Below, one piece after another: positions 1 through 64,000 of a DNA stretch of 64,000 bases. The notes under the pieces were generated by a model that was given only the letters and a program-made list of their open reading frames with translations, did not search any database and was not told where the DNA came from. This DNA comes from Sandaracinaceae bacterium (lineage in GTDB: Bacteria; Myxococcota_A; Polyangia; Polyangiales; Sandaracinaceae): contig JAHBWG010000042.1 of NCBI GenBank assembly GCA_019637095.1, forward strand, positions 1 to 64,000. The letters are read 5' to 3'. The translations under genes and the position numbers were made by a program. The stretch's first letter is position 1. Every line of letters starts with the position of its first letter.

Positions 1-379
1 CGGCGACCGCGCGGGGCCGCGACAACACCTCTTGCGCCTTGTCGATCATGGCCTGCGTGTCGAACGGCTTGAGGACGTGGTCGTCGACCCCCGCGTCCTT
101 GCCCCGCGCCGCGTCGTACGGGTGATGCTGCGAAGAGAGCAGGATCACGGCGACGCTCTGCGTCGCCCCGTTCGACTTGAGCGCCTGCGCGACGTCGTAG
201 CCGCTCTTCGCCATCGACGCGTCCGCGATGACGAGGTCCGGTGGCGAGGCGAACGCCCGCTCGATGGCGGCGTCGCCGCCATCGACCGTCACGATCTCGA
301 CCGGCTCGCCCGCGAAGGTCATCTCCAGGACCCTGCGCATCGTGGCGCTGTCGTCCGCGGCCAGGATTCTCACCGCCAC
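1..379 (-). CDS. Response regulator receiver protein (partial, C-terminus off window)
   Basis: The visible 126 residues form a CheY-like receiver domain: the acidic pair D9/D10, phospho-acceptor D53 in 'VIADASM', and the conserved lysine in 'HVLKPFD'. The GTG start at 379 is preceded by AGGAGG five bases upstream; a second GTG at 373 is in frame. The gene runs leftward off the window, so any output domain is unseen. It is divergent from trmB, with facing promoter-like elements between them. No sensor kinase is adjacent, so its partner is unknown. The receiver assignment is secure; the role is not. Confidence 0.9.
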   Translation of the reverse strand, partial: MAVRILAADDSATMRRVLEMTFAGEPVEIVTVDGGDAAIERAFASPPDLVIADASMAKSGYDVAQALKSNGATQSVAVILLSSQHHPYDAARGKDAGVDDHVLKPFDTQAMIDKAQEVLSRPRAVA

Positions 380-423
380 ACAGACCTCCTCGTGGCTCGC
401 CGTCCCGAAGGCGAGCAGTTGCC

Positions 424-453
424 TGGATACGCGAGAACGCCGACGACGGTCAA
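424..453 (-). promoter_or_regulatory. Putative sigma-70 promoter for the response regulator
   Basis: On the minus strand TTGACC (453-448) and TATCCA (429-424) are separated by 18 bases. The -35 matches consensus at five of six positions, the -10 only at three. Transcription would start near 417, leaving a leader of about 38 bases that carries the AGGAGG ribosome site. Confidence 0.4.
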
Positions 454-474
454 GATTGGTGCGCGCCATCGGGT

Positions 475-503
475 TTGACACGGGCGCCCCGCCGACCTAT
501 CCG
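475..503 (+). promoter_or_regulatory. Putative sigma-70 promoter for trmB
   Basis: A perfect TTGACA (475-480) lies 17 bases before TATCCG (498-503). The predicted start point falls at about 510, coinciding with the best GTG start of trmB, so the message could be leaderless. The -10 is weak (three of six). Confidence 0.4.
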
Positions 504-509
504 CGCGCC

Positions 510-1115
510 GTGTCTCGCGCGCCGACGCCGCCGCCGATTCGATACGAGGAGCGCGCGCCCGCGCCCCCCGACGGCCCCGTCGACCTCCTCGCGCTCATCG
601 AGGGGGACGGACCGCTCGAGCTCGACGTCGGGTTCGGGCGGGGGCGCTCGTTCCTCGAGCGCGCCCGCGCGCGGGTCGGGCGGATCGTCGGGATCGAGCT
701 CAAGGCCAAGCTCGCCTACGAGGTCGAGCAGCGGCGCGCGCGCGAGGGGCTCGTGAACGCGCGCGCGTTCCGGGCCGACGCACGCGAGCTGCTCGAGCGC
801 GCCGGGCCCGACGGCTGCGTGACCCGCGTGTTCGTCCATTTCCCCGATCCGTGGTGGAAGAAGCGCCACGCGAAGCGGATGGTCGTGACCGACGCCTTCC
901 TCGACACGCTCGCGCGGCTGATCGGGGTGGGGGGCGAGCTGTACGTGGCGACGGACGTCGAGGAGCGGGCGGCCGAGTACGAGGCGCGCCTCGCCGCGCA
1001 CGGCGCCTTCGACGTGCGGCGGATCGACGAGAACCCGTTCGCGCGCAGCAACCGCGAGGTCCGCGCGGACGAGGACGGACTGCCCGTCCATCGGCTGCTC
1101 GCCCGCCGCCGCTGA
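510..1115 (+). CDS. trmB: tRNA (guanine-N7-)-methyltransferase TrmB
   Basis: SAM-dependent methyltransferase that forms m7G46 in the variable loop of tRNA. The 201-residue protein carries the SAM-binding 'ELDVGFGRG' motif, the family signature 'HFPDPWWKKRHAKR', and a 'GELYVATDVEE' strand, all in the expected order. Length is typical. The GTG at 510 is the last in-frame start before the conserved core; a GTG at 459 is the alternative, but a promoter-like TTGACA/TATCCG lies between them. No Shine-Dalgarno precedes 510. The stop is three bases from the convergent cytochrome stop. Confidence 0.9.
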   Translation: MSRAPTPPPIRYEERAPAPPDGPVDLLALIEGDGPLELDVGFGRGRSFLERARARVGRIVGIELKAKLAYEVEQRRAREGLVNARAFRADARELLERAGPDGCVTRVFVHFPDPWWKKRHAKRMVVTDAFLDTLARLIGVGGELYVATDVEERAAEYEARLAAHGAFDVRRIDENPFARSNREVRADEDGLPVHRLLARRR

Positions 1116-1118
1116 CCT

Positions 1119-2855
1119 TCACTCGCCGATGAAGATCGGGTCGCTCGCGGCGCGCGCGCGCAGGTCGGCCAGCTCGGGATCGGCACGCGCAGGCCCGAGA
1201 CGCGCTCGCTCGACCCATTCGGAGCGGGCCTCGCGCGGGCCCTCGGGGACGTAGCCCGCCGGCATCGGCGCGAGCCGGCCGAGGCTCCGCCAGGCGAGAT
1301 GCCGCACCGCCGGGTAGGGGTCCTCGACCATCACGTCGAGCAAGAGGGCGATCCGGCCCGCGCGATCGACGAGCGCGGCGCGTCTCCCGAGCGCGGCGAC
1401 GGAGACGGCGCGCTCGATGGGATCGCCCCCGGCGGCGTCGCGGTGGACGCGCGGCCACGCTGCGTACGGGTGGCGCGGCGCCTCGAGCGCGCGCCCGTAG
1501 AGCCGTCCGTAGCCGGCGGCGACCCAGGCGTCGGTTCGGTCGGCGTGGCAGAGCGCGCAGGCGCCGGGGCGATCGCCGCGCGGGATCGGGCGCTCGATGC
1601 GGTGGCTGCGGTGCGCCTCGACGACGCCGTACACGACGCGCGGCATGTGGCACTCGACGCACTCGATGGGGGCGCGGTGCCCGGTGTGCGAGCGGCTCGC
1701 GAGCTCCTCCTCCGCGTGGCAGCTCGTGCACGCGCCGTCGCCGCGCGCGGCGTCGCGCAGCTGGCCCCGCGGATCTCCTTCGTGCATCCCGTGGCAGCTC
1801 GTGCAGGTGAGCCCGTCGCAGCGCGACGCGAGCAGCCCCTGGTACTCGTACGCGGTGAGGCGCGCCGTTCCGTCCGGCCAGAAGCGCTCCGCGAAGGCCG
1901 TCGGGTCGCCGCCCAGCGGCGTGTCGCGCGCGAGCGGTCGCGTGTAGTCGCTCAGCACGTCGCCGGGCACGTAGGGATCACCGTCGCGCAGGAACCGGCC
2001 GACGTCGGGGGCGAGGCGTTGCCCGTGACAGCGGCCGCAGACCTCCGCGCTGCGCTCGGGCGAGAGCCGCCGCGGGTTCACGATGGTCGGATCCGGCGCG
2101 CCCGAGAGGTGCAGCGCGTAGCGCCGCACCGGGTCGGCGTTCGCGGCGGCGTGCTCGGCGGCCGGGCCGTGACACGCCTCGCACGCGATGCCGAGCTCCG
2201 CGACCTCGCTGCGCCACGCCTCGCCGTCGTGGCCGGGACGCGGCGAGACGTTGTGGCAGAAGATACAGTTGTCGTTCCAGCGCGTGACGTGCCGGTAGTA
2301 GTCGGCGGGCGCGACGTGCGGCCCGTCGTGGATCGGGTCGGGCGTCAGGAACGCGCCGTTCATGTGGAACCAGCGCTGCTCCTCGATGTGCCACGCGACG
2401 GGGAGGCGGAAGAGCACGTCACCGTCGGCCGCCAGGTACTGCTGGTAGCGTCGCGAGCCGATCGTGCGCACCACCGTGGCGCGCGACCACTCGCGCCTGG
2501 AAGGGTCCACGAAGCGCATCGCGAACCGGCCCTCCGCCGTGCGCTCGAGGTGCGCGGTGACCCCGCCGTACTCGAGGCGGGCCCCGTCGAAGTCGCCGAG
2601 GACCGATCGGGCGCTCGCGTCCTGCGTCATCGTGCGGTGGAAGGTCCGCGCCCACGACGCGAACTGCGCCGGGTGGCAACGCTGGCACGCGCTGCTCGTC
2701 GCGTGGTCCGCGCCGTGGAGATCGCGCGCGCGCCCGAGGTCGTCGGCGACCGTGCGCGCGTCCGCGGCGAGCCACCCGATCCCCGCGAGCGCCGCGAGCC
2801 CGACCGTCCACCCGAGCCACCGCGGCGGCGCGTCCACGCCTCGAGCGTAGTCCAC
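1119..2855 (-). CDS. Eight-heme c-type cytochrome with C-terminal HEAT-like repeats
   Basis: About 578 residues. A single N-terminal hydrophobic segment ('WLGWTVGLAALAGIGWLAA') anchors or exports the protein. Eight CXXCH heme-binding motifs follow: CQRCH, CIFCH, CEACH, CGRCH, CTSCH, CTSCH, CVECH and CALCH. The last ~120 residues resemble HEAT repeats. This fits the broad periplasmic multiheme cytochrome family related to c554; electron donor and acceptor are unknown. A GTG at 2837 is an alternative start, which would leave the membrane segment intact. No cytochrome maturation genes are nearby. Function as an electron carrier or reductase is inference. Confidence 0.85.
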   Translation of the reverse strand: MDYARGVDAPPRWLGWTVGLAALAGIGWLAADARTVADDLGRARDLHGADHATSSACQRCHPAQFASWARTFHRTMTQDASARSVLGDFDGARLEYGGVTAHLERTAEGRFAMRFVDPSRREWSRATVVRTIGSRRYQQYLAADGDVLFRLPVAWHIEEQRWFHMNGAFLTPDPIHDGPHVAPADYYRHVTRWNDNCIFCHNVSPRPGHDGEAWRSEVAELGIACEACHGPAAEHAAANADPVRRYALHLSGAPDPTIVNPRRLSPERSAEVCGRCHGQRLAPDVGRFLRDGDPYVPGDVLSDYTRPLARDTPLGGDPTAFAERFWPDGTARLTAYEYQGLLASRCDGLTCTSCHGMHEGDPRGQLRDAARGDGACTSCHAEEELASRSHTGHRAPIECVECHMPRVVYGVVEAHRSHRIERPIPRGDRPGACALCHADRTDAWVAAGYGRLYGRALEAPRHPYAAWPRVHRDAAGGDPIERAVSVAALGRRAALVDRAGRIALLLDVMVEDPYPAVRHLAWRSLGRLAPMPAGYVPEGPREARSEWVERARLGPARADPELADLRARAASDPIFIGE

Positions 2856-2864
2856 CCTCGAAGC

Positions 2865-2887
2865 GGAGGGGTTGGAACGACCCCTCC
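2865..2887 (-). terminator. Short perfect hairpin downstream of the AAA/TPR gene
   Basis: GGAGGGGT and ACCCCTCC pair perfectly over eight bases around a seven-base loop, just after the stop at 2894 and before the cytochrome start. There is no T-tract, so it could be a weak terminator, an RNA-stabilising structure, or chance. Confidence 0.35.
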
Positions 2888-2893
2888 GAGAGC

Positions 2894-5725
2894 TCAGTGG
2901 CTGGTCAGCGCGCCGAGCTCTTCGAGCGTCTGCTCGACCTTGGCTTGGTCGTGCACGCCGATGCGCCGCATGATCGCCCGGGCCTCCCGCAGTCGATCCT
3001 TGGCGCCGTCGAGGTCGCCGCGCTCGATCAGGTGGTAGCCGAGCTGCGCGAGCGAGCGCGCGGCCTCCTTCTCGTTCCCGACGTCGCGCAGCATGTCGAT
3101 GCTCGACAGGAAGCTCTCCTCCGCGCGACGCGAGACCTCGCCGGACTCGTCGAACAGCGTCTGCGCGCGGAGCTGGCCGATCGCGCGGTGCGCGAGACCG
3201 AGCGCCTCGGCGCTCCCGTAGGCCTCGGCGAGGGCGAGGGCGCGCAGGAGCGTGCGCTCCGCGTCCTCGTGCCCCTGCTTCAAGAGGTTCAGGCCGAGGT
3301 TGCGCTCGACCTCGGCCATCGCGCGGCGGTTCTTCATCTCGTGCGCGAGCTCGCGCGCCTCCTCGAGCAACGCCTGCGCCTCGTCGGCGCGCCCCGACGC
3401 CGTCAGGAGCTCGCCGAGGTTGTTGAGCAGGAGCGTCTGCGTGTGCCGGTCCGCGACCTTGCGAGCTTCCTGAAGCGCCGCACGCCAGCACGCCTCCGCG
3501 CGTTCGTTGTCGCCCCGGTCGAACGCGACGACGCCGAGGGCGTTGTACACCTGCATGACGCCTTGACGGTCGCCGATGGACTCTCGGATCTCTCGGGCGC
3601 TGTCGAACAGGCTCTGCGCGGCCTCGATCTCGCCGCGCGCGTACTCGATCCCGCCGAGCGTCATCAGGGAGACCGCCTCGCCGCGGACGTCGGCGTGCTG
3701 CCGGCGGATCTCCAGCGCCTCCTCCGCGGCGTTGAGCGCGCGGTCGAGGTCGCCGCGCAGCCGCATGACCTGCGCGAGATCGTCGAGCGAGCTCGCCACG
3801 CCGCGCAGGTCGGCGGCGGCGCGGAACAGCCCGAGCGCGCGCTCGAGGAGCTGGACGGCCTGCGCGTCCTCGCCGCGCTGGCGGTGGATCCGCGCGAGGC
3901 GGTTCAGGGCGGCCCCGCCCTTGTTCCGCGCGCCGATCCTCCAGGCGGTCTCGAGCATGCGCACGAACGACTCGCGGGACTCGTCGTAGCGCCCCACGGT
4001 CGTCAAGAGCGAGCCGTAGAGGTGCAGCGCGTCGATGCGGCGGGCCGCGTCGTCGTCCTCGATGAGCTCGAGCGCCTTCTCCGCGTACCGGAGCGCCGTC
4101 TGCGTGTGGATGCGCGCGGTCTCCGTGTGGGCGGCCTCGAGGTAGGCGCGCCCCGCGCGCGCGCGCATCCCCGCCTTCTCGAGGTGGGGCGCCGCGAGCG
4201 CGGCCATCCCTTGCCGGCGCAGCTCGATGGCGATGCTCATCCACTCCGCGACCATCCGGTGGCGGGCGTTGCGCAGCTCGTCGGGGAGCTCGGCGTAGAC
4301 CAGCTCGCGCGTGTCGCTGTGCAGGAAGCGGTACTCGAGCGTTCCCGGCACGTCGGTCTGCTCGACCGTCTCGAAGAAGCCCTTGGCGACCAGCCGATCG
4401 AGGGCGGCGCGCAGGGCGGCGTCGTCCTCGTCGTCGGGCCACATCGACGTCGGGTCGGCGTCGTCGCCCGGCGCCGGACGCTCCGAGCGCATCATCGCCA
4501 GGATGCAGCGGTCCATGAAGACCTCGCCCGCGACGGCGGCGCGCTGGACCGTGGCGAGCTCGAGGTCGTCGAGCCGCGCGAGCCGGGCCCGCACCGCGTC
4601 GTACATCGTGACGGGCAGGGCGCCTCCCTCGAGCATCGAGAGGTCCGCGACGAGGCCGTCGGGCGAGGCGACGAAGAGCCCTTGCTCGACGAGCGCGAAC
4701 ACGAGCTCGCGCAGCGCGCTCGGGTTGCCGCCGGAGCGGTGCGTCAGCGCGGCGACGAGGGGCTCCGGCGCCTCGCTCAGCGAGGGCAAGAGGACTTGCA
4801 TGAACGAGGCGACGTCCGGCTCGGAGAGGGGGGCGATCGGGCCGATCATCACGCCGCCCTCGGCCTCGAGCTTCTCGGCGCGCGCGGCGACGGGCGGCGC
4901 GCCCGCGGCGACCACCGCGATCGGGCCGCCGGCGGCGAGCGCGGCCTGCACGAGCTCCCAGCCGTCGTCCTCGGCCGCGTGCATGTTGTCGAGCAGGATC
5001 AGGAGCGGTCGCTGACGCGCCTCGCCGGCGATCATTCGTCCGAACGCGGCGACCGCTCGCTCGTGGAGCTGCCCCGGCTCTCCGTCATCGCGCAAGAACG
5101 GGCTGTCGGGGAAGGGCACGCCGGCGACGTGGCCGAGCAGGTGCGTCGTCTCTGCGACCGTGATCGCGTCCGCGCTCTGGAGGGCCTCGCTCACGTGCGT
5201 GGCCATCGCGCCGCGCACGCTGCTCGGCGACGAGCTCGGCGTGACGCCGAAGCGCTCGAGGAGCATCCGGCCGAACGGGGCGTAGTAGCCGTCCGCGCCC
5301 TGCGCGCGGCAGGCGCCATAGAGCACACGGCAGTCGCCGCGCATCCGCGCCGCCACCTCGCTCGCGTGGAACAGCAAGCGCGTCTTACCTGTCCCGCGCT
5401 CCCCCTCGAGCACGACGACGGTCGGCTTGCCGCCCTCGAACGCGCTCGTGATCCCCGCGTGGATCGCCTGCGTGACCTCGTGCTGGCCGACGAGCGGCGG
5501 CTCGAGCTCCTCGGCCGGCGTGGTCTCGACCGAGTCCGGCGCCGCGGGCTCGGTGACCTCGCGCGCCGGCGCGGTGTCGACGGCCGTGCGGTCGGTCACC
5601 TCGCGGAGCGTCTGGCCGGTGCGGGGCCGACCTTCGACGAGCGCGCGCCCGCACCGGCAACACGCCCGCCACGCCCGCGGGTTGGCGAAACCACACGCGG
5701 GGCACTCTTGAGCCGCGGAATTCAT
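2894..5725 (-). CDS. Zinc-ribbon / AAA-ATPase / TPR regulatory protein
   Basis: 943 residues. The N-terminus holds a four-cysteine zinc ribbon (C8, C11, C22, C25). A linker leads into an AAA/STAND-type ATPase with Walker A 'GERGTGKT' (108-115). From about residue 510 to the end lies a long array of TPR repeats. This layout matches the ATPase-TPR half of myxobacterial signalling proteins that usually also carry a kinase or cyclase domain; no such output domain is present here. It probably senses or scaffolds protein partners in an ATP-dependent way, but the partner is unknown. The ATG at 5725 directly precedes the zinc ribbon. Confidence 0.8.
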   Translation of the reverse strand: MNSAAQECPACGFANPRAWRACCRCGRALVEGRPRTGQTLREVTDRTAVDTAPAREVTEPAAPDSVETTPAEELEPPLVGQHEVTQAIHAGITSAFEGGKPTVVVLEGERGTGKTRLLFHASEVAARMRGDCRVLYGACRAQGADGYYAPFGRMLLERFGVTPSSSPSSVRGAMATHVSEALQSADAITVAETTHLLGHVAGVPFPDSPFLRDDGEPGQLHERAVAAFGRMIAGEARQRPLLILLDNMHAAEDDGWELVQAALAAGGPIAVVAAGAPPVAARAEKLEAEGGVMIGPIAPLSEPDVASFMQVLLPSLSEAPEPLVAALTHRSGGNPSALRELVFALVEQGLFVASPDGLVADLSMLEGGALPVTMYDAVRARLARLDDLELATVQRAAVAGEVFMDRCILAMMRSERPAPGDDADPTSMWPDDEDDAALRAALDRLVAKGFFETVEQTDVPGTLEYRFLHSDTRELVYAELPDELRNARHRMVAEWMSIAIELRRQGMAALAAPHLEKAGMRARAGRAYLEAAHTETARIHTQTALRYAEKALELIEDDDAARRIDALHLYGSLLTTVGRYDESRESFVRMLETAWRIGARNKGGAALNRLARIHRQRGEDAQAVQLLERALGLFRAAADLRGVASSLDDLAQVMRLRGDLDRALNAAEEALEIRRQHADVRGEAVSLMTLGGIEYARGEIEAAQSLFDSAREIRESIGDRQGVMQVYNALGVVAFDRGDNERAEACWRAALQEARKVADRHTQTLLLNNLGELLTASGRADEAQALLEEARELAHEMKNRRAMAEVERNLGLNLLKQGHEDAERTLLRALALAEAYGSAEALGLAHRAIGQLRAQTLFDESGEVSRRAEESFLSSIDMLRDVGNEKEAARSLAQLGYHLIERGDLDGAKDRLREARAIMRRIGVHDQAKVEQTLEELGALTSH

Positions 5726-5770
5726 TTTCGGGACGACCCCCTGGGCCCCGGCGTTAGCGCAAGATCGGCG

Positions 5771-6838
5771 TCAGCGCGAGGCGACACGTTCGCAGCGCTG
5801 GCGCGTCTCGTCCGCGAGCCGCCCTTGCCGCCGCGCGAGGGTGACCTCGTCGAACCGCGCCGCGGGCGCGGCATCGCTCGGATCGCGCTCCCCGCGCGCC
5901 ACGTGGAACCAGCGCGGATCGTCGACGATGTCGTAGAGCTCCTCGCCGGCCTCGAGCAGGGCGCAGTTGCGCTCGCGCACCCAGCTCACGATCCGCGGGA
6001 CCGCATCCACGCTCCACGCGTGCGTGTCGTGCAGGAGCACGATCCCGCCGCGCTCGCCGTAGGAGCGCTCGCGATGCGCGAGGACGCGCGTGAACGTGCG
6101 GACCACCGCGTCCGCATCGCGGACCTGAGGGTCGCCCGTCCCGAGGTTCCAGAGCACTTGCGTGTACCCGCGCGAGGCGAGGAGGCGGTCGACCCGCGGC
6201 GAGCGCGAGCCGCCCGGCGGTCGCAGCAGCCACGTGCGCGCCCCGAGCACCTCCGCGATCACGGCGTCCGCGCGGCTCGCTTCCTCGAGCACCGCGTCGG
6301 ACTCGAGGGTCGGGAGCTGGAGGTGGCGGTGGGTGTGGTTCGCCACCAGGTGACCGCGCCGCGCGATGTCGCGCGCGATCTCCCGGTTCTGTTCGGCCCA
6401 CGCGCCGCGCCCCTCCATCCGGTGGGTGGTGAGGAAGAAGACCGCGCGCACGCCGAGCTGGTCGAGCGTGTCGAGGAGGCGCGGCGTGTTCCGCGCGTCC
6501 GGGCCGTCGTCGAACGTGAACAACAGGATGCGGTGCGCGCTCGCTCCGGTGATCACCATGCCGTCACGGAGGTTCTCCGCGAAGGTGGGGCTCGGGACGT
6601 CTTCGAGCGCCGGCTCGGTCGGCTCGGGGTCGAGCGCGGGCGTGACGTCGTCGGCGCGGCGGGTGAGCGCAGGCACCGCCTCGGGCGGCGGCATCGGGGG
6701 CGGGAACGCGGCGTGGCTCGACGCGGCGGTCGGGTGCGTCGCGTACGCGAGCCCGGCGCCGGCGAGGAACGTCGTGACGCAGAGGACGAGAGGTGCGGTC
6801 CGGCGGAGGGCGCGTCGCGGTGAGTCGGTCACGCGCAC
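5771..6838 (-). CDS. Polysaccharide deacetylase (NodB-fold), membrane-anchored or secreted
   Basis: 355 residues with an N-terminal signal/anchor ('LVLCVTTFLAGAGLAYA'). The carbohydrate esterase 4 motifs appear in order: 'TFDDGP' (catalytic base and metal ligand), 'HTHRH' (metal histidines), 'RPPGG', and 'LLHDTH'. It should remove N- or O-acetyl groups from a cell-wall or surface polysaccharide in the periplasm. The start is GTG at 6838 (or GTG 6832). Neither has a ribosome-binding site, and a perfect hairpin abuts the start. The gene lies 37 bases behind the FecR-domain gene, so it may share that transcript. Confidence 0.88.
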   Translation of the reverse strand: MRVTDSPRRALRRTAPLVLCVTTFLAGAGLAYATHPTAASSHAAFPPPMPPPEAVPALTRRADDVTPALDPEPTEPALEDVPSPTFAENLRDGMVITGASAHRILLFTFDDGPDARNTPRLLDTLDQLGVRAVFFLTTHRMEGRGAWAEQNREIARDIARRGHLVANHTHRHLQLPTLESDAVLEEASRADAVIAEVLGARTWLLRPPGGSRSPRVDRLLASRGYTQVLWNLGTGDPQVRDADAVVRTFTRVLAHRERSYGERGGIVLLHDTHAWSVDAVPRIVSWVRERNCALLEAGEELYDIVDDPRWFHVARGERDPSDAAPAARFDEVTLARRQGRLADETRQRCERVASR

Positions 6839-6839
6839 A

Positions 6840-6860
6840 CTGTAGGCAAAAAGCCTACAG
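6840..6860 (-). other. Perfect hairpin immediately before the deacetylase start
   Basis: CTGTAGGC and GCCTACAG pair over eight bases with a five-base homopolymer loop (T on the minus-strand transcript). It sits between the stop of the FecR-domain gene (6876) and the GTG at 6838, where a ribosome-binding site would be expected. It could attenuate or terminate read-through, or control translation. No U-tract follows the stem. Confidence 0.5.
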
Positions 6861-6875
6861 ACCCGGAGTTTTCTG

Positions 6876-8321
6876 CTACTGGGTGGGCGCGAGGGTCAGC
6901 GGCTGCTCGACCGTCAGCGGCCCCCCGGGCGGGGGGAACGTCCAGCGGCTCGCGTAGCTCGTGATGCACTCGGTCAGCGAGCTCTCGGGGATCCCGAGGA
7001 CCTGGGCGCGCTGCACGCCGCCGGTCAGCCCGATCTCGATCCGCAAGCGCGCGCGCCCGGTGACCGCGCCCGTGCCCTGACGGAGCGCGAGCTCGTAGCA
7101 CCGCTGGACCTGGCGCATCCCCCGGCTGAGCACCGGGCGCAGGTCGGCCTCGTCGAGGTGGCCGGCGCGGACGCGCGGCGCGTCGGCCTGCAGCGCGCCG
7201 GCCGAGAGCTCGACGGGGGCGCCCCCGACGGGGAGCAGCGCGGTGTGGAGGCGACCCCGCGCGTCCCACGCGCGCACCGGGTGCTCCCCTGGCGCGAGCC
7301 CGAGCTGCACGTCGCCAGATGTCTCGATCTCGATGCCATCGACGGACCAGCGGATCATCCGCGCGTCGGCGAGGCGGACCGGGGTCGGCGCGACGCGGGG
7401 CGCCTCGAGCCCGCGCACGGAGACCGGCCGCGGCGCGCCGCCCTCGGCGCCGCCCGAGGAGCGCCACCGCGCCGGCGCCTCGAGCTCGATGGGCTCGCCC
7501 CGAGGCGGCCGGATCCGCACGGCGCCCTCGCTCAGATCGACCCCGACCGTCCCGTCCAGCGCGCTCACGACGAACCGCGTCCCCGTCACCTCGACGGAGT
7601 AGCCGGCGGCCAGGACCACGAACGCGGCCCCGTTCGAGAGCGGCGCGACGGCGTGGCCCACCGAGCCCTGCGCGAGCTCGAGCCGGATCTCGTCCTCCCG
7701 CGCCCGCGCGAGCGCCAGCGCGCTCGAGGCCGCGAGCCGGAAGCCCGTCCCGTCCGCGAGCCGGACGTGGAGCTCCGACGCCGCCCCGGTCCCGACGCGC
7801 GCTCCCTCGTCGAGGACCGCTCCGAGCTCGAGCGGGATCTCTCCGTCTGCGGTCTCGCGTCGCACCTCGCCGGCGGCGAGCGTCACGACGGGCGTGAGCC
7901 GCGCGGGCTCGGGCGCGATCACCGGGGCCGGCGCCTCGCGCTCGACGGGAGCCTCGGCCCTCGGCGGGGCCTGCGGCTCGGTCTCGCGCGTCGACCACCA
8001 GAGCGCCGCGGCCGCCGCCGCCGCGACGAGCCCCGCCGCGATCCACGGCCGCGCCGAACGGCGCTGGCGCTGGGCGATCATCTGGCGGCTGACGGCCTCC
8101 GCCTCACGCGCGAGCGGGAGCTCCATGCTCGCGAAGTCGATCGTCGGGATCTCCACGCTGCGCACGTCCTCGACCAGCGCGTCGTACGCCTCGATCGCCG
8201 CGAGCTCCGCGCGGCACGCCTCGCAGCCGGCGAGGTGGGCCTCGACCCGGCGCTGGCCCTCGGGCGAGAGCAGCGCCTCCGCGTAGGCGATCAGGGCGGC
8301 GGTCTTGGGGCGGTGGCTCAC
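6876..8321 (-). CDS. Zinc-finger / FecR-domain / AgmX-PglI C-terminal domain protein
   Basis: 481 residues. An anti-sigma-type zinc finger ('HLAGCEAC', near residue 30) is followed by one membrane helix ('IAAGLVAAAAAAALWW', near 95-110). A FecR-like periplasmic domain comes next ('LHVRLADGTGFRLA', 'YSVEVTGTRFVVS'). The C-terminus ('VQRCYELALRQG ... LRIEIGL') matches the AgmX/PglI family. The gene starts GTG one base after the sigma gene's stop, so the two are co-translated. The likely role is membrane anti-sigma/sensor for that sigma factor; the AgmX-like tail, normally seen in envelope-spanning machines, is an odd addition. Confidence 0.82.
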   Translation of the reverse strand: MSHRPKTAALIAYAEALLSPEGQRRVEAHLAGCEACRAELAAIEAYDALVEDVRSVEIPTIDFASMELPLAREAEAVSRQMIAQRQRRSARPWIAAGLVAAAAAAALWWSTRETEPQAPPRAEAPVEREAPAPVIAPEPARLTPVVTLAAGEVRRETADGEIPLELGAVLDEGARVGTGAASELHVRLADGTGFRLAASSALALARAREDEIRLELAQGSVGHAVAPLSNGAAFVVLAAGYSVEVTGTRFVVSALDGTVGVDLSEGAVRIRPPRGEPIELEAPARWRSSGGAEGGAPRPVSVRGLEAPRVAPTPVRLADARMIRWSVDGIEIETSGDVQLGLAPGEHPVRAWDARGRLHTALLPVGGAPVELSAGALQADAPRVRAGHLDEADLRPVLSRGMRQVQRCYELALRQGTGAVTGRARLRIEIGLTGGVQRAQVLGIPESSLTECITSYASRWTFPPPGGPLTVEQPLTLAPTQ

Positions 8322-8322
8322 G

Positions 8323-8949
8323 TCAGCGGCTCGGGGGCTCGGCGGGTTGGGCAGGGCGGCCGGGGAGCTGGTCGAGCAGCACCTGCATCACGCCCTCGAG
8401 GCTCGGCTCGTTGGCGAGCGCGGCGTAGAGCTCCTTGCGAGCGTAGAAGAGCCGCGTTCGGACGGTCAGCACGGGGATGTCGAGCGCCTCCGCGATCTCC
8501 TTGGCCGGGACGCCCTCGAGGTCGTGCAGGACGAGCACTTCGCGCTTCTTCTCGGAGAGCGTGTCGAGCAGGCGGTAGAGCGCCTCGACGCGCTGCGCGC
8601 GCTCGAGCTGGACGTCCGGCGTGTCCGCGGGCGCTCCCTCGCGCGGCCCCTCGGGGACCTCCTGATCGCTGAACCGAGGGCGGCTGCGCCCCCGGCGCAG
8701 GTGCATCCGCGTCACGTTGGTCGCCAGCCGGTAGAGCCAGGTGGAGAACTTCGCGTCCCCGCGGAACGAGGCGAGCGAGCGGTAGACGTTCAGGAACACG
8801 TCCTGGACCACGTCCTCGACGTCCGCCGACGGACCGATCATCCGGAACACGATCCGGCTGACGGTGGCCTGGTGCCGCACGAAGATCTGCCGGAACGCGG
8901 TGGTGTCGCCGGCTTGGGCGCGCGTGATGAGTGCGGCATCCGGGTCCAT
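8323..8949 (-). CDS. ECF-family RNA polymerase sigma factor
   Basis: 208 residues from the ATG at 8949; a start at 9015 would add 22 residues unlike the family. Region 2 is clear ('DVVQDVFLNVYRSLASF', then 'FSTWLYRLATNVTR'), and region 4 carries the helix-turn-helix 'VPAKEIAEALDIPVLTVRTRLFYAR' near residues 155-180. It would direct RNA polymerase to stress-type promoters. The downstream zinc-finger/FecR gene is its probable anti-sigma factor. No ECF-type promoter could be identified with confidence upstream. Confidence 0.92.
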   Translation of the reverse strand: MDPDAALITRAQAGDTTAFRQIFVRHQATVSRIVFRMIGPSADVEDVVQDVFLNVYRSLASFRGDAKFSTWLYRLATNVTRMHLRRGRSRPRFSDQEVPEGPREGAPADTPDVQLERAQRVEALYRLLDTLSEKKREVLVLHDLEGVPAKEIAEALDIPVLTVRTRLFYARKELYAALANEPSLEGVMQVLLDQLPGRPAQPAEPPSR

Positions 8950-9113
8950 GGGGCGTTCAGGGCGCTCGAGGGCTCCGGCGGGGAGCGTCAGCGCGGCGAA
9001 GCTGGAAGATACCATCGTAGACGCCCGTTGCCCGGGACGCCCTCCGCGTTCACGCGGCCTTGCTCGCCTCGGCGCGACCGACTATGCCCGGGCAGCGTTC
9101 GCCGGGAGAGCAC

Positions 9114-10085
9114 GTGATCCGCGTCGAGAACCTCACGAAGTCCTACGGTCGTCACGAGGCGGTGCGCGGGCTCGACTTCGAGGTCCCCAAGGGCCAGGTG
9201 TGCGGGTTCCTGGGGCCCAACGGCGCGGGCAAGAGCACCACGCTGCGCATGATCACCGGGTTCCTCGCGCCGACGACCGGGACGGTCCGGATCGGCGGCG
9301 TCGACGCGCTCGAAGACCCGATCGCGGCGCGGCGGCAGATCGGGTACATGCCGGAGGCCTGCCCGCTCTACCCGGAGATGCGGGTCGCCGAGTACCTCCG
9401 GTACCGCGCCGAGCTCAAGGGCGTCCCGCGCGCCAGCATCCCGCCGCGCGTCGCGCGGGCGCTCGAGCAGGCGGCGGTCGCCGACGTCGAGGGGCGCATC
9501 ATCGGTCAGCTGTCCAAGGGCTACCGGCAGCGCGTCGGTCTGGCCGATGCGCTCGTGGCGGATCCGCCCATCTTGATCCTCGACGAGCCGACGGCCGGGC
9601 TCGATCCGAACCAGATCCGGCAGGTGCGCGATCTCGTGGGCGAGCTCGCGAAGGACAAGACCGTGCTCTTGAGCACGCACATCCTCCCGGAGGTCGAGGC
9701 GATCTGCGACCGGGTCCTCATCCTCGCCAAGGGCAAGATGGTCTCGGACGGAGACCCGCAGACGCTGCGGGCGCGGCTCACCGGGGGCGAGACGATCCGC
9801 TTCGAGGGGCGCGGCGCCGAGGGCGCGTTCCGCGCGGCGCTCGCGAAGGTCGATGGGCTCGCGGTGCTCCGCCTCGCGGCCGACGGGCCGATCGTGCGCG
9901 GAGAGCTCGACGCCGGCGGGGTGACCGACGCCGCCGAGCGCGTGTTCCGCGCGGTCGCCGACGCGGGCCTCGCGCTCCGGGAGCTGCGGCCCAAGCAGGC
10001 CTCGCTCGAGGACGTCTTCGCGGACCTCACGACGGCCGAGCCCGCCGCGCCCGCCGCGCCCGCGCGCCGGGACGAGGAGGAGTGA
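9114..10085 (+). CDS. ABC transporter ATP-binding protein (GldA-like)
   Basis: 323 residues from the GTG at 9114, which has GGGAG six bases upstream; an ATG at 9084 is possible. Walker A is 'GPNGAGKST', the signature is 'LSKGYRQRVGLADAL', and Walker B is 'PILILDEPTAGLDP', with the H-loop in 'LLSTHILPE'. It energises the membrane subunit encoded by the next gene, which it overlaps by one base. The order ATPase, permease, GldG-like, DUF4340 is that of the GldAFG-type exporters common in Bacteroidetes and myxobacteria. The substrate is unknown. Confidence 0.92.
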   Translation: MIRVENLTKSYGRHEAVRGLDFEVPKGQVCGFLGPNGAGKSTTLRMITGFLAPTTGTVRIGGVDALEDPIAARRQIGYMPEACPLYPEMRVAEYLRYRAELKGVPRASIPPRVARALEQAAVADVEGRIIGQLSKGYRQRVGLADALVADPPILILDEPTAGLDPNQIRQVRDLVGELAKDKTVLLSTHILPEVEAICDRVLILAKGKMVSDGDPQTLRARLTGGETIRFEGRGAEGAFRAALAKVDGLAVLRLAADGPIVRGELDAGGVTDAAERVFRAVADAGLALRELRPKQASLEDVFADLTTAEPAAPAAPARRDEEE

Positions 10086-10834
10086 TGCGCGCGATCTGGA
10101 CGATCTTCAAGCGCGAGGTCCACTCGTTCTTCGTCTCGCCGATGGCGTACGTCTCGTTGACGGGGTGGCTGCTGTTCTCGGGCCTGACTTTCTGGATGCT
10201 CGCGGGCTACTACGCCGGGCAGCCGTTCGGGAACAGCGCGCAGGACAGCCCGCTCACCGCGTTCTTCGGGCAGACGACGCTCTTCTACCTCCCGATGCTG
10301 GTGTTCGTGCCGCTCGTGACGATGCGCCTCATCGCCGAGGAGCGGAACCGCGGGACGCTCGAGGTCCTCATGACCGCGCCCGTCACCGAGGCGAGCGTGG
10401 TGCTCGGCAAGTACCTCGCGGCGAACGTGTTCTGGCTCGCGATGTGGGCCCCGACGCTGCTCTACGTGTGGCTGACGAGCCGCTACGGGGACGTGGATCT
10501 CGGCGCGGTCGGCACGAGCTACCTCGGCGTCTTCGGGATCGGCGTCTACTACCTCGCGATCGGCGTCCTGATGAGCGCGATCTCGCCGAACCAGCTCGTG
10601 AGCGCGATCCTCACGTTCCTCGCGCTCGCCGGCCTGTTCGTCGTCGGGCTCGGTCAATACGTATTCGGCGACGAGTACCGCGAGCTCTTCGCCTACCTCT
10701 CGATCTGGGGCCACATGGAGGCGTTCTCGCGCGGCGTCGTCGACACGCGCTACCTCGTCTTCGACGCGAGCCTCGCGGCGGTCGCGCTGTCGCTCGCCGT
10801 CGGCTCGCTCAGCGCGCGGAGGCTCGAGGGATGA
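10085..10834 (+). CDS. ABC-2 type permease (GldF-like)
   Basis: 249 residues with about six membrane helices, an N-terminal 'IFKREVHSFFVSPMAYV' amphipathic stretch and the conserved 'LIAEERNRGTLEVLMTAPV' loop typical of GldF/NosY permeases. The ATG shares its first base with the stop of the ATPase gene and is preceded by GAGGAGGAG. It ends in a four-base ATGA overlap with the next gene. It forms the membrane channel of the exporter with the upstream ATPase. Confidence 0.9.
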   Translation: MRAIWTIFKREVHSFFVSPMAYVSLTGWLLFSGLTFWMLAGYYAGQPFGNSAQDSPLTAFFGQTTLFYLPMLVFVPLVTMRLIAEERNRGTLEVLMTAPVTEASVVLGKYLAANVFWLAMWAPTLLYVWLTSRYGDVDLGAVGTSYLGVFGIGVYYLAIGVLMSAISPNQLVSAILTFLALAGLFVVGLGQYVFGDEYRELFAYLSIWGHMEAFSRGVVDTRYLVFDASLAAVALSLAVGSLSARRLEG

Positions 10835-12417
10835 GCGACGCGGGCGATCCGAAGGGCGTGCCGATGGACGCGGCCCGGCGGCGCCGCGTCGCGACGCGCC
10901 TCTACGCGCTCGCGAGCGCTGCCCTCCTCGTGCTGCTCGCGCTCCAGCTCAACTACCTGAGCTACCGGCACTACGCGCGGTGGGACTGGACGACCCACTC
11001 GATCTACACGCTGTCCGATCGCACCAAGGCGGTGCTGCGCGAGCTCGCCCACGACGTGGAGATCTGGATCCTCCTCTCCGAGGGCGAGCAGGGCTTCACC
11101 GAGCTGCGCAACCTCCTCGGGCGCTATCAGGCCGAGACGGGCCGCATCACCGTCCACTACGTGGATCCAGATCGGGACCCCGGCGGCTATCGCGAGGTGG
11201 CGCAGCGCTTCGCCCTCGGCGGTGTGCAGGTCGGTGAGGGGCGCGTGCTCTCCGACGTCGCCGCCGTCATCGACGCCGGCACGCGGCACTGGCAGATCAC
11301 GCGCGACGACCTGGTCTCGACGCGCTTCGATCCGATGTCCGACGAGAACACCGTGGAGCTCGACGTGGAGGGCGAGCGGGCGATCACCGGCGCGCTCGTC
11401 GAGCTGTCCACCGGGCGCCCGACGCGCGTCTGCGTCACCCGCGGGCACGGCGAGCTGCAGGTCTCGGGTAGCGGCCGCTCGCTCGCGGGTTTCGCGCGCG
11501 AGGTGCAGCGAGAGAACCTCGAGCTCACCCCGATCGACACGCGCGGCGTCGAGCGCATCGACGCCGGCTGCGACGCGGTCGCGATCGTCGGGCCGGAGGT
11601 CGCGTTCACCGCAGAAGAGGTCGACACGCTGCGCGCGTACGTGCGCGGCGGCGGCAACCTGTTCGTCGCGCTCGATCCGGTCATCGCGCGCAACCGCGCG
11701 AGCTTCACCGAGCTCGGGATCGAGCCGATGCTGCGCGACTTCGGGATCCGCGTCGATCGGACGGTCGTGATCGAGCCGAACCCCGCGCTCTTGCCGGCGG
11801 GCGTGGGCAACCCGATCGGGCCGTTCGCCGTCGTGGGCTGGGGCGAGCACGCGATCACGCGGCCCTTCGCGTCGCTCGGGCTACCGATCGTGATGAGCGA
11901 GGTGCGCAGCGTCACGCCGGTGGACGAGGGGCGCGCTACGGTGCTGCTCACGACGAGCGAGCAGTCGTACGCGGAGACCGACGTCCGCGGCATCGTCGAG
12001 GGCTCGATCCAGCTCGGCGCGGACCCGGACGACGTCCGCGGGCCGGTGCCGGTGGCGGTGGCCACGACGGTGGAGGTCGCGCGACCCGAGCCGCGATCCC
12101 CGGCCGGCGCCGAAGACGAAGAAGAGGACGCGGGGCGTCGCGCCGGCGGGCGGATCGTCGTGGTCGGCGACGCGACGATGTTCGCCAGCGAGTACGTGGC
12201 GGAGCCCACCGTCGTGAACGGCAGCTTCGTGGCCGCGGCGATCGGTTGGCTCACGCAGCGGGAGGCGCTGATCGCGATCGACGCGCGCTCGTACCGGCAC
12301 CGCCCCGTCTCGATGAGCCAAGACGACGTGCTCAACCTCTTCTTGCGCGTCGTCGTGCTGATCCCGCTCGCCTTCGTGTTCTTGGGCTTCGCCGTCTGGT
12401 GGAACCGCCGCTCATGA
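10831..12417 (+). CDS. GldG-like ABC-associated membrane protein
   Basis: 528 residues. One membrane helix near residues 22-42 and another at the extreme C-terminus ('VVVLIPLAFVFLGFAVWW') bracket a large periplasmic domain of the GldG/ABC-2-associated type ('TTHSIYTLSDRTKAVL', 'GDATMFASEYV'). Such proteins accompany GldF permeases and probably shape substrate recognition. It is translationally coupled on both sides by ATGA overlaps. Confidence 0.85.
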   Translation: MSDAGDPKGVPMDAARRRRVATRLYALASAALLVLLALQLNYLSYRHYARWDWTTHSIYTLSDRTKAVLRELAHDVEIWILLSEGEQGFTELRNLLGRYQAETGRITVHYVDPDRDPGGYREVAQRFALGGVQVGEGRVLSDVAAVIDAGTRHWQITRDDLVSTRFDPMSDENTVELDVEGERAITGALVELSTGRPTRVCVTRGHGELQVSGSGRSLAGFAREVQRENLELTPIDTRGVERIDAGCDAVAIVGPEVAFTAEEVDTLRAYVRGGGNLFVALDPVIARNRASFTELGIEPMLRDFGIRVDRTVVIEPNPALLPAGVGNPIGPFAVVGWGEHAITRPFASLGLPIVMSEVRSVTPVDEGRATVLLTTSEQSYAETDVRGIVEGSIQLGADPDDVRGPVPVAVATTVEVARPEPRSPAGAEDEEEDAGRRAGGRIVVVGDATMFASEYVAEPTVVNGSFVAAAIGWLTQREALIAIDARSYRHRPVSMSQDDVLNLFLRVVVLIPLAFVFLGFAVWWNRRS

Positions 12418-14585
12418 CCCGCAAGACGACCATCGCGCTCGCGATCGCCAACGCGTTGCTCCTCGTGTTCATCCTCGTCTACGAGCGCGGGACGGTCTCG
12501 ACCGGTGAGCGCGCCGCGCGCAGCGGCCAGGTGCTGCGCTCGTTCGTGCGCGACCGCGTCGATCGCGTCGAGCTCGTCCGTGGCGAGGAGCCCGCCCTCG
12601 TGTTCGAGCGCGAGCGCCCGGCCGACGACGACGTGCTCGCGGTCGGGACGTGGACGATCCGCGAGCCGATGGCGGTCGCGGCCGACGAGGACGCGGTCGA
12701 CGGTCTGCTCGGCGCGCTCGAGTGGCTGGCCGCGCGCCGGACGTTCGACGGCGTCGGCGCCGAGGATCGCGCGCGCTTCGGGCTCGACGCGCCGCGCTTC
12801 GTGGTGCGCTTCCGCGTCCGTGACGAGCGGGTCGAGCTCCGCGTCGGCGGCCCGGCGCCGACGGGGGAGGGCGTCTACGTCGCGATCGAGGGCGAGGATC
12901 GCGCGTACGTCGTCGAACAGGACTTCGTCGAGTCGATCGACCACGACCTCGCGCACTTCCGCGACAAGCGCCTGTTCCGCGGCTTCTACCCGACCGGCGT
13001 CGAGCGCGTGGAGGTCGGCGAGCATCGCTTCGAGCGCGCGGGCGGGATGTGGCTCGTGCGCGCGCCGGTGCGCGGCTGGGCCAACCAGGGGCTCGTCGAC
13101 GGCGTCGTGCGGATCACCCGCGAGCTGTCCGCGACGCGCTTCGTCGCCGAGCCGGGCGAGCTCTCGCGCTACGGGCTCGACGCGCCTTGGCGGGAGCTCG
13201 TCGTGAGCCGTGGCGCCGACGTCACGGAGCAACGCGTGGCGCGCCTGCGCGTCGGGGGGCCCTGCGGCGAGCACGACGCGGAGCGCTACGCGGTCGCCGG
13301 GGACTCGGGCCCCGTCGTGTGCGTGCGCGAGAGCGACGTCGAGGCCCTCGTGCTCGACCCGGAGCGGGTCCGCGAGACGCGCCTCCTGCCCGTCACCGAC
13401 GACGCGATCGACGCGATCGTCGTGACGCGCGGCGAGGCGCGCGTCGAGGTCCGCCGCGAGGGGGACCAGTGGAAGCTGCGCATCGGCCAGGGCGCCGCGA
13501 CGCAGCGCGCCGACGCGGACGACGGCGCCGTCGGCGCGTGGCTGGCGGCGCTCCGCGATCGGCGGGCGGTCGAGATCGTCGAGATCGCGGAGCTACCGGC
13601 CGGGGCCACCGACGCGGCGGCGCTCGTCACGCTTCGGGTCGAGCGGCGCGACGAGCCCGCGCTCGAGCTGCGGGTGACCGCCTCGGACGCCGAGGGCGTG
13701 TGGCTGAGGCGCGGCGACGAGGAGGCGCGGGTCCGCTTCGAGGCGAGCGCGTTCGCCGATCTCGACGTCGGCCCGCTGCGCTTCCGTGCGCGCCAGATCT
13801 TCGCGGGCGACCCGGCCGACGCCGTGCGCGTCTCGCTCTCGCGTGGCGCGCGGGAAGAGCGCGCGGTGCGTGGGGAGGATGCCGAGTGGCGCCTCGAGGC
13901 CCCGATCGAGGCCGAGGCGGATCGCGTCGTCGTGCGAGAGATCGCGAGGCAGCTCGCGACGCTGCGCGCGGAGCGGTTCGTCGCACAGAGCGCGTCCGTC
14001 GAGCACGGCCTCGCGGCGCCGTTCGCCCGCGTGCGTGTCGAGCTGCGGCCGCGCGAGGGGGAGCCGCGGGAGCTCGCGCTCGACCTCGGCGCGCCGACCG
14101 AGGACGGGCGCTTCGCGCGCGCAGGGGAGGCGGGCGTGGTGTTCGTCATCGCCTCGGACCGCGCGCAGGCGTTGACGCGCGAGCTCGTCGGGCTCGATCT
14201 GCTCGCCGTCGACGCGGACGCGCTCGAGTCGCTCCGGCTGGAGCGCGGCGAAGAGGTCGTCGAGCTCCGGCGCGAGGGCACGGGCTGGCAGCTCGCCGGC
14301 GGCGGCACGCCCAACGAGGCGCGCACGCGCGCCCTGCTCGAGCGGCTCGCGACGCTGCGCGCGAGCGCCGTCTCCTCGTACGGCCCTCCGGGCGATGCCG
14401 CCGCGGTGCGTGTGGTGGCGACGCGCCGCGCGAGCGCCGAGGGGGAGCGCGTCGTTACCCTCGCGTTCGGCGAGCCCGTCGGTTCCGGCGACGACGCGTA
14501 CCTGCCGGCGTGGCGCGAGGGGCTCGCGGTCGTCTACCGCGTGCGGCCGGACGCCGTGCGGAGCGCGCTCGACTACCGGCCCTGA
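12414..14585 (+). CDS. DUF4340-type periplasmic repeat protein of the ABC exporter
   Basis: 723 residues. A single N-terminal helix ('TIALAIANALLLVFILVYE') anchors a long extracytoplasmic region with repeated DUF4340-like units ('FRDKRLFRGFYPTGVERVEV', 'LDVGPLRFRARQIF', 'LVGLDLLAVDADALESL'). Proteins of this family regularly follow GldG genes; biochemical function is not established. It ends the four-gene operon. Its start overlaps the previous stop by four bases. Confidence 0.8.
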   Translation: MTRKTTIALAIANALLLVFILVYERGTVSTGERAARSGQVLRSFVRDRVDRVELVRGEEPALVFERERPADDDVLAVGTWTIREPMAVAADEDAVDGLLGALEWLAARRTFDGVGAEDRARFGLDAPRFVVRFRVRDERVELRVGGPAPTGEGVYVAIEGEDRAYVVEQDFVESIDHDLAHFRDKRLFRGFYPTGVERVEVGEHRFERAGGMWLVRAPVRGWANQGLVDGVVRITRELSATRFVAEPGELSRYGLDAPWRELVVSRGADVTEQRVARLRVGGPCGEHDAERYAVAGDSGPVVCVRESDVEALVLDPERVRETRLLPVTDDAIDAIVVTRGEARVEVRREGDQWKLRIGQGAATQRADADDGAVGAWLAALRDRRAVEIVEIAELPAGATDAAALVTLRVERRDEPALELRVTASDAEGVWLRRGDEEARVRFEASAFADLDVGPLRFRARQIFAGDPADAVRVSLSRGAREERAVRGEDAEWRLEAPIEAEADRVVVREIARQLATLRAERFVAQSASVEHGLAAPFARVRVELRPREGEPRELALDLGAPTEDGRFARAGEAGVVFVIASDRAQALTRELVGLDLLAVDADALESLRLERGEEVVELRREGTGWQLAGGGTPNEARTRALLERLATLRASAVSSYGPPGDAAAVRVVATRRASAEGERVVTLAFGEPVGSGDDAYLPAWREGLAVVYRVRPDAVRSALDYRP

Positions 14586-14606
14586 GCCTCGCAGCCGCTG
14601 GTCGCG

Positions 14607-14705
14607 CCGCGGCGCTTCGAGACGGCCACGAGCGCTCCCCCCCGAACCACGCTCGAGGGATCCAGAGCTCGCTCGTCCAGCCTCGGCTCTCCGCGGCGCT
14701 TCGAG
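14607..14705. repeat. 15-bp direct repeat in a convergent gap
   Basis: CCGCGGCGCTTCGAG occurs at 14607-14621 and again at 14691-14705 in the gap between two convergent genes (14586-14739). No terminator with a T-tract was found there and nothing else stands out. Confidence 0.5.
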
Positions 14706-14739
14706 GCGAGCCGCGCCCGCGCTCACGCCGCGGTGACGA

Positions 14740-15357
14740 TCACTCGGCGCCCGGAGGGGGCTCGAGGATCTCGTGGCTGCGGTACTCGAGCATCCCGTTC
14801 GACACGTTGAACCCGGCGCCCGAGACGCGCGTGAAGCGCCCGTGGACGCGGATCTTCGCGCCGACCGCGAAGTCGGTCGGGACGGGGAGGATCCCCGACT
14901 CCGGATCCGGCGGGACGTAGCGGCCGCGCGCGGCGAGCGCGACGGCCTCGTCGATCTGGGTCTGGTTCTCCGCGTAGCCGGCGAGCATCAGGCGCTGCAT
15001 GTCCTCGGGCGGGTCGCGCCGATCGGTGATCCAGAGGTGCGGCGCCGCGGGCGGATCGCAGGTGCGCCCGGCCGGACACGTCGGCGGCAGGTAGATCGCG
15101 GCGATGTACCCCGTGACGGCGACGTCGGTGCCCATGGTCGTCGTTCCGCGCCGGCGCAGGCCGTAGACGCTGTACGAGCCGTCGGAGTACTCCACCTCGA
15201 ACGGCGGGGGCGGCAGGGTGGGCACGCTCGGCACGCTCGGCTGGACGTCGGGGAGCCGCTCGATCGTCAGGTCGCTCGCGGCCTGTTCGCCGCAGCCGGC
15301 GATGACACCGAGCGCCGCGAGCGCGGCGAGGAGGGAGAGCAAGCGGGTCAGCTTCAT
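14740..15357 (-). CDS. Predicted lipoprotein of unknown function
   Basis: 205 residues. A signal peptide ends in a canonical lipobox 'VIAGC' at about residue 22, so the mature protein should be lipid-anchored. The rest is a proline-rich linker followed by a beta-rich domain ('VAVTGYIAAIYLPP', 'GAKIRVHGRFTRVSG') reminiscent of an OB-fold, but I do not recognise a named family. Its ATG overlaps the stop of the HEAT-repeat gene by four bases (ATGA), so the two are co-expressed. Confidence 0.75.
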   Translation of the reverse strand: MKLTRLLSLLAALAALGVIAGCGEQAASDLTIERLPDVQPSVPSVPTLPPPPFEVEYSDGSYSVYGLRRRGTTTMGTDVAVTGYIAAIYLPPTCPAGRTCDPPAAPHLWITDRRDPPEDMQRLMLAGYAENQTQIDEAVALAARGRYVPPDPESGILPVPTDFAVGAKIRVHGRFTRVSGAGFNVSNGMLEYRSHEILEPPPGAE

Positions 15358-17867
15358 CGTTCCTCTCGGGGGGTCGGGCGAAATCCGCGGGACGCTACCA
15401 CGCCTCTCCCTCGCGCTGGAAGCGCCTGGCGCTCGGCGGCGCGAGGACGGCACGGGCGCGGGTCACGGGCGCGTCGCTCGATCGCCGCGCGGACGAGCTC
15501 TGGCGTCCCCCCGCGCCGCGCGATCGTCTCCGCCTCGCGGGCGGTCGCCCCACCGAGCCGCATGGCGAGGTCACCGGCGAGCGCGGCGAGATCCACGTCC
15601 GGGGCCCAGGCTTCGCTGCGCGCGCCGCGACGCAGGACCGTGAGGACGGCCTCGCCCGCCTCTTCGACGCAGAGCTCCTCCACCCAGCGGAGCGCCTGCT
15701 CCGTCACGCGCGGCCACTCGTCGCGATCCTCGAGGCGCGCCGTCACCAACGGCAACGCCTCGCGAACGCCCCCGCGCGTGAGCGCACCGATCGCGGCGTG
15801 GCGCACCCGCGGCGAGCGATCGTCGACCGCGCGACGCACCGCCTCCCGCCCCGCGGGTCGATCGAAGAGGGCGGTCACCGCCGCGGCGCGCACCATCGGC
15901 CACGAGTCGCGCCTCGCGCGAGCCGCGATCCCCTCGTCGTCCGCGTCGAGGGCGTCGAGCGTCTCGATCGCCGCGACGCGTACGCGCGGGTACCGATCGG
16001 CGAGCAGCGCGCGCGCGACGGCGGCGCGGCTCGGCGCGTCGCGGCGGCGCAAGGCGCCCATCGCGGCGGCGCGGAGCATCCACTCGTCCGCGTCGCGCGC
16101 GAGGGTCGCGAGCCAGGCGTCGATCTCCGGGTCGGCGCCGAGCAGCGCGGCGCCGCGCACGAGCCGCCACCGGTCCTCGAAGCGCGTCGCTTCGGGTGCG
16201 AGCCCACGGAGGATCGGCGCCGCGAGCTCGCGCGTGTCGGCACGCGACGCGAGACCGAGCGCGGCCGCGGCCCGCGCCGGCGCCGGGGGCGCCTGCTCGA
16301 TCCAGCGCGCGAGCGCGGCGCGCGCTGCCTCTCGGCCACCGACCGCCTGCGCGAGCCCCTCGCGCAGGGCGGGCCGTTCGCTGCCGCCGTCGGACACGAT
16401 CGCGGCGAGCAGCGCGGGCACCGCGAGCTCCGCCGAGTGGCGCAGCAGCGGCGCCACGGCGACGTCACCGCGCGGGCCGACGACGAGGCGCGACAGCGCC
16501 TCCCCCGCGTCCGCGCCCAGACCGCCGAGCGCTTCGGTGGCGGCGCGGGCGACCTCGTCCGCGTCCGCGCGCGCGGCGCGCTCGAGCAGCGGCACGCCGC
16601 CTTCGCCGCCTCGCTGCGTCGCGCTCGCGACGGCGCGCACGGCGCGGAGCTGTCCGCGCAGATCGAGCCGCTCCCACGCGGCGCCGATCGCGGTGATCGC
16701 CGAGGTCCCGAGCGAGCCGAGCAGGTGCGCGGCCTCGTCGCCCCGCGCGCCCCCTTCGACGAGCATCGCGACGAGCACCTCGACCCCTTCACCCCAGTCG
16801 AGATCGGTGAACGCCTCGAGCTCGGCCACGGCCGTGTGCACGGCGGCCGGCGACGTTCCGTCGGGCGCGCGCGCCTCGTCGAGCACGAGCGAGACGCAGC
16901 TCCACGAGAGCGGCTCGGGAGGCACGACCCAGAGCCGCCCGCCAGGCGGCGCGGCGACGCCGTCCGGAACCTCCACCCTCAGGCGCGGGCCGCGGTCGCC
17001 GACGAGCCAGAAGCGACGCGGGCGCCCGAGCGTCCGCGCGGCATCCGCCGCCGGGGAGAGCACGACCGCGAAGGCGCGCACGCGCAGCCGCGCCGCGTAC
17101 GTCGCGGTCACGAACTCGTGCGCGCCGGGCCCCCCGCGCCCTTCGGCCCAGTACGTGTCGGGACGCCCGTCGAAGAGCGCGGCGGGCGGCGCGAAGGCGT
17201 CCGGCGCGTCGTCCGGCTGGCCCCACGTGGAGCTCGCGCCGGTGGGGCGCAGCACGCGCACGAGCGGATCGGACGACGGCCCGGGCGAGTCGCTGCGCGC
17301 GACGAGCGCGAGCTCCTCTCCGTCGCCCAGGCGCGTGAGCACGACCGGGCGCAGGGTCGCGCGCCCGGGATCCCACGCGCGCGGCGACAGCAAGGTCTCT
17401 TGCTGGCCGCAGATGGTCGCGCCCTCGCGCACGAGGCCGACGATCACGTTCGGGCGCCCGTCCCCCGTGCGATCGGCCACCTCCACGCGACCGGCGAGGC
17501 GCTCTCCCGGATCGCCGTGATGATCGGTCCGCGCGCTCCACGGGATCACCGGGACGCCGCCGCGCACCGCGACCAGGGCGGCGGCGCGGCTCGCGCCGCT
17601 CGCGCGGACGATCGCGACGTGGTGGCCGGGCGCCACCTCCACGGCCTCCACCGTCGCGTCGTCGATGCCGGGCGCCCGCACGCTCGCGCTGGCCTCGCGC
17701 GCACCGGCGCGTGCGCGGATCGTCACCTCGTCCGCGCTCGCGCTGATCTCGAGGCTCACCGTGATCGCGGGGCGACCGAGGGTCGCGGGCTCGGCGAGGG
17801 GGAGGGGGAGTGCGCCCGCCGGGGACGCGAGCAGCAGGACGCAGAGGAGAGGAGCGAGTCGAGTCAT
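15354..17867 (-). CDS. Secreted HEAT-repeat protein
   Basis: 837 residues from the ATG at 17867, which opens a clean signal peptide ('LLCVLLLASPAGALPLPLA'). The N-terminal half has beta-rich segments, including a stretch with F5/8-type-C-like features ('ALFDGRPDTYWAEGRGG'). From about residue 380 to the end are HEAT repeats ('DADEWMLRAAAMGALRRRDA', 'RSPRVRHAAIGALTRGG'). It probably acts as a periplasmic or surface binding scaffold. It is the first gene of a two-gene operon with the downstream lipoprotein. Confidence 0.8.
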   Translation of the reverse strand: MTRLAPLLCVLLLASPAGALPLPLAEPATLGRPAITVSLEISASADEVTIRARAGAREASASVRAPGIDDATVEAVEVAPGHHVAIVRASGASRAAALVAVRGGVPVIPWSARTDHHGDPGERLAGRVEVADRTGDGRPNVIVGLVREGATICGQQETLLSPRAWDPGRATLRPVVLTRLGDGEELALVARSDSPGPSSDPLVRVLRPTGASSTWGQPDDAPDAFAPPAALFDGRPDTYWAEGRGGPGAHEFVTATYAARLRVRAFAVVLSPAADAARTLGRPRRFWLVGDRGPRLRVEVPDGVAAPPGGRLWVVPPEPLSWSCVSLVLDEARAPDGTSPAAVHTAVAELEAFTDLDWGEGVEVLVAMLVEGGARGDEAAHLLGSLGTSAITAIGAAWERLDLRGQLRAVRAVASATQRGGEGGVPLLERAARADADEVARAATEALGGLGADAGEALSRLVVGPRGDVAVAPLLRHSAELAVPALLAAIVSDGGSERPALREGLAQAVGGREAARAALARWIEQAPPAPARAAAALGLASRADTRELAAPILRGLAPEATRFEDRWRLVRGAALLGADPEIDAWLATLARDADEWMLRAAAMGALRRRDAPSRAAVARALLADRYPRVRVAAIETLDALDADDEGIAARARRDSWPMVRAAAVTALFDRPAGREAVRRAVDDRSPRVRHAAIGALTRGGVREALPLVTARLEDRDEWPRVTEQALRWVEELCVEEAGEAVLTVLRRGARSEAWAPDVDLAALAGDLAMRLGGATAREAETIARRGGTPELVRAAIERRARDPRPCRPRAAERQALPARGRGVVASRGFRPTPREER

Positions 17868-18033
17868 CGGGGGCCTCGGGCAGGCGGTGGAGTCTCCCAC
17901 GGGTGAGTGCGCGCGCGAGCGCCAGATTCTCGGCCGATCGAATGGCTAGCGCGGGCGCCACCCGAGCGGTCACCAGGCTGGCCACCGGGGAGCGCACGCG
18001 TGACCGGTGCGTGACTGTAGACATCGCGGCTCG

Positions 18034-18054
18034 GGACGGCTAAAAGCGCCGTCC
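18034..18054 (+). other. Hairpin in the region upstream of the sigma-70 gene
   Basis: GGACGGC and GCCGTCC pair perfectly over seven bases around a seven-base loop, 52 bases before the ATG. It may lie in the 5' leader. No convincing -35/-10 pair was found in the 239-base divergent gap (17868-18106). Confidence 0.3.
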
Positions 18055-18106
18055 GTCCGCGACGGTTGCGCCTGTCTTCGGCGCGCCTACGCATCGGTAA
18101 CGCGAC

Positions 18107-19681
<1,575 letters not shown>

Positions 19682-19701
19682 CCTCTTTCATCCGCGAAAC
19701 G

Positions 19702-19725
19702 CCGCGTTGCATCGGCGAAACGCGG
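19702..19725. terminator. Candidate hairpin between convergent genes
   Basis: CCGCGTT and AACGCGG form a seven-base stem with a ten-base loop in the 69-base gap between the sigma gene and dacB, which converge here. There is no T-tract; assignment rests on position and symmetry. Confidence 0.35.
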
Positions 19726-19750
19726 AGCGGCGTCGCGTCTGTGCGCCCGT

Positions 19751-21223
19751 TCAGTTCTGGGCGCGCGGGTGGAGGTCTTCGGCGAGCGCTTGCGCGACGC
19801 CGTCCGCGAGCTGGCGCGCGGCGCCCGTCCGCCCTCGCACGTCGTTGGCGAGCACGCTGAACGCGTAGGCTCGCTCCGGCTCGCGGCCGAGCACGTAGCC
19901 GGAGAGGGCCACGACCGCGGCGAGCGTCCCCGTCTTGACGCGCACCACGCGCGGCGCGGGCAAGCTGCGGAGCCGCCGCGCCATCGTTCCGTCGACGCCC
20001 GCGATGGCGAGCGAGGCGACGAACTCCGGCTGGATCGCCGGATCGCGGTGCGCGGCGACGAGGATCTCCGCGAGGCGTTGCGGCGCGATCCGGTTGCCCG
20101 TGAAGAGGCCGGACCCGTTGACGATCTCGATCCGGCTCGCGTCGATCCCCGCCTGGGTCAGCGCCTCGCGCACGGCGCTCACCGAGTCCTCGTTGCGCCC
20201 CGGCTGGTGGCGCTCCGCGCCGATCACGCGGAAGATCATCTCCGCGACGAAGTTGTCGCTGTGCTTGCCGATGGCGTGCAGCAAGACGCCCACCGGTGTG
20301 CTCTGTCGCGACGCGAGCGCGGGCGCGCCCTCGGGCGTGGGGCCGAGCGAGACTCCGTCCCCGACCTCGATCCCCTGCGAGCGCAGCGCCTCGGCGAAGA
20401 CGTGGCCCGACCAGTGGAGCGGGTGCTCGATCCGCCGCCGATACGAGGCGCCGCGGACCGTGGCCGGGATGCTCCCGGACAGCCGCAAGCTCATTTGCGA
20501 TCCTCCAGCCGTCGCGCGCTGGTCCGCGATGATGTTGGGCGCGCCCTCTGCGCTCGTCGTGATGCGGTTCGTCACCGCGAAGTACGGCGCGCCGAGCAGC
20601 GCCACGCGCGCCGGCGTCCCCGCGCTCGGGCCCGGCATCACGCGCAAGACGTAGGCGTTGCGATCCACCGAGACCGCCCCGATCGGCGCGCGGAACGGGG
20701 AGACCTCGTCGGGCTGCTGCTCGAACGCGGGGGGGAGGATCCGGTCGTCGAAGTACGTCGCGTCGACGATCACGCGGTCGACGCGCTCGACGCCGGCGAG
20801 GCGCACGTCGCGCGCGAGCATGACGAGGTCGCCGAGCTCGAGATCGGGATCGCCGAAGCCGCGCAGCGCGATCCCGCCGGTGACGCTGCCGCCCTCGACG
20901 CGTCCGTGGACGGCGGTGCGCATCGAGAAGTCGGCGCCGAGCAGGCGCAGGGCCGCGAACGCCGTGACGAGCTTCTGGTTCGAGGCCGGGTTCATCGGGC
21001 GCTCGGCGTGGTGCTGGAAGATCGCGCGGCCGGTGCGCGTGTCGACGACGGCGATCCCGACCTGCTCCGAGAGCCCGGAGCTCGCCACGAGGGCGCGCAG
21101 GCGCGCTTCGAGCGGTGCGTTCGGCGCGTCCTGCGCGAGGGCCGCGCGCGGCGCGGCGGCGAGGGCGAGGGACCAGGCGAGGCTCAGCGCGAGCGAGCGT
21201 GAAGACATGGCGCGTTTGCGCAT
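19751..21223 (-). CDS. dacB: D-alanyl-D-alanine carboxypeptidase/endopeptidase (PBP4 family)
   Basis: 490 residues with a signal peptide ending near 'RAALAQ'. The three serine peptidase S13 motifs are present: 'SNQK' (S81, K84), 'SDN' in 'GKHSDNFVAE', and 'KTG' in 'VRVKTGTLAAV'. It trims or cleaves peptidoglycan stem peptides in the periplasm. An ATG at 21208 is an alternative start. Only 30 bases separate it from the divergent HD-domain gene, so the promoters must overlap or lie inside the coding regions. Confidence 0.92.
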   Translation of the reverse strand: MRKRAMSSRSLALSLAWSLALAAAPRAALAQDAPNAPLEARLRALVASSGLSEQVGIAVVDTRTGRAIFQHHAERPMNPASNQKLVTAFAALRLLGADFSMRTAVHGRVEGGSVTGGIALRGFGDPDLELGDLVMLARDVRLAGVERVDRVIVDATYFDDRILPPAFEQQPDEVSPFRAPIGAVSVDRNAYVLRVMPGPSAGTPARVALLGAPYFAVTNRITTSAEGAPNIIADQRATAGGSQMSLRLSGSIPATVRGASYRRRIEHPLHWSGHVFAEALRSQGIEVGDGVSLGPTPEGAPALASRQSTPVGVLLHAIGKHSDNFVAEMIFRVIGAERHQPGRNEDSVSAVREALTQAGIDASRIEIVNGSGLFTGNRIAPQRLAEILVAAHRDPAIQPEFVASLAIAGVDGTMARRLRSLPAPRVVRVKTGTLAAVVALSGYVLGREPERAYAFSVLANDVRGRTGAARQLADGVAQALAEDLHPRAQN

Positions 21224-21253
21224 GCGGGGAACCTAACACTACGGTGCGCGGCG

Positions 21254-22558
21254 ATGATTCTCCGCGACCCGATCCACGGCCTCGTCGCGTTCGAGGGCGA
21301 CGACGAGCGGGTCGTGACCAGCCTGCTCGCGACGCGCGAGGTGCAGCGCCTGCGCCGCGTCCGGCAGCTCGGCCTCACCTCGCTGGTCTTCCCCGGCGCC
21401 GAGCACTCGCGGTTCGCGCACGCGATCGGCGCGGCGCACGTGATGGTGCGGCTCGCGGGGCACCTCGCCGCCCGCCAGCACGCGCTGCCGCCCGAGCTCC
21501 GGCTCGACGACGAGTCGCGCCGTGACGCGGTCGCCGCCGCGCTGCTGCACGACGTCGGGCACGGTCCGTTCTCGCATCTGTTCGAGGAGGTCGTGCCCGA
21601 GGCGCGCGCCCACGAGTCGTGGACCGTCGAGGTGCTGCGCGAGCCGGCGAGCGAGGTGCACCGCGCGCTCGAGGCGCTGTCCTCGGGGATGGCTGAGCGC
21701 GTCGCGTGCCTGCTCACCGGCGAGGGCGCGCGTCGATGGCTCGGGCGCACGATCTCGGGGACGCTCGACGTCGATCGCTGCGACTACCTCCTGCGCGACA
21801 GCCAGATGACGGGCGTTCGCTATGGGCTCTACGATCTCGACTGGCTCCTGCGCGCGCTCGTGTTCGCGGAGGTCCCCGGGCACGGCTGGGTGCTCGCGAT
21901 CGAGGGGCGCAAGGGGCTGCCTCCGATCGAGAGCTTCTTCCTCGCGCGCCAGTTCATGTACCAGCAGGTCTATCATCACAAGGCCACGCGCGCGGCGGAG
22001 TGCCTCATCCACGGGATGTTCCGGCGCCTCGCGCAGCTGATCCGCGAGGGCGCGGCGCCCGCCGGCACCCCCGAGGCGGTGCGTCGCGCGGTGCTCGGTC
22101 AGCCCCTCGGCCTGGGCGCGTACCTCGCGCTCGACGACCCGTCGATCATGACTTGCATCGCCGCTTGGGAGGACGCGTCCGATCCGCTCCTCGCCGACTT
22201 CGCCGCGCGGCTCCTCCACCGGCGCCTGCCCAAGACGATCCCGCTCCCGGAGGGCCCCGAGGCGCGGTGGCTGGACGCCAAGGCGCGCGCGGACGAGGTC
22301 GCGCGCGCGCGCGGGCTCGACCCGGAGCTGACGGTCTGGCTCGACGTGCCCGACGACACGCCGTACGCGGAGCCCACCGACGTGTCCGCCGAAGGGCTCT
22401 GGGTCGTGCTCAGCAAGCAGCCGCTCCGCCGGCTCGGCGAGGTCTCCTTCCTGTTGCGACAGCTGCGCAACCAGACCATCGTCCGCCCGCGGCTGGTGTT
22501 CCCCGAGGCGATCCGCGCCGAGGTCGAGGCGGCCGTGGAGGAGGTGTTCGTCGGATGA
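21254..22558 (+). CDS. HD-superfamily phosphohydrolase (COG1078-like)
   Basis: 434 residues. Metal-binding motifs of the dGTPase-like HD family are visible: 'HSRFAHAIGAAH', the HD pair in 'ALLHDVGHGPFSH', and a downstream aspartate in 'TLDVDRCDYLLRDS'. Members hydrolyse nucleotides or act as phosphohydrolases in the cytoplasm; the substrate here is unknown. It heads a three-gene set, overlapping the next gene by ATGA. Confidence 0.88.
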   Translation: MILRDPIHGLVAFEGDDERVVTSLLATREVQRLRRVRQLGLTSLVFPGAEHSRFAHAIGAAHVMVRLAGHLAARQHALPPELRLDDESRRDAVAAALLHDVGHGPFSHLFEEVVPEARAHESWTVEVLREPASEVHRALEALSSGMAERVACLLTGEGARRWLGRTISGTLDVDRCDYLLRDSQMTGVRYGLYDLDWLLRALVFAEVPGHGWVLAIEGRKGLPPIESFFLARQFMYQQVYHHKATRAAECLIHGMFRRLAQLIREGAAPAGTPEAVRRAVLGQPLGLGAYLALDDPSIMTCIAAWEDASDPLLADFAARLLHRRLPKTIPLPEGPEARWLDAKARADEVARARGLDPELTVWLDVPDDTPYAEPTDVSAEGLWVVLSKQPLRRLGEVSFLLRQLRNQTIVRPRLVFPEAIRAEVEAAVEEVFVG

Positions 22559-23532
22559 GGCACGCGTCGGGCATCGCCCTCGTTCTCGTCGCGCTCGCCG
22601 CGGCGCCGCGCGCGCGCGCCGACGAGCTCGCCGAGGTCTCGCTCGCGGCGTGGGACGCCCGCGACGGAACCGCGCGCCCCCACCGCTACGTGCTGAGCGT
22701 GCGCGCGGCGACCTCGGTCGAGGTGGTCGCCGATCGCCGCCTCTTGACGCTCGAGGTGCGCCCCGAGGGGGCGCGCGTCGCGGCGCGCTGCGCCCACCCG
22801 AGGGCGCCCACGGCGGTCGACGCGTCGCGCACCCGCGCGCTCGCGCCCGGCGAGGCGTGGCAGGAGTGGATCGACCTGCGCGAGTACTGCGCCGGCCGCG
22901 CGCTCGCGGCGCTCGAGGGCGGCGCGGAGGTTCGCGCCACGTACGGTTGGCGGCGCGCGACCGCGCGGCGGTGGGTGGCGCGCTCCGCACCGCGGCAGGC
23001 CGTGGGCTCGCTCGCTGCGCCGCCGGTCGCGTTCGCCGCCCTCGACGCGAGGACGACCACGATGCGACAGGGCGACGAGTGGGTGCCCGCGCCGCTCGAG
23101 GTCGCGCTCGCTCCCTCCACGATCACGCGCGGCGCGGCCCTCGTGCTCTCGGTGACCGTGCGGGCCCACGACCGCGGGGGGCGCGCGTACGTGCGCCCGG
23201 AGTCGTTCTCGTTCCGCGTGCGCGGCCCGGCCGGCGACTTCACCTGCCGTCTGGCACCCTGGGGCGGCGCGCCCGTCGCCGATCTGTACCAGCGGATCGG
23301 CCGGCGCGGGTGGACCGAGCGCCTCGACGCGCGGGTCCTCTGTCCGCCGCGCGCGTTCGACCGCGCCGGCCTCTACGAGGTCACCCCGAAGCTCAGGCTC
23401 GACCATCGCGGTGCCGAGTGGGGGCTCGCCGCGATCACCGGGCGCTTCGTCGGTCCCGCCGTCCCCCTGCGCGTCGTGGGCGGCGCGCACGTCGAGCAAG
23501 CGCTCCCCGCGCCGGAGCCCGGCGATGGGTGA
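22555..23532 (+). CDS. Secreted protein of unknown function
   Basis: 325 residues. A short signal peptide ('GIALVLVALAAAPRARADE') leads to a beta-rich protein with three scattered cysteines and no recognisable family. The start overlaps the HD gene stop by four bases, and the end overlaps the next gene by eight, so it is co-translated with both. It is probably periplasmic. Confidence 0.7.
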   Translation: MRHASGIALVLVALAAAPRARADELAEVSLAAWDARDGTARPHRYVLSVRAATSVEVVADRRLLTLEVRPEGARVAARCAHPRAPTAVDASRTRALAPGEAWQEWIDLREYCAGRALAALEGGAEVRATYGWRRATARRWVARSAPRQAVGSLAAPPVAFAALDARTTTMRQGDEWVPAPLEVALAPSTITRGAALVLSVTVRAHDRGGRAYVRPESFSFRVRGPAGDFTCRLAPWGGAPVADLYQRIGRRGWTERLDARVLCPPRAFDRAGLYEVTPKLRLDHRGAEWGLAAITGRFVGPAVPLRVVGGAHVEQALPAPEPGDG

Positions 23533-23731
23533 TCGCCGCGCGCGCGCGCTCGCCGCGGTCGCGCTCGCCGTGTCGTTCCTCGCGCTCGCGCTCGCGGGAT
23601 ACGCGCTCTACGCGCAGCAGCGCTCCGAGGAGAACCTCCGCGCCATCGGGCGTGAGCTGCAACGGACGCTGACGCCGCACGCGGCCCCGATGGTCGGGCC
23701 TCCGGTGGGCCTCGATCCAGACGACACTTGA
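23525..23731 (+). CDS. Small single-pass membrane protein
   Basis: 68 residues. One hydrophobic helix ('ALAAVALAVSFLALALAGYALYAQ') is followed by a short charged helix and a proline-rich tail. The ATG at 23525 overlaps the previous stop by eight bases. No family is recognised; it may be an accessory to the upstream secreted protein. Confidence 0.65.
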   Translation: MGDRRARALAAVALAVSFLALALAGYALYAQQRSEENLRAIGRELQRTLTPHAAPMVGPPVGLDPDDT

Positions 23732-23764
23732 AGGAAGCGCGCCTGCGGGCGACAAGGGAGGGGC

Positions 23765-25114
23765 ATGAGCAGGATCCTCGTCGTCGACGACCAACGGAAC
23801 ATGCGCACCACGACCAGCATGATGCTGCGCAGCGCAGGTCATGACGTCGACGAGGCCGCGAGCGGGGAGGAGGCTTGTGAGCGCGTCGCGCAGGACGCCT
23901 TCGATCTGGTCCTCACCGACCTGAAGATGGGCGGCAAGGACGGCATCGACGTCCTGCGCACCGTGAAGGAGCAGTCGCCGCTCACCGAGGTCATCGTGAT
24001 GACCGCCTTCGGCACGATCGAGAGCGCCGTCGAGGCGATGCGCATCGGCGCGTACGACTACATCCAGAAGCCGTTCGCCGAGGAGGAGCTGCTCGTCAAG
24101 GTCGAGCGCGCGGGCGAGAAGCGCGAGCTCGCCGGGCAGATGAGCGTGATGGCTGCGGAGTTCCGCGAGCGCTACCGCTTCGACAACATCATCGGCCGCT
24201 CCGCCGCGATCCGCGACGTGCTCGGGCGGATCGTGCGCATCGCGCCGACCGACACGACCGTGCTCATCACCGGCGAGAGCGGGACGGGCAAGGAGCTCGT
24301 CGCCCGCGCCGTGCACGCGAACTCGCTGCGCGCGGACAAGCCCTTCGTGAGCGTCAACTGCGCGGCGATCACCGAGACACTCCTCGAGAGCGAGCTGTTC
24401 GGGCACGTCCGCGGCGCCTACACGGGCGCGGTCGGCGCGCGCAAGGGCCTCTTCGAGGAGGCCAACGGCGGCACCTTCTTCTTCGATGAGATCGCCGAGA
24501 CGCCGATCAGCTTCCAGGCCAAGCTCTTGCGCGCGATCCAGCAAGGGGAGATCCGCCGGCTCGGCGACAACAAGGCGATCATCGTCGACGTGCGCGTGAT
24601 CGCGGCGACGAACCAGGAGCTCAAGGTCGCCATCGAAGAGAAGCGATTCCGTCAGGATCTCTTCTACCGGCTCGCGGTCGCGCGCTTCATCCTGCCGCCG
24701 CTCCGCGAGCGGCGCGAGGACATCCCCCAGCTCGTCGAGTTCTTCCTCCAGAAGTTCAACAAGAAGATGCGGCGGACCGTCGAGCTCGGGGAGGGCGTGA
24801 TGGACTACCTCCTCCAGTACGAGTACCCGGGGAACATCCGCGAGCTCGAGAACATGATCGAGCAGGGCGTCGCCCTCGCGACCGACGGAGTGGTCTGCCT
24901 CGACGACGTCATCCCGCCGGAGGCGCGCGAGTCGTCGCGCCCGCCCGGTCGACCGAACCAGGAGACCCTCGCCGACGTCGTCGACCGGGCCGAGCGCGAG
25001 GCGATCGAGGCGGTCCTGCGCGAGGTCGAGGGCAACAAAGAGCGGGCCGCCGAGATCCTCGGCCTGAGCGCGACGACCCTGTGGCGCAAGATGAAGCGCC
25101 TCTCCATCGGGTGA
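23765..25114 (+). CDS. NtrC-family sigma-54 response regulator
   Basis: 449 residues: receiver domain (phospho-acceptor D52), AAA+ activator domain (Walker A 'GESGTGKE', Walker B in '[11 protein letters not shown]', arginine finger near '[10 protein letters not shown]'), and a Fis-type helix-turn-helix ('[21 protein letters not shown]'). The sigma-54 contact loop reads GAYTGA rather than GAFTGA. Ribosome site GGGAGGGG precedes the ATG. It should activate sigma-54 promoters after phosphorylation, and a good sigma-54 promoter lies just downstream. No cognate histidine kinase is adjacent. Confidence 0.95.
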
Positions 25115-25203
25115 CTTTCAACTTTGCACCGGCCGCGTTTCACGGGCGACTTCGGCAGCCGTTGGAGGCGCCGGTTTCGCGGTTGATCCGCGTCACCGCG
25201 TGG

Positions 25204-25219
25204 AGGCACGTGCATTGCT
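25204..25219 (+). promoter_or_regulatory. Sigma-54 (-24/-12) promoter
   Basis: AGGCACG-TGCA-TTGCT matches the consensus TGGCACG-N4-TTGCW at all but the first base, with GG (25205-25206) and GC (25217-25218) exactly ten bases apart. The start point is predicted at about 25230, two bases before the GTG of the response regulator gene. It lies in a 117-base gap behind an NtrC-family activator gene, which makes it likely to be functional. Confidence 0.6.
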
Positions 25220-25231
25220 ATCCCATTGGGT

Positions 25232-25630
25232 GTGACCTCCGCGCCGCACCGGGTCCTGATCGTCGATGACGAGGTGAACCATCGAAAGGCGCTCGCCATC
25301 GGCCTGCGCATCGAGGGATACGACGTCCTCGAGGCCAAGGACGGACGGGCGGCGCTCGACGTGCTCGCGGACCACCCCGTCGACGTCGCGATCGTGGATC
25401 TGATGATGCCGGGGATCAACGGGCTCGACCTGTGCCGGCGGCTGCGTTTCCGCCACCCGACGATCCCGGTGATCCTCACGAGCGCTTACCACCTCTCGGA
25501 GCGGCAGCTCCAGCGCGCGGAGATCCGCGTCTTCGGCTTCCTGCCCAAGCCCTTCGAGATGGACGAGCTGGTCACCTTCCTGCGCGCGAAGCTCGAGGCG
25601 CCGGTGACGGCAGGCGCGTTCGCCGGCTGA
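25232..25630 (+). CDS. Single-domain response regulator
   Basis: 132 residues, all receiver domain: acidic pair D12/D13, phospho-acceptor D56 in 'AIVDLMMPG', and the lysine in '[10 protein letters not shown]'. There is no output domain. GTG at 25232 is chosen because the predicted sigma-54 start point is at 25230; TTG at 25226 is in frame but upstream of that point. No ribosome-binding site is visible, so translation may be leaderless. It is probably a phospho-relay intermediate or protein-interaction switch under sigma-54 control. Confidence 0.85.
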
Positions 25631-25684
25631 GTTGGCTGGAGGGGCTGTTCCAGCCCCGTTGGCTGGAGGGGCTGTTCCAGCCCC
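25631..25684 (+). repeat. Exact 27-bp tandem repeat, two copies
   Basis: Copies at 25631-25657 and 25658-25684 are identical and begin one base after the response regulator stop. Each contains the hairpin GGGGCTG-TTC-CAGCCCC (25641-25657 and 25668-25684). The repeat forms the first part of a larger hairpin array. Confidence 0.9.
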
Positions 25685-25806
25685 TCCCCCATCGCGGCAA
25701 AGCCGCGATGGGGCCCCCACCCAAGGCGAACGCGGCGGAGCCGCGTTCGACCCCATCGCGGGGCGATGGGGCCCCCTCGACCTACGCCCGTCGCTTCGCG
25801 ACGGGC
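25641..25806. repeat. Array of six perfect hairpins between convergent genes
   Basis: Six perfectly paired stems follow one another: two of 7 bp (25641-25657, 25668-25684), one of 12 bp with loop AAA (25687-25713), one of 10 bp with loop GGA (25727-25749), one of 8 bp with a five-base loop (25751-25771), and one of 9 bp with loop TTC (25786-25806). Most loops are three bases. The array fills the gap between the convergent genes ending at 25630 and 25860, so a two-way terminator or mRNA-end stabiliser is likely. It also resembles dispersed REP-like elements. Confidence 0.85.
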
Positions 25807-25859
25807 TGGTCTCGATGGCGCGCTCGCCGGGGCGCGGAGCTCGAGGGGCGCCGCGCGGC

Positions 25860-27260
25860 TCACTCCTTGTCGCGACCGACGCCGAGCGCGCGCATCTTCT
25901 TGTGCAGGTTCGTCCGCTCGACGCCGAGGATCGCCGCGGCCTTCGAGACGTTCCCCTCGCACTCGTCGAGGGTCGACTCGAGGTAGCGGCGCTCGGCGCG
26001 ATCGCGGTACTCGCGCAAGGTGAGCCGGCGCTCGCCGTCGAAGGCGTCCGCGAGGAGGCCGGACGGGATCGCCGCCGGCTCCGCGGCGGCGGCGGCGCGC
26101 TCGAGCTTTCCGTCGGGCGGGAGATCCGCGACGGTCACGCGATCGCCGCTCAGGATGGCCATCCGCTCGACCACGTTCCGCAGCTCGCGGACGTTGCCCG
26201 GCCACGCCTTCTGCGCGAGCAGCTCGAAGACCGCAGGGTCGACCGGCTTGGGCCGCATCCCGTTCTCGCGGCAGAAGTCCTCGAGGAAGCTCTGCGCGAG
26301 CGCGGGGATGTCCTCGCGGCGCTCCCGGAGCGAGGGGCTCCGCAGCGGCACGACCGCGAGGCGGAAGTAGAGATCCTCGCGGAAGCTCCCGTCGGCCACC
26401 GCGCGCTCGAGATCCTTGTTCGTCGCCGCGACCACGCGGACGTCCACCGCGATCGGCTGTTCCCCTCCCACGCGCGTGATCTCGCCGCTCTGGAGCGCGC
26501 GCAGGACCTTCGCCTGCGCGCTCGCGCTCATGTCCCCGATCTCGTCGAGGAAGAGCGTCCCGCCGTGGGCGAGCTCGAACATCCCCTTGCGTCGCCCTTG
26601 CGCGCCCGTGAACGCGCCGCGTTCGTAGCCGAAGAGCTCGCTCTCGATGAGATCGGTCGGTATCGCCGCGCAATTCACCTTGACGAAGGGCGCCTCGGCG
26701 CGCGGGCTCGTGCGGTGGATCGCGCGCGCGATGAGCTCCTTGCCCGTCCCGCTCTCGCCGGTCACGAGGACGCGCCCCGTGGTCGGGGCCACCTTCTCGA
26801 TCGCGCCGAAGAGCTGCCGCATCACCGCGCTGCGGCCGATCATCTCGTAGCCTCGCTCGAGGTCTGCGCGGAGCTCGCGGACCTCCTCGCGGAGCCGGCG
26901 CGTCTCGAGGGCGGCGCGCACGCGGATGAGGACGCGATCGCGGTCGAGCGGCTTCTCGAAGAAGTCCGTAGCCCCGCTCTGCACCGCACGGACCGCTTCG
27001 CCCACGCTCGCGTGCCCGGAGATCATCAGCACCGGGAGGGAAGGGTCGCTCGCCCGGATGCGGTCGAGGGCTTCGAGCCCGCCGAGCCCGGGGAGCCGCA
27101 CGTCGAGGATCAACAGATCGACGCCGCCGCGCTCGAGCCGCGCCAGGCCTTCCTCCGCGCTGCCCGCCTCGTCGACTTCGTAGCCCTCGCCCTCGAGCAC
27201 CATCCGCAGCGTGCGCCGGATGTTCTTCTCGTCGTCGACGACCAGGATGCAGGCGCTCAT
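25860..27260 (-). CDS. NtrC-family sigma-54 response regulator
   Basis: 466 residues: receiver domain (D53), AAA+ activator domain with Walker A 'GESGTGKE' and an intact 'GAFTGA' loop, and a C-terminal Fis-type helix-turn-helix ('[21 protein letters not shown]'). It activates transcription by sigma-54 polymerase when phosphorylated. Its ATG overlaps the stop of aspartate kinase by four bases, so the two are translated together, an unusual partnership. Its 3' end faces the hairpin array. Confidence 0.95.
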
Positions 27261-28420
27261 CGCTCGGCCATCCTCCCGAGCGCGTCGTGCACGGCCCGCA
27301 CGGCGTCGTCGACGCGCCGCGCTTCGATGCGGCCCGTCCAGCGCAGCGGCGCGGTGTGCGCGCCGAGGAGCGGGATCTCGGCGCGCGCGAGCGCGTCCAT
27401 CGCGGCGGCCATCCAGGCCGGCTTCGCGCCGAGCTCGGGGGCCACGACGCTGACCGCGCCGATCCCCTCCTCGACCGAGCACCCACGCGCCTCGAGCGCG
27501 CGTCGGTGACTCGCCCACCCGGGCGCCGACGTCGCCACGACGAGGCACGCGTGCGCTCCCTCGAGCGCGCTCTCGCGGACGCCGAGCCCGAGCTCGCCCG
27601 CGTGCGAGAGCGTCGCGCCGAGCGCCTCCGCGGCGACGCGGATCGTCGCGAGGTCGGCCCGCCCGACGACGGCCGGGGCCTCGGCGCCCGCGGACTCGTG
27701 CACCACGGTCTCGCGGCCGGCGTCGAACGTCGAGCGCGCGTGGATCGCGATGCGCGCGCGCTTCGCGAACTCGACGGCCGTCGAGTTCAGGACCTTGGCG
27801 CCGGCCTCGGCCATCTCCTGCATCTGCTCGTAGGTGAGCTCCGCGAGGTGTGTGGCCTCGCGGACGACGCGCGGATCGGCGGAGTAGACGCCGTCGACGT
27901 CGCTGTAGATCTCGGCGCGATCGGCGCCGAGCGCGGCCGCGAGCGCGATCGCGGTGGTGTCGCTGCCGCCGCGGCCGAGCGTCGTGATCTCCCGCCGGTA
28001 GCTCATCCCCTGGTAGCCCGCGACGATGACCACCCGCCCGCGCGCGAGCTCGTCCTCGATCCGCCACGGGCGCACCTCGATGATCCGCGCGTCGAAGTGG
28101 CGGTCGTTCGTCATGATCCCGCTCTGCGAGCCGGTGAACGAGATCGCGTCGCAGCCGCGCTTCTGGATCGCCATCGACAGGAGCGACATCGAGACGCGCT
28201 CTCCCGTCGTGAGCAGCATGTCGAGCTCACGCCGCGGAGGGCTCGCGTCGACCTCGTGCGCGAGCGCGAGGAGCTGGTCCGTCGTCTTGCCCATCGCGGA
28301 GATCACGACCACCACGTCGAGCCCGCTCGCGCGCGTCGCGACGACCTTCTCGGCGACGCGCTCGAGCTTCGGCACGTCGGCGACCGAGCTCCCGCCGTAC
28401 TTCTGGACGACCACCGCCAT
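27257..28420 (-). CDS. lysC: Aspartate kinase
   Basis: 387 residues. The amino-acid kinase domain has the N-terminal '[11 protein letters not shown]' and the substrate/ATP motifs '[11 protein letters not shown]' and '[12 protein letters not shown]'; two ACT regulatory regions follow from about residue 260. It phosphorylates aspartate, the first step to lysine, threonine, methionine and diaminopimelate, and is normally feedback-inhibited. Length is typical for a monofunctional enzyme. It is co-translated with a downstream NtrC-type regulator, not with other amino-acid genes. A 47-base gap separates it from the divergent STAS gene. Confidence 0.95.
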
Positions 28421-28467
28421 CGGGCGCGATGTAGCAGGTCCCTTCTCGGTCCGGAAGGCAGCGCGCT

Positions 28468-29301
28468 ATGGTGCCGCCCGTGACCGCGGGGGACGACGCC
28501 GAGCGCCGCGCCGATCGCTTCGCCGCGTGGTTCGCCGAGCGCGCGCCGACTCGCGCCGACCGCGGGCGGCTCGACGCGCTCCGCCCCGAGGCCGCGACGG
28601 TCATGGAGGCGATCGTCGAGGCGGTCGGCGGGGGACCGCTGCCGCGGGCCGAGGGCCCGGAGCTCCGGGAGGCGCTGACGCTCGCGAGCCTCCTGGGTCG
28701 GAGCGCCGCGTACCTCGAGCTCACCCCGGCGGCGGCGCTCGCGATCGGGCCGGCGATCGTCGCCGCGCTCGAGGGGACCGTCGATCTCGCGCCGCTCACC
28801 GACGTGGTCGTCGCGACGGTGATCGACGGCTACGTCCGCGCCTGCGAGGAGCGCGAGCGCGAGCGCGCCGCGCAGCGCGCGTCCGAGGCGATCCCGATCG
28901 TCGAGCTCGCCCCGAAGTGCTTCGCGTTCGTTCTCCGGGGCTTGCAGGATCCAGACGCGCTCGAGCGACGCGTGGACGAGCTCGGCCGCGCGCTCTTCGC
29001 GAGGGACGGGCGCGCGTGCGTGGTGGACCTGACGGGGCTCGCCGAGCCCGATCGCGAGCGGCTCGGCCCGATCTTCGCTGTCCACTCGACTTGCTCCATG
29101 CTTGGTGCGCGAGCGATCTACGTCGGGCTGTCGGACCCCTGGCGCGTCCTCGCCGAGGAGGCTCGCGTCGATCTGTCGATCGTCTCCGTCGCGCCCACGT
29201 TCGCGGACGCGCTGGAGCAGGCGCTCCGGCACTGCGGCCTCGAGGTCCGGCCGCCGTCGCGGCTCGCGCACGCGGTCACTCGGCTACTGGGCCGGCGTTG
29301 A
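28468..29301 (+). CDS. STAS-domain-like protein, RsbR-type layout
   Basis: 277 residues. The N-terminal ~130 residues are helical, without a recognised fold. The C-terminal part ('ACVVDLTGLAEPDRERLGPIF', 'CSMLGARAIYVGLSD') looks like a STAS domain, as in RsbR/anti-sigma antagonist proteins. It would act in the cytoplasm as a protein-interaction switch. The conserved serine/threonine usually phosphorylated is not clear. GTG at 28480 is an alternative start. Its last 18 bases overlap the anti-sigma gene on the opposite strand. Confidence 0.65.
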   Translation: MVPPVTAGDDAERRADRFAAWFAERAPTRADRGRLDALRPEAATVMEAIVEAVGGGPLPRAEGPELREALTLASLLGRSAAYLELTPAAALAIGPAIVAALEGTVDLAPLTDVVVATVIDGYVRACEERERERAAQRASEAIPIVELAPKCFAFVLRGLQDPDALERRVDELGRALFARDGRACVVDLTGLAEPDRERLGPIFAVHSTCSMLGARAIYVGLSDPWRVLAEEARVDLSIVSVAPTFADALEQALRHCGLEVRPPSRLAHAVTRLLGRR

Positions 29302-30603
29302 GCTCGCGGGACCGTTGCCTTCGACCGTGATCGCGCCCGCGCCGCGCTCCTGCTGCGCGAGGACGACGAGCATCCGGTTGGCCTGCGCGGCGACCGAGGG
29401 GATCGCGCGGGCGCGCTCGAGCCACGCGCGCGCCTCGCCGAGCCGCCCGAGCCGCTGGTAGCACCCCGCGCCCTCGAGCAGCGCCTCGCCGCTCCCCGAG
29501 TAGGTCGGGTGCTGCGCGAGGAGCCGCTCGTAGCTCCGCACCGCGGCGGCGCAGTTCCCGGCGCCGCGCTGGCTGCGCGCGAGGTGGTGCAGCGCCGACG
29601 GGATCAGGCGCGGGTCCGGCCCCGGGCGCTCGATGACCGACTCGAAGTCGCTCGCCGCCTCGCGGTAGTTGCGCTGGCGATAGTTCGCGAGGCCGCGGCC
29701 GTAGCGGTCCGTCGAGGAGTCATCCGTCGTGGCGGCCGGAGACCGCTCGCTGTCCTCGGCCACCATCGCGGGCGCGGTGGGCGCGGGCTGCGTCGCCTGT
29801 GGCTCCGCCGGAGCGGGCCGCAGCTCCGCGGTCTGGCCCGGGGCGACGGCCAGCTCCTGCGCGCGCGGGTCGAGGTCGGCTTCCTCGATGGAGGTGCCTG
29901 GGCTCGGTCGCGCGGCGCGGCCCGACTCGGCGGCGGCCCGCTCGCGCGCGTCCGGGTCCGGGGGAGCGACCGCCACGGCCTCGTCGAGGGCGGCCGGCGT
30001 CGGGCGGGTGGCGCCGCGAGGGGGGACGTCGGCCTCGTCGCGCGCGCGGGAACGTGCGCCCGCGGGCTCCGTCCGCGGCAGGGGCTCGGCGGGGACGAGG
30101 GCGGCGGACGGACCCACCTCGTCGCCGGGGGCGGGGTCCACGATCGCGTGCAGATCGGCCGGGTCGCCGTCCCGCAGAGCCGGGAGGTACCACATCCCGA
30201 GCCCCACGATCAGGAGGAGCGAGAGGGCCATCGCGAGCTGCGGCCGCATCGCGAAGCTCCCGAGCCAGCGCAGCAGCGCGGCCCACGCCCCGTCCTCCTC
30301 GATCGGCTCCGGCTGCGCGGGGGTCGCCGCCGGCTCGGGCTCTGAGACAGGGGCCGGGGCCCGCTCGGCCGCCCGCTCCCGCGCCGCCGCGAGCACGGCG
30401 CTGCGCACCGCGACCGGCGGATCGAGCTGCTCGAGCCGCGCGGCCAGGGCGTGCCCCGCGCGGATCCGGGAGAACGAGGCGGCGCAGGCCTCGCACTCCG
30501 CGAGGTGCGTCCGCGCGCGCGCGGCGTCCTCCTCGTCGAGCTCCTCGTAGAGGAGCTCGACCAGGTGGTCGGTGCAGGTCTCGCAGTCCATCGCTCGGCT
30601 CAC
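29284..30603 (-). CDS. Membrane anti-sigma factor with periplasmic TPR region
   Basis: 439 residues. An anti-sigma zinc finger opens the protein ('HLAECEAC', near 35-42). A membrane helix follows ('LAMALSLLLIVGLGMWYL', near 120-140), then a long Pro/Ala-rich linker, and TPR-like repeats close the periplasmic half ('AASDFESVIERPG', 'RLGEARAWLERARAI'). The zinc finger should hold the upstream ECF sigma at the membrane; the periplasmic TPRs may sense a partner. GTG at 30603 overlaps the sigma stop; ATG at 30591 is the alternative. Confidence 0.82.
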   Translation of the reverse strand: MSRAMDCETCTDHLVELLYEELDEEDAARARTHLAECEACAASFSRIRAGHALAARLEQLDPPVAVRSAVLAAARERAAERAPAPVSEPEPAATPAQPEPIEEDGAWAALLRWLGSFAMRPQLAMALSLLLIVGLGMWYLPALRDGDPADLHAIVDPAPGDEVGPSAALVPAEPLPRTEPAGARSRARDEADVPPRGATRPTPAALDEAVAVAPPDPDARERAAAESGRAARPSPGTSIEEADLDPRAQELAVAPGQTAELRPAPAEPQATQPAPTAPAMVAEDSERSPAATTDDSSTDRYGRGLANYRQRNYREAASDFESVIERPGPDPRLIPSALHHLARSQRGAGNCAAAVRSYERLLAQHPTYSGSGEALLEGAGCYQRLGRLGEARAWLERARAIPSVAAQANRMLVVLAQQERGAGAITVEGNGPASSTPAQ

Positions 30604-31202
30604 TTCAGCTCGTCAACGTAGTCTTCGTAGTCCGCGAGCGCCCGCTGCAGGCGCTCGAGGGCGTAGCGCATCCGGCTCTTGACCGTGTTCTCCGGGACGC
30701 CGACCACGTCGGCGATGTCCTTGAAGCGCATCCCCTGGACGTGGCGCATCAGGAAGACCTCGCGCTGCTCCTCGGGCAGCTCCTCGATCGCCTCCCCGAT
30801 CCGGCGGCGGAGATCCTCGGTGACCGCCGCCCGATCCGGCTCCGCTCCCGTGCCCGCCGTCCGCTCGAGGAGGGTGGGCCCCCCCTCGGGACCGGGTCCC
30901 GGGGCGTCGAGCGACTGGTGCCGCCGGAAGACCATCTTTCGGCTGTGGTCGATGCACAGGTTCCTCGCGATCGTGTAGAGCCAGGTGGAGAGCTTGGAGT
31001 CGCCTTTGAAGTCCTGCGATCGCTGAACGACCTTCAGGAACACGTCTTGGAGCAGCTCGTCCGCGCGCTCCCGCCTGCGGACGGACCGGAAGATGAAGTT
31101 GTAGAGGGGGCGCTCGTATCGCCGCACGAGCTCCTCGAACGCCTCCGGGTCGCCCTCGTTGAACCGGCGCAGCAGCTCCTCGTCGGAGTGGTCCTTCGTC
31201 AC
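30600..31202 (-). CDS. ECF-family RNA polymerase sigma factor (RpoE-like)
   Basis: 200 residues. Region 2 ('ADELLQDVFLKVVQRSQDF', 'LSTWLYTIARNLCIDHSRK') and region 4 ('MRFKDIADVVGVPENTVKSRMRYALERL') are both clear. The GTG start has GGAGG eight bases upstream. It is co-translated with the downstream anti-sigma factor. The gene is divergent from the Glt/Nfs-like operon, so it could control that operon or its own, but no ECF-type promoter was recognised. Confidence 0.93.
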   Translation of the reverse strand: MTKDHSDEELLRRFNEGDPEAFEELVRRYERPLYNFIFRSVRRRERADELLQDVFLKVVQRSQDFKGDSKLSTWLYTIARNLCIDHSRKMVFRRHQSLDAPGPGPEGGPTLLERTAGTGAEPDRAAVTEDLRRRIGEAIEELPEEQREVFLMRHVQGMRFKDIADVVGVPENTVKSRMRYALERLQRALADYEDYVDELK

Positions 31203-31325
31203 CGGCCCGCCTCCGGGGCTGAGCCGGACCGGTGCGCTCGAACGTCATGACGCGTGGAGGCACCGAACGATCTATGGCCCACCGGAGGCATGAGGAGGCC
31301 CGGGATTCTAGCGTCCCGGCTCGCG

Positions 31326-31354
31326 TTGACCCCCAAAAACGGCCTTGCTATATG
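31326..31354 (+). promoter_or_regulatory. Sigma-70 promoter of the Glt/Nfs-like operon
   Basis: TTGACC (31326-31331) and TATATG (31349-31354) are spaced by exactly 17 bases in an unusually A/T-rich stretch of an otherwise 70% G+C region. The start point would be near 31361, giving a leader of about 70 bases that holds a hairpin. Confidence 0.65.
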
Positions 31355-31363
31355 GCCTTGAGA

Positions 31364-31397
31364 TTTCGGGGGGAATCGGCTTTCATCACCCCCGAAA
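31364..31397 (+). other. Leader hairpin of the Glt/Nfs-like operon
   Basis: TTTCGGGGG and CCCCCGAAA pair over nine bases with a 16-base loop, starting just after the predicted transcription start and ending 35 bases before the first ATG. It lacks a terminator-like T-tract. It could stabilise the 5' end or be a regulatory site. Confidence 0.5.
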
Positions 31398-31431
31398 CGG
31401 ACCCTGACTTGGCCAACGCCTGGGAGACCCG

Positions 31432-32169
31432 ATGCGAAGGATGATCGCCCTGTCGACGTCCGCGCTGCTCACGTCCGCGCTCGTCGCGGGCCTGATCGCC
31501 GGAGAGCCGGCCAACGCGCAGGAGGACGAATTCGGTGAGATGGACGCGCCCGCGGCGGGCGCGCCCACGCCGCCGGCCCCGAGCCAGCCCGCCGCCACCG
31601 GCGGGATGGATGCCGGGACGTACGCCGTCCGGCTCCGCGACCTCGAGCAGCGGATCAACGAGCTGAAGGAGCAGATCTTCCGGTCCAAGGCGCGGCTCTC
31701 GCTTCTGGCCGAGACGGTGCTGCAGGGGGTGGTCGCGGGCGCGCAGGCGGTGATCGTCCACGAGAACCGGATGAGCTCGTCTTACCGTCTCGTGAAGGCG
31801 GTCTACGCGCTCGACGGCGCGCGGATCTACAGCAAGGCCGACGAGGAGGGCTCGCTCGGCGAGCGACGCGAGACCGACATCTACGACGGCAGCATCGTGC
31901 CCGGCGAGCACACGCTCACCGTCAACCTCGAGTACCGAGGCCACGGCTACGGAATCTTCTCCTACCTCAAGGGGTACCGCTTCCGCGTGCGCTCGAACTA
32001 CTCGTTCAGCGCGCCGGAGGGGAAGGCCATCACGATCCGCGTCGTCGGCTATGAGAAGGGCGGTCCGACCGCGCCGCTCGAGGAGCGGCCTGCCGTGCGT
32101 TACATCGAGCGGCTGGAGTCGACCCGGCGCGGGAGCGGGGAGAGAGCCGGGGAGTCGGGAGCCGAGTGA
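31432..32169 (+). CDS. Secreted coiled-coil protein, first gene of the Glt/Nfs-like operon
   Basis: 245 residues. A signal peptide ends near 'GEPANAQ'; a Pro/Ala linker and a coiled-coil segment ('RLRDLEQRINELKEQIFRSK') precede a beta-rich C-terminal domain ('GEHTLTVNLEYRGHGYGIFS'). I do not recognise a named family. The ATG has GGGAG six bases upstream. It is the promoter-proximal gene of seven, overlapping the next by one base, and is expected to work in the periplasm with the TPR proteins that follow. Confidence 0.75.
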   Translation: MRRMIALSTSALLTSALVAGLIAGEPANAQEDEFGEMDAPAAGAPTPPAPSQPAATGGMDAGTYAVRLRDLEQRINELKEQIFRSKARLSLLAETVLQGVVAGAQAVIVHENRMSSSYRLVKAVYALDGARIYSKADEEGSLGERRETDIYDGSIVPGEHTLTVNLEYRGHGYGIFSYLKGYRFRVRSNYSFSAPEGKAITIRVVGYEKGGPTAPLEERPAVRYIERLESTRRGSGERAGESGAE

Positions 32170-34499
32170 TGGGTGGGCGGCTCCGCCGCGTCCCCGGGGT
32201 CCTCGCGCTGGGCGTCGCGCTCGGCCTGCCGGCGTCCGTCGGCGTCGCGCAGAGCCTCGACGACCTGACGCGCCAGGTGGTGAGCATCGAGGGCGATACG
32301 GCGCGGTTGCTCGAGCAGCCGCTGCGGCGCAGCGCGCGACGCTCGCCCACCTACGTCGAGGAGCGCCTGACCGACGGCGAGCTCTTCTACCGGCTGCAGG
32401 ACTACATCCGCGCCTCGATCATCTTCACCGACATCGTCGAGAACTTCCCGCAGCATCGCGCCTTCCCCGACGCGCTGTTCTACCTCGGCGACTCGCTCTT
32501 TCGCGCTGGGGACTACCTCGGCGCGCGGACGCGGTTCCGCGAGCTGATCGCGCAAGCCGGTGACACACGCTACCGCGACCACCTCCAGCGCGCGCTCGGC
32601 CGCCTGATCGAGATCGCCATCCACACGCGCGACTTCGACGGGGTCGAGGGGTACTTCGCGGCCCTGAGCCGCATCCCCCCCGGCGAGATCGAAGCGACCA
32701 CCAACTACTACCGCGCGAAGTACCTCTACAACCGCGCCGTTCCCACCGAGGACGTGCTCGCCGGCGCGGCCGACGCCCAGATCGACATGGCGATGCTCGA
32801 GCAGGCGCGGACCTCGTTCGAGGCGGTGCAGGCGGGCAGCCCGTACTACCCCCAAGCGCGCTACTTCATCGGCGTCATCTACACCCTGCGCGAGCAGTAC
32901 CCGCAGGCGATCGAGGCCTTCCGCTACGTGCTGCGGTCTCCCGCCGAGACGGAGGAGCAGCGGTCCGTGCTCGAGCTGACGCAGCTCGCGCTGGGGCGCC
33001 TCTACTACGAGACGGACCAGCTCGATCAGGCCGTGGAGGCGTACCAGGCCGTGCCGCGCACGTCCGCGAACTTCCACATGGCGCTCTACGAGGTCGCCTG
33101 GGTCTACATCCGCATGGGCGACAGCGTCCGCGCGGAGCGGGCCCTCGAAGTTCTCTCCGTGGCCGCGCCGGACAGCCGCTTCATCCCCGACGCGAAGATC
33201 CTCCGCGCGAACCTCCTCCTGCGCAACGGTCGCCTCGACGACGCGAACGAGCTGTTCCGGGAAGTGGCCGCAGAGTTCGGGCCCGTGCGCCGCGAGCTCG
33301 ACGCGATCCTCGAGCAGCACACGGACCCGCACGCCTACTTCCGCCAGCTCGTCCGCGAGAACATGGACAGCTTCGACGCGACGAGCTTCCTGCCGCCGCT
33401 CGCACAGCGCTGGGCGTCGCTCGAGGGCAACATGGATCGCGCGCTCTCGGTCCTCGGGGATCTCGCGCAGGCACGCCAGCTCGTCCGCGAGACGGCCGAG
33501 CTCATCGAGCGGCTCGACGCCGCCATCTCGCAGCCCAACCGCATGGTCGTGTTCCAGGATCTGCGGCTTCACGCAGAGCGTTCCACGGCGCTGCGCAACC
33601 GCGCCGCGCGGGTCCGCCGCGACCTCTTGCGCGACGCCGGCGCCGCGGGAAGCGCCGAGCGGCGGGCGATCGAGCAGCAGCTCGACGCGATGCCGATCGA
33701 GGACGCGGAGTTCGCCGCCTTCGACGACGAGGTGTTGTCGCGCTACCGCCGGCTCGGGCGCGAGCTCGGCCGCCTGGAGGTGGAGCTCACCGGCATGGAG
33801 GCGCGCATCGTCGCCATGGAACGCTACCTCGCCGACACGAGCGAGCAGCGGGACGCCGCCGCCACGGCCACGATTCGCCGCGAGCTCACCGGTCACCGTG
33901 CTTCCGTCGCGGACTACCGAGAGCAGATCCGCGTCCTCCAGATCGCGCTCGAGGCGGCGCGGCTCCAGGTCGGGCCGGGCGACGTGCGCTACCAGGAGCA
34001 CGAGCGGCTGCGCCGCGAGCACGCGCGGCTGGCGAGCGCCGAGGGCGCTCGCCTCTCCGGGCGCGCTCGCGAGCTCTTGACGCGCGTCGACACCGTCGAG
34101 GGGCGGCTCGACGCGCGCGACCGCGAGGTGCTCGCGGTCGTGGAGGAGCGCGTCGCCGACATCCGGCGCCAGCTCCGCGAAGAGTCCGAGAACCTGATCG
34201 GATATCGGCAGGCGCTGACCGGGCTCGAGGCGGAGACGGAAGACGTCGTCGGCGGCGTGACCTACGAGAACTTCGTGGCCGTGCAGCAGCGGTTCTACGA
34301 CCTGGTGCTGCGCGCGGACGTCGGCCGGATCGACGTGGCGTGGGCGCGCCGCGAGGAGCACCGCATGCGCGTCGAGCTGCTGACGCGGGAGCGCGCGCGA
34401 GAGCTCCGGGCGCTCGACGACGAGTTCCGCGAGATCATGGAGGACACCGACCAGGCGGGCTCCGCCGGCCGCGAGAGCGACGAGGAGGGTGGCGAGTGA
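32169..34499 (+). CDS. Large secreted TPR/coiled-coil protein
   Basis: 776 residues from the ATG at 32169 (GTG 32166 also possible). A signal peptide ('VLALGVALGLPASVGVAQ') is followed by TPR repeats over roughly residues 50-330 ('LDQAVEAYQAVPRTSANF', 'VRAERALEVLSVAAPDSRF') and then long helical, coiled-coil-rich sequence. It is likely a periplasmic scaffold. By position it corresponds to the TPR protein preceding GltD/NfsD in Myxococcus; homology was not tested. Confidence 0.75.
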   Translation: MGGRLRRVPGVLALGVALGLPASVGVAQSLDDLTRQVVSIEGDTARLLEQPLRRSARRSPTYVEERLTDGELFYRLQDYIRASIIFTDIVENFPQHRAFPDALFYLGDSLFRAGDYLGARTRFRELIAQAGDTRYRDHLQRALGRLIEIAIHTRDFDGVEGYFAALSRIPPGEIEATTNYYRAKYLYNRAVPTEDVLAGAADAQIDMAMLEQARTSFEAVQAGSPYYPQARYFIGVIYTLREQYPQAIEAFRYVLRSPAETEEQRSVLELTQLALGRLYYETDQLDQAVEAYQAVPRTSANFHMALYEVAWVYIRMGDSVRAERALEVLSVAAPDSRFIPDAKILRANLLLRNGRLDDANELFREVAAEFGPVRRELDAILEQHTDPHAYFRQLVRENMDSFDATSFLPPLAQRWASLEGNMDRALSVLGDLAQARQLVRETAELIERLDAAISQPNRMVVFQDLRLHAERSTALRNRAARVRRDLLRDAGAAGSAERRAIEQQLDAMPIEDAEFAAFDDEVLSRYRRLGRELGRLEVELTGMEARIVAMERYLADTSEQRDAAATATIRRELTGHRASVADYREQIRVLQIALEAARLQVGPGDVRYQEHERLRREHARLASAEGARLSGRARELLTRVDTVEGRLDARDREVLAVVEERVADIRRQLREESENLIGYRQALTGLEAETEDVVGGVTYENFVAVQQRFYDLVLRADVGRIDVAWARREEHRMRVELLTRERARELRALDDEFREIMEDTDQAGSAGRESDEEGGE

Positions 34500-37400
34500 G
34501 CCGACACAGCCTCCGGGCGCTCCTCTGCCTCGCGCTCGCCGCGCCGACCGTCGCGCGCGGCCAGGAGACGCCATCGCCGCTGCCGCTCCCCGGGCCGGGG
34601 CAGAACCTCTCCGACGTCGACCCGCCGCCGTGGGCGCGGGCGACCGACGCGCCGCATCCGTCGTTCCTCGACACCACGGATCGCCGCATCGTCGACGACC
34701 GGCCGCCTCCGACGCCGGAGCAGGTCGCCGCCCTGCGCGAGATGGAGGCCGAGCTCGAGCGGTTCGGCAACGTCGGGCGCGCGTACCGGGACTCGGTCAA
34801 CGCCATCCTCACGCGGGAGTACCACCGCCGCCGCCGCGAGCAGCAGGCCGGCTACGCGCGCCAGATCCGCGAGGAGGAGCAGCTCCAGAACGAGGCGCGA
34901 GACCGCGCCATCCGGATCTTCGAGGCGTTCATCCGTCGCTACCCCAACGACCCCACCTACACGGCCGACGCGATGTTCCGGCTCGGCGAGCTCTACTACG
35001 AGCGCTCGGCGATCCGCTTCCAGGCGGCGGCCGAGGAGGGCGAGGCCCCGGGGACGCCCGACTTCACGGACACGGTCGAGCTCTACCGCGCCCTGCTCGC
35101 GCGCTTCCCCGACTACCGCGGGATCGACGGCGTCTACTACCTCATCGGCTACTGCCTGAACGAGATGGCGCGCCAGCAAGAGGCGCGGCAAGCGTGGCTG
35201 AACCTCGCCTGCGCGAACCACTTCCAGTACACGGGTGAGCCGCCCGCCGCCCCCGCGCCCACCGAGGGCGAAGGGGAGGGCGCGGGGACCGGGTTCACGG
35301 AGTCCGAGCACCCGGCCCTCGGGCTCGGCGGGGGCTCGAGCGTCCTCGCGCCGAGCGGCCCGTTCGTCGACCCGTACGCCGGCTGCACGCCGATCACGCC
35401 GGACGCGCGCTTCGTGATGGAGGTGTGGCTCCGCATCGGTGAGTACCACTTCGACTTCGACTTCGAGCCCCACGCGCTCGACCGCGCCATCAGCGCGTAC
35501 GGCAAGGTCCTCGCGGACCCGAGCGACCGCAACTACAACCTCGCCCTCTACAAGGTCGCCTGGGCGTACTACCGCGCGAGCCGGTATCCGCAGGCGATCG
35601 AGCACTTCACGCGGCTGATCGACTGGTCCGACGAGCAGCTCCGCACGACGGGACGCGCCGGCACCGAGCTGCGCGCCGAGGCCGTGCAGTACCTCGGGAT
35701 CACCTTCGCGTACGACGACTGGAACGAGAACCAGATCCCAGACCGCGACGAGGGGCTGCCGGAAGGGCTGCGCCGCATCCAAGACGCGCGCCTCCTGCCG
35801 CAAGACCGGTCGTGGACCGTCGAGATCTACTTCGAGCTCGGGCAGGTCTACTTCGAGGAGGCGAAGTACCCGGAGGCCGTCGAGGTCTGGGAGTACGCGC
35901 TGAGCCGGTGGCCCAATCACCCGCGCGCGCCCGAGATCACGGCGAACATCGCGCGCGCCTGGCAGCGCCATCAGCAGATGGAGGAGGCGCTCCGCGCGCA
36001 GGCGCGGCTCGGGCAGTACCGCGAGGGCTCCGAGTGGTGGAACGCCAACATGGACAACCCCATCGAGCAGCGGCGCGCCGAGCAGCTGGCCGAGGGGGCG
36101 CTCATCAACGACGCGATCCGTCACCACCGGCTCGCCCAGCAGCTCCGGATCGAGGCGGTCCAGCAGCGGAGCGCGCAGCGCCTCGAGGAGGCGCTGCGCG
36201 AGTACTCGCTCGCCGCCGAGGCCTACCGCGCCTACCTCCAGAACTACCCGAACAGCCCGAACGCATACGAGCTCCGTTACAACCTCGCCGACGCGCTCTT
36301 CTGGTCGGAACAGTACGAGGAGGCGGCGTCGGTGTACGCGACGGTGCGGGACTCGAACCTCGACGATCGGTACCTCTCCGAATCGGCCCGCCGCGTCGTG
36401 GAGTCCCTGCATCGCATCGTCGAGCAGGCGGCGGCGAGAGGCGAGATCACCATCCGCAACAGCCGCGAGGACATCCCCCAGCCGACGGGGACGCCGCCGC
36501 GTGTTCAGCCGACGGAGATGCCGCTCCTGGTCCAGCGCCTCGCGCAGGCCCGCGAGGTCTACGTCGCGCGCGTGCCGGAGGAGCAGGATCGCGAGCGCGT
36601 GCGGGCGGCCTACGACTACAACAACGCGCTCCTGCTCTACTACTACGGCTACTGGCCGCAGGCGCGGCAACGTTTCTTGCGGATCTACGAGGAGCGCTGC
36701 TCGGGCCCCTACGCGAACTCGACGGGTCAGATCGCTTGGGAGAGCCTCTACAACATGGCCATCGCGATGAGCGACACGGCCGAGGCGGAGCGGCTCAGTC
36801 TCGACATCCAGCGGCGCGCGTGCTCGTTCTCGCCCGACGTCTCGTTCGAGTCGGCGGAGCAGCGCGACGCGTACTGCAACCGCGCGGAGAACCGCGACTC
36901 GCCGATCTGCGTGGCGAGCGGCGTCCTGACCAACGTGCGCTACGCGCGCGCGCTCGAGCTCTACCAGCAGGCCGAGTCGGCCACCGGCGAAGACCAGCGC
37001 CGGATGTACGAGCAGAGCGCGACGATGCTCGTCGAGGCGGTCAACGACGAGCCCAACCACGAGCAGGCGCCGCAGGCCCTCTTGCAGGCGGGGCTCGCCC
37101 TCGAGCGCACGCAGCGGTTCGAGTCGGCGGGGCGCCTCTACCAGCGCGTGATCGACGAGGTCACGCCGCTCTTGTCGCGCGCGAGCCCGGAGCGGCGGAC
37201 GCTGCTCGAGGGCATCCTCGCGACCGCGTACTTCCGCCTCGCGTACACCGCGAACCGGTTCTTCGACTACGACCGCGCGGTCCAGAACTACCGGCAGATC
37301 GCCGACTCCTCGGTGTTCGCCGCCTCGACCGACCCGGAGATGCCCGAGCGCATCACCGACTCGCTGATCAACGCCGCGCGCATCCTCGAGTACCAGCAGC

Positions 37401-38374
37401 AGTACGCGCAGGCGGCGCAGTACTACACGCGCGCGGCCGACCGCCTCCGAGACCCGGCCGAGCAGCGCAGCGCTCGCTTCCGCGTGGCCGAGATGTCCTT
37501 CAAGCGGCGCGACTGGAACGGCGCGATCCGCGAGATGCAGGCGTTCATCGATCGCTACCGCAACGATCGGGGCGCGAGCGAGCTCTTGATCCAGGCGCAC
37601 CAGCGGATCGCGCAGGTGCGCGAGGCGCAGGGCTCGCGGCAGGCGACGATCGACGCGGCCCTGCAGGAGGTCGTGCGCGCGTACGATCGCTTCGGTGGTC
37701 AGCCGGGGACGCTCGGCGCCGAGTACGCCGCGGAGTCGCGCTTCCGCCTCGTCGACCCGGCGCTGCAGAACCTCGAGAGCCTCACCATCAACCCCGGTCG
37801 CCAGCGCACGCCCGAGGCGTTCGTCGCGGAGCTCAACCGGCAGATCCAGGACGGGTCCTCGCGCACGCAGTCCACCGCGCAGGGTTACGAGCCGATCCTC
37901 GCGTACCGCCGCCCGACCTGGACGATCGCCGCGCTCACGCGCCAGGGTCGCGCATACGAGATCCTCGCGCGCGCGGTGCTGAACGCGACGATCAGCATGC
38001 CGACGGATCTCGAGACCCAGCTGCGCCGGGCTTCGCAGGACGTGCGGGACGAGATGCGCGCGACCTTCGAGGATCGGGTGCGGCAGGTGCTCGACGCGCA
38101 GGTCCGGCCGATCGAGTGCTACGCGGTCGTACGCTACGCGCTGTCGGCGCGGGCGGCGCGGCACGGCAACATCGACAACGAGTACTCGCGCGAGGCGATC
38201 GACCGGCTGCAGGCGTACGGCGAGGAGCGCATCGCGGAGTGCATCACGCAGCAGCAGGCGCAGGACGCGACGTTGGGCGCCTATCAGCCCGGCGAGTTTG
38301 CGCGGGCGCGTCGCGGGCAGCATACCGAGGTGCCGGCGGGAGTGTCGGCGCCCCCGTTCGCGAGTGAGGACTGA
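34496..38374 (+). CDS. Very large secreted TPR protein (GltD/AgmU/NfsD-like)
   Basis: 1292 residues. Signal peptide ('ALLCLALAAPTVARGQE'), then TPR repeats along most of the length ('EDRAIRIFEAF'-like helices, 'QVYFEEAKYPEAVEVWEYAL', 'YAQAAQYYTRAADRL'). Size, signal peptide and TPR content match AgmU/GltD and NfsD, the ~1200-residue periplasmic TPR proteins of gliding and spore-coat machines. GTG at 34496 overlaps the preceding stop by four bases; a TGATG overlap leads into the next gene. Gene order supports the assignment more than sequence recognition does. Confidence 0.7.
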   Translation: MSRHSLRALLCLALAAPTVARGQETPSPLPLPGPGQNLSDVDPPPWARATDAPHPSFLDTTDRRIVDDRPPPTPEQVAALREMEAELERFGNVGRAYRDSVNAILTREYHRRRREQQAGYARQIREEEQLQNEARDRAIRIFEAFIRRYPNDPTYTADAMFRLGELYYERSAIRFQAAAEEGEAPGTPDFTDTVELYRALLARFPDYRGIDGVYYLIGYCLNEMARQQEARQAWLNLACANHFQYTGEPPAAPAPTEGEGEGAGTGFTESEHPALGLGGGSSVLAPSGPFVDPYAGCTPITPDARFVMEVWLRIGEYHFDFDFEPHALDRAISAYGKVLADPSDRNYNLALYKVAWAYYRASRYPQAIEHFTRLIDWSDEQLRTTGRAGTELRAEAVQYLGITFAYDDWNENQIPDRDEGLPEGLRRIQDARLLPQDRSWTVEIYFELGQVYFEEAKYPEAVEVWEYALSRWPNHPRAPEITANIARAWQRHQQMEEALRAQARLGQYREGSEWWNANMDNPIEQRRAEQLAEGALINDAIRHHRLAQQLRIEAVQQRSAQRLEEALREYSLAAEAYRAYLQNYPNSPNAYELRYNLADALFWSEQYEEAASVYATVRDSNLDDRYLSESARRVVESLHRIVEQAAARGEITIRNSREDIPQPTGTPPRVQPTEMPLLVQRLAQAREVYVARVPEEQDRERVRAAYDYNNALLLYYYGYWPQARQRFLRIYEERCSGPYANSTGQIAWESLYNMAIAMSDTAEAERLSLDIQRRACSFSPDVSFESAEQRDAYCNRAENRDSPICVASGVLTNVRYARALELYQQAESATGEDQRRMYEQSATMLVEAVNDEPNHEQAPQALLQAGLALERTQRFESAGRLYQRVIDEVTPLLSRASPERRTLLEGILATAYFRLAYTANRFFDYDRAVQNYRQIADSSVFAASTDPEMPERITDSLINAARILEYQQQYAQAAQYYTRAADRLRDPAEQRSARFRVAEMSFKRRDWNGAIREMQAFIDRYRNDRGASELLIQAHQRIAQVREAQGSRQATIDAALQEVVRAYDRFGGQPGTLGAEYAAESRFRLVDPALQNLESLTINPGRQRTPEAFVAELNRQIQDGSSRTQSTAQGYEPILAYRRPTWTIAALTRQGRAYEILARAVLNATISMPTDLETQLRRASQDVRDEMRATFEDRVRQVLDAQVRPIECYAVVRYALSARAARHGNIDNEYSREAIDRLQAYGEERIAECITQQQAQDATLGAYQPGEFARARRGQHTEVPAGVSAPPFASED

Positions 38375-39870
38375 TGCGCGCGCTCCGGCTCACGATCTCG
38401 TGCCTGCTCCTCGTGGCGCTCGTCGCCGTGCCCGGGTGCAACGATGGCTCGGACGGCTCGGCGCAGGGCGGGTCCTCGTCCGGAGGCGAGGACGTCGGCG
38501 GCGGCTCGAGCGGATCGAGCGGATCGAGCGGGTCGAGTGGCTCGAGTCGGGACCTGCCGGACAGCGACCTCGAGTCCGAGGCGGACCGCAGCCGGCCGCC
38601 GGCCGGTGGCGGGACGACGGGCTCGACCGGTTCGGCGGGTACGCCCCCGGCGGGCGGCGCCGGGACGGGCGGCGCGACGGCCGGCGGGAGCCCCTCGGGG
38701 GAGTCGCCGTGGGGCCGACCGGAGGCCGAGACCGGCACGCCGCTCCCGCCTCGGCGGCCGATGAACGCGACCGCACGCTCGGCCTATCAGAGCGGGCTCC
38801 GCGCCGCGGCGCAGGGCAACGACGATCAGGCGCGGCAGGAGTTCCAGCGCGCGCTCTCGGCGGACTCGAACGCCTACAAGGCCGCGTACAACCTCGGCGT
38901 CCTCGCCGATCGCGCGGGCAACGAGAGCCAAGCGATCCAGTTCTACGAGCGGGCGCTCGCGATCCAGGCCGACTACGAGCGGGCGATCCTCGGCATCGCG
39001 CGGATTCACCTGCGCCGCGGCGACACCGGCCAAGCGGTGAGCTTCGTCCGGCCGCTCGCCGAGCGCTGGGTGCGCAACCTCCACGTCCAGGCCGTCTACG
39101 GGGACGTCCTCGTCGCGGCGAACCGGCCCGAGGAGGCGATCACCGCCGCCCGCTCCGCGCTGCGGCGGGACGAGCGGTTCGTGCCCGCGATGGTGGTCCT
39201 GGTGAAGGCGAACCTCCGGCTCGGGCGCACCGAGCTCGCGGAGTCGATCCTCGACCAGGCGATCCAGACCGACGCCAACGTCGCCGAGCTCCACTACCTG
39301 CGCGCGCGGATGCACCAGGAGCAGGGGAACCTCAGCTCCGCGCTGCAGAGCTACGAGCGGGCGATCCAGCTCGAGCCGTCCTACACGGAGGCGCGCATGG
39401 CGCTGGGCCTGCAGCAGCTCGCGTCGGGGAACTACGAGCAGGCGCTCGCCCAGTTCCGCGCCGCCGCCAGCCTCGCGCCGACGCTCGCGGCGGTGCGGCT
39501 CGCGCTCGGCGACGCGTACCGCGCGACGAAGAACTGGCAGGCCGCGAAGGCCGAGTTCGACCGCGTCCTCGAGATGGAGCCTCGCAACGCGGAGGTCCAC
39601 TTCAACCTCGGCCTCATGTACCAGGAGGCCGCAGAGAACTTCCCCGGGATGACGAAGCTCGACGCGTACCGGCGGGCGGTCACCGAGCTCAACCGCTATC
39701 GTGAGCTGATGGGTCCACGCCTGGCGCGAAACGACCAGAGCCAGGCATTCCTCGAGGAGCTCGCGCGCATGATCGAGCGCGAGCAGCGCGCGCAGGAGCG
39801 CGAGGCGGCTCGAATCCAGCGAGAGCAGGAGCGTGCGGCGCGTGAGGCCGCAGGGGGGACCGGACAATGA
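38374..39870 (+). CDS. TPR lipoprotein (GltE/NfsE-like)
   Basis: 498 residues. A signal peptide with a lipobox-like 'VAVPGC' is followed by a 90-residue Ser/Gly/Pro linker and at least eight TPR units ('AYNLGVLADRAGNESQAIQFY', 'ARMALGLQQLASGNYEQALAQ'). The C-terminus is a charged coiled coil. It is probably an outer-membrane-anchored TPR protein reaching into the periplasm, as GltE is thought to be. Stop and start codons overlap with both neighbours. Confidence 0.78.
   Translation: MRALRLTISCLLLVALVAVPGCNDGSDGSAQGGSSSGGEDVGGGSSGSSGSSGSSGSSRDLPDSDLESEADRSRPPAGGGTTGSTGSAGTPPAGGAGTGGATAGGSPSGESPWGRPEAETGTPLPPRRPMNATARSAYQSGLRAAAQGNDDQARQEFQRALSADSNAYKAAYNLGVLADRAGNESQAIQFYERALAIQADYERAILGIARIHLRRGDTGQAVSFVRPLAERWVRNLHVQAVYGDVLVAANRPEEAITAARSALRRDERFVPAMVVLVKANLRLGRTELAESILDQAIQTDANVAELHYLRARMHQEQGNLSSALQSYERAIQLEPSYTEARMALGLQQLASGNYEQALAQFRAAASLAPTLAAVRLALGDAYRATKNWQAAKAEFDRVLEMEPRNAEVHFNLGLMYQEAAENFPGMTKLDAYRRAVTELNRYRELMGPRLARNDQSQAFLEELARMIEREQRAQEREAARIQREQERAAREAAGGTGQ
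38503..38547 (+). repeat. 9-bp minisatellite encoding Gly-Ser-Ser
   Basis: Five consecutive near-identical 9-base units (GGATCGAGC and variants) encode (Gly-Ser-Ser)5 in the flexible linker of the TPR lipoprotein. Unit number could vary between strains. Confidence 0.8.
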
Positions 39871-40142
39871 CGACGAGCACGATGACGCTGACTCGGTGGC
39901 TCGCGGCGCTGGCCGTAGCGCTCTTCGCTTCGTTGGCGCTCGCTGCGAGCGCCGACGCGCAGTCCTCGTCGGGCCGCCAGCCGCGCGTGATCCAGCTCGA
40001 CGAGATCCGCATCGAGGGCCGCGTCCAGAAGCCGAACGCGTTCTACATCCTGAACCGGAGCAACCTCGGCTACGAGGTCATCGACCTGCGCACGAGCTTC
40101 GTGCGCGAGGTCATCCGCAGCGTGATGCGCGAGCCCTTCTGA
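39867..40142 (+). CDS. Small secreted protein of the Glt/Nfs-like operon
   Basis: 91 residues. A signal peptide ('WLAALAVALFASLALAASADA') precedes a short conserved-looking domain ('RVIQLDEIRIEGRVQKPNAF', 'SFVREVIRSVMREPF'). It sits between the lipoprotein and the TolQ-like gene, a place where Glt/Nfs operons carry a small periplasmic protein (GltF/NfsF); equivalence is inferred from position only. Its ATG overlaps the previous stop. Confidence 0.78.
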   Translation: MTTSTMTLTRWLAALAVALFASLALAASADAQSSSGRQPRVIQLDEIRIEGRVQKPNAFYILNRSNLGYEVIDLRTSFVREVIRSVMREPF

Positions 40143-40813
40143 GCGCCTACCACGCAGCGCAGGTCGTCCTCCTCCTCGTCGTCGTCGCGCTCGTGGCGGA
40201 GCGTGTGAGGACGCTCTCCTTCACGTCGAACGTCGACATCGCCGCGCTGCGCCGCGGCGTCCGCAGGCTCCTGTCGCGCGGCCAGATCGCTCGGGCCGCG
40301 GGGCTCTTGACCGCCGCGCTCCCGGCGTGGCCCGCGCGCTGCGCACTCCCGCTCGTCGACCCGGCGATCCCCGACGCGGAGCGGACCGAGCAGCTCGAGG
40401 ACCGCCTCTTCGACGCCCGGATCGCGTCGCTGCGTTGGATGCGCGCGCTGCGCGTCGCCGCGACGGTCGCGTCCGCGCTCGGCTTCATCGGCGCCGCCAT
40501 CGAGATCCACTGGGTGTTCAACGCCGACCACGGGCTCCTGCGTCTCGAGGCGGGGCGGGTGGAGAGCGTCGGGTTCCAGCGCGCGACGCTCTCGGTCGCG
40601 CTCGGCATCGCCACCTCGAGCCTCGCGCTGGGCTCTTTCACCATCCTGCGCAAGGTCGCGCTCGATCGGCTCGCCCAGTGCCGCAGGCTCGTCGCGGCCG
40701 TCGAGGACGCCCTCGATTCGCCGATCGATGAGGGGATCGCGCAGGCGAGTCGTGATAGGCTGGCGCCGGAAAACCGCGTGGCCTCGGAACCCCCGACCGC
40801 CGATGGGGTCTGA
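40139..40813 (+). CDS. Divergent MotA/TolQ/ExbB-like membrane protein
   Basis: 224 residues with three predicted membrane helices ('AAQVVLLLVVVALVAERV', 'VAATVASALGFIGAAIEIHWVF', 'ATLSVALGIATSSLALGSFTIL') and a basic cytoplasmic loop between the first two, as in TolQ/ExbB/AglR stators. The helix-3 'SVALGIATSSLALG' resembles the pore motif of that family. No ATG, GTG or TTG begins this frame before helix 1; CTG at 40139, which overlaps the previous stop as CTGA, is the only candidate. If real, the stator lacks a TolR/ExbD partner in the operon. Confidence 0.65.
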   Translation: MSAYHAAQVVLLLVVVALVAERVRTLSFTSNVDIAALRRGVRRLLSRGQIARAAGLLTAALPAWPARCALPLVDPAIPDAERTEQLEDRLFDARIASLRWMRALRVAATVASALGFIGAAIEIHWVFNADHGLLRLEAGRVESVGFQRATLSVALGIATSSLALGSFTILRKVALDRLAQCRRLVAAVEDALDSPIDEGIAQASRDRLAPENRVASEPPTADGV

Positions 40814-40849
40814 GCCCGTGGAGAGCCCCGTCCAACGAGCTGAACGCGC

Positions 40850-42319
40850 ATGACTCAAGAGACTCCGCAGCAGAATCCGCCGCGACGCGGCCAGCCCGGC
40901 GCGATGACCATGGCGATGCAGGCGGTCGCCGCCCGCCCGGTCGGCCCGAAGGTCTTGCGCATCGGCGTGATCCAGGGCGACAAGATCATCGAAGAGCGGA
41001 TCATCCGGAAGCGCGAGACGGTCACCGTCGGCAGCTCCGAGAAGAACCACTTCGTGGTCTCCGGGGCTGGCCTCAGCTCGCGCTTCGAGCTGTTCCAGCT
41101 CGTCGGCAACGACTACATCCTGAACTTCACCGACCAGATGCGCGGCCGGGTGGGCCTCGCGGGTGGCGTCCAGGTGCTCGAGGACCTCCGCACGAGCGGC
41201 GCGGCGCGCAAGGCGAACGGGTACTACCAGGTCAAGCTCTCGGACAACTCGCGCGGCAAGGTGGAGATCGGCGGGACCACGCTCCTCTTCCAGTTCGTCG
41301 TGCCGCCCCCGGTCCAGCCGCGGCCGCAGCTGCCGGCCGCGGTCGTCGGCGGGTTCATCGCAGGCATCGACTGGCTGTTCACTGCGTTCGTGATGTTCTC
41401 GTTCATGACCCACTTCGGGTTCATCATCTACCTCGAGAACGCCGACTGGCCGGTGGATCCGGGCCTCGCGACGGTCCCCGATCGGGTCGCCGAGCTGATC
41501 TTCAACGAGCCCACGCCGCCGCAGCCCGAGCAAGAGGTCCAACCGACGGAGACGTCGGACGAAGAGGTCGCCGAGGAAGCCACGGAGGAGGCGGTCGCAG
41601 AGACCCAGACACAGGCCCCGAGCCGAACGCCCGAGCCCACCAGCGGGAGCGGGCAACAGGCGGCCGACAACAACGCGCGGCTCGCCGTGGAGCAGGCGCA
41701 GGCGCGGGTCGAGCAGATGCTGCTCGGCGCGCTCGGCGGGGCCGACGGCGCATTCCAGGACGTGCTCGCCGGAGGCGCGGTCACCGGCAACGCCGAGGAC
41801 GTGATGGCGACGGCCGAGGGCGTCGGCGTCGCGACGAGCGCGGAGGGCGGCACCCTGCGCGAGCGCAGCGGCGGCGGGACCGTCGGAGCCGCGACGCGCG
41901 GGCTCGGCAGCCTGCAGGCGCGTGAGGGCGCCCAGCAGCAGCAGCGTGAAGGCGAGCAGATCGTCGAGCGCGTGATCCGCGGCCGGGTGGCGTCGGGCTC
42001 GCTCGAGGAGGAGAGCGGCTCGGGCTCGTTCGACCCGAACCTCGTCGCCGCCCAGATCCGCGCGCGGATCCGCGCCATCCAGACGTGCTACGAGCGAGAG
42101 CTGCGGAACAACCCGACGCTCGCGGGCCGCGTGCTCGTGAGGTTCACCATCCAGCCGACCGGGACGGTCAGCGGCGCCACGGCGACGGAGAACAGCACGG
42201 GGAGCCCCGCCGTGGCCGCCTGCGTCGTGACCACGATCAGCCGGTTCCGGTTCAACCCGGGCCCGGAGGGCGGCTCGGTGACGTTCGCCTATCCGTTCGT
42301 GTTCGCTCCACAGAACTGA
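40850..42319 (+). CDS. GltG/NfsG-like trans-envelope protein with AgmX/PglI C-terminal domain
   Basis: 489 residues. An FHA-like cytoplasmic domain ('KRETVTVGSSEKNHFVVS', 'RFELFQLVGNDYIL') is followed by a membrane helix ('DWLFTAFVMFSFMTHFGFIIYL', near 175-200). A Pro/Glu-rich periplasmic linker comes next, and the C-terminus is an AgmX/PglI-type TonB-like domain ('IRARIRAIQTCYERELRNN', 'GRVLVRFTI'). This layout is that of GltG and NfsG, which link the inner-membrane motor to the cell envelope. It lies 36 bases after the TolQ-like gene and ends the operon. Confidence 0.82.
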   Translation: MTQETPQQNPPRRGQPGAMTMAMQAVAARPVGPKVLRIGVIQGDKIIEERIIRKRETVTVGSSEKNHFVVSGAGLSSRFELFQLVGNDYILNFTDQMRGRVGLAGGVQVLEDLRTSGAARKANGYYQVKLSDNSRGKVEIGGTTLLFQFVVPPPVQPRPQLPAAVVGGFIAGIDWLFTAFVMFSFMTHFGFIIYLENADWPVDPGLATVPDRVAELIFNEPTPPQPEQEVQPTETSDEEVAEEATEEAVAETQTQAPSRTPEPTSGSGQQAADNNARLAVEQAQARVEQMLLGALGGADGAFQDVLAGGAVTGNAEDVMATAEGVGVATSAEGGTLRERSGGGTVGAATRGLGSLQAREGAQQQQREGEQIVERVIRGRVASGSLEEESGSGSFDPNLVAAQIRARIRAIQTCYERELRNNPTLAGRVLVRFTIQPTGTVSGATATENSTGSPAVAACVVTTISRFRFNPGPEGGSVTFAYPFVFAPQN

Positions 42320-42424
42320 GGGCGTTCGGCAGGCGGCGCGCGGTCGTCGATCGTCGCCGGCGACTCGTAACGGGCAGGTCTATCACTTCGTGAACGGACC
42401 GCCGTCTGCACGCAACGGTCGGGG

Positions 42425-42444
42425 CGCGGGCACCTTCGCCCGCG
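42425..42444 (+). terminator. Candidate terminator hairpin after the Glt/Nfs-like operon
   Basis: CGCGGGC-ACCTTC-GCCCGCG pairs over seven bases, about 105 bases after the GltG-like stop. No T-tract follows. A perfect 12-base palindrome (42353-42364) lies in the same gap. Confidence 0.35.
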
Positions 42445-42493
42445 ACCTAGGGAATGACCATGCGAACGGCAATTTCTCGCGGGCTTTGGTGCG

Positions 42494-42521
42494 TTGACAG
42501 GCGGTCCACCGACCGTATACT
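42494..42521 (+). promoter_or_regulatory. Strong sigma-70 promoter of the polysaccharide export operon
   Basis: A perfect TTGACA (42494-42499) and TATACT (42516-42521, five of six) are 16 bases apart. Transcription should start near 42528. The following ATG at 42549 has GGGAGGGG in its ribosome site. This is the best promoter match seen in the window. Confidence 0.7.
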
Positions 42522-42548
42522 CGCCCCAGCCTCCTGGGAGGGGCTCTG

Positions 42549-43124
42549 ATGGTGGACGGACGACGGGTGCTGACCACGCTCCTGGTAGCGCTAGCGTTGG
42601 GAGCCATCGGGCTGGGGTTGGCGATCGCACAGGACGGCTCCGACGAGCTCGCCCCGGGCGAGGTGCCGGTCCGGATCCGAGCGAACGTCATGCCCCAGGA
42701 CCAGCTCGACGAGGCGAACGAGATCGTCACGCGGGGCGAGACGGTCGGGGCGCGCGTGCAGCGGCAGCTCGAGGAGTCGCGCCGCAGCGGCGACATCATC
42801 CGCGTGACGTGCCTGAACGACAAGGTCACGCAGCTGACGGCGCACCGCAGCACCGCGCGGACGCGGTACCGGCGGCTGGCGGACGCGGACCGTGCGGGCG
42901 ATCGCGATCGAGCTCAACACGAGTACACGGTGCTCGTGGTGCTCGGGGGTCACTTCAGGAACCTCGAGGGTGAGGCGGCGGCGTGCGTGGGCGAGGACAT
43001 CTACGAGACCGGGGCGACGCAGGTGAGCACCGAGATCGATCCCAACACGCCCGACGAGAGCCTGCTCATGCAGGACCCGCCCGAGGATCCGGCGATCCCA
43101 CCGCCACTGACGATTGATATCTGA
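42549..43124 (+). CDS. Small secreted protein, first gene of the export operon
   Basis: 191 residues. A signal peptide ('VLTTLLVALALGAIGLGLAIA') leads to a helical domain ('DEANEIVTRGETVGARVQRQLEESR') and an acidic, proline-rich tail; two or three cysteines are present. No family recognised. It is preceded by a strong promoter and followed by the beta-barrel and export lipoprotein, so it may be a periplasmic helper of that pore. Confidence 0.78.
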   Translation: MVDGRRVLTTLLVALALGAIGLGLAIAQDGSDELAPGEVPVRIRANVMPQDQLDEANEIVTRGETVGARVQRQLEESRRSGDIIRVTCLNDKVTQLTAHRSTARTRYRRLADADRAGDRDRAQHEYTVLVVLGGHFRNLEGEAAACVGEDIYETGATQVSTEIDPNTPDESLLMQDPPEDPAIPPPLTIDI

Positions 43125-43194
43125 GCGCCTCGCCCTCGCGGCGGAGTTTGCGCTACTCTCCGCGCTCGCGGAACGTCCCGTAGGGAGAACACTC

Positions 43195-44556
43195 TTGAAC
43201 TGGACTCACAAGCTCGGGCTCGCCGCCCTCACCGGGATGCTGCTCGGGTCAGTGCCGGCGTCGGCTCAAGTGGCCGGCTGGCTCGAGGATCGCGATCGCG
43301 CACAGGGGCCGGGCTTCCAGCTCGGGGACTTCGAGCTGCACCCCGGCCTCGGCGTGGAGATCGGGTACGACTCGAACCTGTACTACTCGCAGGACGGCGC
43401 GGGTCGGATCCCGTTCCGCGACTCGGCGATCCTGCGCGCGGTCGCGCACCTCATGATCTCGTCGCGCGGGCCTGCCCGGCGCGAGGGCGGCGAAGGCGCG
43501 GGGGAAGAGGGGCACGACGCGGCCCTGCCAGCGGTGAGGTTCCGCGGCGGCCTCAGCGGCTCCTTCTACCACTTCTTCAACGACGAGAACCGGACGAACA
43601 TGGAGGTCGACGCGGACCTCGAGCTGACGATCCTGCCGGGTCGCCCGTTCTCCATCGTCCTCGCGAACACCTTCGGGCGCCGGATCCGGCCCTTCACCGA
43701 GCTCGTCGTGGAAGGGACGTCCTTTGCGCGCCTCCAGAACGACGGGGGCATCCGGTTCGACTTCCAGACCGACGGCGGGGTGCTGCGGGTCTCCGCGGGC
43801 TACAACATCGCCCTCAACTTCTTCGAGGACGCCCCGTTCGGCTATGGGAACAGCCTACGGCACGCCATCACCCTCAGCGAGACCTTCCGGTTCCTCCCGC
43901 AGACCGCGATCATCCACGACACCAGCGTCCGCATCATCGACTTCTTCGGCCCTCCGGGCCTTCGGACCCCCGAGGTCAACGACGGGATCCTCGTGCGCAC
44001 TCGGGTCGGCCTCAACGGCGCGATCACGCCCGAGTTCTCGGTGCTCGGGATGGTCGGGTACGGCGCGGGGTTCTTCGAGCCGCACTCGCCGACGGTAGAG
44101 CAGGAGTTCGAGTCGCTCGTCGCGCAGGTCGAGGCCCGCTGGCAGATCCTCCCGAACGTGCGGCTGAGCTTCGGGTACGACCGCGACTTCTATCCCTCGC
44201 TCATCGGCAACTTCTACCGGATGGATCGGGGCTACATCCGGACGCAGTTCCTCATCGACCGCGTGTTCCTCCTCGGCGCGGACGTCTCGCTCGGCTACTT
44301 CGAGTTCGGCCGGCTCTACGACAACATGGGCGGCTTGCTCGGCACCGGCGCTGACCGCGATGACATCCGCTTCCTCGGGTCGCTCTTCGCGGAGTACCGC
44401 TTCACCGATTGGCTCGGGGTCAACGCGACGTTCAACTACCGGGGCACGTTCACCGACTATCAGTACGACATCGCGGTTCCCGGGATGGGTCCAATCCTCG
44501 ATCCCGCCGGCTTCAACAAGTTCCAGGTCTGGCTCGGTGTCCGGGTGTTCTACTGA
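43195..44556 (+). CDS. Outer-membrane beta-barrel, polysaccharide porin-like (Wzp type)
   Basis: 453 residues from the TTG at 43195, which follows GGGAG and opens a good signal peptide ('LGLAALTGMLLGSVPASA'). The mature part consists of alternating amphipathic beta-strands and ends in 'WLGVRVFY' with a terminal aromatic residue, the usual barrel insertion signal. It lies 34 bases before a short OPX protein, the pairing described in Myxococcus where a separate Wzp barrel supplies the outer-membrane pore. Confidence 0.78.
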   Translation: MNWTHKLGLAALTGMLLGSVPASAQVAGWLEDRDRAQGPGFQLGDFELHPGLGVEIGYDSNLYYSQDGAGRIPFRDSAILRAVAHLMISSRGPARREGGEGAGEEGHDAALPAVRFRGGLSGSFYHFFNDENRTNMEVDADLELTILPGRPFSIVLANTFGRRIRPFTELVVEGTSFARLQNDGGIRFDFQTDGGVLRVSAGYNIALNFFEDAPFGYGNSLRHAITLSETFRFLPQTAIIHDTSVRIIDFFGPPGLRTPEVNDGILVRTRVGLNGAITPEFSVLGMVGYGAGFFEPHSPTVEQEFESLVAQVEARWQILPNVRLSFGYDRDFYPSLIGNFYRMDRGYIRTQFLIDRVFLLGADVSLGYFEFGRLYDNMGGLLGTGADRDDIRFLGSLFAEYRFTDWLGVNATFNYRGTFTDYQYDIAVPGMGPILDPAGFNKFQVWLGVRVFY

Positions 44557-44590
44557 ACGTCAGGCCGCGCCGGGCAACCGTCCGGGGCCG

Positions 44591-45202
44591 ATGCACGAGA
44601 CGAGCGCGTCGAAGTCGTTGAGCGCGATCGCGCTCGCGGTGGCCTTGGTCGCGGGGCCGGGGTGCGGGCCGTCCGCGATCGGCACGCCGCCGCCGCCCGT
44701 CGCGAACCAGCAGGCCGTGCTCGGGCCGGGCGACGCGTTCGACGTGCGCGTGTACGGCGAGGCCGACCTCTCGACGAACTACGTCGTCCAGCCCGACGGG
44801 ACGATCGACTTCCCCTACCTCGGGAGCGTCGAGGTGGACGGCCTCTCGCCCACCGGGGCGGCCCAACACCTCGCCTCTCGCCTGCGAGAGGGGGGGGTCC
44901 TCGTCGCCCCTCACGTCTCGATCGTCGTGACCGACTACACGAGCCGGGTGATCGCGGTGACCGGCGCCGTGCGCCGGCCCGGCAACTACCCCGTGACGCC
45001 AGGGCTCACGGGGCTGCAGGCCGTCGGCCTCGCGGGTGGGACGAACGAGCTCGCCAACCGCAACGGCGCGATCGTGACTCGACGCGTCGATGGGCAGATG
45101 CGCCGCTACGCCGTGCCGCTCGATCGGATCATCGTCGGGGACGTCGACGACGTCCCCGTCCAAGCGGGCGACATCCTCTACGTGCCCGAGCGGATCCTCT
45201 GA
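44591..45202 (+). CDS. Short polysaccharide export (OPX/Wza-like) lipoprotein
   Basis: 203 residues: signal peptide with a cysteine near residue 25, a Poly_export domain ('LGPGDAFDVRVYGEADLST', 'DGTIDFPYLGSVEV') and one SLBB-type domain ('VAVTGAVRRPGNYPV', 'GDILYVPERIL'). It stops straight after SLBB and lacks the C-terminal membrane helix of E. coli Wza, so it cannot make its own outer-membrane channel. The adjacent beta-barrel probably does. It converges on the aminotransferase gene with only 21 bases between stops. Confidence 0.9.
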   Translation: MHETSASKSLSAIALAVALVAGPGCGPSAIGTPPPPVANQQAVLGPGDAFDVRVYGEADLSTNYVVQPDGTIDFPYLGSVEVDGLSPTGAAQHLASRLREGGVLVAPHVSIVVTDYTSRVIAVTGAVRRPGNYPVTPGLTGLQAVGLAGGTNELANRNGAIVTRRVDGQMRRYAVPLDRIIVGDVDDVPVQAGDILYVPERIL

Positions 45203-45223
45203 TCGAGTCCCGGCGGCGTGGGC

Positions 45224-46306
45224 TCACGCGTGCGCGAGGAGGGTGCGGGCGACGTGCGCGCGCTCGTCCTGCCGCAGCTCGGGGAAGACGGGCAAGGCCA
45301 GCGAGCTCTCGGCGAGCGCCTCCGCGACGGGAAAGCGCCCGCGTGCGCCCTGTGCGAAGCAGGGCTGGAGGTGGAGCGGGCGCGGGTAGTAGACCATCGT
45401 CTCGACGCCGTCGGCGGCGAGCGCCGCGCGCACCGCGTCTCGCGACGCGACGCGCACGACGTACTGGTTGTAGACGTGGAAGCGACCCTCGAGCGCGCGC
45501 GGGGTCGTGACTCGTGACACCAGCGCCGCGTCGTAGAACGCGGCGTGCGCCCGCCGCGCCTGCGTCCACGCGTCGAGGTGGGCGAGCTTCACCGAGAGCA
45601 ACGCGGCTTGCAATGGATCGAGGCGGAAGTTCCCGCCGACGACGTGGTGGTGGTACTTCGGCTCCGCGCCGTGGACGCGCAGGCGCCGGATCTTCGCGGC
45701 GAGCGCGTCGTCGTCCGTCGTCACGAGGCCGGCGTCGCCGAGGGCCCCGAGGTTCTTCGCGGGGAAGAACGAGAAGCACGCGGCCACGCCGAGCCCGCCC
45801 GCGGCGCGCCCCCGGTAGCGCGCGCCGAACGCCTGGGCGGCATCCTCGATCACCGGGACGCTGCCGGCGGCGCGCGCGATCGCGTCCACGTCCGCGCACT
45901 GCCCGAACAGGTGCACCGGGACGACGGCCCGTGTGCGCGGGCCGATCGCGGCGGCGACCGCGTCCGCGTCCATGCCGAAGTCGTCCTCGCGGACGTCGAC
46001 GAACACCGGGCGCGCGCCGAGCCGCGCGACGACCCCGGCGGTCGCGAAGAAGGAGTACGTCGGGACGATCACTTCGTCGCCGGGCCCGACCTCGAGCGCC
46101 ATCAGCGCGACGAGCAGGGCGTCGGTGCCCGAGGAGACGCCGATCGCGTGGCGCACGCCGAGCCGCTCGCTGCAGGCGCGCTCGAACCTCTCGACCTCGG
46201 GACCGAGGATGTACGTGCCGCTCTCGAGGACCCGATCGAACGCCTCGCGGAGCGCCTCGTCGAGCGCCGCGCCGCCGCGGCGCAGGTCGAGGAACGGCAC
46301 CCTCAT
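45224..46306 (-). CDS. wbpE: Nucleotide-sugar 3-aminotransferase (WbpE-like, DegT family)
   Basis: 360 residues of the PLP-dependent DegT/DnrJ/EryC1 family: 'GVSSGTDALLVALMAL' phosphate-binding stretch, 'VIEDAAQAFGARYRG', and the PLP lysine in 'SFFPAKNLGALGDAG'. Next to WbpD- and WbpB-like genes it is expected to transaminate a 3-keto UDP-GlcNAc-uronate to the 3-amino sugar. It is the last gene of a nine-gene operon; its ATG overlaps the upstream stop by four bases. The pathway role is inferred from the gene trio. Confidence 0.88.
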   Translation of the reverse strand: MRVPFLDLRRGGAALDEALREAFDRVLESGTYILGPEVERFERACSERLGVRHAIGVSSGTDALLVALMALEVGPGDEVIVPTYSFFATAGVVARLGARPVFVDVREDDFGMDADAVAAAIGPRTRAVVPVHLFGQCADVDAIARAAGSVPVIEDAAQAFGARYRGRAAGGLGVAACFSFFPAKNLGALGDAGLVTTDDDALAAKIRRLRVHGAEPKYHHHVVGGNFRLDPLQAALLSVKLAHLDAWTQARRAHAAFYDAALVSRVTTPRALEGRFHVYNQYVVRVASRDAVRAALAADGVETMVYYPRPLHLQPCFAQGARGRFPVAEALAESSLALPVFPELRQDERAHVARTLLAHA

Positions 46307-46923
46307 CGCTGCGGCTCGGGGTCGGGGAGGGGGGCGTCCTCGTCGAGGTCGACGCAGCGTACGCCCTCGGCGCCCAGGACGTAGCGGTACCCGCTCTCGG
46401 GACAGATCGCCTCGTCGCCCGGGGAGGCGAGGACGAGCCGGTGGCCGTGCCGGCTCATCCACCCGCTCGGGACGGCCGGTACGCCCAAGACGAGGGCGTA
46501 GTCCGCGACGTCGCGCGTCACGACCGCGCCGGCGCCGATGAAGGCGTGCCGCCCGATGGTCGTGCCGCACACGATCGTCGCGTTCGCCCCGACCGTCGCG
46601 CCGCGACGGATCACCGTCGACTCGTAGAGCGCGCGCCGGTTCACCGCGGCGCGCGGGTTCGAGACGTTCGTGAGCACGCACGACGGGCCGAGGAACACGT
46701 CGTCCTCGACGACCGTGCCGGTGTAGAGCGACACGTTGTTCTGCACCTTCACGCGGTCGCCGACGCGGACTCCGTCCGCGACGAAGCAGTTCTGACCGAA
46801 GGAGCACCCGCGGCCGATCTCGGCGCCGCGCATGATGTGGCAGAAGTGCCAGATGCGCGTCCCTTCGCCGAGGCAGCCGTGGTCGTCGACGACCGCCGTC
46901 GGGTGGATGAACACCGAGCTCAT
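46303..46923 (-). CDS. wbpD: N-acetyltransferase (WbpD-like, left-handed beta-helix)
   Basis: 206 residues of hexapeptide repeats ('GEGTRIWHFCHIMRGAEIGRG', 'GATVGANATIVCGTTIGRHAF') forming a left-handed beta-helix. The family acetylates the 3-amino group made by WbpE, giving a 2,3-diacetamido uronic acid nucleotide. ATGA overlaps with both neighbours show co-translation with WbpB- and WbpE-like genes. Confidence 0.9.
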   Translation of the reverse strand: MSSVFIHPTAVVDDHGCLGEGTRIWHFCHIMRGAEIGRGCSFGQNCFVADGVRVGDRVKVQNNVSLYTGTVVEDDVFLGPSCVLTNVSNPRAAVNRRALYESTVIRRGATVGANATIVCGTTIGRHAFIGAGAVVTRDVADYALVLGVPAVPSGWMSRHGHRLVLASPGDEAICPESGYRYVLGAEGVRCVDLDEDAPLPDPEPQR

Positions 46924-47861
46924 CGCGCGCCGCGGAAGAACGGGTGGAGGGGCCCGCGTGCCCCCGCAGGCGCCGTGGTGCGGATGCGGTGGGCGAGCTC
47001 CACGGACGGACGCGCGTCCTCGATCCCGAAGCCGCCGCCAGCGAGCACGTCCTCGTACACGACGGTGTGCAGATCGGTGAACCCCGGCGAGAACTCGAGC
47101 TCCTCGCCGTCGATCGCGAGCGACCGGAACGCGGGCGGTCCGTCCGGGCCGGCGGGCAGATCGGCTGCCCGCGTCGAGAGGTACCATCGCACGTCGGCGC
47201 GCTCGAGCTCCAGGAAGCCAGACCAGCGTTCCGGCTCGGCGATGTGGACCTCACACGTCCTCGGGGCGCCGAAGATCCACTGCAACAGATCGAAGAAGTG
47301 TACGCCGATGTTCGTCGGCAGACCGCCGCTCTTGGCCTCCGAGCCCTTCCACGAGATGCGGTACCAGGGGCCGCGCCGCGTCACGTAGCTCAGGACGACG
47401 TCCGCGCGCCGCGCGCGGTCGCGCACCTCGTCCCGCAGCCGCTGGAGCTGTGGGAGATACCGGAGCTGCAGCACGGTGTAGACCCGCCTCGCGCTCTCGC
47501 GCTCGAGCTCCGCGAGCTGATCGAGGTTCCAGGGGTTGATGACGAGCGGCTTCTCGCAGATCGCGTGGGCGTTCACCCGCAGCGCCAGGCGCACGTGCGC
47601 GTCGTGGAGGTAGTTCGGTGTGCAGATGCTGACGTAGTGCACGCGGTCGGCTTCGCCGAGGCGCCTCGCCTTCTCGAGGTGGCGGTCGAACCGCTCCACC
47701 TCCGTGAAGAACTTCGCGTCGAGGAAATAGCGGTCGAGGATGCCGACCGCGTCGTGCGGATCGCACGCGGCGACGAGCCGGTTGCCCGTCGCCCGGATGG
47801 CCTGCAGGTGTCGCGGGGCGACGAACCCCGCCGCCCCGAGCAGCGCGAAGTTCCGGCTCAT
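46920..47861 (-). CDS. wbpB: Gfo/Idh/MocA oxidoreductase (WbpB-like)
   Basis: 313 residues. The N-terminal Rossmann motif 'LLGAAGFVAPRHLQAI' (first two glycines), 'ICTPNYLHDAHVRLAL' and the catalytic 'CEKPLVINPWNL' fit WbpB, which oxidises UDP-GlcNAc-uronate at C3 and works as a pair with WbpE, recycling NAD. Length matches the family (~315). Eight bases separate it from the BY-kinase stop. Confidence 0.88.
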   Translation of the reverse strand: MSRNFALLGAAGFVAPRHLQAIRATGNRLVAACDPHDAVGILDRYFLDAKFFTEVERFDRHLEKARRLGEADRVHYVSICTPNYLHDAHVRLALRVNAHAICEKPLVINPWNLDQLAELERESARRVYTVLQLRYLPQLQRLRDEVRDRARRADVVLSYVTRRGPWYRISWKGSEAKSGGLPTNIGVHFFDLLQWIFGAPRTCEVHIAEPERWSGFLELERADVRWYLSTRAADLPAGPDGPPAFRSLAIDGEELEFSPGFTDLHTVVYEDVLAGGGFGIEDARPSVELAHRIRTTAPAGARGPLHPFFRGAR

Positions 47862-47869
47862 CTCTCGGC

Positions 47870-50155
47870 TCACGGGGGCGAAGCGGCGGACCGATCGCCG
47901 GCCTGCGCCGGCGGGTCGTCGCCCGAGTCGTCCTCGGTCGAGTAGTAGCCTTCGCGGCGGTAGTAGTAATAGTACCCGGCGCCGGACGCGTACCCCTTGC
48001 GGCGCGGGTCGATTCCGTTGAGGACGGCGCCGACGACGTTGGCGCCGACGTCGTGGAGCTGGCGCAGCGCGGAGCGTAGGGCGTCGCGCGTCGTGTCCTG
48101 CGCCTTCACCACGATCAGGCACGCGTCGAGCTGCGGGGCGAGCACCGCGGCGTCGGTCACGGCCCCGAGCGGCGGGCTGTCGAAGATGATGCGGTCGTAG
48201 CGCTCCTTCGCCTCGGCGACGAGCTCGAGGAACCGGTGGCTGTGGAACAGCTCCGAGGGGTTCGGCGGGATCGGACCACACGGCAGCACGTCGAGGTTCG
48301 GCACGTCGGTCGGGATCGTCACCTCCTCGAGGCGCTCTTCGCCGACGATGACCGACGTGAAGCCGCGCGCGCCAGACACGCCGAACGCGCGGTGGACGCG
48401 CGGCCGGCGCAGGTCCGTGTCGATCACGAGCACTCGCTTCCCGCTCTGCGCGAGCGAGATGGCCACGTTCGTCGTGACCGTGGTCTTGCCCTCCCGCGGG
48501 CTCGGGCTCGTCACCACCAGCGTGCGGATCGGCGCGTCCGCGCTCATGAACGTCAGGTTCGTGCGGATGGTGCGGCAGCACTCGGCGGCCGCGCTCATCG
48601 GGTGCGCGTGCACGTACGTGTCGCGGCTCTGGTCTTCGGGTTTCTCTCGCCCGCGGCGCCGCTTCGGCCGCTTGCCGCCGTAGACGGGCGCGGGGGTGCT
48701 GCCCTCCTCGATGCGCGGGACGACCCCGAGCACCGTGACGCCCATGATCTCGATGTCTTCGACGGACTTCAGCCGCCGATCGAGCTGGCTCAGCGCGAGC
48801 GCGAGGAGGAGCCCGAAGGCGAGCCCCGCTCCGACACCCGCTGCCGCGTTCGCGGTGTGGTTGGGGCTGACGGGGAACCTGGGTCGGAGCGCACGGTCGA
48901 GCAGGCGCACGTGCGTCGAGCGGTACATCTGGGTGAGGTTGGTCTCCGTCGAGCGCTCCAGGACCATCCCGTACAGCTTGGCGTTGTTCTCGCGGCGCCG
49001 GTTCAGGCTGGAGTACTCGATCTCGCGCAGGTTCAGCTCGAGGCCGGCGTGGTGCGCGTCGTCGAGCTCGCTGCGGAGGCCCGACTCCACCTGACGGACC
49101 TCTCGGAGGTCTGCCTCTGCCGCCCGCACCACGCCCTGGACCTCCACCTGGAGCTGGCGGCGCAGGTCCCCGATGTGTCCGTCGAGCTCCTGCATGCGCG
49201 TGTGGTTGGGGCCGTAGCGGGTCGCGAGGCCCTCGCGCTCGGCGAGCTTGGTCCGCAGCGCCTGTCGCAGCGTGGCGATCGTCGGGTTGTCGGGGAAGGC
49301 CGCCGCTGCGTCCTCCGCGTTCGGCACCTGCGCCGCGCTCCGGACCCGCGCGAGGCGGGCGGCGAGCTCGATGCGACGGTTGCGCGCCTTCGTGAGCGCC
49401 GCGTTGAAGTGCTCGATGTCGTTGGCGACGAGGTTCTGGCGGCTCTCCATCGAGACGGAGAGGATGTTGTGGCGCTCCTTGAACGCGTGGAGCTCCTGCT
49501 CGGAGTCGCCGAGCTGGTCTTGCAGGGTGCGGAGCCGCCCGTCGAGCCACTCGACCGCGCTCACCGTGGAGCCCATGCGGTCTTCGAGGGTCTTGTCGAT
49601 GTAGGCCTGCGCGACCGCGTTCGCCAGCGTCGCCGCGCGCGCCGGGCTGCGGTCCGACACCTTGATGTGGACGAGGCGCGTGTCCGGCACGGGCTCTACG
49701 AGGAGCCGTCCTTGCAGCACCGTCGCGGCTTCATCGACGCTGCGCTCCTGGAAGCTCGCGTGCTCGCCGTCTGGGACGTTGAAGAAGCTCGGATCGCCGT
49801 GCAGGCGCAGCTCGCGCACCACGCGCTCGGCCACCGTGCGGCTCGCGATGATTCGGTTCTGGGTCTGGAAGAATTCGCGGCTCATCCAGAACGCACCGAT
49901 CGCGCTCGACACGTCCTCGACCTGGCTGCCGAGGGGGGAGCTGGTCTGCGGGTCGTACTCGATGACGCACGTCGCTTGGTACACGCGCGGCTGGCGCAGG
50001 GTCCACACGGTGACGAGACCGCCGATGACCCCGACGCACAGCAGGACGAGCCACCAGTAGCCCAGGACCGCGCGCGCGAGGGCCTTGAAGTCGAGCTCGC
50101 TTTCGCCTGCGCGCTCGGGCTTCGCGTTCTCGCTCGACCGTGTCTCGACGTTCAT
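47870..50155 (-). CDS. Chain-length determinant fused to BY-kinase (Wzc-like)
   Basis: 761 residues. A Wzz domain with two membrane helices ('YWWLVLLCVGVIGGLVTVWTL', 'AAAGVGAGLAFGLLLALALS') brackets a periplasmic coiled coil. The cytoplasmic BY-kinase domain holds Walker A 'SPREGKTTV', Walker A' 'VLVIDTDLRRP' and Walker B 'IIFDSPP'. The C-terminal tail is a tyrosine cluster ('GYYYYYRREGYYS') for autophosphorylation. It controls polymer length and export through the Wza-type pore. No phosphatase gene is near. Confidence 0.93.
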   Translation of the reverse strand: MNVETRSSENAKPERAGESELDFKALARAVLGYWWLVLLCVGVIGGLVTVWTLRQPRVYQATCVIEYDPQTSSPLGSQVEDVSSAIGAFWMSREFFQTQNRIIASRTVAERVVRELRLHGDPSFFNVPDGEHASFQERSVDEAATVLQGRLLVEPVPDTRLVHIKVSDRSPARAATLANAVAQAYIDKTLEDRMGSTVSAVEWLDGRLRTLQDQLGDSEQELHAFKERHNILSVSMESRQNLVANDIEHFNAALTKARNRRIELAARLARVRSAAQVPNAEDAAAAFPDNPTIATLRQALRTKLAEREGLATRYGPNHTRMQELDGHIGDLRRQLQVEVQGVVRAAEADLREVRQVESGLRSELDDAHHAGLELNLREIEYSSLNRRRENNAKLYGMVLERSTETNLTQMYRSTHVRLLDRALRPRFPVSPNHTANAAAGVGAGLAFGLLLALALSQLDRRLKSVEDIEIMGVTVLGVVPRIEEGSTPAPVYGGKRPKRRRGREKPEDQSRDTYVHAHPMSAAAECCRTIRTNLTFMSADAPIRTLVVTSPSPREGKTTVTTNVAISLAQSGKRVLVIDTDLRRPRVHRAFGVSGARGFTSVIVGEERLEEVTIPTDVPNLDVLPCGPIPPNPSELFHSHRFLELVAEAKERYDRIIFDSPPLGAVTDAAVLAPQLDACLIVVKAQDTTRDALRSALRQLHDVGANVVGAVLNGIDPRRKGYASGAGYYYYYRREGYYSTEDDSGDDPPAQAGDRSAASPP

Positions 50156-50195
50156 CGGCGCGCCCCGGCGAACCTTGACCGGGCCACTCGGCGAG

Positions 50196-52700
50196 TCAAG
50201 GTGTGCCCTCTCGTTGCCCGACCCGGCCGCGGGATTCATCGAGCGCTCGGCGCAGGCGCGCCTGCTCGCGGCACGCGCGAGACGCCGATCCTCGCCGCTG
50301 GCACAGCTCGGCGTGCGCTCGGTAGGCGCGGGCCAGATCGCCGACGCGCTCCGCGACTCGCGCCGATCCCTGCAGGCCGGTGTCGCGACCAGGATCGAGG
50401 CGCTCCGCGCGGCCGTAGGCGCGCAGCGCGGCGAACTGGTGGTCCAGGCCCTCCTGCAGCCGGCCTTCGAGTGCCCAGACCTGCGCGATCTCCTCGGCGG
50501 AGCCCGCGACGCGAGCGCGCATGCGCTCGAGCGTCTCGAGCATCGCAGCCTCGTCGCCGGCGGCGGCCTGCGCGCGCGCACGGAGCTCCAGGAGCTGTGC
50601 CGTCTCTTCGGCCCCCGCGAGCGCCTCGAGCGCGCGTGTGGGCTCACCGGCCGCGAGGTGCGCGCGAGCGCGCAACGCGACGAGGCGGGGCTCGCGACTC
50701 TGGATTGGGGCGAGGAGCGCGAGCGCGCGGGCTGGCTCGCTCGCGTGCAGAGCGCGGTCCGCCATGCGGAGCGTTGCGCCGAGGACCCCGCGCTCAGTGA
50801 GGTACGTGTCGATCTCGATCGCGGCTGGCGCGTCGCGGGGCAAGCACCTCCCGAGTCGGTCGAGCATCTGGTCGCCCGTCGGGTCCGCACCGAGCGATCG
50901 GATCGCAGCCCCGGCGAGCTCGGGGCGCGCGCTGAGCGGCGGGCAAGCGAAGCGCGCCGCGGCGGTCCGGTCGCGGACGCCCGCCTCGCGCACCTCGAGC
51001 AATCCCTGCTGCGGGTGGCCGCGAAGGAAGAGGTAGCGCGCCGCCTCCTCGTGTGGCGCGCCCCAGGAGGGCGCGAGGACCATGGCCCGGTTCAGCCATC
51101 GGACGGCGGCCGGGTCGCCGCGTTGCGCGGCCTCGCTTCCGCCGAGGAGCGGAAACGCGGGCTCGGACGGATGGGTCCGCACGGCGGTGAGGAGCGAGGC
51201 CGCGAACTCCGGGTCGCGGGTGCGTAGCTGCGTCTCGAGCCGGCGCTGCATGCCTCGTACCCCGAGCTGATCGACCCGGCTGGCGAGCGTCAGGGGTAAC
51301 AGCAACGCGATGGCGCCCGCCCCGGCCGCGATCTTGTGGAGCGGGAGGCGAGTCGGCGCCGTGGCCGTCCGCCGCCCCTCGGCGACCACGGCGCCATACA
51401 GCGTCGCGGCGACTGCCGCGATCCCGGAGAGCTCGAGCGCGTAGTCGACGAGGTCGTGCACGAAGATGGCCACGACACCGGCGGCGGCCGCGCCGTGTGC
51501 CCAGCTCTTGGCGCGGCGCGCGCCGCGCGCGAGCGCCCAGCCGAGCACGACGAGGAGCAAGACCGTCAGCGGGAACCCCCACTCGGAGGCCCATTGCGCG
51601 GGGAGGCTCTCGGGGTGGGTGGCGCGGGTCGTCGTCCCGAAGCGCGACACGAAGGCGGCCGAGAAGGCGCCTCGCCCCACGCCGAGCCACGGGTGATCGA
51701 CCGCGAGGTCCAGCCCCATCCACGCGAGCTCGAGCTTCTCGAGGCCCGAGCGCTCGAAGTCGCGGTAGATGCCCTCGGCGGCGACGTACAGGCCGAGCCC
51801 GATCCCCGTGGCGACCGCCGCGCTGGCAACCAGGAGCGAGGGGCCGCCGCCGCGCCCGCGGTGGCGCAGCGCGCCGAACATGCCGAGCGCGAGGAAGCCC
51901 ACGACGAGCGAGGCGACCCCACCGCGCGAGACGGCCATCAGGCTCGTCGCGCTGACGAGCACGCCGCCCGCGAGCCAGGCCCAGCGCGCGCGGGGGGAGT
52001 CGCGGTCGAGCCCCAGGCCCACGAGCACCGGGGCGCACATCGACAAGAACCCGCTGAGCTGGTTGTCGTTCACGATCGGGGCGCGCAGTAGGTAGGCGGG
52101 GTTCACGGGCTCGTACACGCCGAACACTCGGTCGGCTCCGATGGAGGCGTGCGCGAGCGCCACCACCGCCATCGCGATCCCCGAAGTGCCGACCGCGGCA
52201 AACACGGCGCGCCGATGTCCGAGCGCGACCAGCGTGCTCGCGGCGAGGAACGCGGCGAGGAGCCCCGCGCCCTTGACGACCTCGAGCAGCGTCGCGCCGG
52301 GCGCGAGGGACAGCGCGATCCAATCGGCGGGGGGCTCCGCCAGCGCAGCCGAGGCCCCGTCGGTCAGCTCGACCGCGCGCGGCTGGAGCCACCCGGTCAG
52401 CCGCCGCGGGAGCGGCAGGACCTGCAAGGCGGTGAAGAGGGTCGCGCCGAGCGCGGTGAGCCCGACGGCGCCGAGCGGCGGCGCGCGCTCGTCCTTCGCG
52501 GCGGCCCAGGCCGCGGCCAGGCACGCGGCCCCGCACATCCCGCTGACGATGGCGACGCCCCAACCGAACACGCCGCCGAGGAGCTGTGGGGCGACCACGA
52601 CGGCGGCGGTGAGGAGCGTCGGCGCCGCCCACGTGACCACGCGGCGGACGCGCCGCCGCGCGTCGCGGCGGCGCTCATCCCGTCGCGCGTGAGAGGGCAT
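50196..52700 (-). CDS. O-antigen ligase/polymerase-like membrane protein with TPR tail
   Basis: 834 residues. About ten membrane helices fill residues ~20-480. A large loop carries features of the Wzy/WaaL family ('NDNQLSGFLSMCAPVL', 'DHPWLGVGRGAFSAAF'). From about 560 onward are TPR-like helices ('PARALALLAPIQSREPRL', 'RALEALAGAEETAQLLELRAR'). It probably polymerises or ligates the polysaccharide repeat units at the periplasmic face, with the TPRs binding partners. The start overlaps the dehydratase gene by 26 bases. Confidence 0.8.
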   Translation of the reverse strand: MPSHARRDERRRDARRRVRRVVTWAAPTLLTAAVVVAPQLLGGVFGWGVAIVSGMCGAACLAAAWAAAKDERAPPLGAVGLTALGATLFTALQVLPLPRRLTGWLQPRAVELTDGASAALAEPPADWIALSLAPGATLLEVVKGAGLLAAFLAASTLVALGHRRAVFAAVGTSGIAMAVVALAHASIGADRVFGVYEPVNPAYLLRAPIVNDNQLSGFLSMCAPVLVGLGLDRDSPRARWAWLAGGVLVSATSLMAVSRGGVASLVVGFLALGMFGALRHRGRGGGPSLLVASAAVATGIGLGLYVAAEGIYRDFERSGLEKLELAWMGLDLAVDHPWLGVGRGAFSAAFVSRFGTTTRATHPESLPAQWASEWGFPLTVLLLVVLGWALARGARRAKSWAHGAAAAGVVAIFVHDLVDYALELSGIAAVAATLYGAVVAEGRRTATAPTRLPLHKIAAGAGAIALLLPLTLASRVDQLGVRGMQRRLETQLRTRDPEFAASLLTAVRTHPSEPAFPLLGGSEAAQRGDPAAVRWLNRAMVLAPSWGAPHEEAARYLFLRGHPQQGLLEVREAGVRDRTAAARFACPPLSARPELAGAAIRSLGADPTGDQMLDRLGRCLPRDAPAAIEIDTYLTERGVLGATLRMADRALHASEPARALALLAPIQSREPRLVALRARAHLAAGEPTRALEALAGAEETAQLLELRARAQAAAGDEAAMLETLERMRARVAGSAEEIAQVWALEGRLQEGLDHQFAALRAYGRAERLDPGRDTGLQGSARVAERVGDLARAYRAHAELCQRRGSASRACREQARLRRALDESRGRVGQREGTP

Positions 52701-54642
52701 CACCGAGGCTCGGGCCGGGGCTCGTCGCGTCCGCGGCCGGATCCGCCCTCGGCGGCGCGGGGAGCGCAGTCGAAGGGGGCGTGAACTCCGGCACGCACGC
52801 TCGCAAGCACGCGACGACCTGCGCCGCTTCACCCGTCGCGGCGGCGTCGCCGAGCGCCTCGAGCCGGCGGCCGACCTCGGCCCAGGGGACGCGGGCGTGG
52901 TGGCCGACGAAGATCTTCGGGTGCCGCGTCTTGTTCGCGTTCTCGGCGTCCGTGCTGAGCTCCTCGAAGAGCTTCTCGCCGGGCCGGACGCCGGTGTAGC
53001 GGATCTCGACGTCGAGGTCCGGTCGGAGGCCGGAGAGGCGGATGAGGTCGCGCGCCAAGTCGACGATCTTGACCGGCTCCCCCATGTCCAAGATGAAGAT
53101 CTCGCCGCCCTCGCCCATGCTGCCCGCCTGCAAGACGAGCTGACACGCCTCGGGGATCGTCATGAAGTACCGGGTCATGTCGGGGTGGGTCACGGTGACG
53201 GGGCCGCCCGCGAGGATCTGCTCCTTGAAGATCGGGATGACCGAGCCGGCGGAGCCCAAGACGTTGCCGAAGCGCACCGTGACGAAGCGCGTGCGGCTCT
53301 GCGCGTCGAGCGCCTGGACGTAGGTCTCGGCGACGCGCTTGGTGGCGCCCATCACGCTCGACGGGTTCACGGCCTTGTCGGTCGAGACGAGCACGAACCG
53401 CTCGGCGCCGAAGGCGTCGGCGAGGTCGGCGACGGTGCGCGTCCCGAGCACGTTGTTCTTCACCGCCTCGCCCGGGTTCCACTCCATCATCGGGACGTGC
53501 TTGTGCGCCGCGGCGTGGAACACCGCCCAGGGTGAGTGCTCCTCGAAGATCTGGCGCATGCGCGCGCCGTCCGTCACGTCCGCGAGGAGCGGGACCACGT
53601 CGAGCGCGGGGTGGCTCTCGACGAGCTCGCGGTGGACCTGGAAGAGGTTGTTCTCGGCGCGCTCCGCGAGCAGGAGCCGAGCGGGCCGGTAGAGCGCGAC
53701 CTGGCGGCAGATCTCGGAGCCGATCGAGCCGCCCGCGCCCGTCACGAGGATCGTCCGATCGCGCAGCGTTTCGGCGATCGCGTCGTCGTCGAGCGCGACC
53801 GGCGCGCGGCGCAGCAGGTCCTCGATGGCGACCGGGCGGATCCGGGTGATCTCCACCCGCCCGCTCGCGATCTGGTAGAGGCCCGGGATGATCTTCACCG
53901 GGAGGGAGGCCTCCTCGGCGAGGCGCGCGATGCGGCGGATCGCTTCGCCGGGGACGCTGGCCATCGTGATGAGGACCTGCTGCGCGCCGTGATGCGCGCA
54001 GAGCGCGGCGAGATCCTTCGTGGTGCCCAGGACGGGGATGCCGTTCACGATGACCCCGCGCTTGGCTGGATCGTCGTCGAGGAAGCCGACCGCGCGCAGG
54101 CCGATCGCTGGGTTGAGCGCGATCTCCTTGCTCATGAGCACGCCGCCGGCGCCCGCCCCGACGAGCATCGTCGGCACCGCCTCCGTGCTCCGCGCCTTCT
54201 CGGCGTTGCGGCGGCTCTCGAGGTGCTCGCCGAGCAGGCGCCGCGCCACGCGGACGCCCGCGACCGCCAAGAACATCAGGACGAGGTTGGCCGCGAGCAC
54301 CCCGAGCGGGATCACCCCGTGTCGCAGGTACGGGTAGTCGAACTGGAGCTCACCGAGCGCGATGCGCGTCCACAAGAGCAAGACGTTGGCGAGGACGGTG
54401 GCGACCAGGATCCGCCACGCCTCGCGCAGCCCGACGTGGCGCCAGCTGTAGCGCGGGACGCCGAAGAGCATGAGCACGAGGTACTCGCCGACGACGACGT
54501 AGGGCGCGGTGAGGGCGAGCCGGCCCAGGAGGTCGGCCGGAGGGCGCCAGTCGAAGCGGATCATGAAGGCGAGCGCGAACGCGAGCGCGAGGACCGTGAG
54601 GTCGATCGCGATCTGCGAGAGGCGCAGGACGTTGGCCTTCAT
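52675..54642 (-). CDS. Membrane-anchored NDP-sugar 4,6-dehydratase (WbpM/PglF/CapD-like)
   Basis: 655 residues. Four N-terminal membrane helices, a first nucleotide-binding region ('PTMLVGAGAGGVLMSKEI'), and a C-terminal extended SDR domain: 'ILVTGAGGSIGSEICRQ', 'VFHAAAHKHVPMMEWNPGEA' and 'STDKAVNPSSVMGATKRVAE' with the Met/Lys active-site pair of this family. It converts UDP-GlcNAc to the 4-keto-6-deoxy sugar. The adjacent DegT-type aminotransferase could act on that product. Confidence 0.92.
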   Translation of the reverse strand: MKANVLRLSQIAIDLTVLALAFALAFMIRFDWRPPADLLGRLALTAPYVVVGEYLVLMLFGVPRYSWRHVGLREAWRILVATVLANVLLLWTRIALGELQFDYPYLRHGVIPLGVLAANLVLMFLAVAGVRVARRLLGEHLESRRNAEKARSTEAVPTMLVGAGAGGVLMSKEIALNPAIGLRAVGFLDDDPAKRGVIVNGIPVLGTTKDLAALCAHHGAQQVLITMASVPGEAIRRIARLAEEASLPVKIIPGLYQIASGRVEITRIRPVAIEDLLRRAPVALDDDAIAETLRDRTILVTGAGGSIGSEICRQVALYRPARLLLAERAENNLFQVHRELVESHPALDVVPLLADVTDGARMRQIFEEHSPWAVFHAAAHKHVPMMEWNPGEAVKNNVLGTRTVADLADAFGAERFVLVSTDKAVNPSSVMGATKRVAETYVQALDAQSRTRFVTVRFGNVLGSAGSVIPIFKEQILAGGPVTVTHPDMTRYFMTIPEACQLVLQAGSMGEGGEIFILDMGEPVKIVDLARDLIRLSGLRPDLDVEIRYTGVRPGEKLFEELSTDAENANKTRHPKIFVGHHARVPWAEVGRRLEALGDAAATGEAAQVVACLRACVPEFTPPSTALPAPPRADPAADATSPGPSLGDALSRATG

Positions 54643-55775
54643 GACGCCGAGGCTCCCGGGACGGCGCCACGGACGGCGCGGATGACGCGCCCGAGGTCGT
54701 CGTCCGTCAGGAACGACGAGCTCGGCAGGCAGATCCCCCGCGCGAACACGTCCTCGGCCACTGCGCCGCCGACGCGCTCCGCGCTGGCGTAGAGCGGCTG
54801 CAGGTGCATGGGCTTCCACGCGGGCCTCGCCTCGATGTCGTCGCGCGCGAGCGCGGCGAGGAGGGCGTCGCGGTCGACGCCGAGCCGCGTGGGATCGACG
54901 GTGAACACGCTGAGCCAGTTCGTGTGCAGGCCCCACTCCGCTTGCGGCATGAGCTCCAGGCCGTCGAGGTCCGCGAACGCGTCGCGATACTGGAACGCGA
55001 CGCGGCGGCGCTGGCGGACACGCTCCGCCAGGACCGCGAGCTGTCCGCGTCCGATCCCTGCCAACACGTTGCTCATCCGGTAGTTGTACCCGAGCTCCGA
55101 GTGTTCATACGCGATGCCCGGATCGCGCGCCTGGGTGGACCAGAAGCGCGCTCGGTCGACGAGCGCGCGATCGCGGCTCGTCAGCGCGCCGCCGCCGGTG
55201 GTGGTGATGATCTTGTTCCCGTTGAAGCTGAGCACGCCGACGTCCCCGAGCGCGCCGACCTGGCGGCCGCGGTGCTCGGTGCCGAGCGCCTCCGCGGCGT
55301 CCTCGACGACGGGGACGCCATAGCGGGCGGCGAGCGGCAGGATCGCGTCGAGGTCCGCGCTCTGTCCGTAGAGGTGTACGACGACGAGGGCCGCGGGCCG
55401 TCGGCCGCGGCGCTCGGCCGCCCGCAGCGCGTCCTCGAGGCAGCAGGGGTCGAGGTTGAAGGAGGTGCGCTCGCTGTCGAGCAGCACCGGGCGCGCGCCG
55501 AGGTAGGCGATCGGGTTGACGCTCGCCACGAAGGTCAGGGTAGGGCAGAGCACCTCGTCGCCGGGGCCGACGCCGAGCGCGCGCAGCGCGAGGTGCAGCG
55601 CCGCGGTGCCCGATGCGAGCGCGCACGTCGGCGCGCCGACCACGCGCGCGAGCTCGTCCTCGAAGGCGTCGAGGTTCGGGCCGACCGAGGAGAGCCAGTT
55701 CGTCGCGAACGCCTCGGCGACGTAGCCCGCTTCGAGCCCGCCCATGTGGGGCGCGGAGAGGTAGAGGCGGGACAT
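54639..55775 (-). CDS. DegT-family nucleotide-sugar aminotransferase (PglE-like)
   Basis: 378 residues of the PLP sugar aminotransferase family: 'ALASGTAALHLALRALGVG', 'PVVEDAAEALGTEHRG', and the PLP lysine in 'LSFNGNKIITTTGGGAL'. It differs from the WbpE-like enzyme at 45224 and is co-translated (ATGA) with the PglF-like dehydratase, so it probably makes a UDP-4-amino-4,6-dideoxy sugar. A matching N-acetyltransferase is not in the window. Confidence 0.88.
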   Translation of the reverse strand: MSRLYLSAPHMGGLEAGYVAEAFATNWLSSVGPNLDAFEDELARVVGAPTCALASGTAALHLALRALGVGPGDEVLCPTLTFVASVNPIAYLGARPVLLDSERTSFNLDPCCLEDALRAAERRGRRPAALVVVHLYGQSADLDAILPLAARYGVPVVEDAAEALGTEHRGRQVGALGDVGVLSFNGNKIITTTGGGALTSRDRALVDRARFWSTQARDPGIAYEHSELGYNYRMSNVLAGIGRGQLAVLAERVRQRRRVAFQYRDAFADLDGLELMPQAEWGLHTNWLSVFTVDPTRLGVDRDALLAALARDDIEARPAWKPMHLQPLYASAERVGGAVAEDVFARGICLPSSSFLTDDDLGRVIRAVRGAVPGASAS

Positions 55776-55780
55776 CCTCG

Positions 55781-56791
55781 TCACGCTCCGTAGAACGCGC
55801 GGTACCACTCCACGAACCGGGCGATGCCCTCCTCGATCGGAGTGCTCGGGCGGAAGTCGACGTCGCGCGCGAGGTCGTCGACGTCCGCGTAGGTGGCGGG
55901 GACGTCGCCGGCCTGCATCGGCAGCATGATCTTCTGCGCCTCGCGCCCGAGCGCGCGCTCGAGCGTCTCGATCATCGTCATCAGCTCGACCGGCTGGTTG
56001 TTGCCGATGTTGTAGATGCGGTAGGGCGCGGTGCTCGTCCCCGGGTCCGGCGCCTCGCTCGTCCACGTCGGGTCCGGCGCGGGCACGCGATCCATCGTCG
56101 CCACGACGCCACGCACGATGTCGTCGACGTACGTGAAGTCCCTGCGCATCGCGCCGTGGTTGAACACGCGGATTGGCTCGCCCGCGAGGATCGCCTTGGT
56201 GAACAGGAAGAGCGCCATGTCGGGGCGACCCCACGGCCCGTACACGGTGAAGAACCGGAGCCCGGTGGTGGGCAGCCCGTAGAGGTGGCTGTAGCAGTGC
56301 GCCATCAGCTCGTTGGCCTTCTTCGAGGCCGCGTAGAGGCTGACGGGGTGGTCGACGTTGTCGTGCACCGAGAACGGCATGCGGGTGTTCAGGCCGTAGA
56401 CGGAGCTCGACGAGGCGTAGACGAGGTGGGCGACGCCGTGGTGGCGGCAGCCCTCGAGGATGTTGACGAAGCCGACGAGGTTGCTGTCGACGTACGCGTG
56501 CGGGTTCTCGAGCGAGTAGCGGACGCCGGCCTGTGCGGCGAGGTGTACGACGCGGTCGAAGCGCTCCGCCGCGAAGAGCGCGGGGATGGCGGCGCGGTCG
56601 GCGACGTCCGCGCGGACGAAGCGGAAGCGGGGGTGCGGCTCGAGCCGCGCGAGTCGCGCTCTCTTGAGCGCGACGCTGTAGTAGTCGTTGAGGTCGTCGA
56701 GGCCGACCACCTCGTCACCGCGGGCGAGCAGGACCTCGCTGACGTGGGAGCCGATGAAGCCGGCGGCGCCGGTCACGAGGATGCGGGCCAT
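55781..56791 (-). CDS. UDP-glucuronate 4-epimerase-like enzyme
   Basis: 336 residues, extended SDR fold: NAD motif 'VTGAAGFIGSHVSEVL', 'VVHLAAQAGVRYSLENP', active-site 'YAASKKANE', and the family 'LNDYYSVALKRARLARL' segment found in CapI/UDP-glucuronate epimerases. It likely interconverts gluco and galacto uronic (or N-acetyl-uronic) nucleotides for the polymer. Gaps of four and five bases tie it to its neighbours. Confidence 0.88.
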   Translation of the reverse strand: MARILVTGAAGFIGSHVSEVLLARGDEVVGLDDLNDYYSVALKRARLARLEPHPRFRFVRADVADRAAIPALFAAERFDRVVHLAAQAGVRYSLENPHAYVDSNLVGFVNILEGCRHHGVAHLVYASSSSVYGLNTRMPFSVHDNVDHPVSLYAASKKANELMAHCYSHLYGLPTTGLRFFTVYGPWGRPDMALFLFTKAILAGEPIRVFNHGAMRRDFTYVDDIVRGVVATMDRVPAPDPTWTSEAPDPGTSTAPYRIYNIGNNQPVELMTMIETLERALGREAQKIMLPMQAGDVPATYADVDDLARDVDFRPSTPIEEGIARFVEWYRAFYGA

Positions 56792-56795
56792 GAGG

Positions 56796-58085
<1,290 letters not shown>

Positions 58086-58279
58086 GCTCGTATCCCGCGG
58101 CGACCATGACACCCGGCGACGGCGGATGCCACGGTCTCTCCCGTTGCCAGGATCGACGCGCGCATTCGCGCGTGTCACACCCCCGCTGAACCCGCGACAT
58201 CCCGCGGGACACCCACGAGCAGACCGTTGCGCGGATCGACCCAGCCGAGCCCCCGCCGCTCGAGACGAGCGGCTGACGC
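58086..58279. other. Divergent control region of the polysaccharide operon
   Basis: This 194-base gap separates two divergent transcription units. It holds two symmetrical sites: ACGCGCG-CATT-CGCGCGT (58156-58173) and the palindrome TCCCGCGGGA (58200-58209). They are candidate operators. No convincing sigma-70 or sigma-54 promoter was found on either strand. Confidence 0.35.
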
Positions 58280-59629
58280 GTGAGGGAGCTGCTCCCCGTC
58301 ACGATGGTGCTCGCCGTCGCGGTGTTCGTCTTCTACGTCGCGCAGCGCGGCCTCGAGCGACGGCGCGAGGTCCCGGTGCTCGGGCTCGTGCTCTTCCTGC
58401 ACGTCGCCGGCGCGTTCGCGCAGGTCCTGATCACCGAGGGGTACTACGGCGGCGGCGACGCCCTCTTCTACCACCGGCAGGCGCAGGTGCTCGGCTACCA
58501 CGTCACGGCCGATGCGGCGCGCTACTTTCCCGAGATCCTCAGGCTCGTCGTGCAGCTCGAGGCGCGCCTTCCCGTGTACGTCATCGGCGCGGGCGGCCCG
58601 ACGGGGACCATGCAAGGGCTGACGACCCTCCTGTCGATACCGCTGCAGAGCTCGGTGTACGCCATCAGCGTCGCGTACTCGCTCGCCGCGTTCGTCGGTT
58701 TTCGTGCGCTGTATCAGGTGTTTCGCGAGCGGTTCGAGGCGAAGCACCACCCGTTCATCCTCCTGGCGGTGGCGGGGTTGCCGTCGGTGGTGTTCTGGAC
58801 CTCGGGGATCCTGAAGGAGGCGGTCGCGATGGCCTTCCTCGGGTGGATGGTGCTCGGGGCCCACAGACTCTCCCAGGGGCGCTGGGTTGCGGGCGGCGGG
58901 ATGGCGCTCGTGGGGATCTTCGGCGCGTCGCTCGTGAAGGGCTACATCGTCCTGGTCTTCCTCTTGGCCGGCGCGGTGCTCATCTACTGGCACCGGGCGG
59001 TCCGCCCCGATGGCACGCTCCGGGGCAGGCCCGTGTACTTCGTCGGGCTCGCGGTCATCGCGGTCGTGGCGGTGATCGGGTTCGGTCGAATCTTCCCCCG
59101 CTATTCGTTCGCGGAGGCGATCGAGGAGACTCACCACCTGCAGGTCGTGGGGATCCGCGCTTCCGGCGGCTCGAACTACGAGCTCGGCCGAGCCGAACAG
59201 ACGCTCTTGTCTCAGGCAGCGCTCGCCCCGTTCGCGCTCGTGACCGTGCTGTTCCGCCCGCTACCGTTCGAGGCGCCCGGCGCCACCGGCGCGGTGAACT
59301 CCGCCGAGACGCTCGCCGTGACCCTGCTGGTCGCCTGGGTCCTCTATCGACAGAAGTGGCGGGATCTCCTCGCCATGGTGCGCGGCTCGCCCTTCCTCAT
59401 GGCGTCGGTGGTGTTCATCCTGCTCGGGGGCGTGGGCATCGGCCTCGCGACCACCAACCTCGGGACGCTCTCGCGCTACCGCGTCCCTCTGATGCCGTTC
59501 ATCATGGGCACGCTCGTGGTGCTCTACCGAGTCCGGCCGGTCCCTCTCCCGAGCCCGCGTGGGGCCGCTCACCCGGCGCGGCGGCCCGTCAGAGGATCGG
59601 CGCCCAGCGCTCCTCTAGATACTCGGTGA
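58280..59629 (+). CDS. Polytopic membrane protein of the polysaccharide locus
   Basis: 449 residues from the GTG at 58280. Eight to ten membrane helices; a conserved-looking 'PSVVFWTSGILKEAVAMAF' motif near residue 170 is typical of membrane proteins in polysaccharide clusters of the EpsG/Wzy-like type. It is probably a polymerase or transporter, but not a certain one. Its last 41 bases overlap the next gene on the other strand. Confidence 0.65.
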   Translation: MRELLPVTMVLAVAVFVFYVAQRGLERRREVPVLGLVLFLHVAGAFAQVLITEGYYGGGDALFYHRQAQVLGYHVTADAARYFPEILRLVVQLEARLPVYVIGAGGPTGTMQGLTTLLSIPLQSSVYAISVAYSLAAFVGFRALYQVFRERFEAKHHPFILLAVAGLPSVVFWTSGILKEAVAMAFLGWMVLGAHRLSQGRWVAGGGMALVGIFGASLVKGYIVLVFLLAGAVLIYWHRAVRPDGTLRGRPVYFVGLAVIAVVAVIGFGRIFPRYSFAEAIEETHHLQVVGIRASGGSNYELGRAEQTLLSQAALAPFALVTVLFRPLPFEAPGATGAVNSAETLAVTLLVAWVLYRQKWRDLLAMVRGSPFLMASVVFILLGGVGIGLATTNLGTLSRYRVPLMPFIMGTLVVLYRVRPVPLPSPRGAAHPARRPVRGSAPSAPLDTR

Positions 59630-60542
59630 CGGCGCTTCGCTCGGCCTCGGTCAGCGCCGCGTCCCAAACGATCAGCTCTGCCACGTCGCCGCTGAGCACG
59701 TTCGCGGTGAGCGTCCCCGCCGGGTTCCCGCCGATCCCCAGCGCGCGCGCGGTGCTCCCGTCGAGCGGCGTCGGCACGGTCCCCGCCAGCGCGCCGTCGA
59801 TCACGAGGTCGACCGAAGGGCCGTGATCGAAGATCGCGAACACGTGCGCCCGGTCGTCGTCGGGCGCGGCCGGCGTCGTGCCGCGACCCGCGACGCCGAG
59901 GCGCAGGGTCGGCGGCGTGGTCACTTGGCGGAAGAGAATCACGTGCGCCGCGCGGTCGTTCGAGTGCAACAGCACGACCTGCCGTCCATCGCGCTCCAGG
60001 CGGGCGACGAGGAACACGGTCGAGCCGTCGCCCCACCGGATGGGGTCCGCGATGAAGTGGCCGCTCGCGTCGAAGCGCACGACGCGCCGCCCGCTGGCCT
60101 CGACCACGGTCGGCGGCGTGCGCGCGGCGGCGACCCCGACGCCACGCCCGCTCCGGTCGGGCCAGCTCGCCGCCGGTCCGAGCGCGAGATCGTCGGCGCG
60201 CACCCAGAGGACGAGCCCGGGGATGCTCGCGGGATCGAAGCCGCCGCCCGCGTCGGAGCCGGCGTCGGAGCCGGCGTCGGAGCCGCCGTCTGCTCCGGCG
60301 TCGGCCCCCGCGTCCGCTCCGGCGTCGGCCCCCGCGTCGAGCTCGCCGGCGTCCGGCTGGCCCGCGTCGGGGCGGGTGACGCAGCGCCCGTCGACGCACG
60401 ACTGGCCCGACGGGCAATCCCCCTCGCTCGCGCAGGAGGCGGCGGTCCCGCTGCGATCAAGGATGCAGCTCGGACCGAGGGTGACGAGCGCGAGGATCGC
60501 CACGGCGTGTCGCGACCACGACGGCCGGCCCCACGTACGCAT
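59589..60542 (-). CDS. LamG-like surface lipoprotein with Asp-Ala-Gly linker
   Basis: 317 residues. A signal peptide with a cysteine near residue 26 is followed by a small cysteine-rich motif ('CASEGDCPSGQSCVDGRC'), a ~45-residue Asp-Ala-Gly repeat linker, and a concanavalin/LamG-like domain ('IPGLVLWVRADDLAL', 'VAELIVWDAALTEAER'). Such proteins are common on myxobacterial cell surfaces; the ligand is unknown. It converges with and overlaps the membrane protein gene. Confidence 0.8.
   Translation of the reverse strand: MRTWGRPSWSRHAVAILALVTLGPSCILDRSGTAASCASEGDCPSGQSCVDGRCVTRPDAGQPDAGELDAGADAGADAGADAGADGGSDAGSDAGSDAGGGFDPASIPGLVLWVRADDLALGPAASWPDRSGRGVGVAAARTPPTVVEASGRRVVRFDASGHFIADPIRWGDGSTVFLVARLERDGRQVVLLHSNDRAAHVILFRQVTTPPTLRLGVAGRGTTPAAPDDDRAHVFAIFDHGPSVDLVIDGALAGTVPTPLDGSTARALGIGGNPAGTLTANVLSGDVAELIVWDAALTEAERSAVTEYLEERWAPIL
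60250..60366 (-). repeat. 12-bp repeats encoding Asp-Ala-Gly units
   Basis: Short, near-identical units such as GCGTCGGAGCCG (three exact copies from 60250 to 60285) and their variants encode the Asp-Ala-Gly/Gly-Ser linker of the LamG-like lipoprotein. Repeat number is likely to vary between strains. Confidence 0.75.
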
Positions 60543-60601
60543 GGCGCGCAGTCTACACCGGATTGGATTCTGCGACGCGCTACGCTCGGGGGGTGTACGG
60601 C

Positions 60602-61474
60602 ATGGTCTTCGCCGCCGGGCTCGGCACCCGCCTCCGACCGCTCACCGACGTCCTGCCCAAGCCCGCGATCCCACTCCTGTCGCGCTCGCTCGCGTCGTAC
60701 GCACTCGAGCGGCTCGTCGCCGCTGGCGTGCGCCGCTGCGCGGTCAACACCCACCACCTCGCGCCCGCCGTCGAGCGCGCCATCGCGGCGGACGCGCCGC
60801 CGGGGCTCGAGATCGTCACGAGCCACGAGCCGGAGCTGCTCGGCACCGGCGGCGGTCTGCGGCGGGCGCTCGAGCGCGTCGGTCCGACCGACGAGCCCAT
60901 CCTCGTGATGAACGGCGACATCCTGTTCTGGCCCGACCTCGAGGGCGCGCTCGCCCACCACCGCGCGATCGGCGCGCTCGCGACGATGGTGCTCCGGCGC
61001 GACCCGCGCGCGCACCGGTTCGGCGCGATCGAGGCGGACGCGACGGGGCGCGTGCGCCGCATCCTCGGCGAGCCGGCCGACGTGCGCGCCTCGCTGGCGA
61101 CGCGGATGTTCACCGGCGTGCACGTGCTCTCGCCAGAGGTCGTGGCGGCGCTCCCCGAGCGCGGGTGCGTGATCCGGCTCGGTTACCAGCGCTGGTTGGC
61201 GCAGGGGCGGGTGATCGGGGGCTTCGACGACCCGGCGCCCTGGCGCGATCTGGGGACGCCGGCCGAGTATCTGCGCGCCCACCTCGACCTCCTGGACGGG
61301 ACCTTCGCGTGGCCCGGCCTGACGCCGCCGGGTGGCGACGTCTTCCTCGGCGCGGGAGCGCGCGTCGATCCGGGCGTGACCCTCGCCCGCGCCGTCGTCT
61401 GGCCCGAGACCCACGTGACCGAGAGCGCGCACGATGCCATCCTCGCCCCCCATGCCCGCGTCGACGTCCGCTGA
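60602..61474 (+). CDS. Sugar-1-phosphate nucleotidyltransferase
   Basis: 290 residues from the ATG at 60602 (G-rich ribosome site seven bases upstream; a GTG at 60593 is possible). The N-terminus '[20 protein letters not shown]' is the nucleotide-binding signature, with 'LVMNGDILF' carrying the metal aspartate and a short hexapeptide coil near the C-terminus. It activates a sugar phosphate as NDP-sugar; glucose, mannose or MurNAc-1-phosphate are all possible. Confidence 0.88.
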
Positions 61475-62732
61475 GACTCGCATCCTCGTCGTCGGCGCCG
61501 GCGTCAGCGGCCTCGGGCTCGCGGACTGGCTCGGCTCGGACGACTACCTGATCCTCGAGGCGGACGACGAGGTCGGCGGCTACTGCAAGACCGTCTCGCG
61601 AGACGGCTTCGTCTGGGATTACTCGGGGCACTTCTTCCACTTTCGGCACCCCGAGATCGAGCGCTACCTCGTCGCGCGGATGAAGGGGCAGCGCGTCCTC
61701 GAGGTCGACAAGGAGGCGCGCATCCACTGGAAGGGCGCGCTCATCGACTTCCCGTTCCAGAAGAACATCCACCAGCTCCCGAAAGAAGATTTGCTCGATG
61801 CGATGCACGATCTCTACTTCCGGGAGGCGCGCGAGCCCGAGAACTTCCGCGAGATGCTCTACTGCCGGTTCGGCCGCTCGATCGCGGAGATGTTCCTCGT
61901 CCCGTACAACGAGAAGCTCTATGCGACGGACCTCGCCACGCTCGACGTGGACGCGATGGGGCGCTTCTTCCCGCACGCCGACATCGACGAGGTCGTGCGG
62001 AACTTCCGCGCCGCCGACAACCGCTCGTACAACAGCAAGTTCACTTACCCGGAGGGCGGCGCGATCCAGTACGTGCACGCGCTGCTCGAGGGCGTCGACT
62101 CGCGGCGGATCCACCTCCGCGAGGCGCTCGTGCGGATCGACCTCGACGGCCGCGTCGCACATACCAGCGAGGGTCGCGCGATCCGCTACGAGCACCTCGT
62201 GAGCAGCGCGCCGCTCCCGCGTCTGCTCGAGATGAGCGGGCTCCCGCACGACGCGAGCGTGTTCACCTGGAACAAGGTCCTCGTCTTCAACCTCGGGTTC
62301 GACCGCAAGGGCCCGCGGGGCATCCACTGGATCTACTACCCGCAGCGCGAGCTCGCCTTCTACCGCGTGGGCTTCTACGACAACATCTTCGGGACCGAGC
62401 GGATGAGCTGCTACGTCGAGATCGGCCTGCCACCGGACGCCGAGGTGGACGTCGAATCCTCTCGGGCGCGCGTGCTCGAGGACCTCGCGCGCGCGGGGCT
62501 CCTCGACGGCCACGAGCTGGTCGCGTGGCACTCGGTGGTGCTCGACCCCGCCTACGTCCACATCACCCGGCGGAGCATCGACGAGGTCGCGCGGGTGCGC
62601 GCGGTGCTCGAGGGTCACGGGGTCCACTCGATCGGTCGGTACGGCGGCTGGACCTACTGCTCCATCGAGGACAACTTGGTCGAGGCGCGGGCGCTCGCCG
62701 AGCGCTTGGCGGGCCGCGCCGAGCGTGCGTGA
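61434..62732 (+). CDS. FAD-dependent UDP-galactopyranose mutase-like / amine-oxidase-fold enzyme
   Basis: 432 residues. The dinucleotide-binding motif '[17 protein letters not shown]', the '[10 protein letters not shown]' segment and '[15 protein letters not shown]' fit flavoproteins found in polysaccharide loci that resemble UDP-galactopyranose mutase or protoporphyrinogen oxidase. The reaction is uncertain. The start overlaps the nucleotidyltransferase gene by 41 bases; ATG at 61452 is an alternative. Confidence 0.75.
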
Positions 62733-62864
62733 ACGCCGGGTCGGGGCTCGACACACGGCCGGGATCGTTGCATCTAGGGATGACTCGCGCGGTGGGCGGG
62801 CGGGCCGGTCGGAGGGCTCGCGCGCTTTGCCCCCTCGGGCGCCGCGCACGCTTGGGAGAACGCA

Positions 62865-64000
62865 ATGGCTCGTGGACGGATGAATCTCGGGGCCCTCTCG
62901 GGCCTCGCGGGGGTGTGGCTCGTGGCGGCGATCGGCTGTGACGCGGGACCGCGTCCGCCGGGCACGCGGGACGCAGGGCCCGTGGGCGCGGACGCCGCGA
63001 CGTCCTTCACCTGCGTACCGGGGGCGGGCGGGTTTCGTTGCGAGGGCAACGAGGCGATCGAGTGCCGCCCGGACGGGACCGACGGAACGCGGACGAACTG
63101 CGTGACGAGCGGGCAGGTCTGCGCCGACCGGATCGGGTGCACGACCTGCGTACCCAATCGCTTCCGCTGCAACGGCAACACGGTCGAGCTGTGCAACGGC
63201 GACGGGACCGCGTGGACGACCCACGCCGCCTGCGACGCCTCGCTCGGCCAGATGTGCAACGCGGTGATCGGCGGCTGTACGAGCCCGTGCGACGACGCGG
63301 CCGCCACGAACTCGTACATCGGCTGCGAGTACTTTCCGGTCACCACGCTGAACAGCGAGCTCGCGCCGGAGTTCGTCCCGGCCGTGGTCGTGTCGAACCC
63401 GCAGACCGAGCCGGCGATGGTGACGGTCACCGGCCCGGCCGGCTTCAGCCAGTCGCGCACGCTCGCGGCCGGCGCGGTCGAGACGATCGAGCTGCCCTGG
63501 GTGGCGGCGCTCAAGGGCACCCCGGGCGCCGAGGCCTCGGCGCTCGTCAGCGGTGGCGCCTACCACCTGCGCTCGACGCTGCCGGTGACGGTCTACCAGT
63601 TCAACCCGCTCGAGTACCGCATCCCCCGCGACTGCGCGCACGAGACGCGCCTCGATCCGGGCTTCGGCGACAGCCAGTGCTTCTCGCACTCGAACGACGC
63701 CTCGCTCCTGCTCCCCGCGCACGTCATGACGGGCAACTACATCGCGGTCTCGCGCCCGACGATGTACACGCGCATCACGCAGCCCGGGCTGTTCGGGCCG
63801 ATGACCTCGGAGGTCGGTCACCCGGGCTTCGTCACGATCGTCGGCGTCTCGGCGACTCCGGTCACCGTCAACGTGCAGTACCGCGGCCGCGTGGTCGCCG
63901 GCACCGGCGTGACGGCGGCGGGCCCGGGGCAGACCGGCTCCTTCACCCTCAACCAGGGCGACGTCCTGCAGCTCGTCGGCGGGCGCCCCACCTCGTGCAC
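62865..64000 (+). CDS. IgGFc-binding-like lipoprotein (partial, C-terminus off window)
   Basis: 378 residues are visible. GGGAG precedes the ATG. A signal peptide with lipobox 'AAIGC' is followed by a cysteine-rich region ('CVPGAGGFRCEGNEAIEC', 'CVPNRFRCNGNTVELC') and then a beta-rich domain ('NSYIGCEYFPVTTLNSEL', 'PAVVVSNPQTEPAMVTVTG') matching the N-terminal IgGFc-binding family. Myxobacteria carry many such surface proteins of unknown ligand. The 132-base gap before it holds no clear promoter. Confidence 0.78.
   Translation, partial: MARGRMNLGALSGLAGVWLVAAIGCDAGPRPPGTRDAGPVGADAATSFTCVPGAGGFRCEGNEAIECRPDGTDGTRTNCVTSGQVCADRIGCTTCVPNRFRCNGNTVELCNGDGTAWTTHAACDASLGQMCNAVIGGCTSPCDDAAATNSYIGCEYFPVTTLNSELAPEFVPAVVVSNPQTEPAMVTVTGPAGFSQSRTLAAGAVETIELPWVAALKGTPGAEASALVSGGAYHLRSTLPVTVYQFNPLEYRIPRDCAHETRLDPGFGDSQCFSHSNDASLLLPAHVMTGNYIAVSRPTMYTRITQPGLFGPMTSEVGHPGFVTIVGVSATPVTVNVQYRGRVVAGTGVTAAGPGQTGSFTLNQGDVLQLVGGRPTSC

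Follow-up and report, generated by a model that had tools for sequence, protein, structure and literature searches.

A TolQ/ExbB-like gene without the pore threonines between gltF and gltG of a Sandaracinaceae Glt-like operon: a candidate adaptor with a predicted CTG start

The closest described relatives of the system presented here are two paralogous machines of M. xanthus, Glt and Nfs, both powered by the proton-conducting AglRQS motor, whose subunit AglR contacts GltG as well as NfsG (PMC3858216). Nfs acts on exported polysaccharide with this same motor (PMC3858216). The G1 cluster of M. xanthus consists of gltD, E, F, G and H, with nothing between F and G (PMC3169522, Table 1). AglR belongs to the TolQ family, in which a threonine ring contributed by transmembrane helices 2 and 3 works together with an aspartate of TolR, ExbD or MotB (PMC12965293, PMC8928145). 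The pore threonines of TolQ are important for Tol function and are co-conserved with D23 of TolR (PMC12965293, PMC8928145), and their replacement results in severe (T145A) or moderate (T178A) defects (PMC12965293).

In this study we analysed a stretch of 64,000 nucleotides from a Sandaracinaceae bacterium (the window), which carries a Glt-like operon of the order gltC-gltD-gltE-gltF-X-gltG, where X is a divergent TolQ/ExbB/AglR-like gene. All of its genes are read from the forward strand: a gltC-like TPR protein (32169-34499; NF033756, E=5.2e-29), a large gltD-like TPR protein (34496-38374; assigned by TPR matches and its place in the operon), a gltE-like TPR protein (38374-39870; NF033758, E=2.5e-26), gltF (CglF-like, 39867-40142; weak match to NF033764), X itself (40139-40813) and a gltG-like gene (40850-42319; NF033760 with E=2.2e-49, NF033768 above its cut-off, and PF03544), whose product has one transmembrane helix and a TonB-like C-terminus and is the likely partner of X. 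The gltF product of 91 aa has a signal-peptide-like N-terminus and ends with REPF followed by TGA. NCBIfam matches to GltC, GltE, CglF and GltG, with a TPR protein in the gltD place, are found here together; their scores stay under the equivalog cut-offs, as is to be expected for a paralogue.

A second, fuller Glt operon comprising GltC, D, E, CglF and GltG was noticed elsewhere in the same genome (L126, contig C90:33000-52999, at 3720-14005 and on), which makes the window operon the second, diverged Glt copy. In the C90 operon GltC, CglF and GltG score 276, 66 and 440 bits, respectively; its GltG has an FHA domain and a TonB-like tail, and is followed by a TPR protein and then by a protein of at least 1977 aa. 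Since the gap between gltF and gltG is only 91 nt there, this operon has no X. For the window GltG paralogue, the alignment to the GltG model is confined to positions 178-647 and Pfam gives no FHA hit; judged from its sequence, this protein seems either to have lost the FHA domain kept by the C90 protein or to have it in a strongly altered form. In the transmembrane helix of GltG, an S-xxx-H motif resembling that of TonB/TolA was considered and dropped, as the histidine is present only in the three nearest relatives of the window and is not shared by the GltG proteins of X-containing loci in general. Two proteins flanking the operon, of 245 aa (31432-32169) and 191 aa (42549-43124), gave no Pfam or NCBIfam match above noise. 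Directly after the operon (43114-58085) there is a beta-barrel protein, then polysaccharide-export and sugar-modifying genes, with matches to Poly_export/SLBB, Wzz/AAA and DegT aminotransferase; among them are a Wza-like export protein (44594-45202) and, on the minus strand, a Wzc-like protein in which Wzz and AAA domains are combined (47870-50890); such an export cluster adjoining a Glt-like machine is reminiscent of Nfs and Exo.

The frame of X is open from the CTG at 40139-40141, which overlaps the gltF stop TGA (40140-40142) by four nucleotides as CTGA (40139-40142), to its own stop TGA at 40811-40813, and encodes 224 aa. With a limit of E≤1e-3, 29 of the 56 related genomes contain homologues, the best of which reached 5.5e-59 and the weakest of which are ordinary TolQ/AglR-like proteins; together with purifying selection, this rules out a chance open reading frame: X is a real gene. 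The original prediction described its product as having three membrane helices in the TolQ/ExbB/AglR layout, and hydropathy and structure modelling agree with that: hydrophobic segments at about residues 1-30, 103-127 and 149-171 match the helices modelled at residues 3-29 (transmembrane helix 1, 40145-40225), 101-128 (containing TM2, 40439-40522; also placed by alignment to TolQ) and 140-193 (a long helix containing TM3, 40556-40717).

The AlphaFold model was built from X proteins alone and has a mean pLDDT of 91.9; it shows the TolQ/ExbB arrangement, in which TM1 is N-terminal and is followed by a cytoplasmic helical portion, TM2 and a long TM3. Compared with the PDB, its best 21 entries are all TolQ, ExbB or PomA (Z 14.6-10.6, 174-207 residues aligned), with TolQ/ExbB at the top (Z 14.6, 191 residues), at 9-16% identity between X and TolQ/ExbB over the structural alignment; Foldseek E-values are modest (4.5e-3 at best) with a probability of 1.00. 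At the sequence level, a profile of 27 X proteins (A2) finds TolQ (E=1.1e-5) and ExbB (4e-4) among PDB sequences, and the six ordinary TolQ proteins of the same genome with E between 1.6e-22 and 9.7e-7 in a search of these six sequences. In whole genomes, profile A1 matches ordinary TolQ genes with E-values of about 1e-20. The single X sequence matches no Pfam model, PF01618 included, and no NCBIfam model; homology to TolQ/ExbB is nevertheless secure, because a model made from X proteins only matches TolQ/ExbB structures first. As profile, fold and location all agree, the TolQ/ExbB/AglR-like identity originally proposed stands, and we regard membership of X in the TolQ/ExbB/MotA superfamily as near certain.

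Where X departs from this superfamily is the pore, whose sites were placed by profile alignment to E. coli TolQ and by alignment with the six TolQ proteins of its own genome. The TM2 threonine (T145 of TolQ, T148 of ExbB) corresponds to Ala119 of X (40493-40495) and is Ala, Val or Ile in 27/27 X proteins; the TM3 threonine (T178 of TolQ, T181 of ExbB) corresponds to Val153 (40595-40597) and is hydrophobic in all 27 as well (I, V, L, M, F or A). Thus Thr or Ser occurs at neither site in any of the 27 X proteins, and no polar replacement is seen, while both threonines are kept in 6/6 ordinary TolQ proteins of the same genome. The glutamate of the "EA" motif of ordinary TolQ/ExbB is aligned with Arg148 in the window (40580-40582), and this position varies in other X proteins. 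Because the threonine ring is lost, X should not relay protons by the known mechanism, and it is probably non-conducting, as judged from these alignments, though a proton path through other residues may exist.

The start codon was approached by comparing orthologues. In about 22 orthologous loci an ATG, GTG or TTG is found at position 1 of the X profile or no more than three codons away from it, and in five genomes of four genera (the window, L005, L006, L073 and L085) CTG is the sole start-like codon at the orthologous position. In L073 an in-frame stop lies just upstream and is followed by GAGGAG, six bases and CTG, which by its sequence is a clear Shine-Dalgarno and a good ribosome-binding arrangement. 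Residues close behind the start are conserved (of the 27 X proteins, 17 have His5 and 24 have Gln8), which implies that they are translated. The CTGA overlap alone is not evidence, since the conserved final Phe codon of GltF (TTC) followed by TGA creates it automatically, and it occurs also at loci devoid of X.

It had been predicted that no ATG, GTG or TTG precedes helix 1; in fact the frame is open back to 39772 and contains GTGs at 39833, 39842 and 39896, none of which is a credible start, because all three lie within gltE/gltF, which are read in a different frame, and because in several orthologues a stop codon interrupts the X frame a few codons ahead of the start. The most distant of these considered as a start, GTG 39833, was rejected on the same grounds. 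Also rejected was GTG 40193, chosen by a simple codon-usage gene caller that allows only ATG, GTG and TTG: it lies within helix 1, would remove the conserved His5 and Gln8 together with much of that helix, and the orthologues start upstream of it, none of them downstream of helix 1. CTG 40139 is then the best-supported start, and initiation at it is predicted with high confidence, in line with the start overlapping the upstream stop that was originally proposed, even if the overlap itself proves little. Overlaps of four bases, which are frequent between genes for subunits of the same complex, favour termination-reinitiation, the overlaps treated being ATGA and GTGA (PMC10666635); we infer that the rule may be carried over to CTGA.

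The order gltF-X-gltG is fixed, and most clear orthologues directly follow gltF. At a strict threshold 17 of 377 genomes of the phylum are X-positive, all of them in the order to which the window belongs. Identity to the window protein ranges from 22 to 50% among X proteins, and the gltF-to-X spacing from -4 to several hundred nt. The dN/dS of X is 0.09 for L005/L006, two genomes of one genus in the family of the window, and 0.23-0.37 in three other pairs, pairs with the window itself being near saturation and therefore left out. GltF is extraordinarily conserved, with the core VQKPNAFYILNR...LRTSF, next to a fast-evolving X; in three of four genome pairs 54/54 of its residues are identical, even where synonymous sites differ widely. 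On a GltG tree (single gene, quick method) the loci lacking X fall into a single clade of 19 rows, which is nested among X-bearing loci, and an outlying pair; early presence of X followed by one later loss is thus the simplest history. The 19-locus clade keeps gltF and gltG, and X is therefore dispensable for the machine in some lineages. One X homologue with a single in-frame TGA, which may reflect a sequencing error, a frameshift or decay, was also noted (L140, G043:C234:1733-2353).

We found neither an ExbD gene nor a second TolQ in the window, at 59-78 kb of its contig or in the DNA (up to 4 kb) flanking 46 related gltF loci, which bears out the originally noted absence of a TolR/ExbD-like companion. 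The description of X as a lone TolQ-like gene is true of the operon and not of the genome, which contains 6 ordinary MotA/ExbB and 13-14 ExbD genes, all located outside the window operon. The TolQ nearest to X in its own genome (C113_minus; 69 bits, against 17-41 for the other TolQs) is followed by two ExbD genes, and this is the layout of AglR-AglQ-AglS. The region concerned (L129, contig C113:50000-67000) harbours two divergent AglRQS-like sets at 5552-11801, each with a TolQ and then two ExbD genes, and a further ExbD at 5552-6019; contig C118 has one TolQ with its own ExbD pair.

An active stator which borrows an ExbD/TolR dimer encoded elsewhere and conducts without the two threonines would be compatible with the presence of ExbD genes with no obvious adjoining TolQ among the 13-14, and with M. 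xanthus, where the AglRQS genes lie apart from the glt clusters (PMC3169522) and the motor works for Glt as well as for Nfs (PMC3858216). We consider it unlikely, as the pore threonines are lost along with the neighbouring Glu and with no polar substitute for the threonines in 27 X proteins, alanine at these sites impairs TolQ, severely for T145A and moderately for T178A (PMC12965293), and the two TolQ genes at C113 and the one at C118 are already provided with ExbD pairs of their own. Still less probable is a structural or assembly protein unrelated to the motor, for instance a membrane anchor for GltF or for the adjoining polysaccharide-export genes: X does follow gltF, the operon does adjoin the Wza-like/Wzc-like cluster, and Nfs of M. 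xanthus handles exported polysaccharide (PMC3858216), but X precedes gltG wherever both are visible, and the linkage to export genes is known from this window alone.

Its fast divergence beside the nearly unchanging GltF and its loss in one clade might suggest that X is a former motor subunit in decay, which survives only because it sits in an overlapping operon; this is very doubtful in view of dN/dS values of 0.09-0.27 in close pairs, the frame intact in nearly all genomes and the conservation of Q8, A149 and G156 in X proteins. Moreover, the overlap is not what preserves X, because the gene is retained at widely varying distances from gltF. The original prediction had offered two options, a stator specialised for the machine or a non-pumping relic. 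Of the second, the non-pumping part agrees with the loss of both threonines throughout the 27 proteins, whereas the relic part does not fit the low dN/dS and the intact frame across many genera; presence in one order, a fixed locus and purifying selection argue against decay. The first is supported so far as X is tied to the Glt-like operon throughout one order. Least probable among the alternatives weighed is that translation does not begin at CTG, initiation taking place instead at a GTG far upstream, or a -1 frameshift at the stop codon of gltF yielding a fused GltF-X protein. X is indeed in the -1 frame at that stop with its frame open upstream, and the topology would make sense for a periplasmic GltF fused to an N-out helix; yet most orthologues have their own ATG or GTG 4 to several hundred nt past the gltF stop, often after an in-frame stop, in L073 the GAGGAG and CTG come after one (the CTG 12 nt past it), and no slippery heptamer is evident at CCC-TTC-TGA.

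The reading we prefer, to which we assign a probability of about 0.5, is that X belongs to a second, Nfs-like Glt machine and acts there as a non-conducting adaptor, similar to AglR, for the GltG paralogue. X would then be an inner-membrane subunit of the TolQ/ExbB/AglR family dedicated to that machine. Its translation from CTG would most likely depend on termination at the gltF stop followed by reinitiation, and hence keep step with that of GltF. Its product would fold as a TolQ-like protomer; either as a passive ring or as one subunit of a mixed ring, it might take its place within or next to a genuine AglRQS-type motor and dock the transmembrane helix of the GltG paralogue encoded by the next gene; its job would be to connect, to assemble or to idle, as an adaptor or clutch, and not to drive. 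An obvious candidate partner follows from X being encoded next to gltG and from the contact of AglR with GltG/NfsG in M. xanthus, and the adjacency in the operon is suggestive of direct contact. Oligomerisation, contact with GltG or the motor, non-conduction and the adaptor role are all what we infer for X from fold, residues and location. A broader version is tentative: an order-wide "pseudo-stator" in which conduction was lost for good, and which as a passive coupling ring or mixed-ring subunit would link GltG-type transducers to a shared AglRQS-type motor, its output partly set by the weak, GltF-coupled CTG start.

Set against the described systems, X resembles AglR of the M. xanthus gliding motor (PMC3169522, PMC3858216) in family, and the binding of AglR to GltG/NfsG is paralleled by the place of X beside gltG; it differs in having no AglQ/AglS partner genes nearby, in having no pore threonines and in lying inside a glt-like operon. 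With TolQ and ExbB of the Tol-Pal and Ton systems it shares the three-helix fold over almost the whole chain, and it is distinguished from them by replacement of both threonines and of the EA-motif Glu. As X has neither the pore threonines nor the encoded partner of a proton-driven stator, it should not be filed as AglR, TolQ or ExbB. The window operon is like Nfs (PMC3858216) in being a second Glt copy, Nfs being linked in function to an exported polysaccharide and the window operon adjoining polysaccharide-export genes, a likeness by analogy that does not imply orthology; for Nfs (nfsA-H), which uses the shared AglRQS, no TolQ-like gene of its own is mentioned (PMC3858216). Our literature search, made in the main texts of open-access papers, found no description of a TolQ-like gene between gltF and gltG.

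X is also a case in which comparative genomics locates a CTG start that is misplaced by a caller accepting only ATG, GTG and TTG. Members of the TolQ/ExbB/MotA superfamily are described as ion-driven motor subunits, and a branch which keeps the fold but has no path for ions would set apart two tasks, holding the transducer and driving it. Such a branch would also hint at a way for a single shared motor to serve several Glt/Nfs-like machines of myxobacteria.
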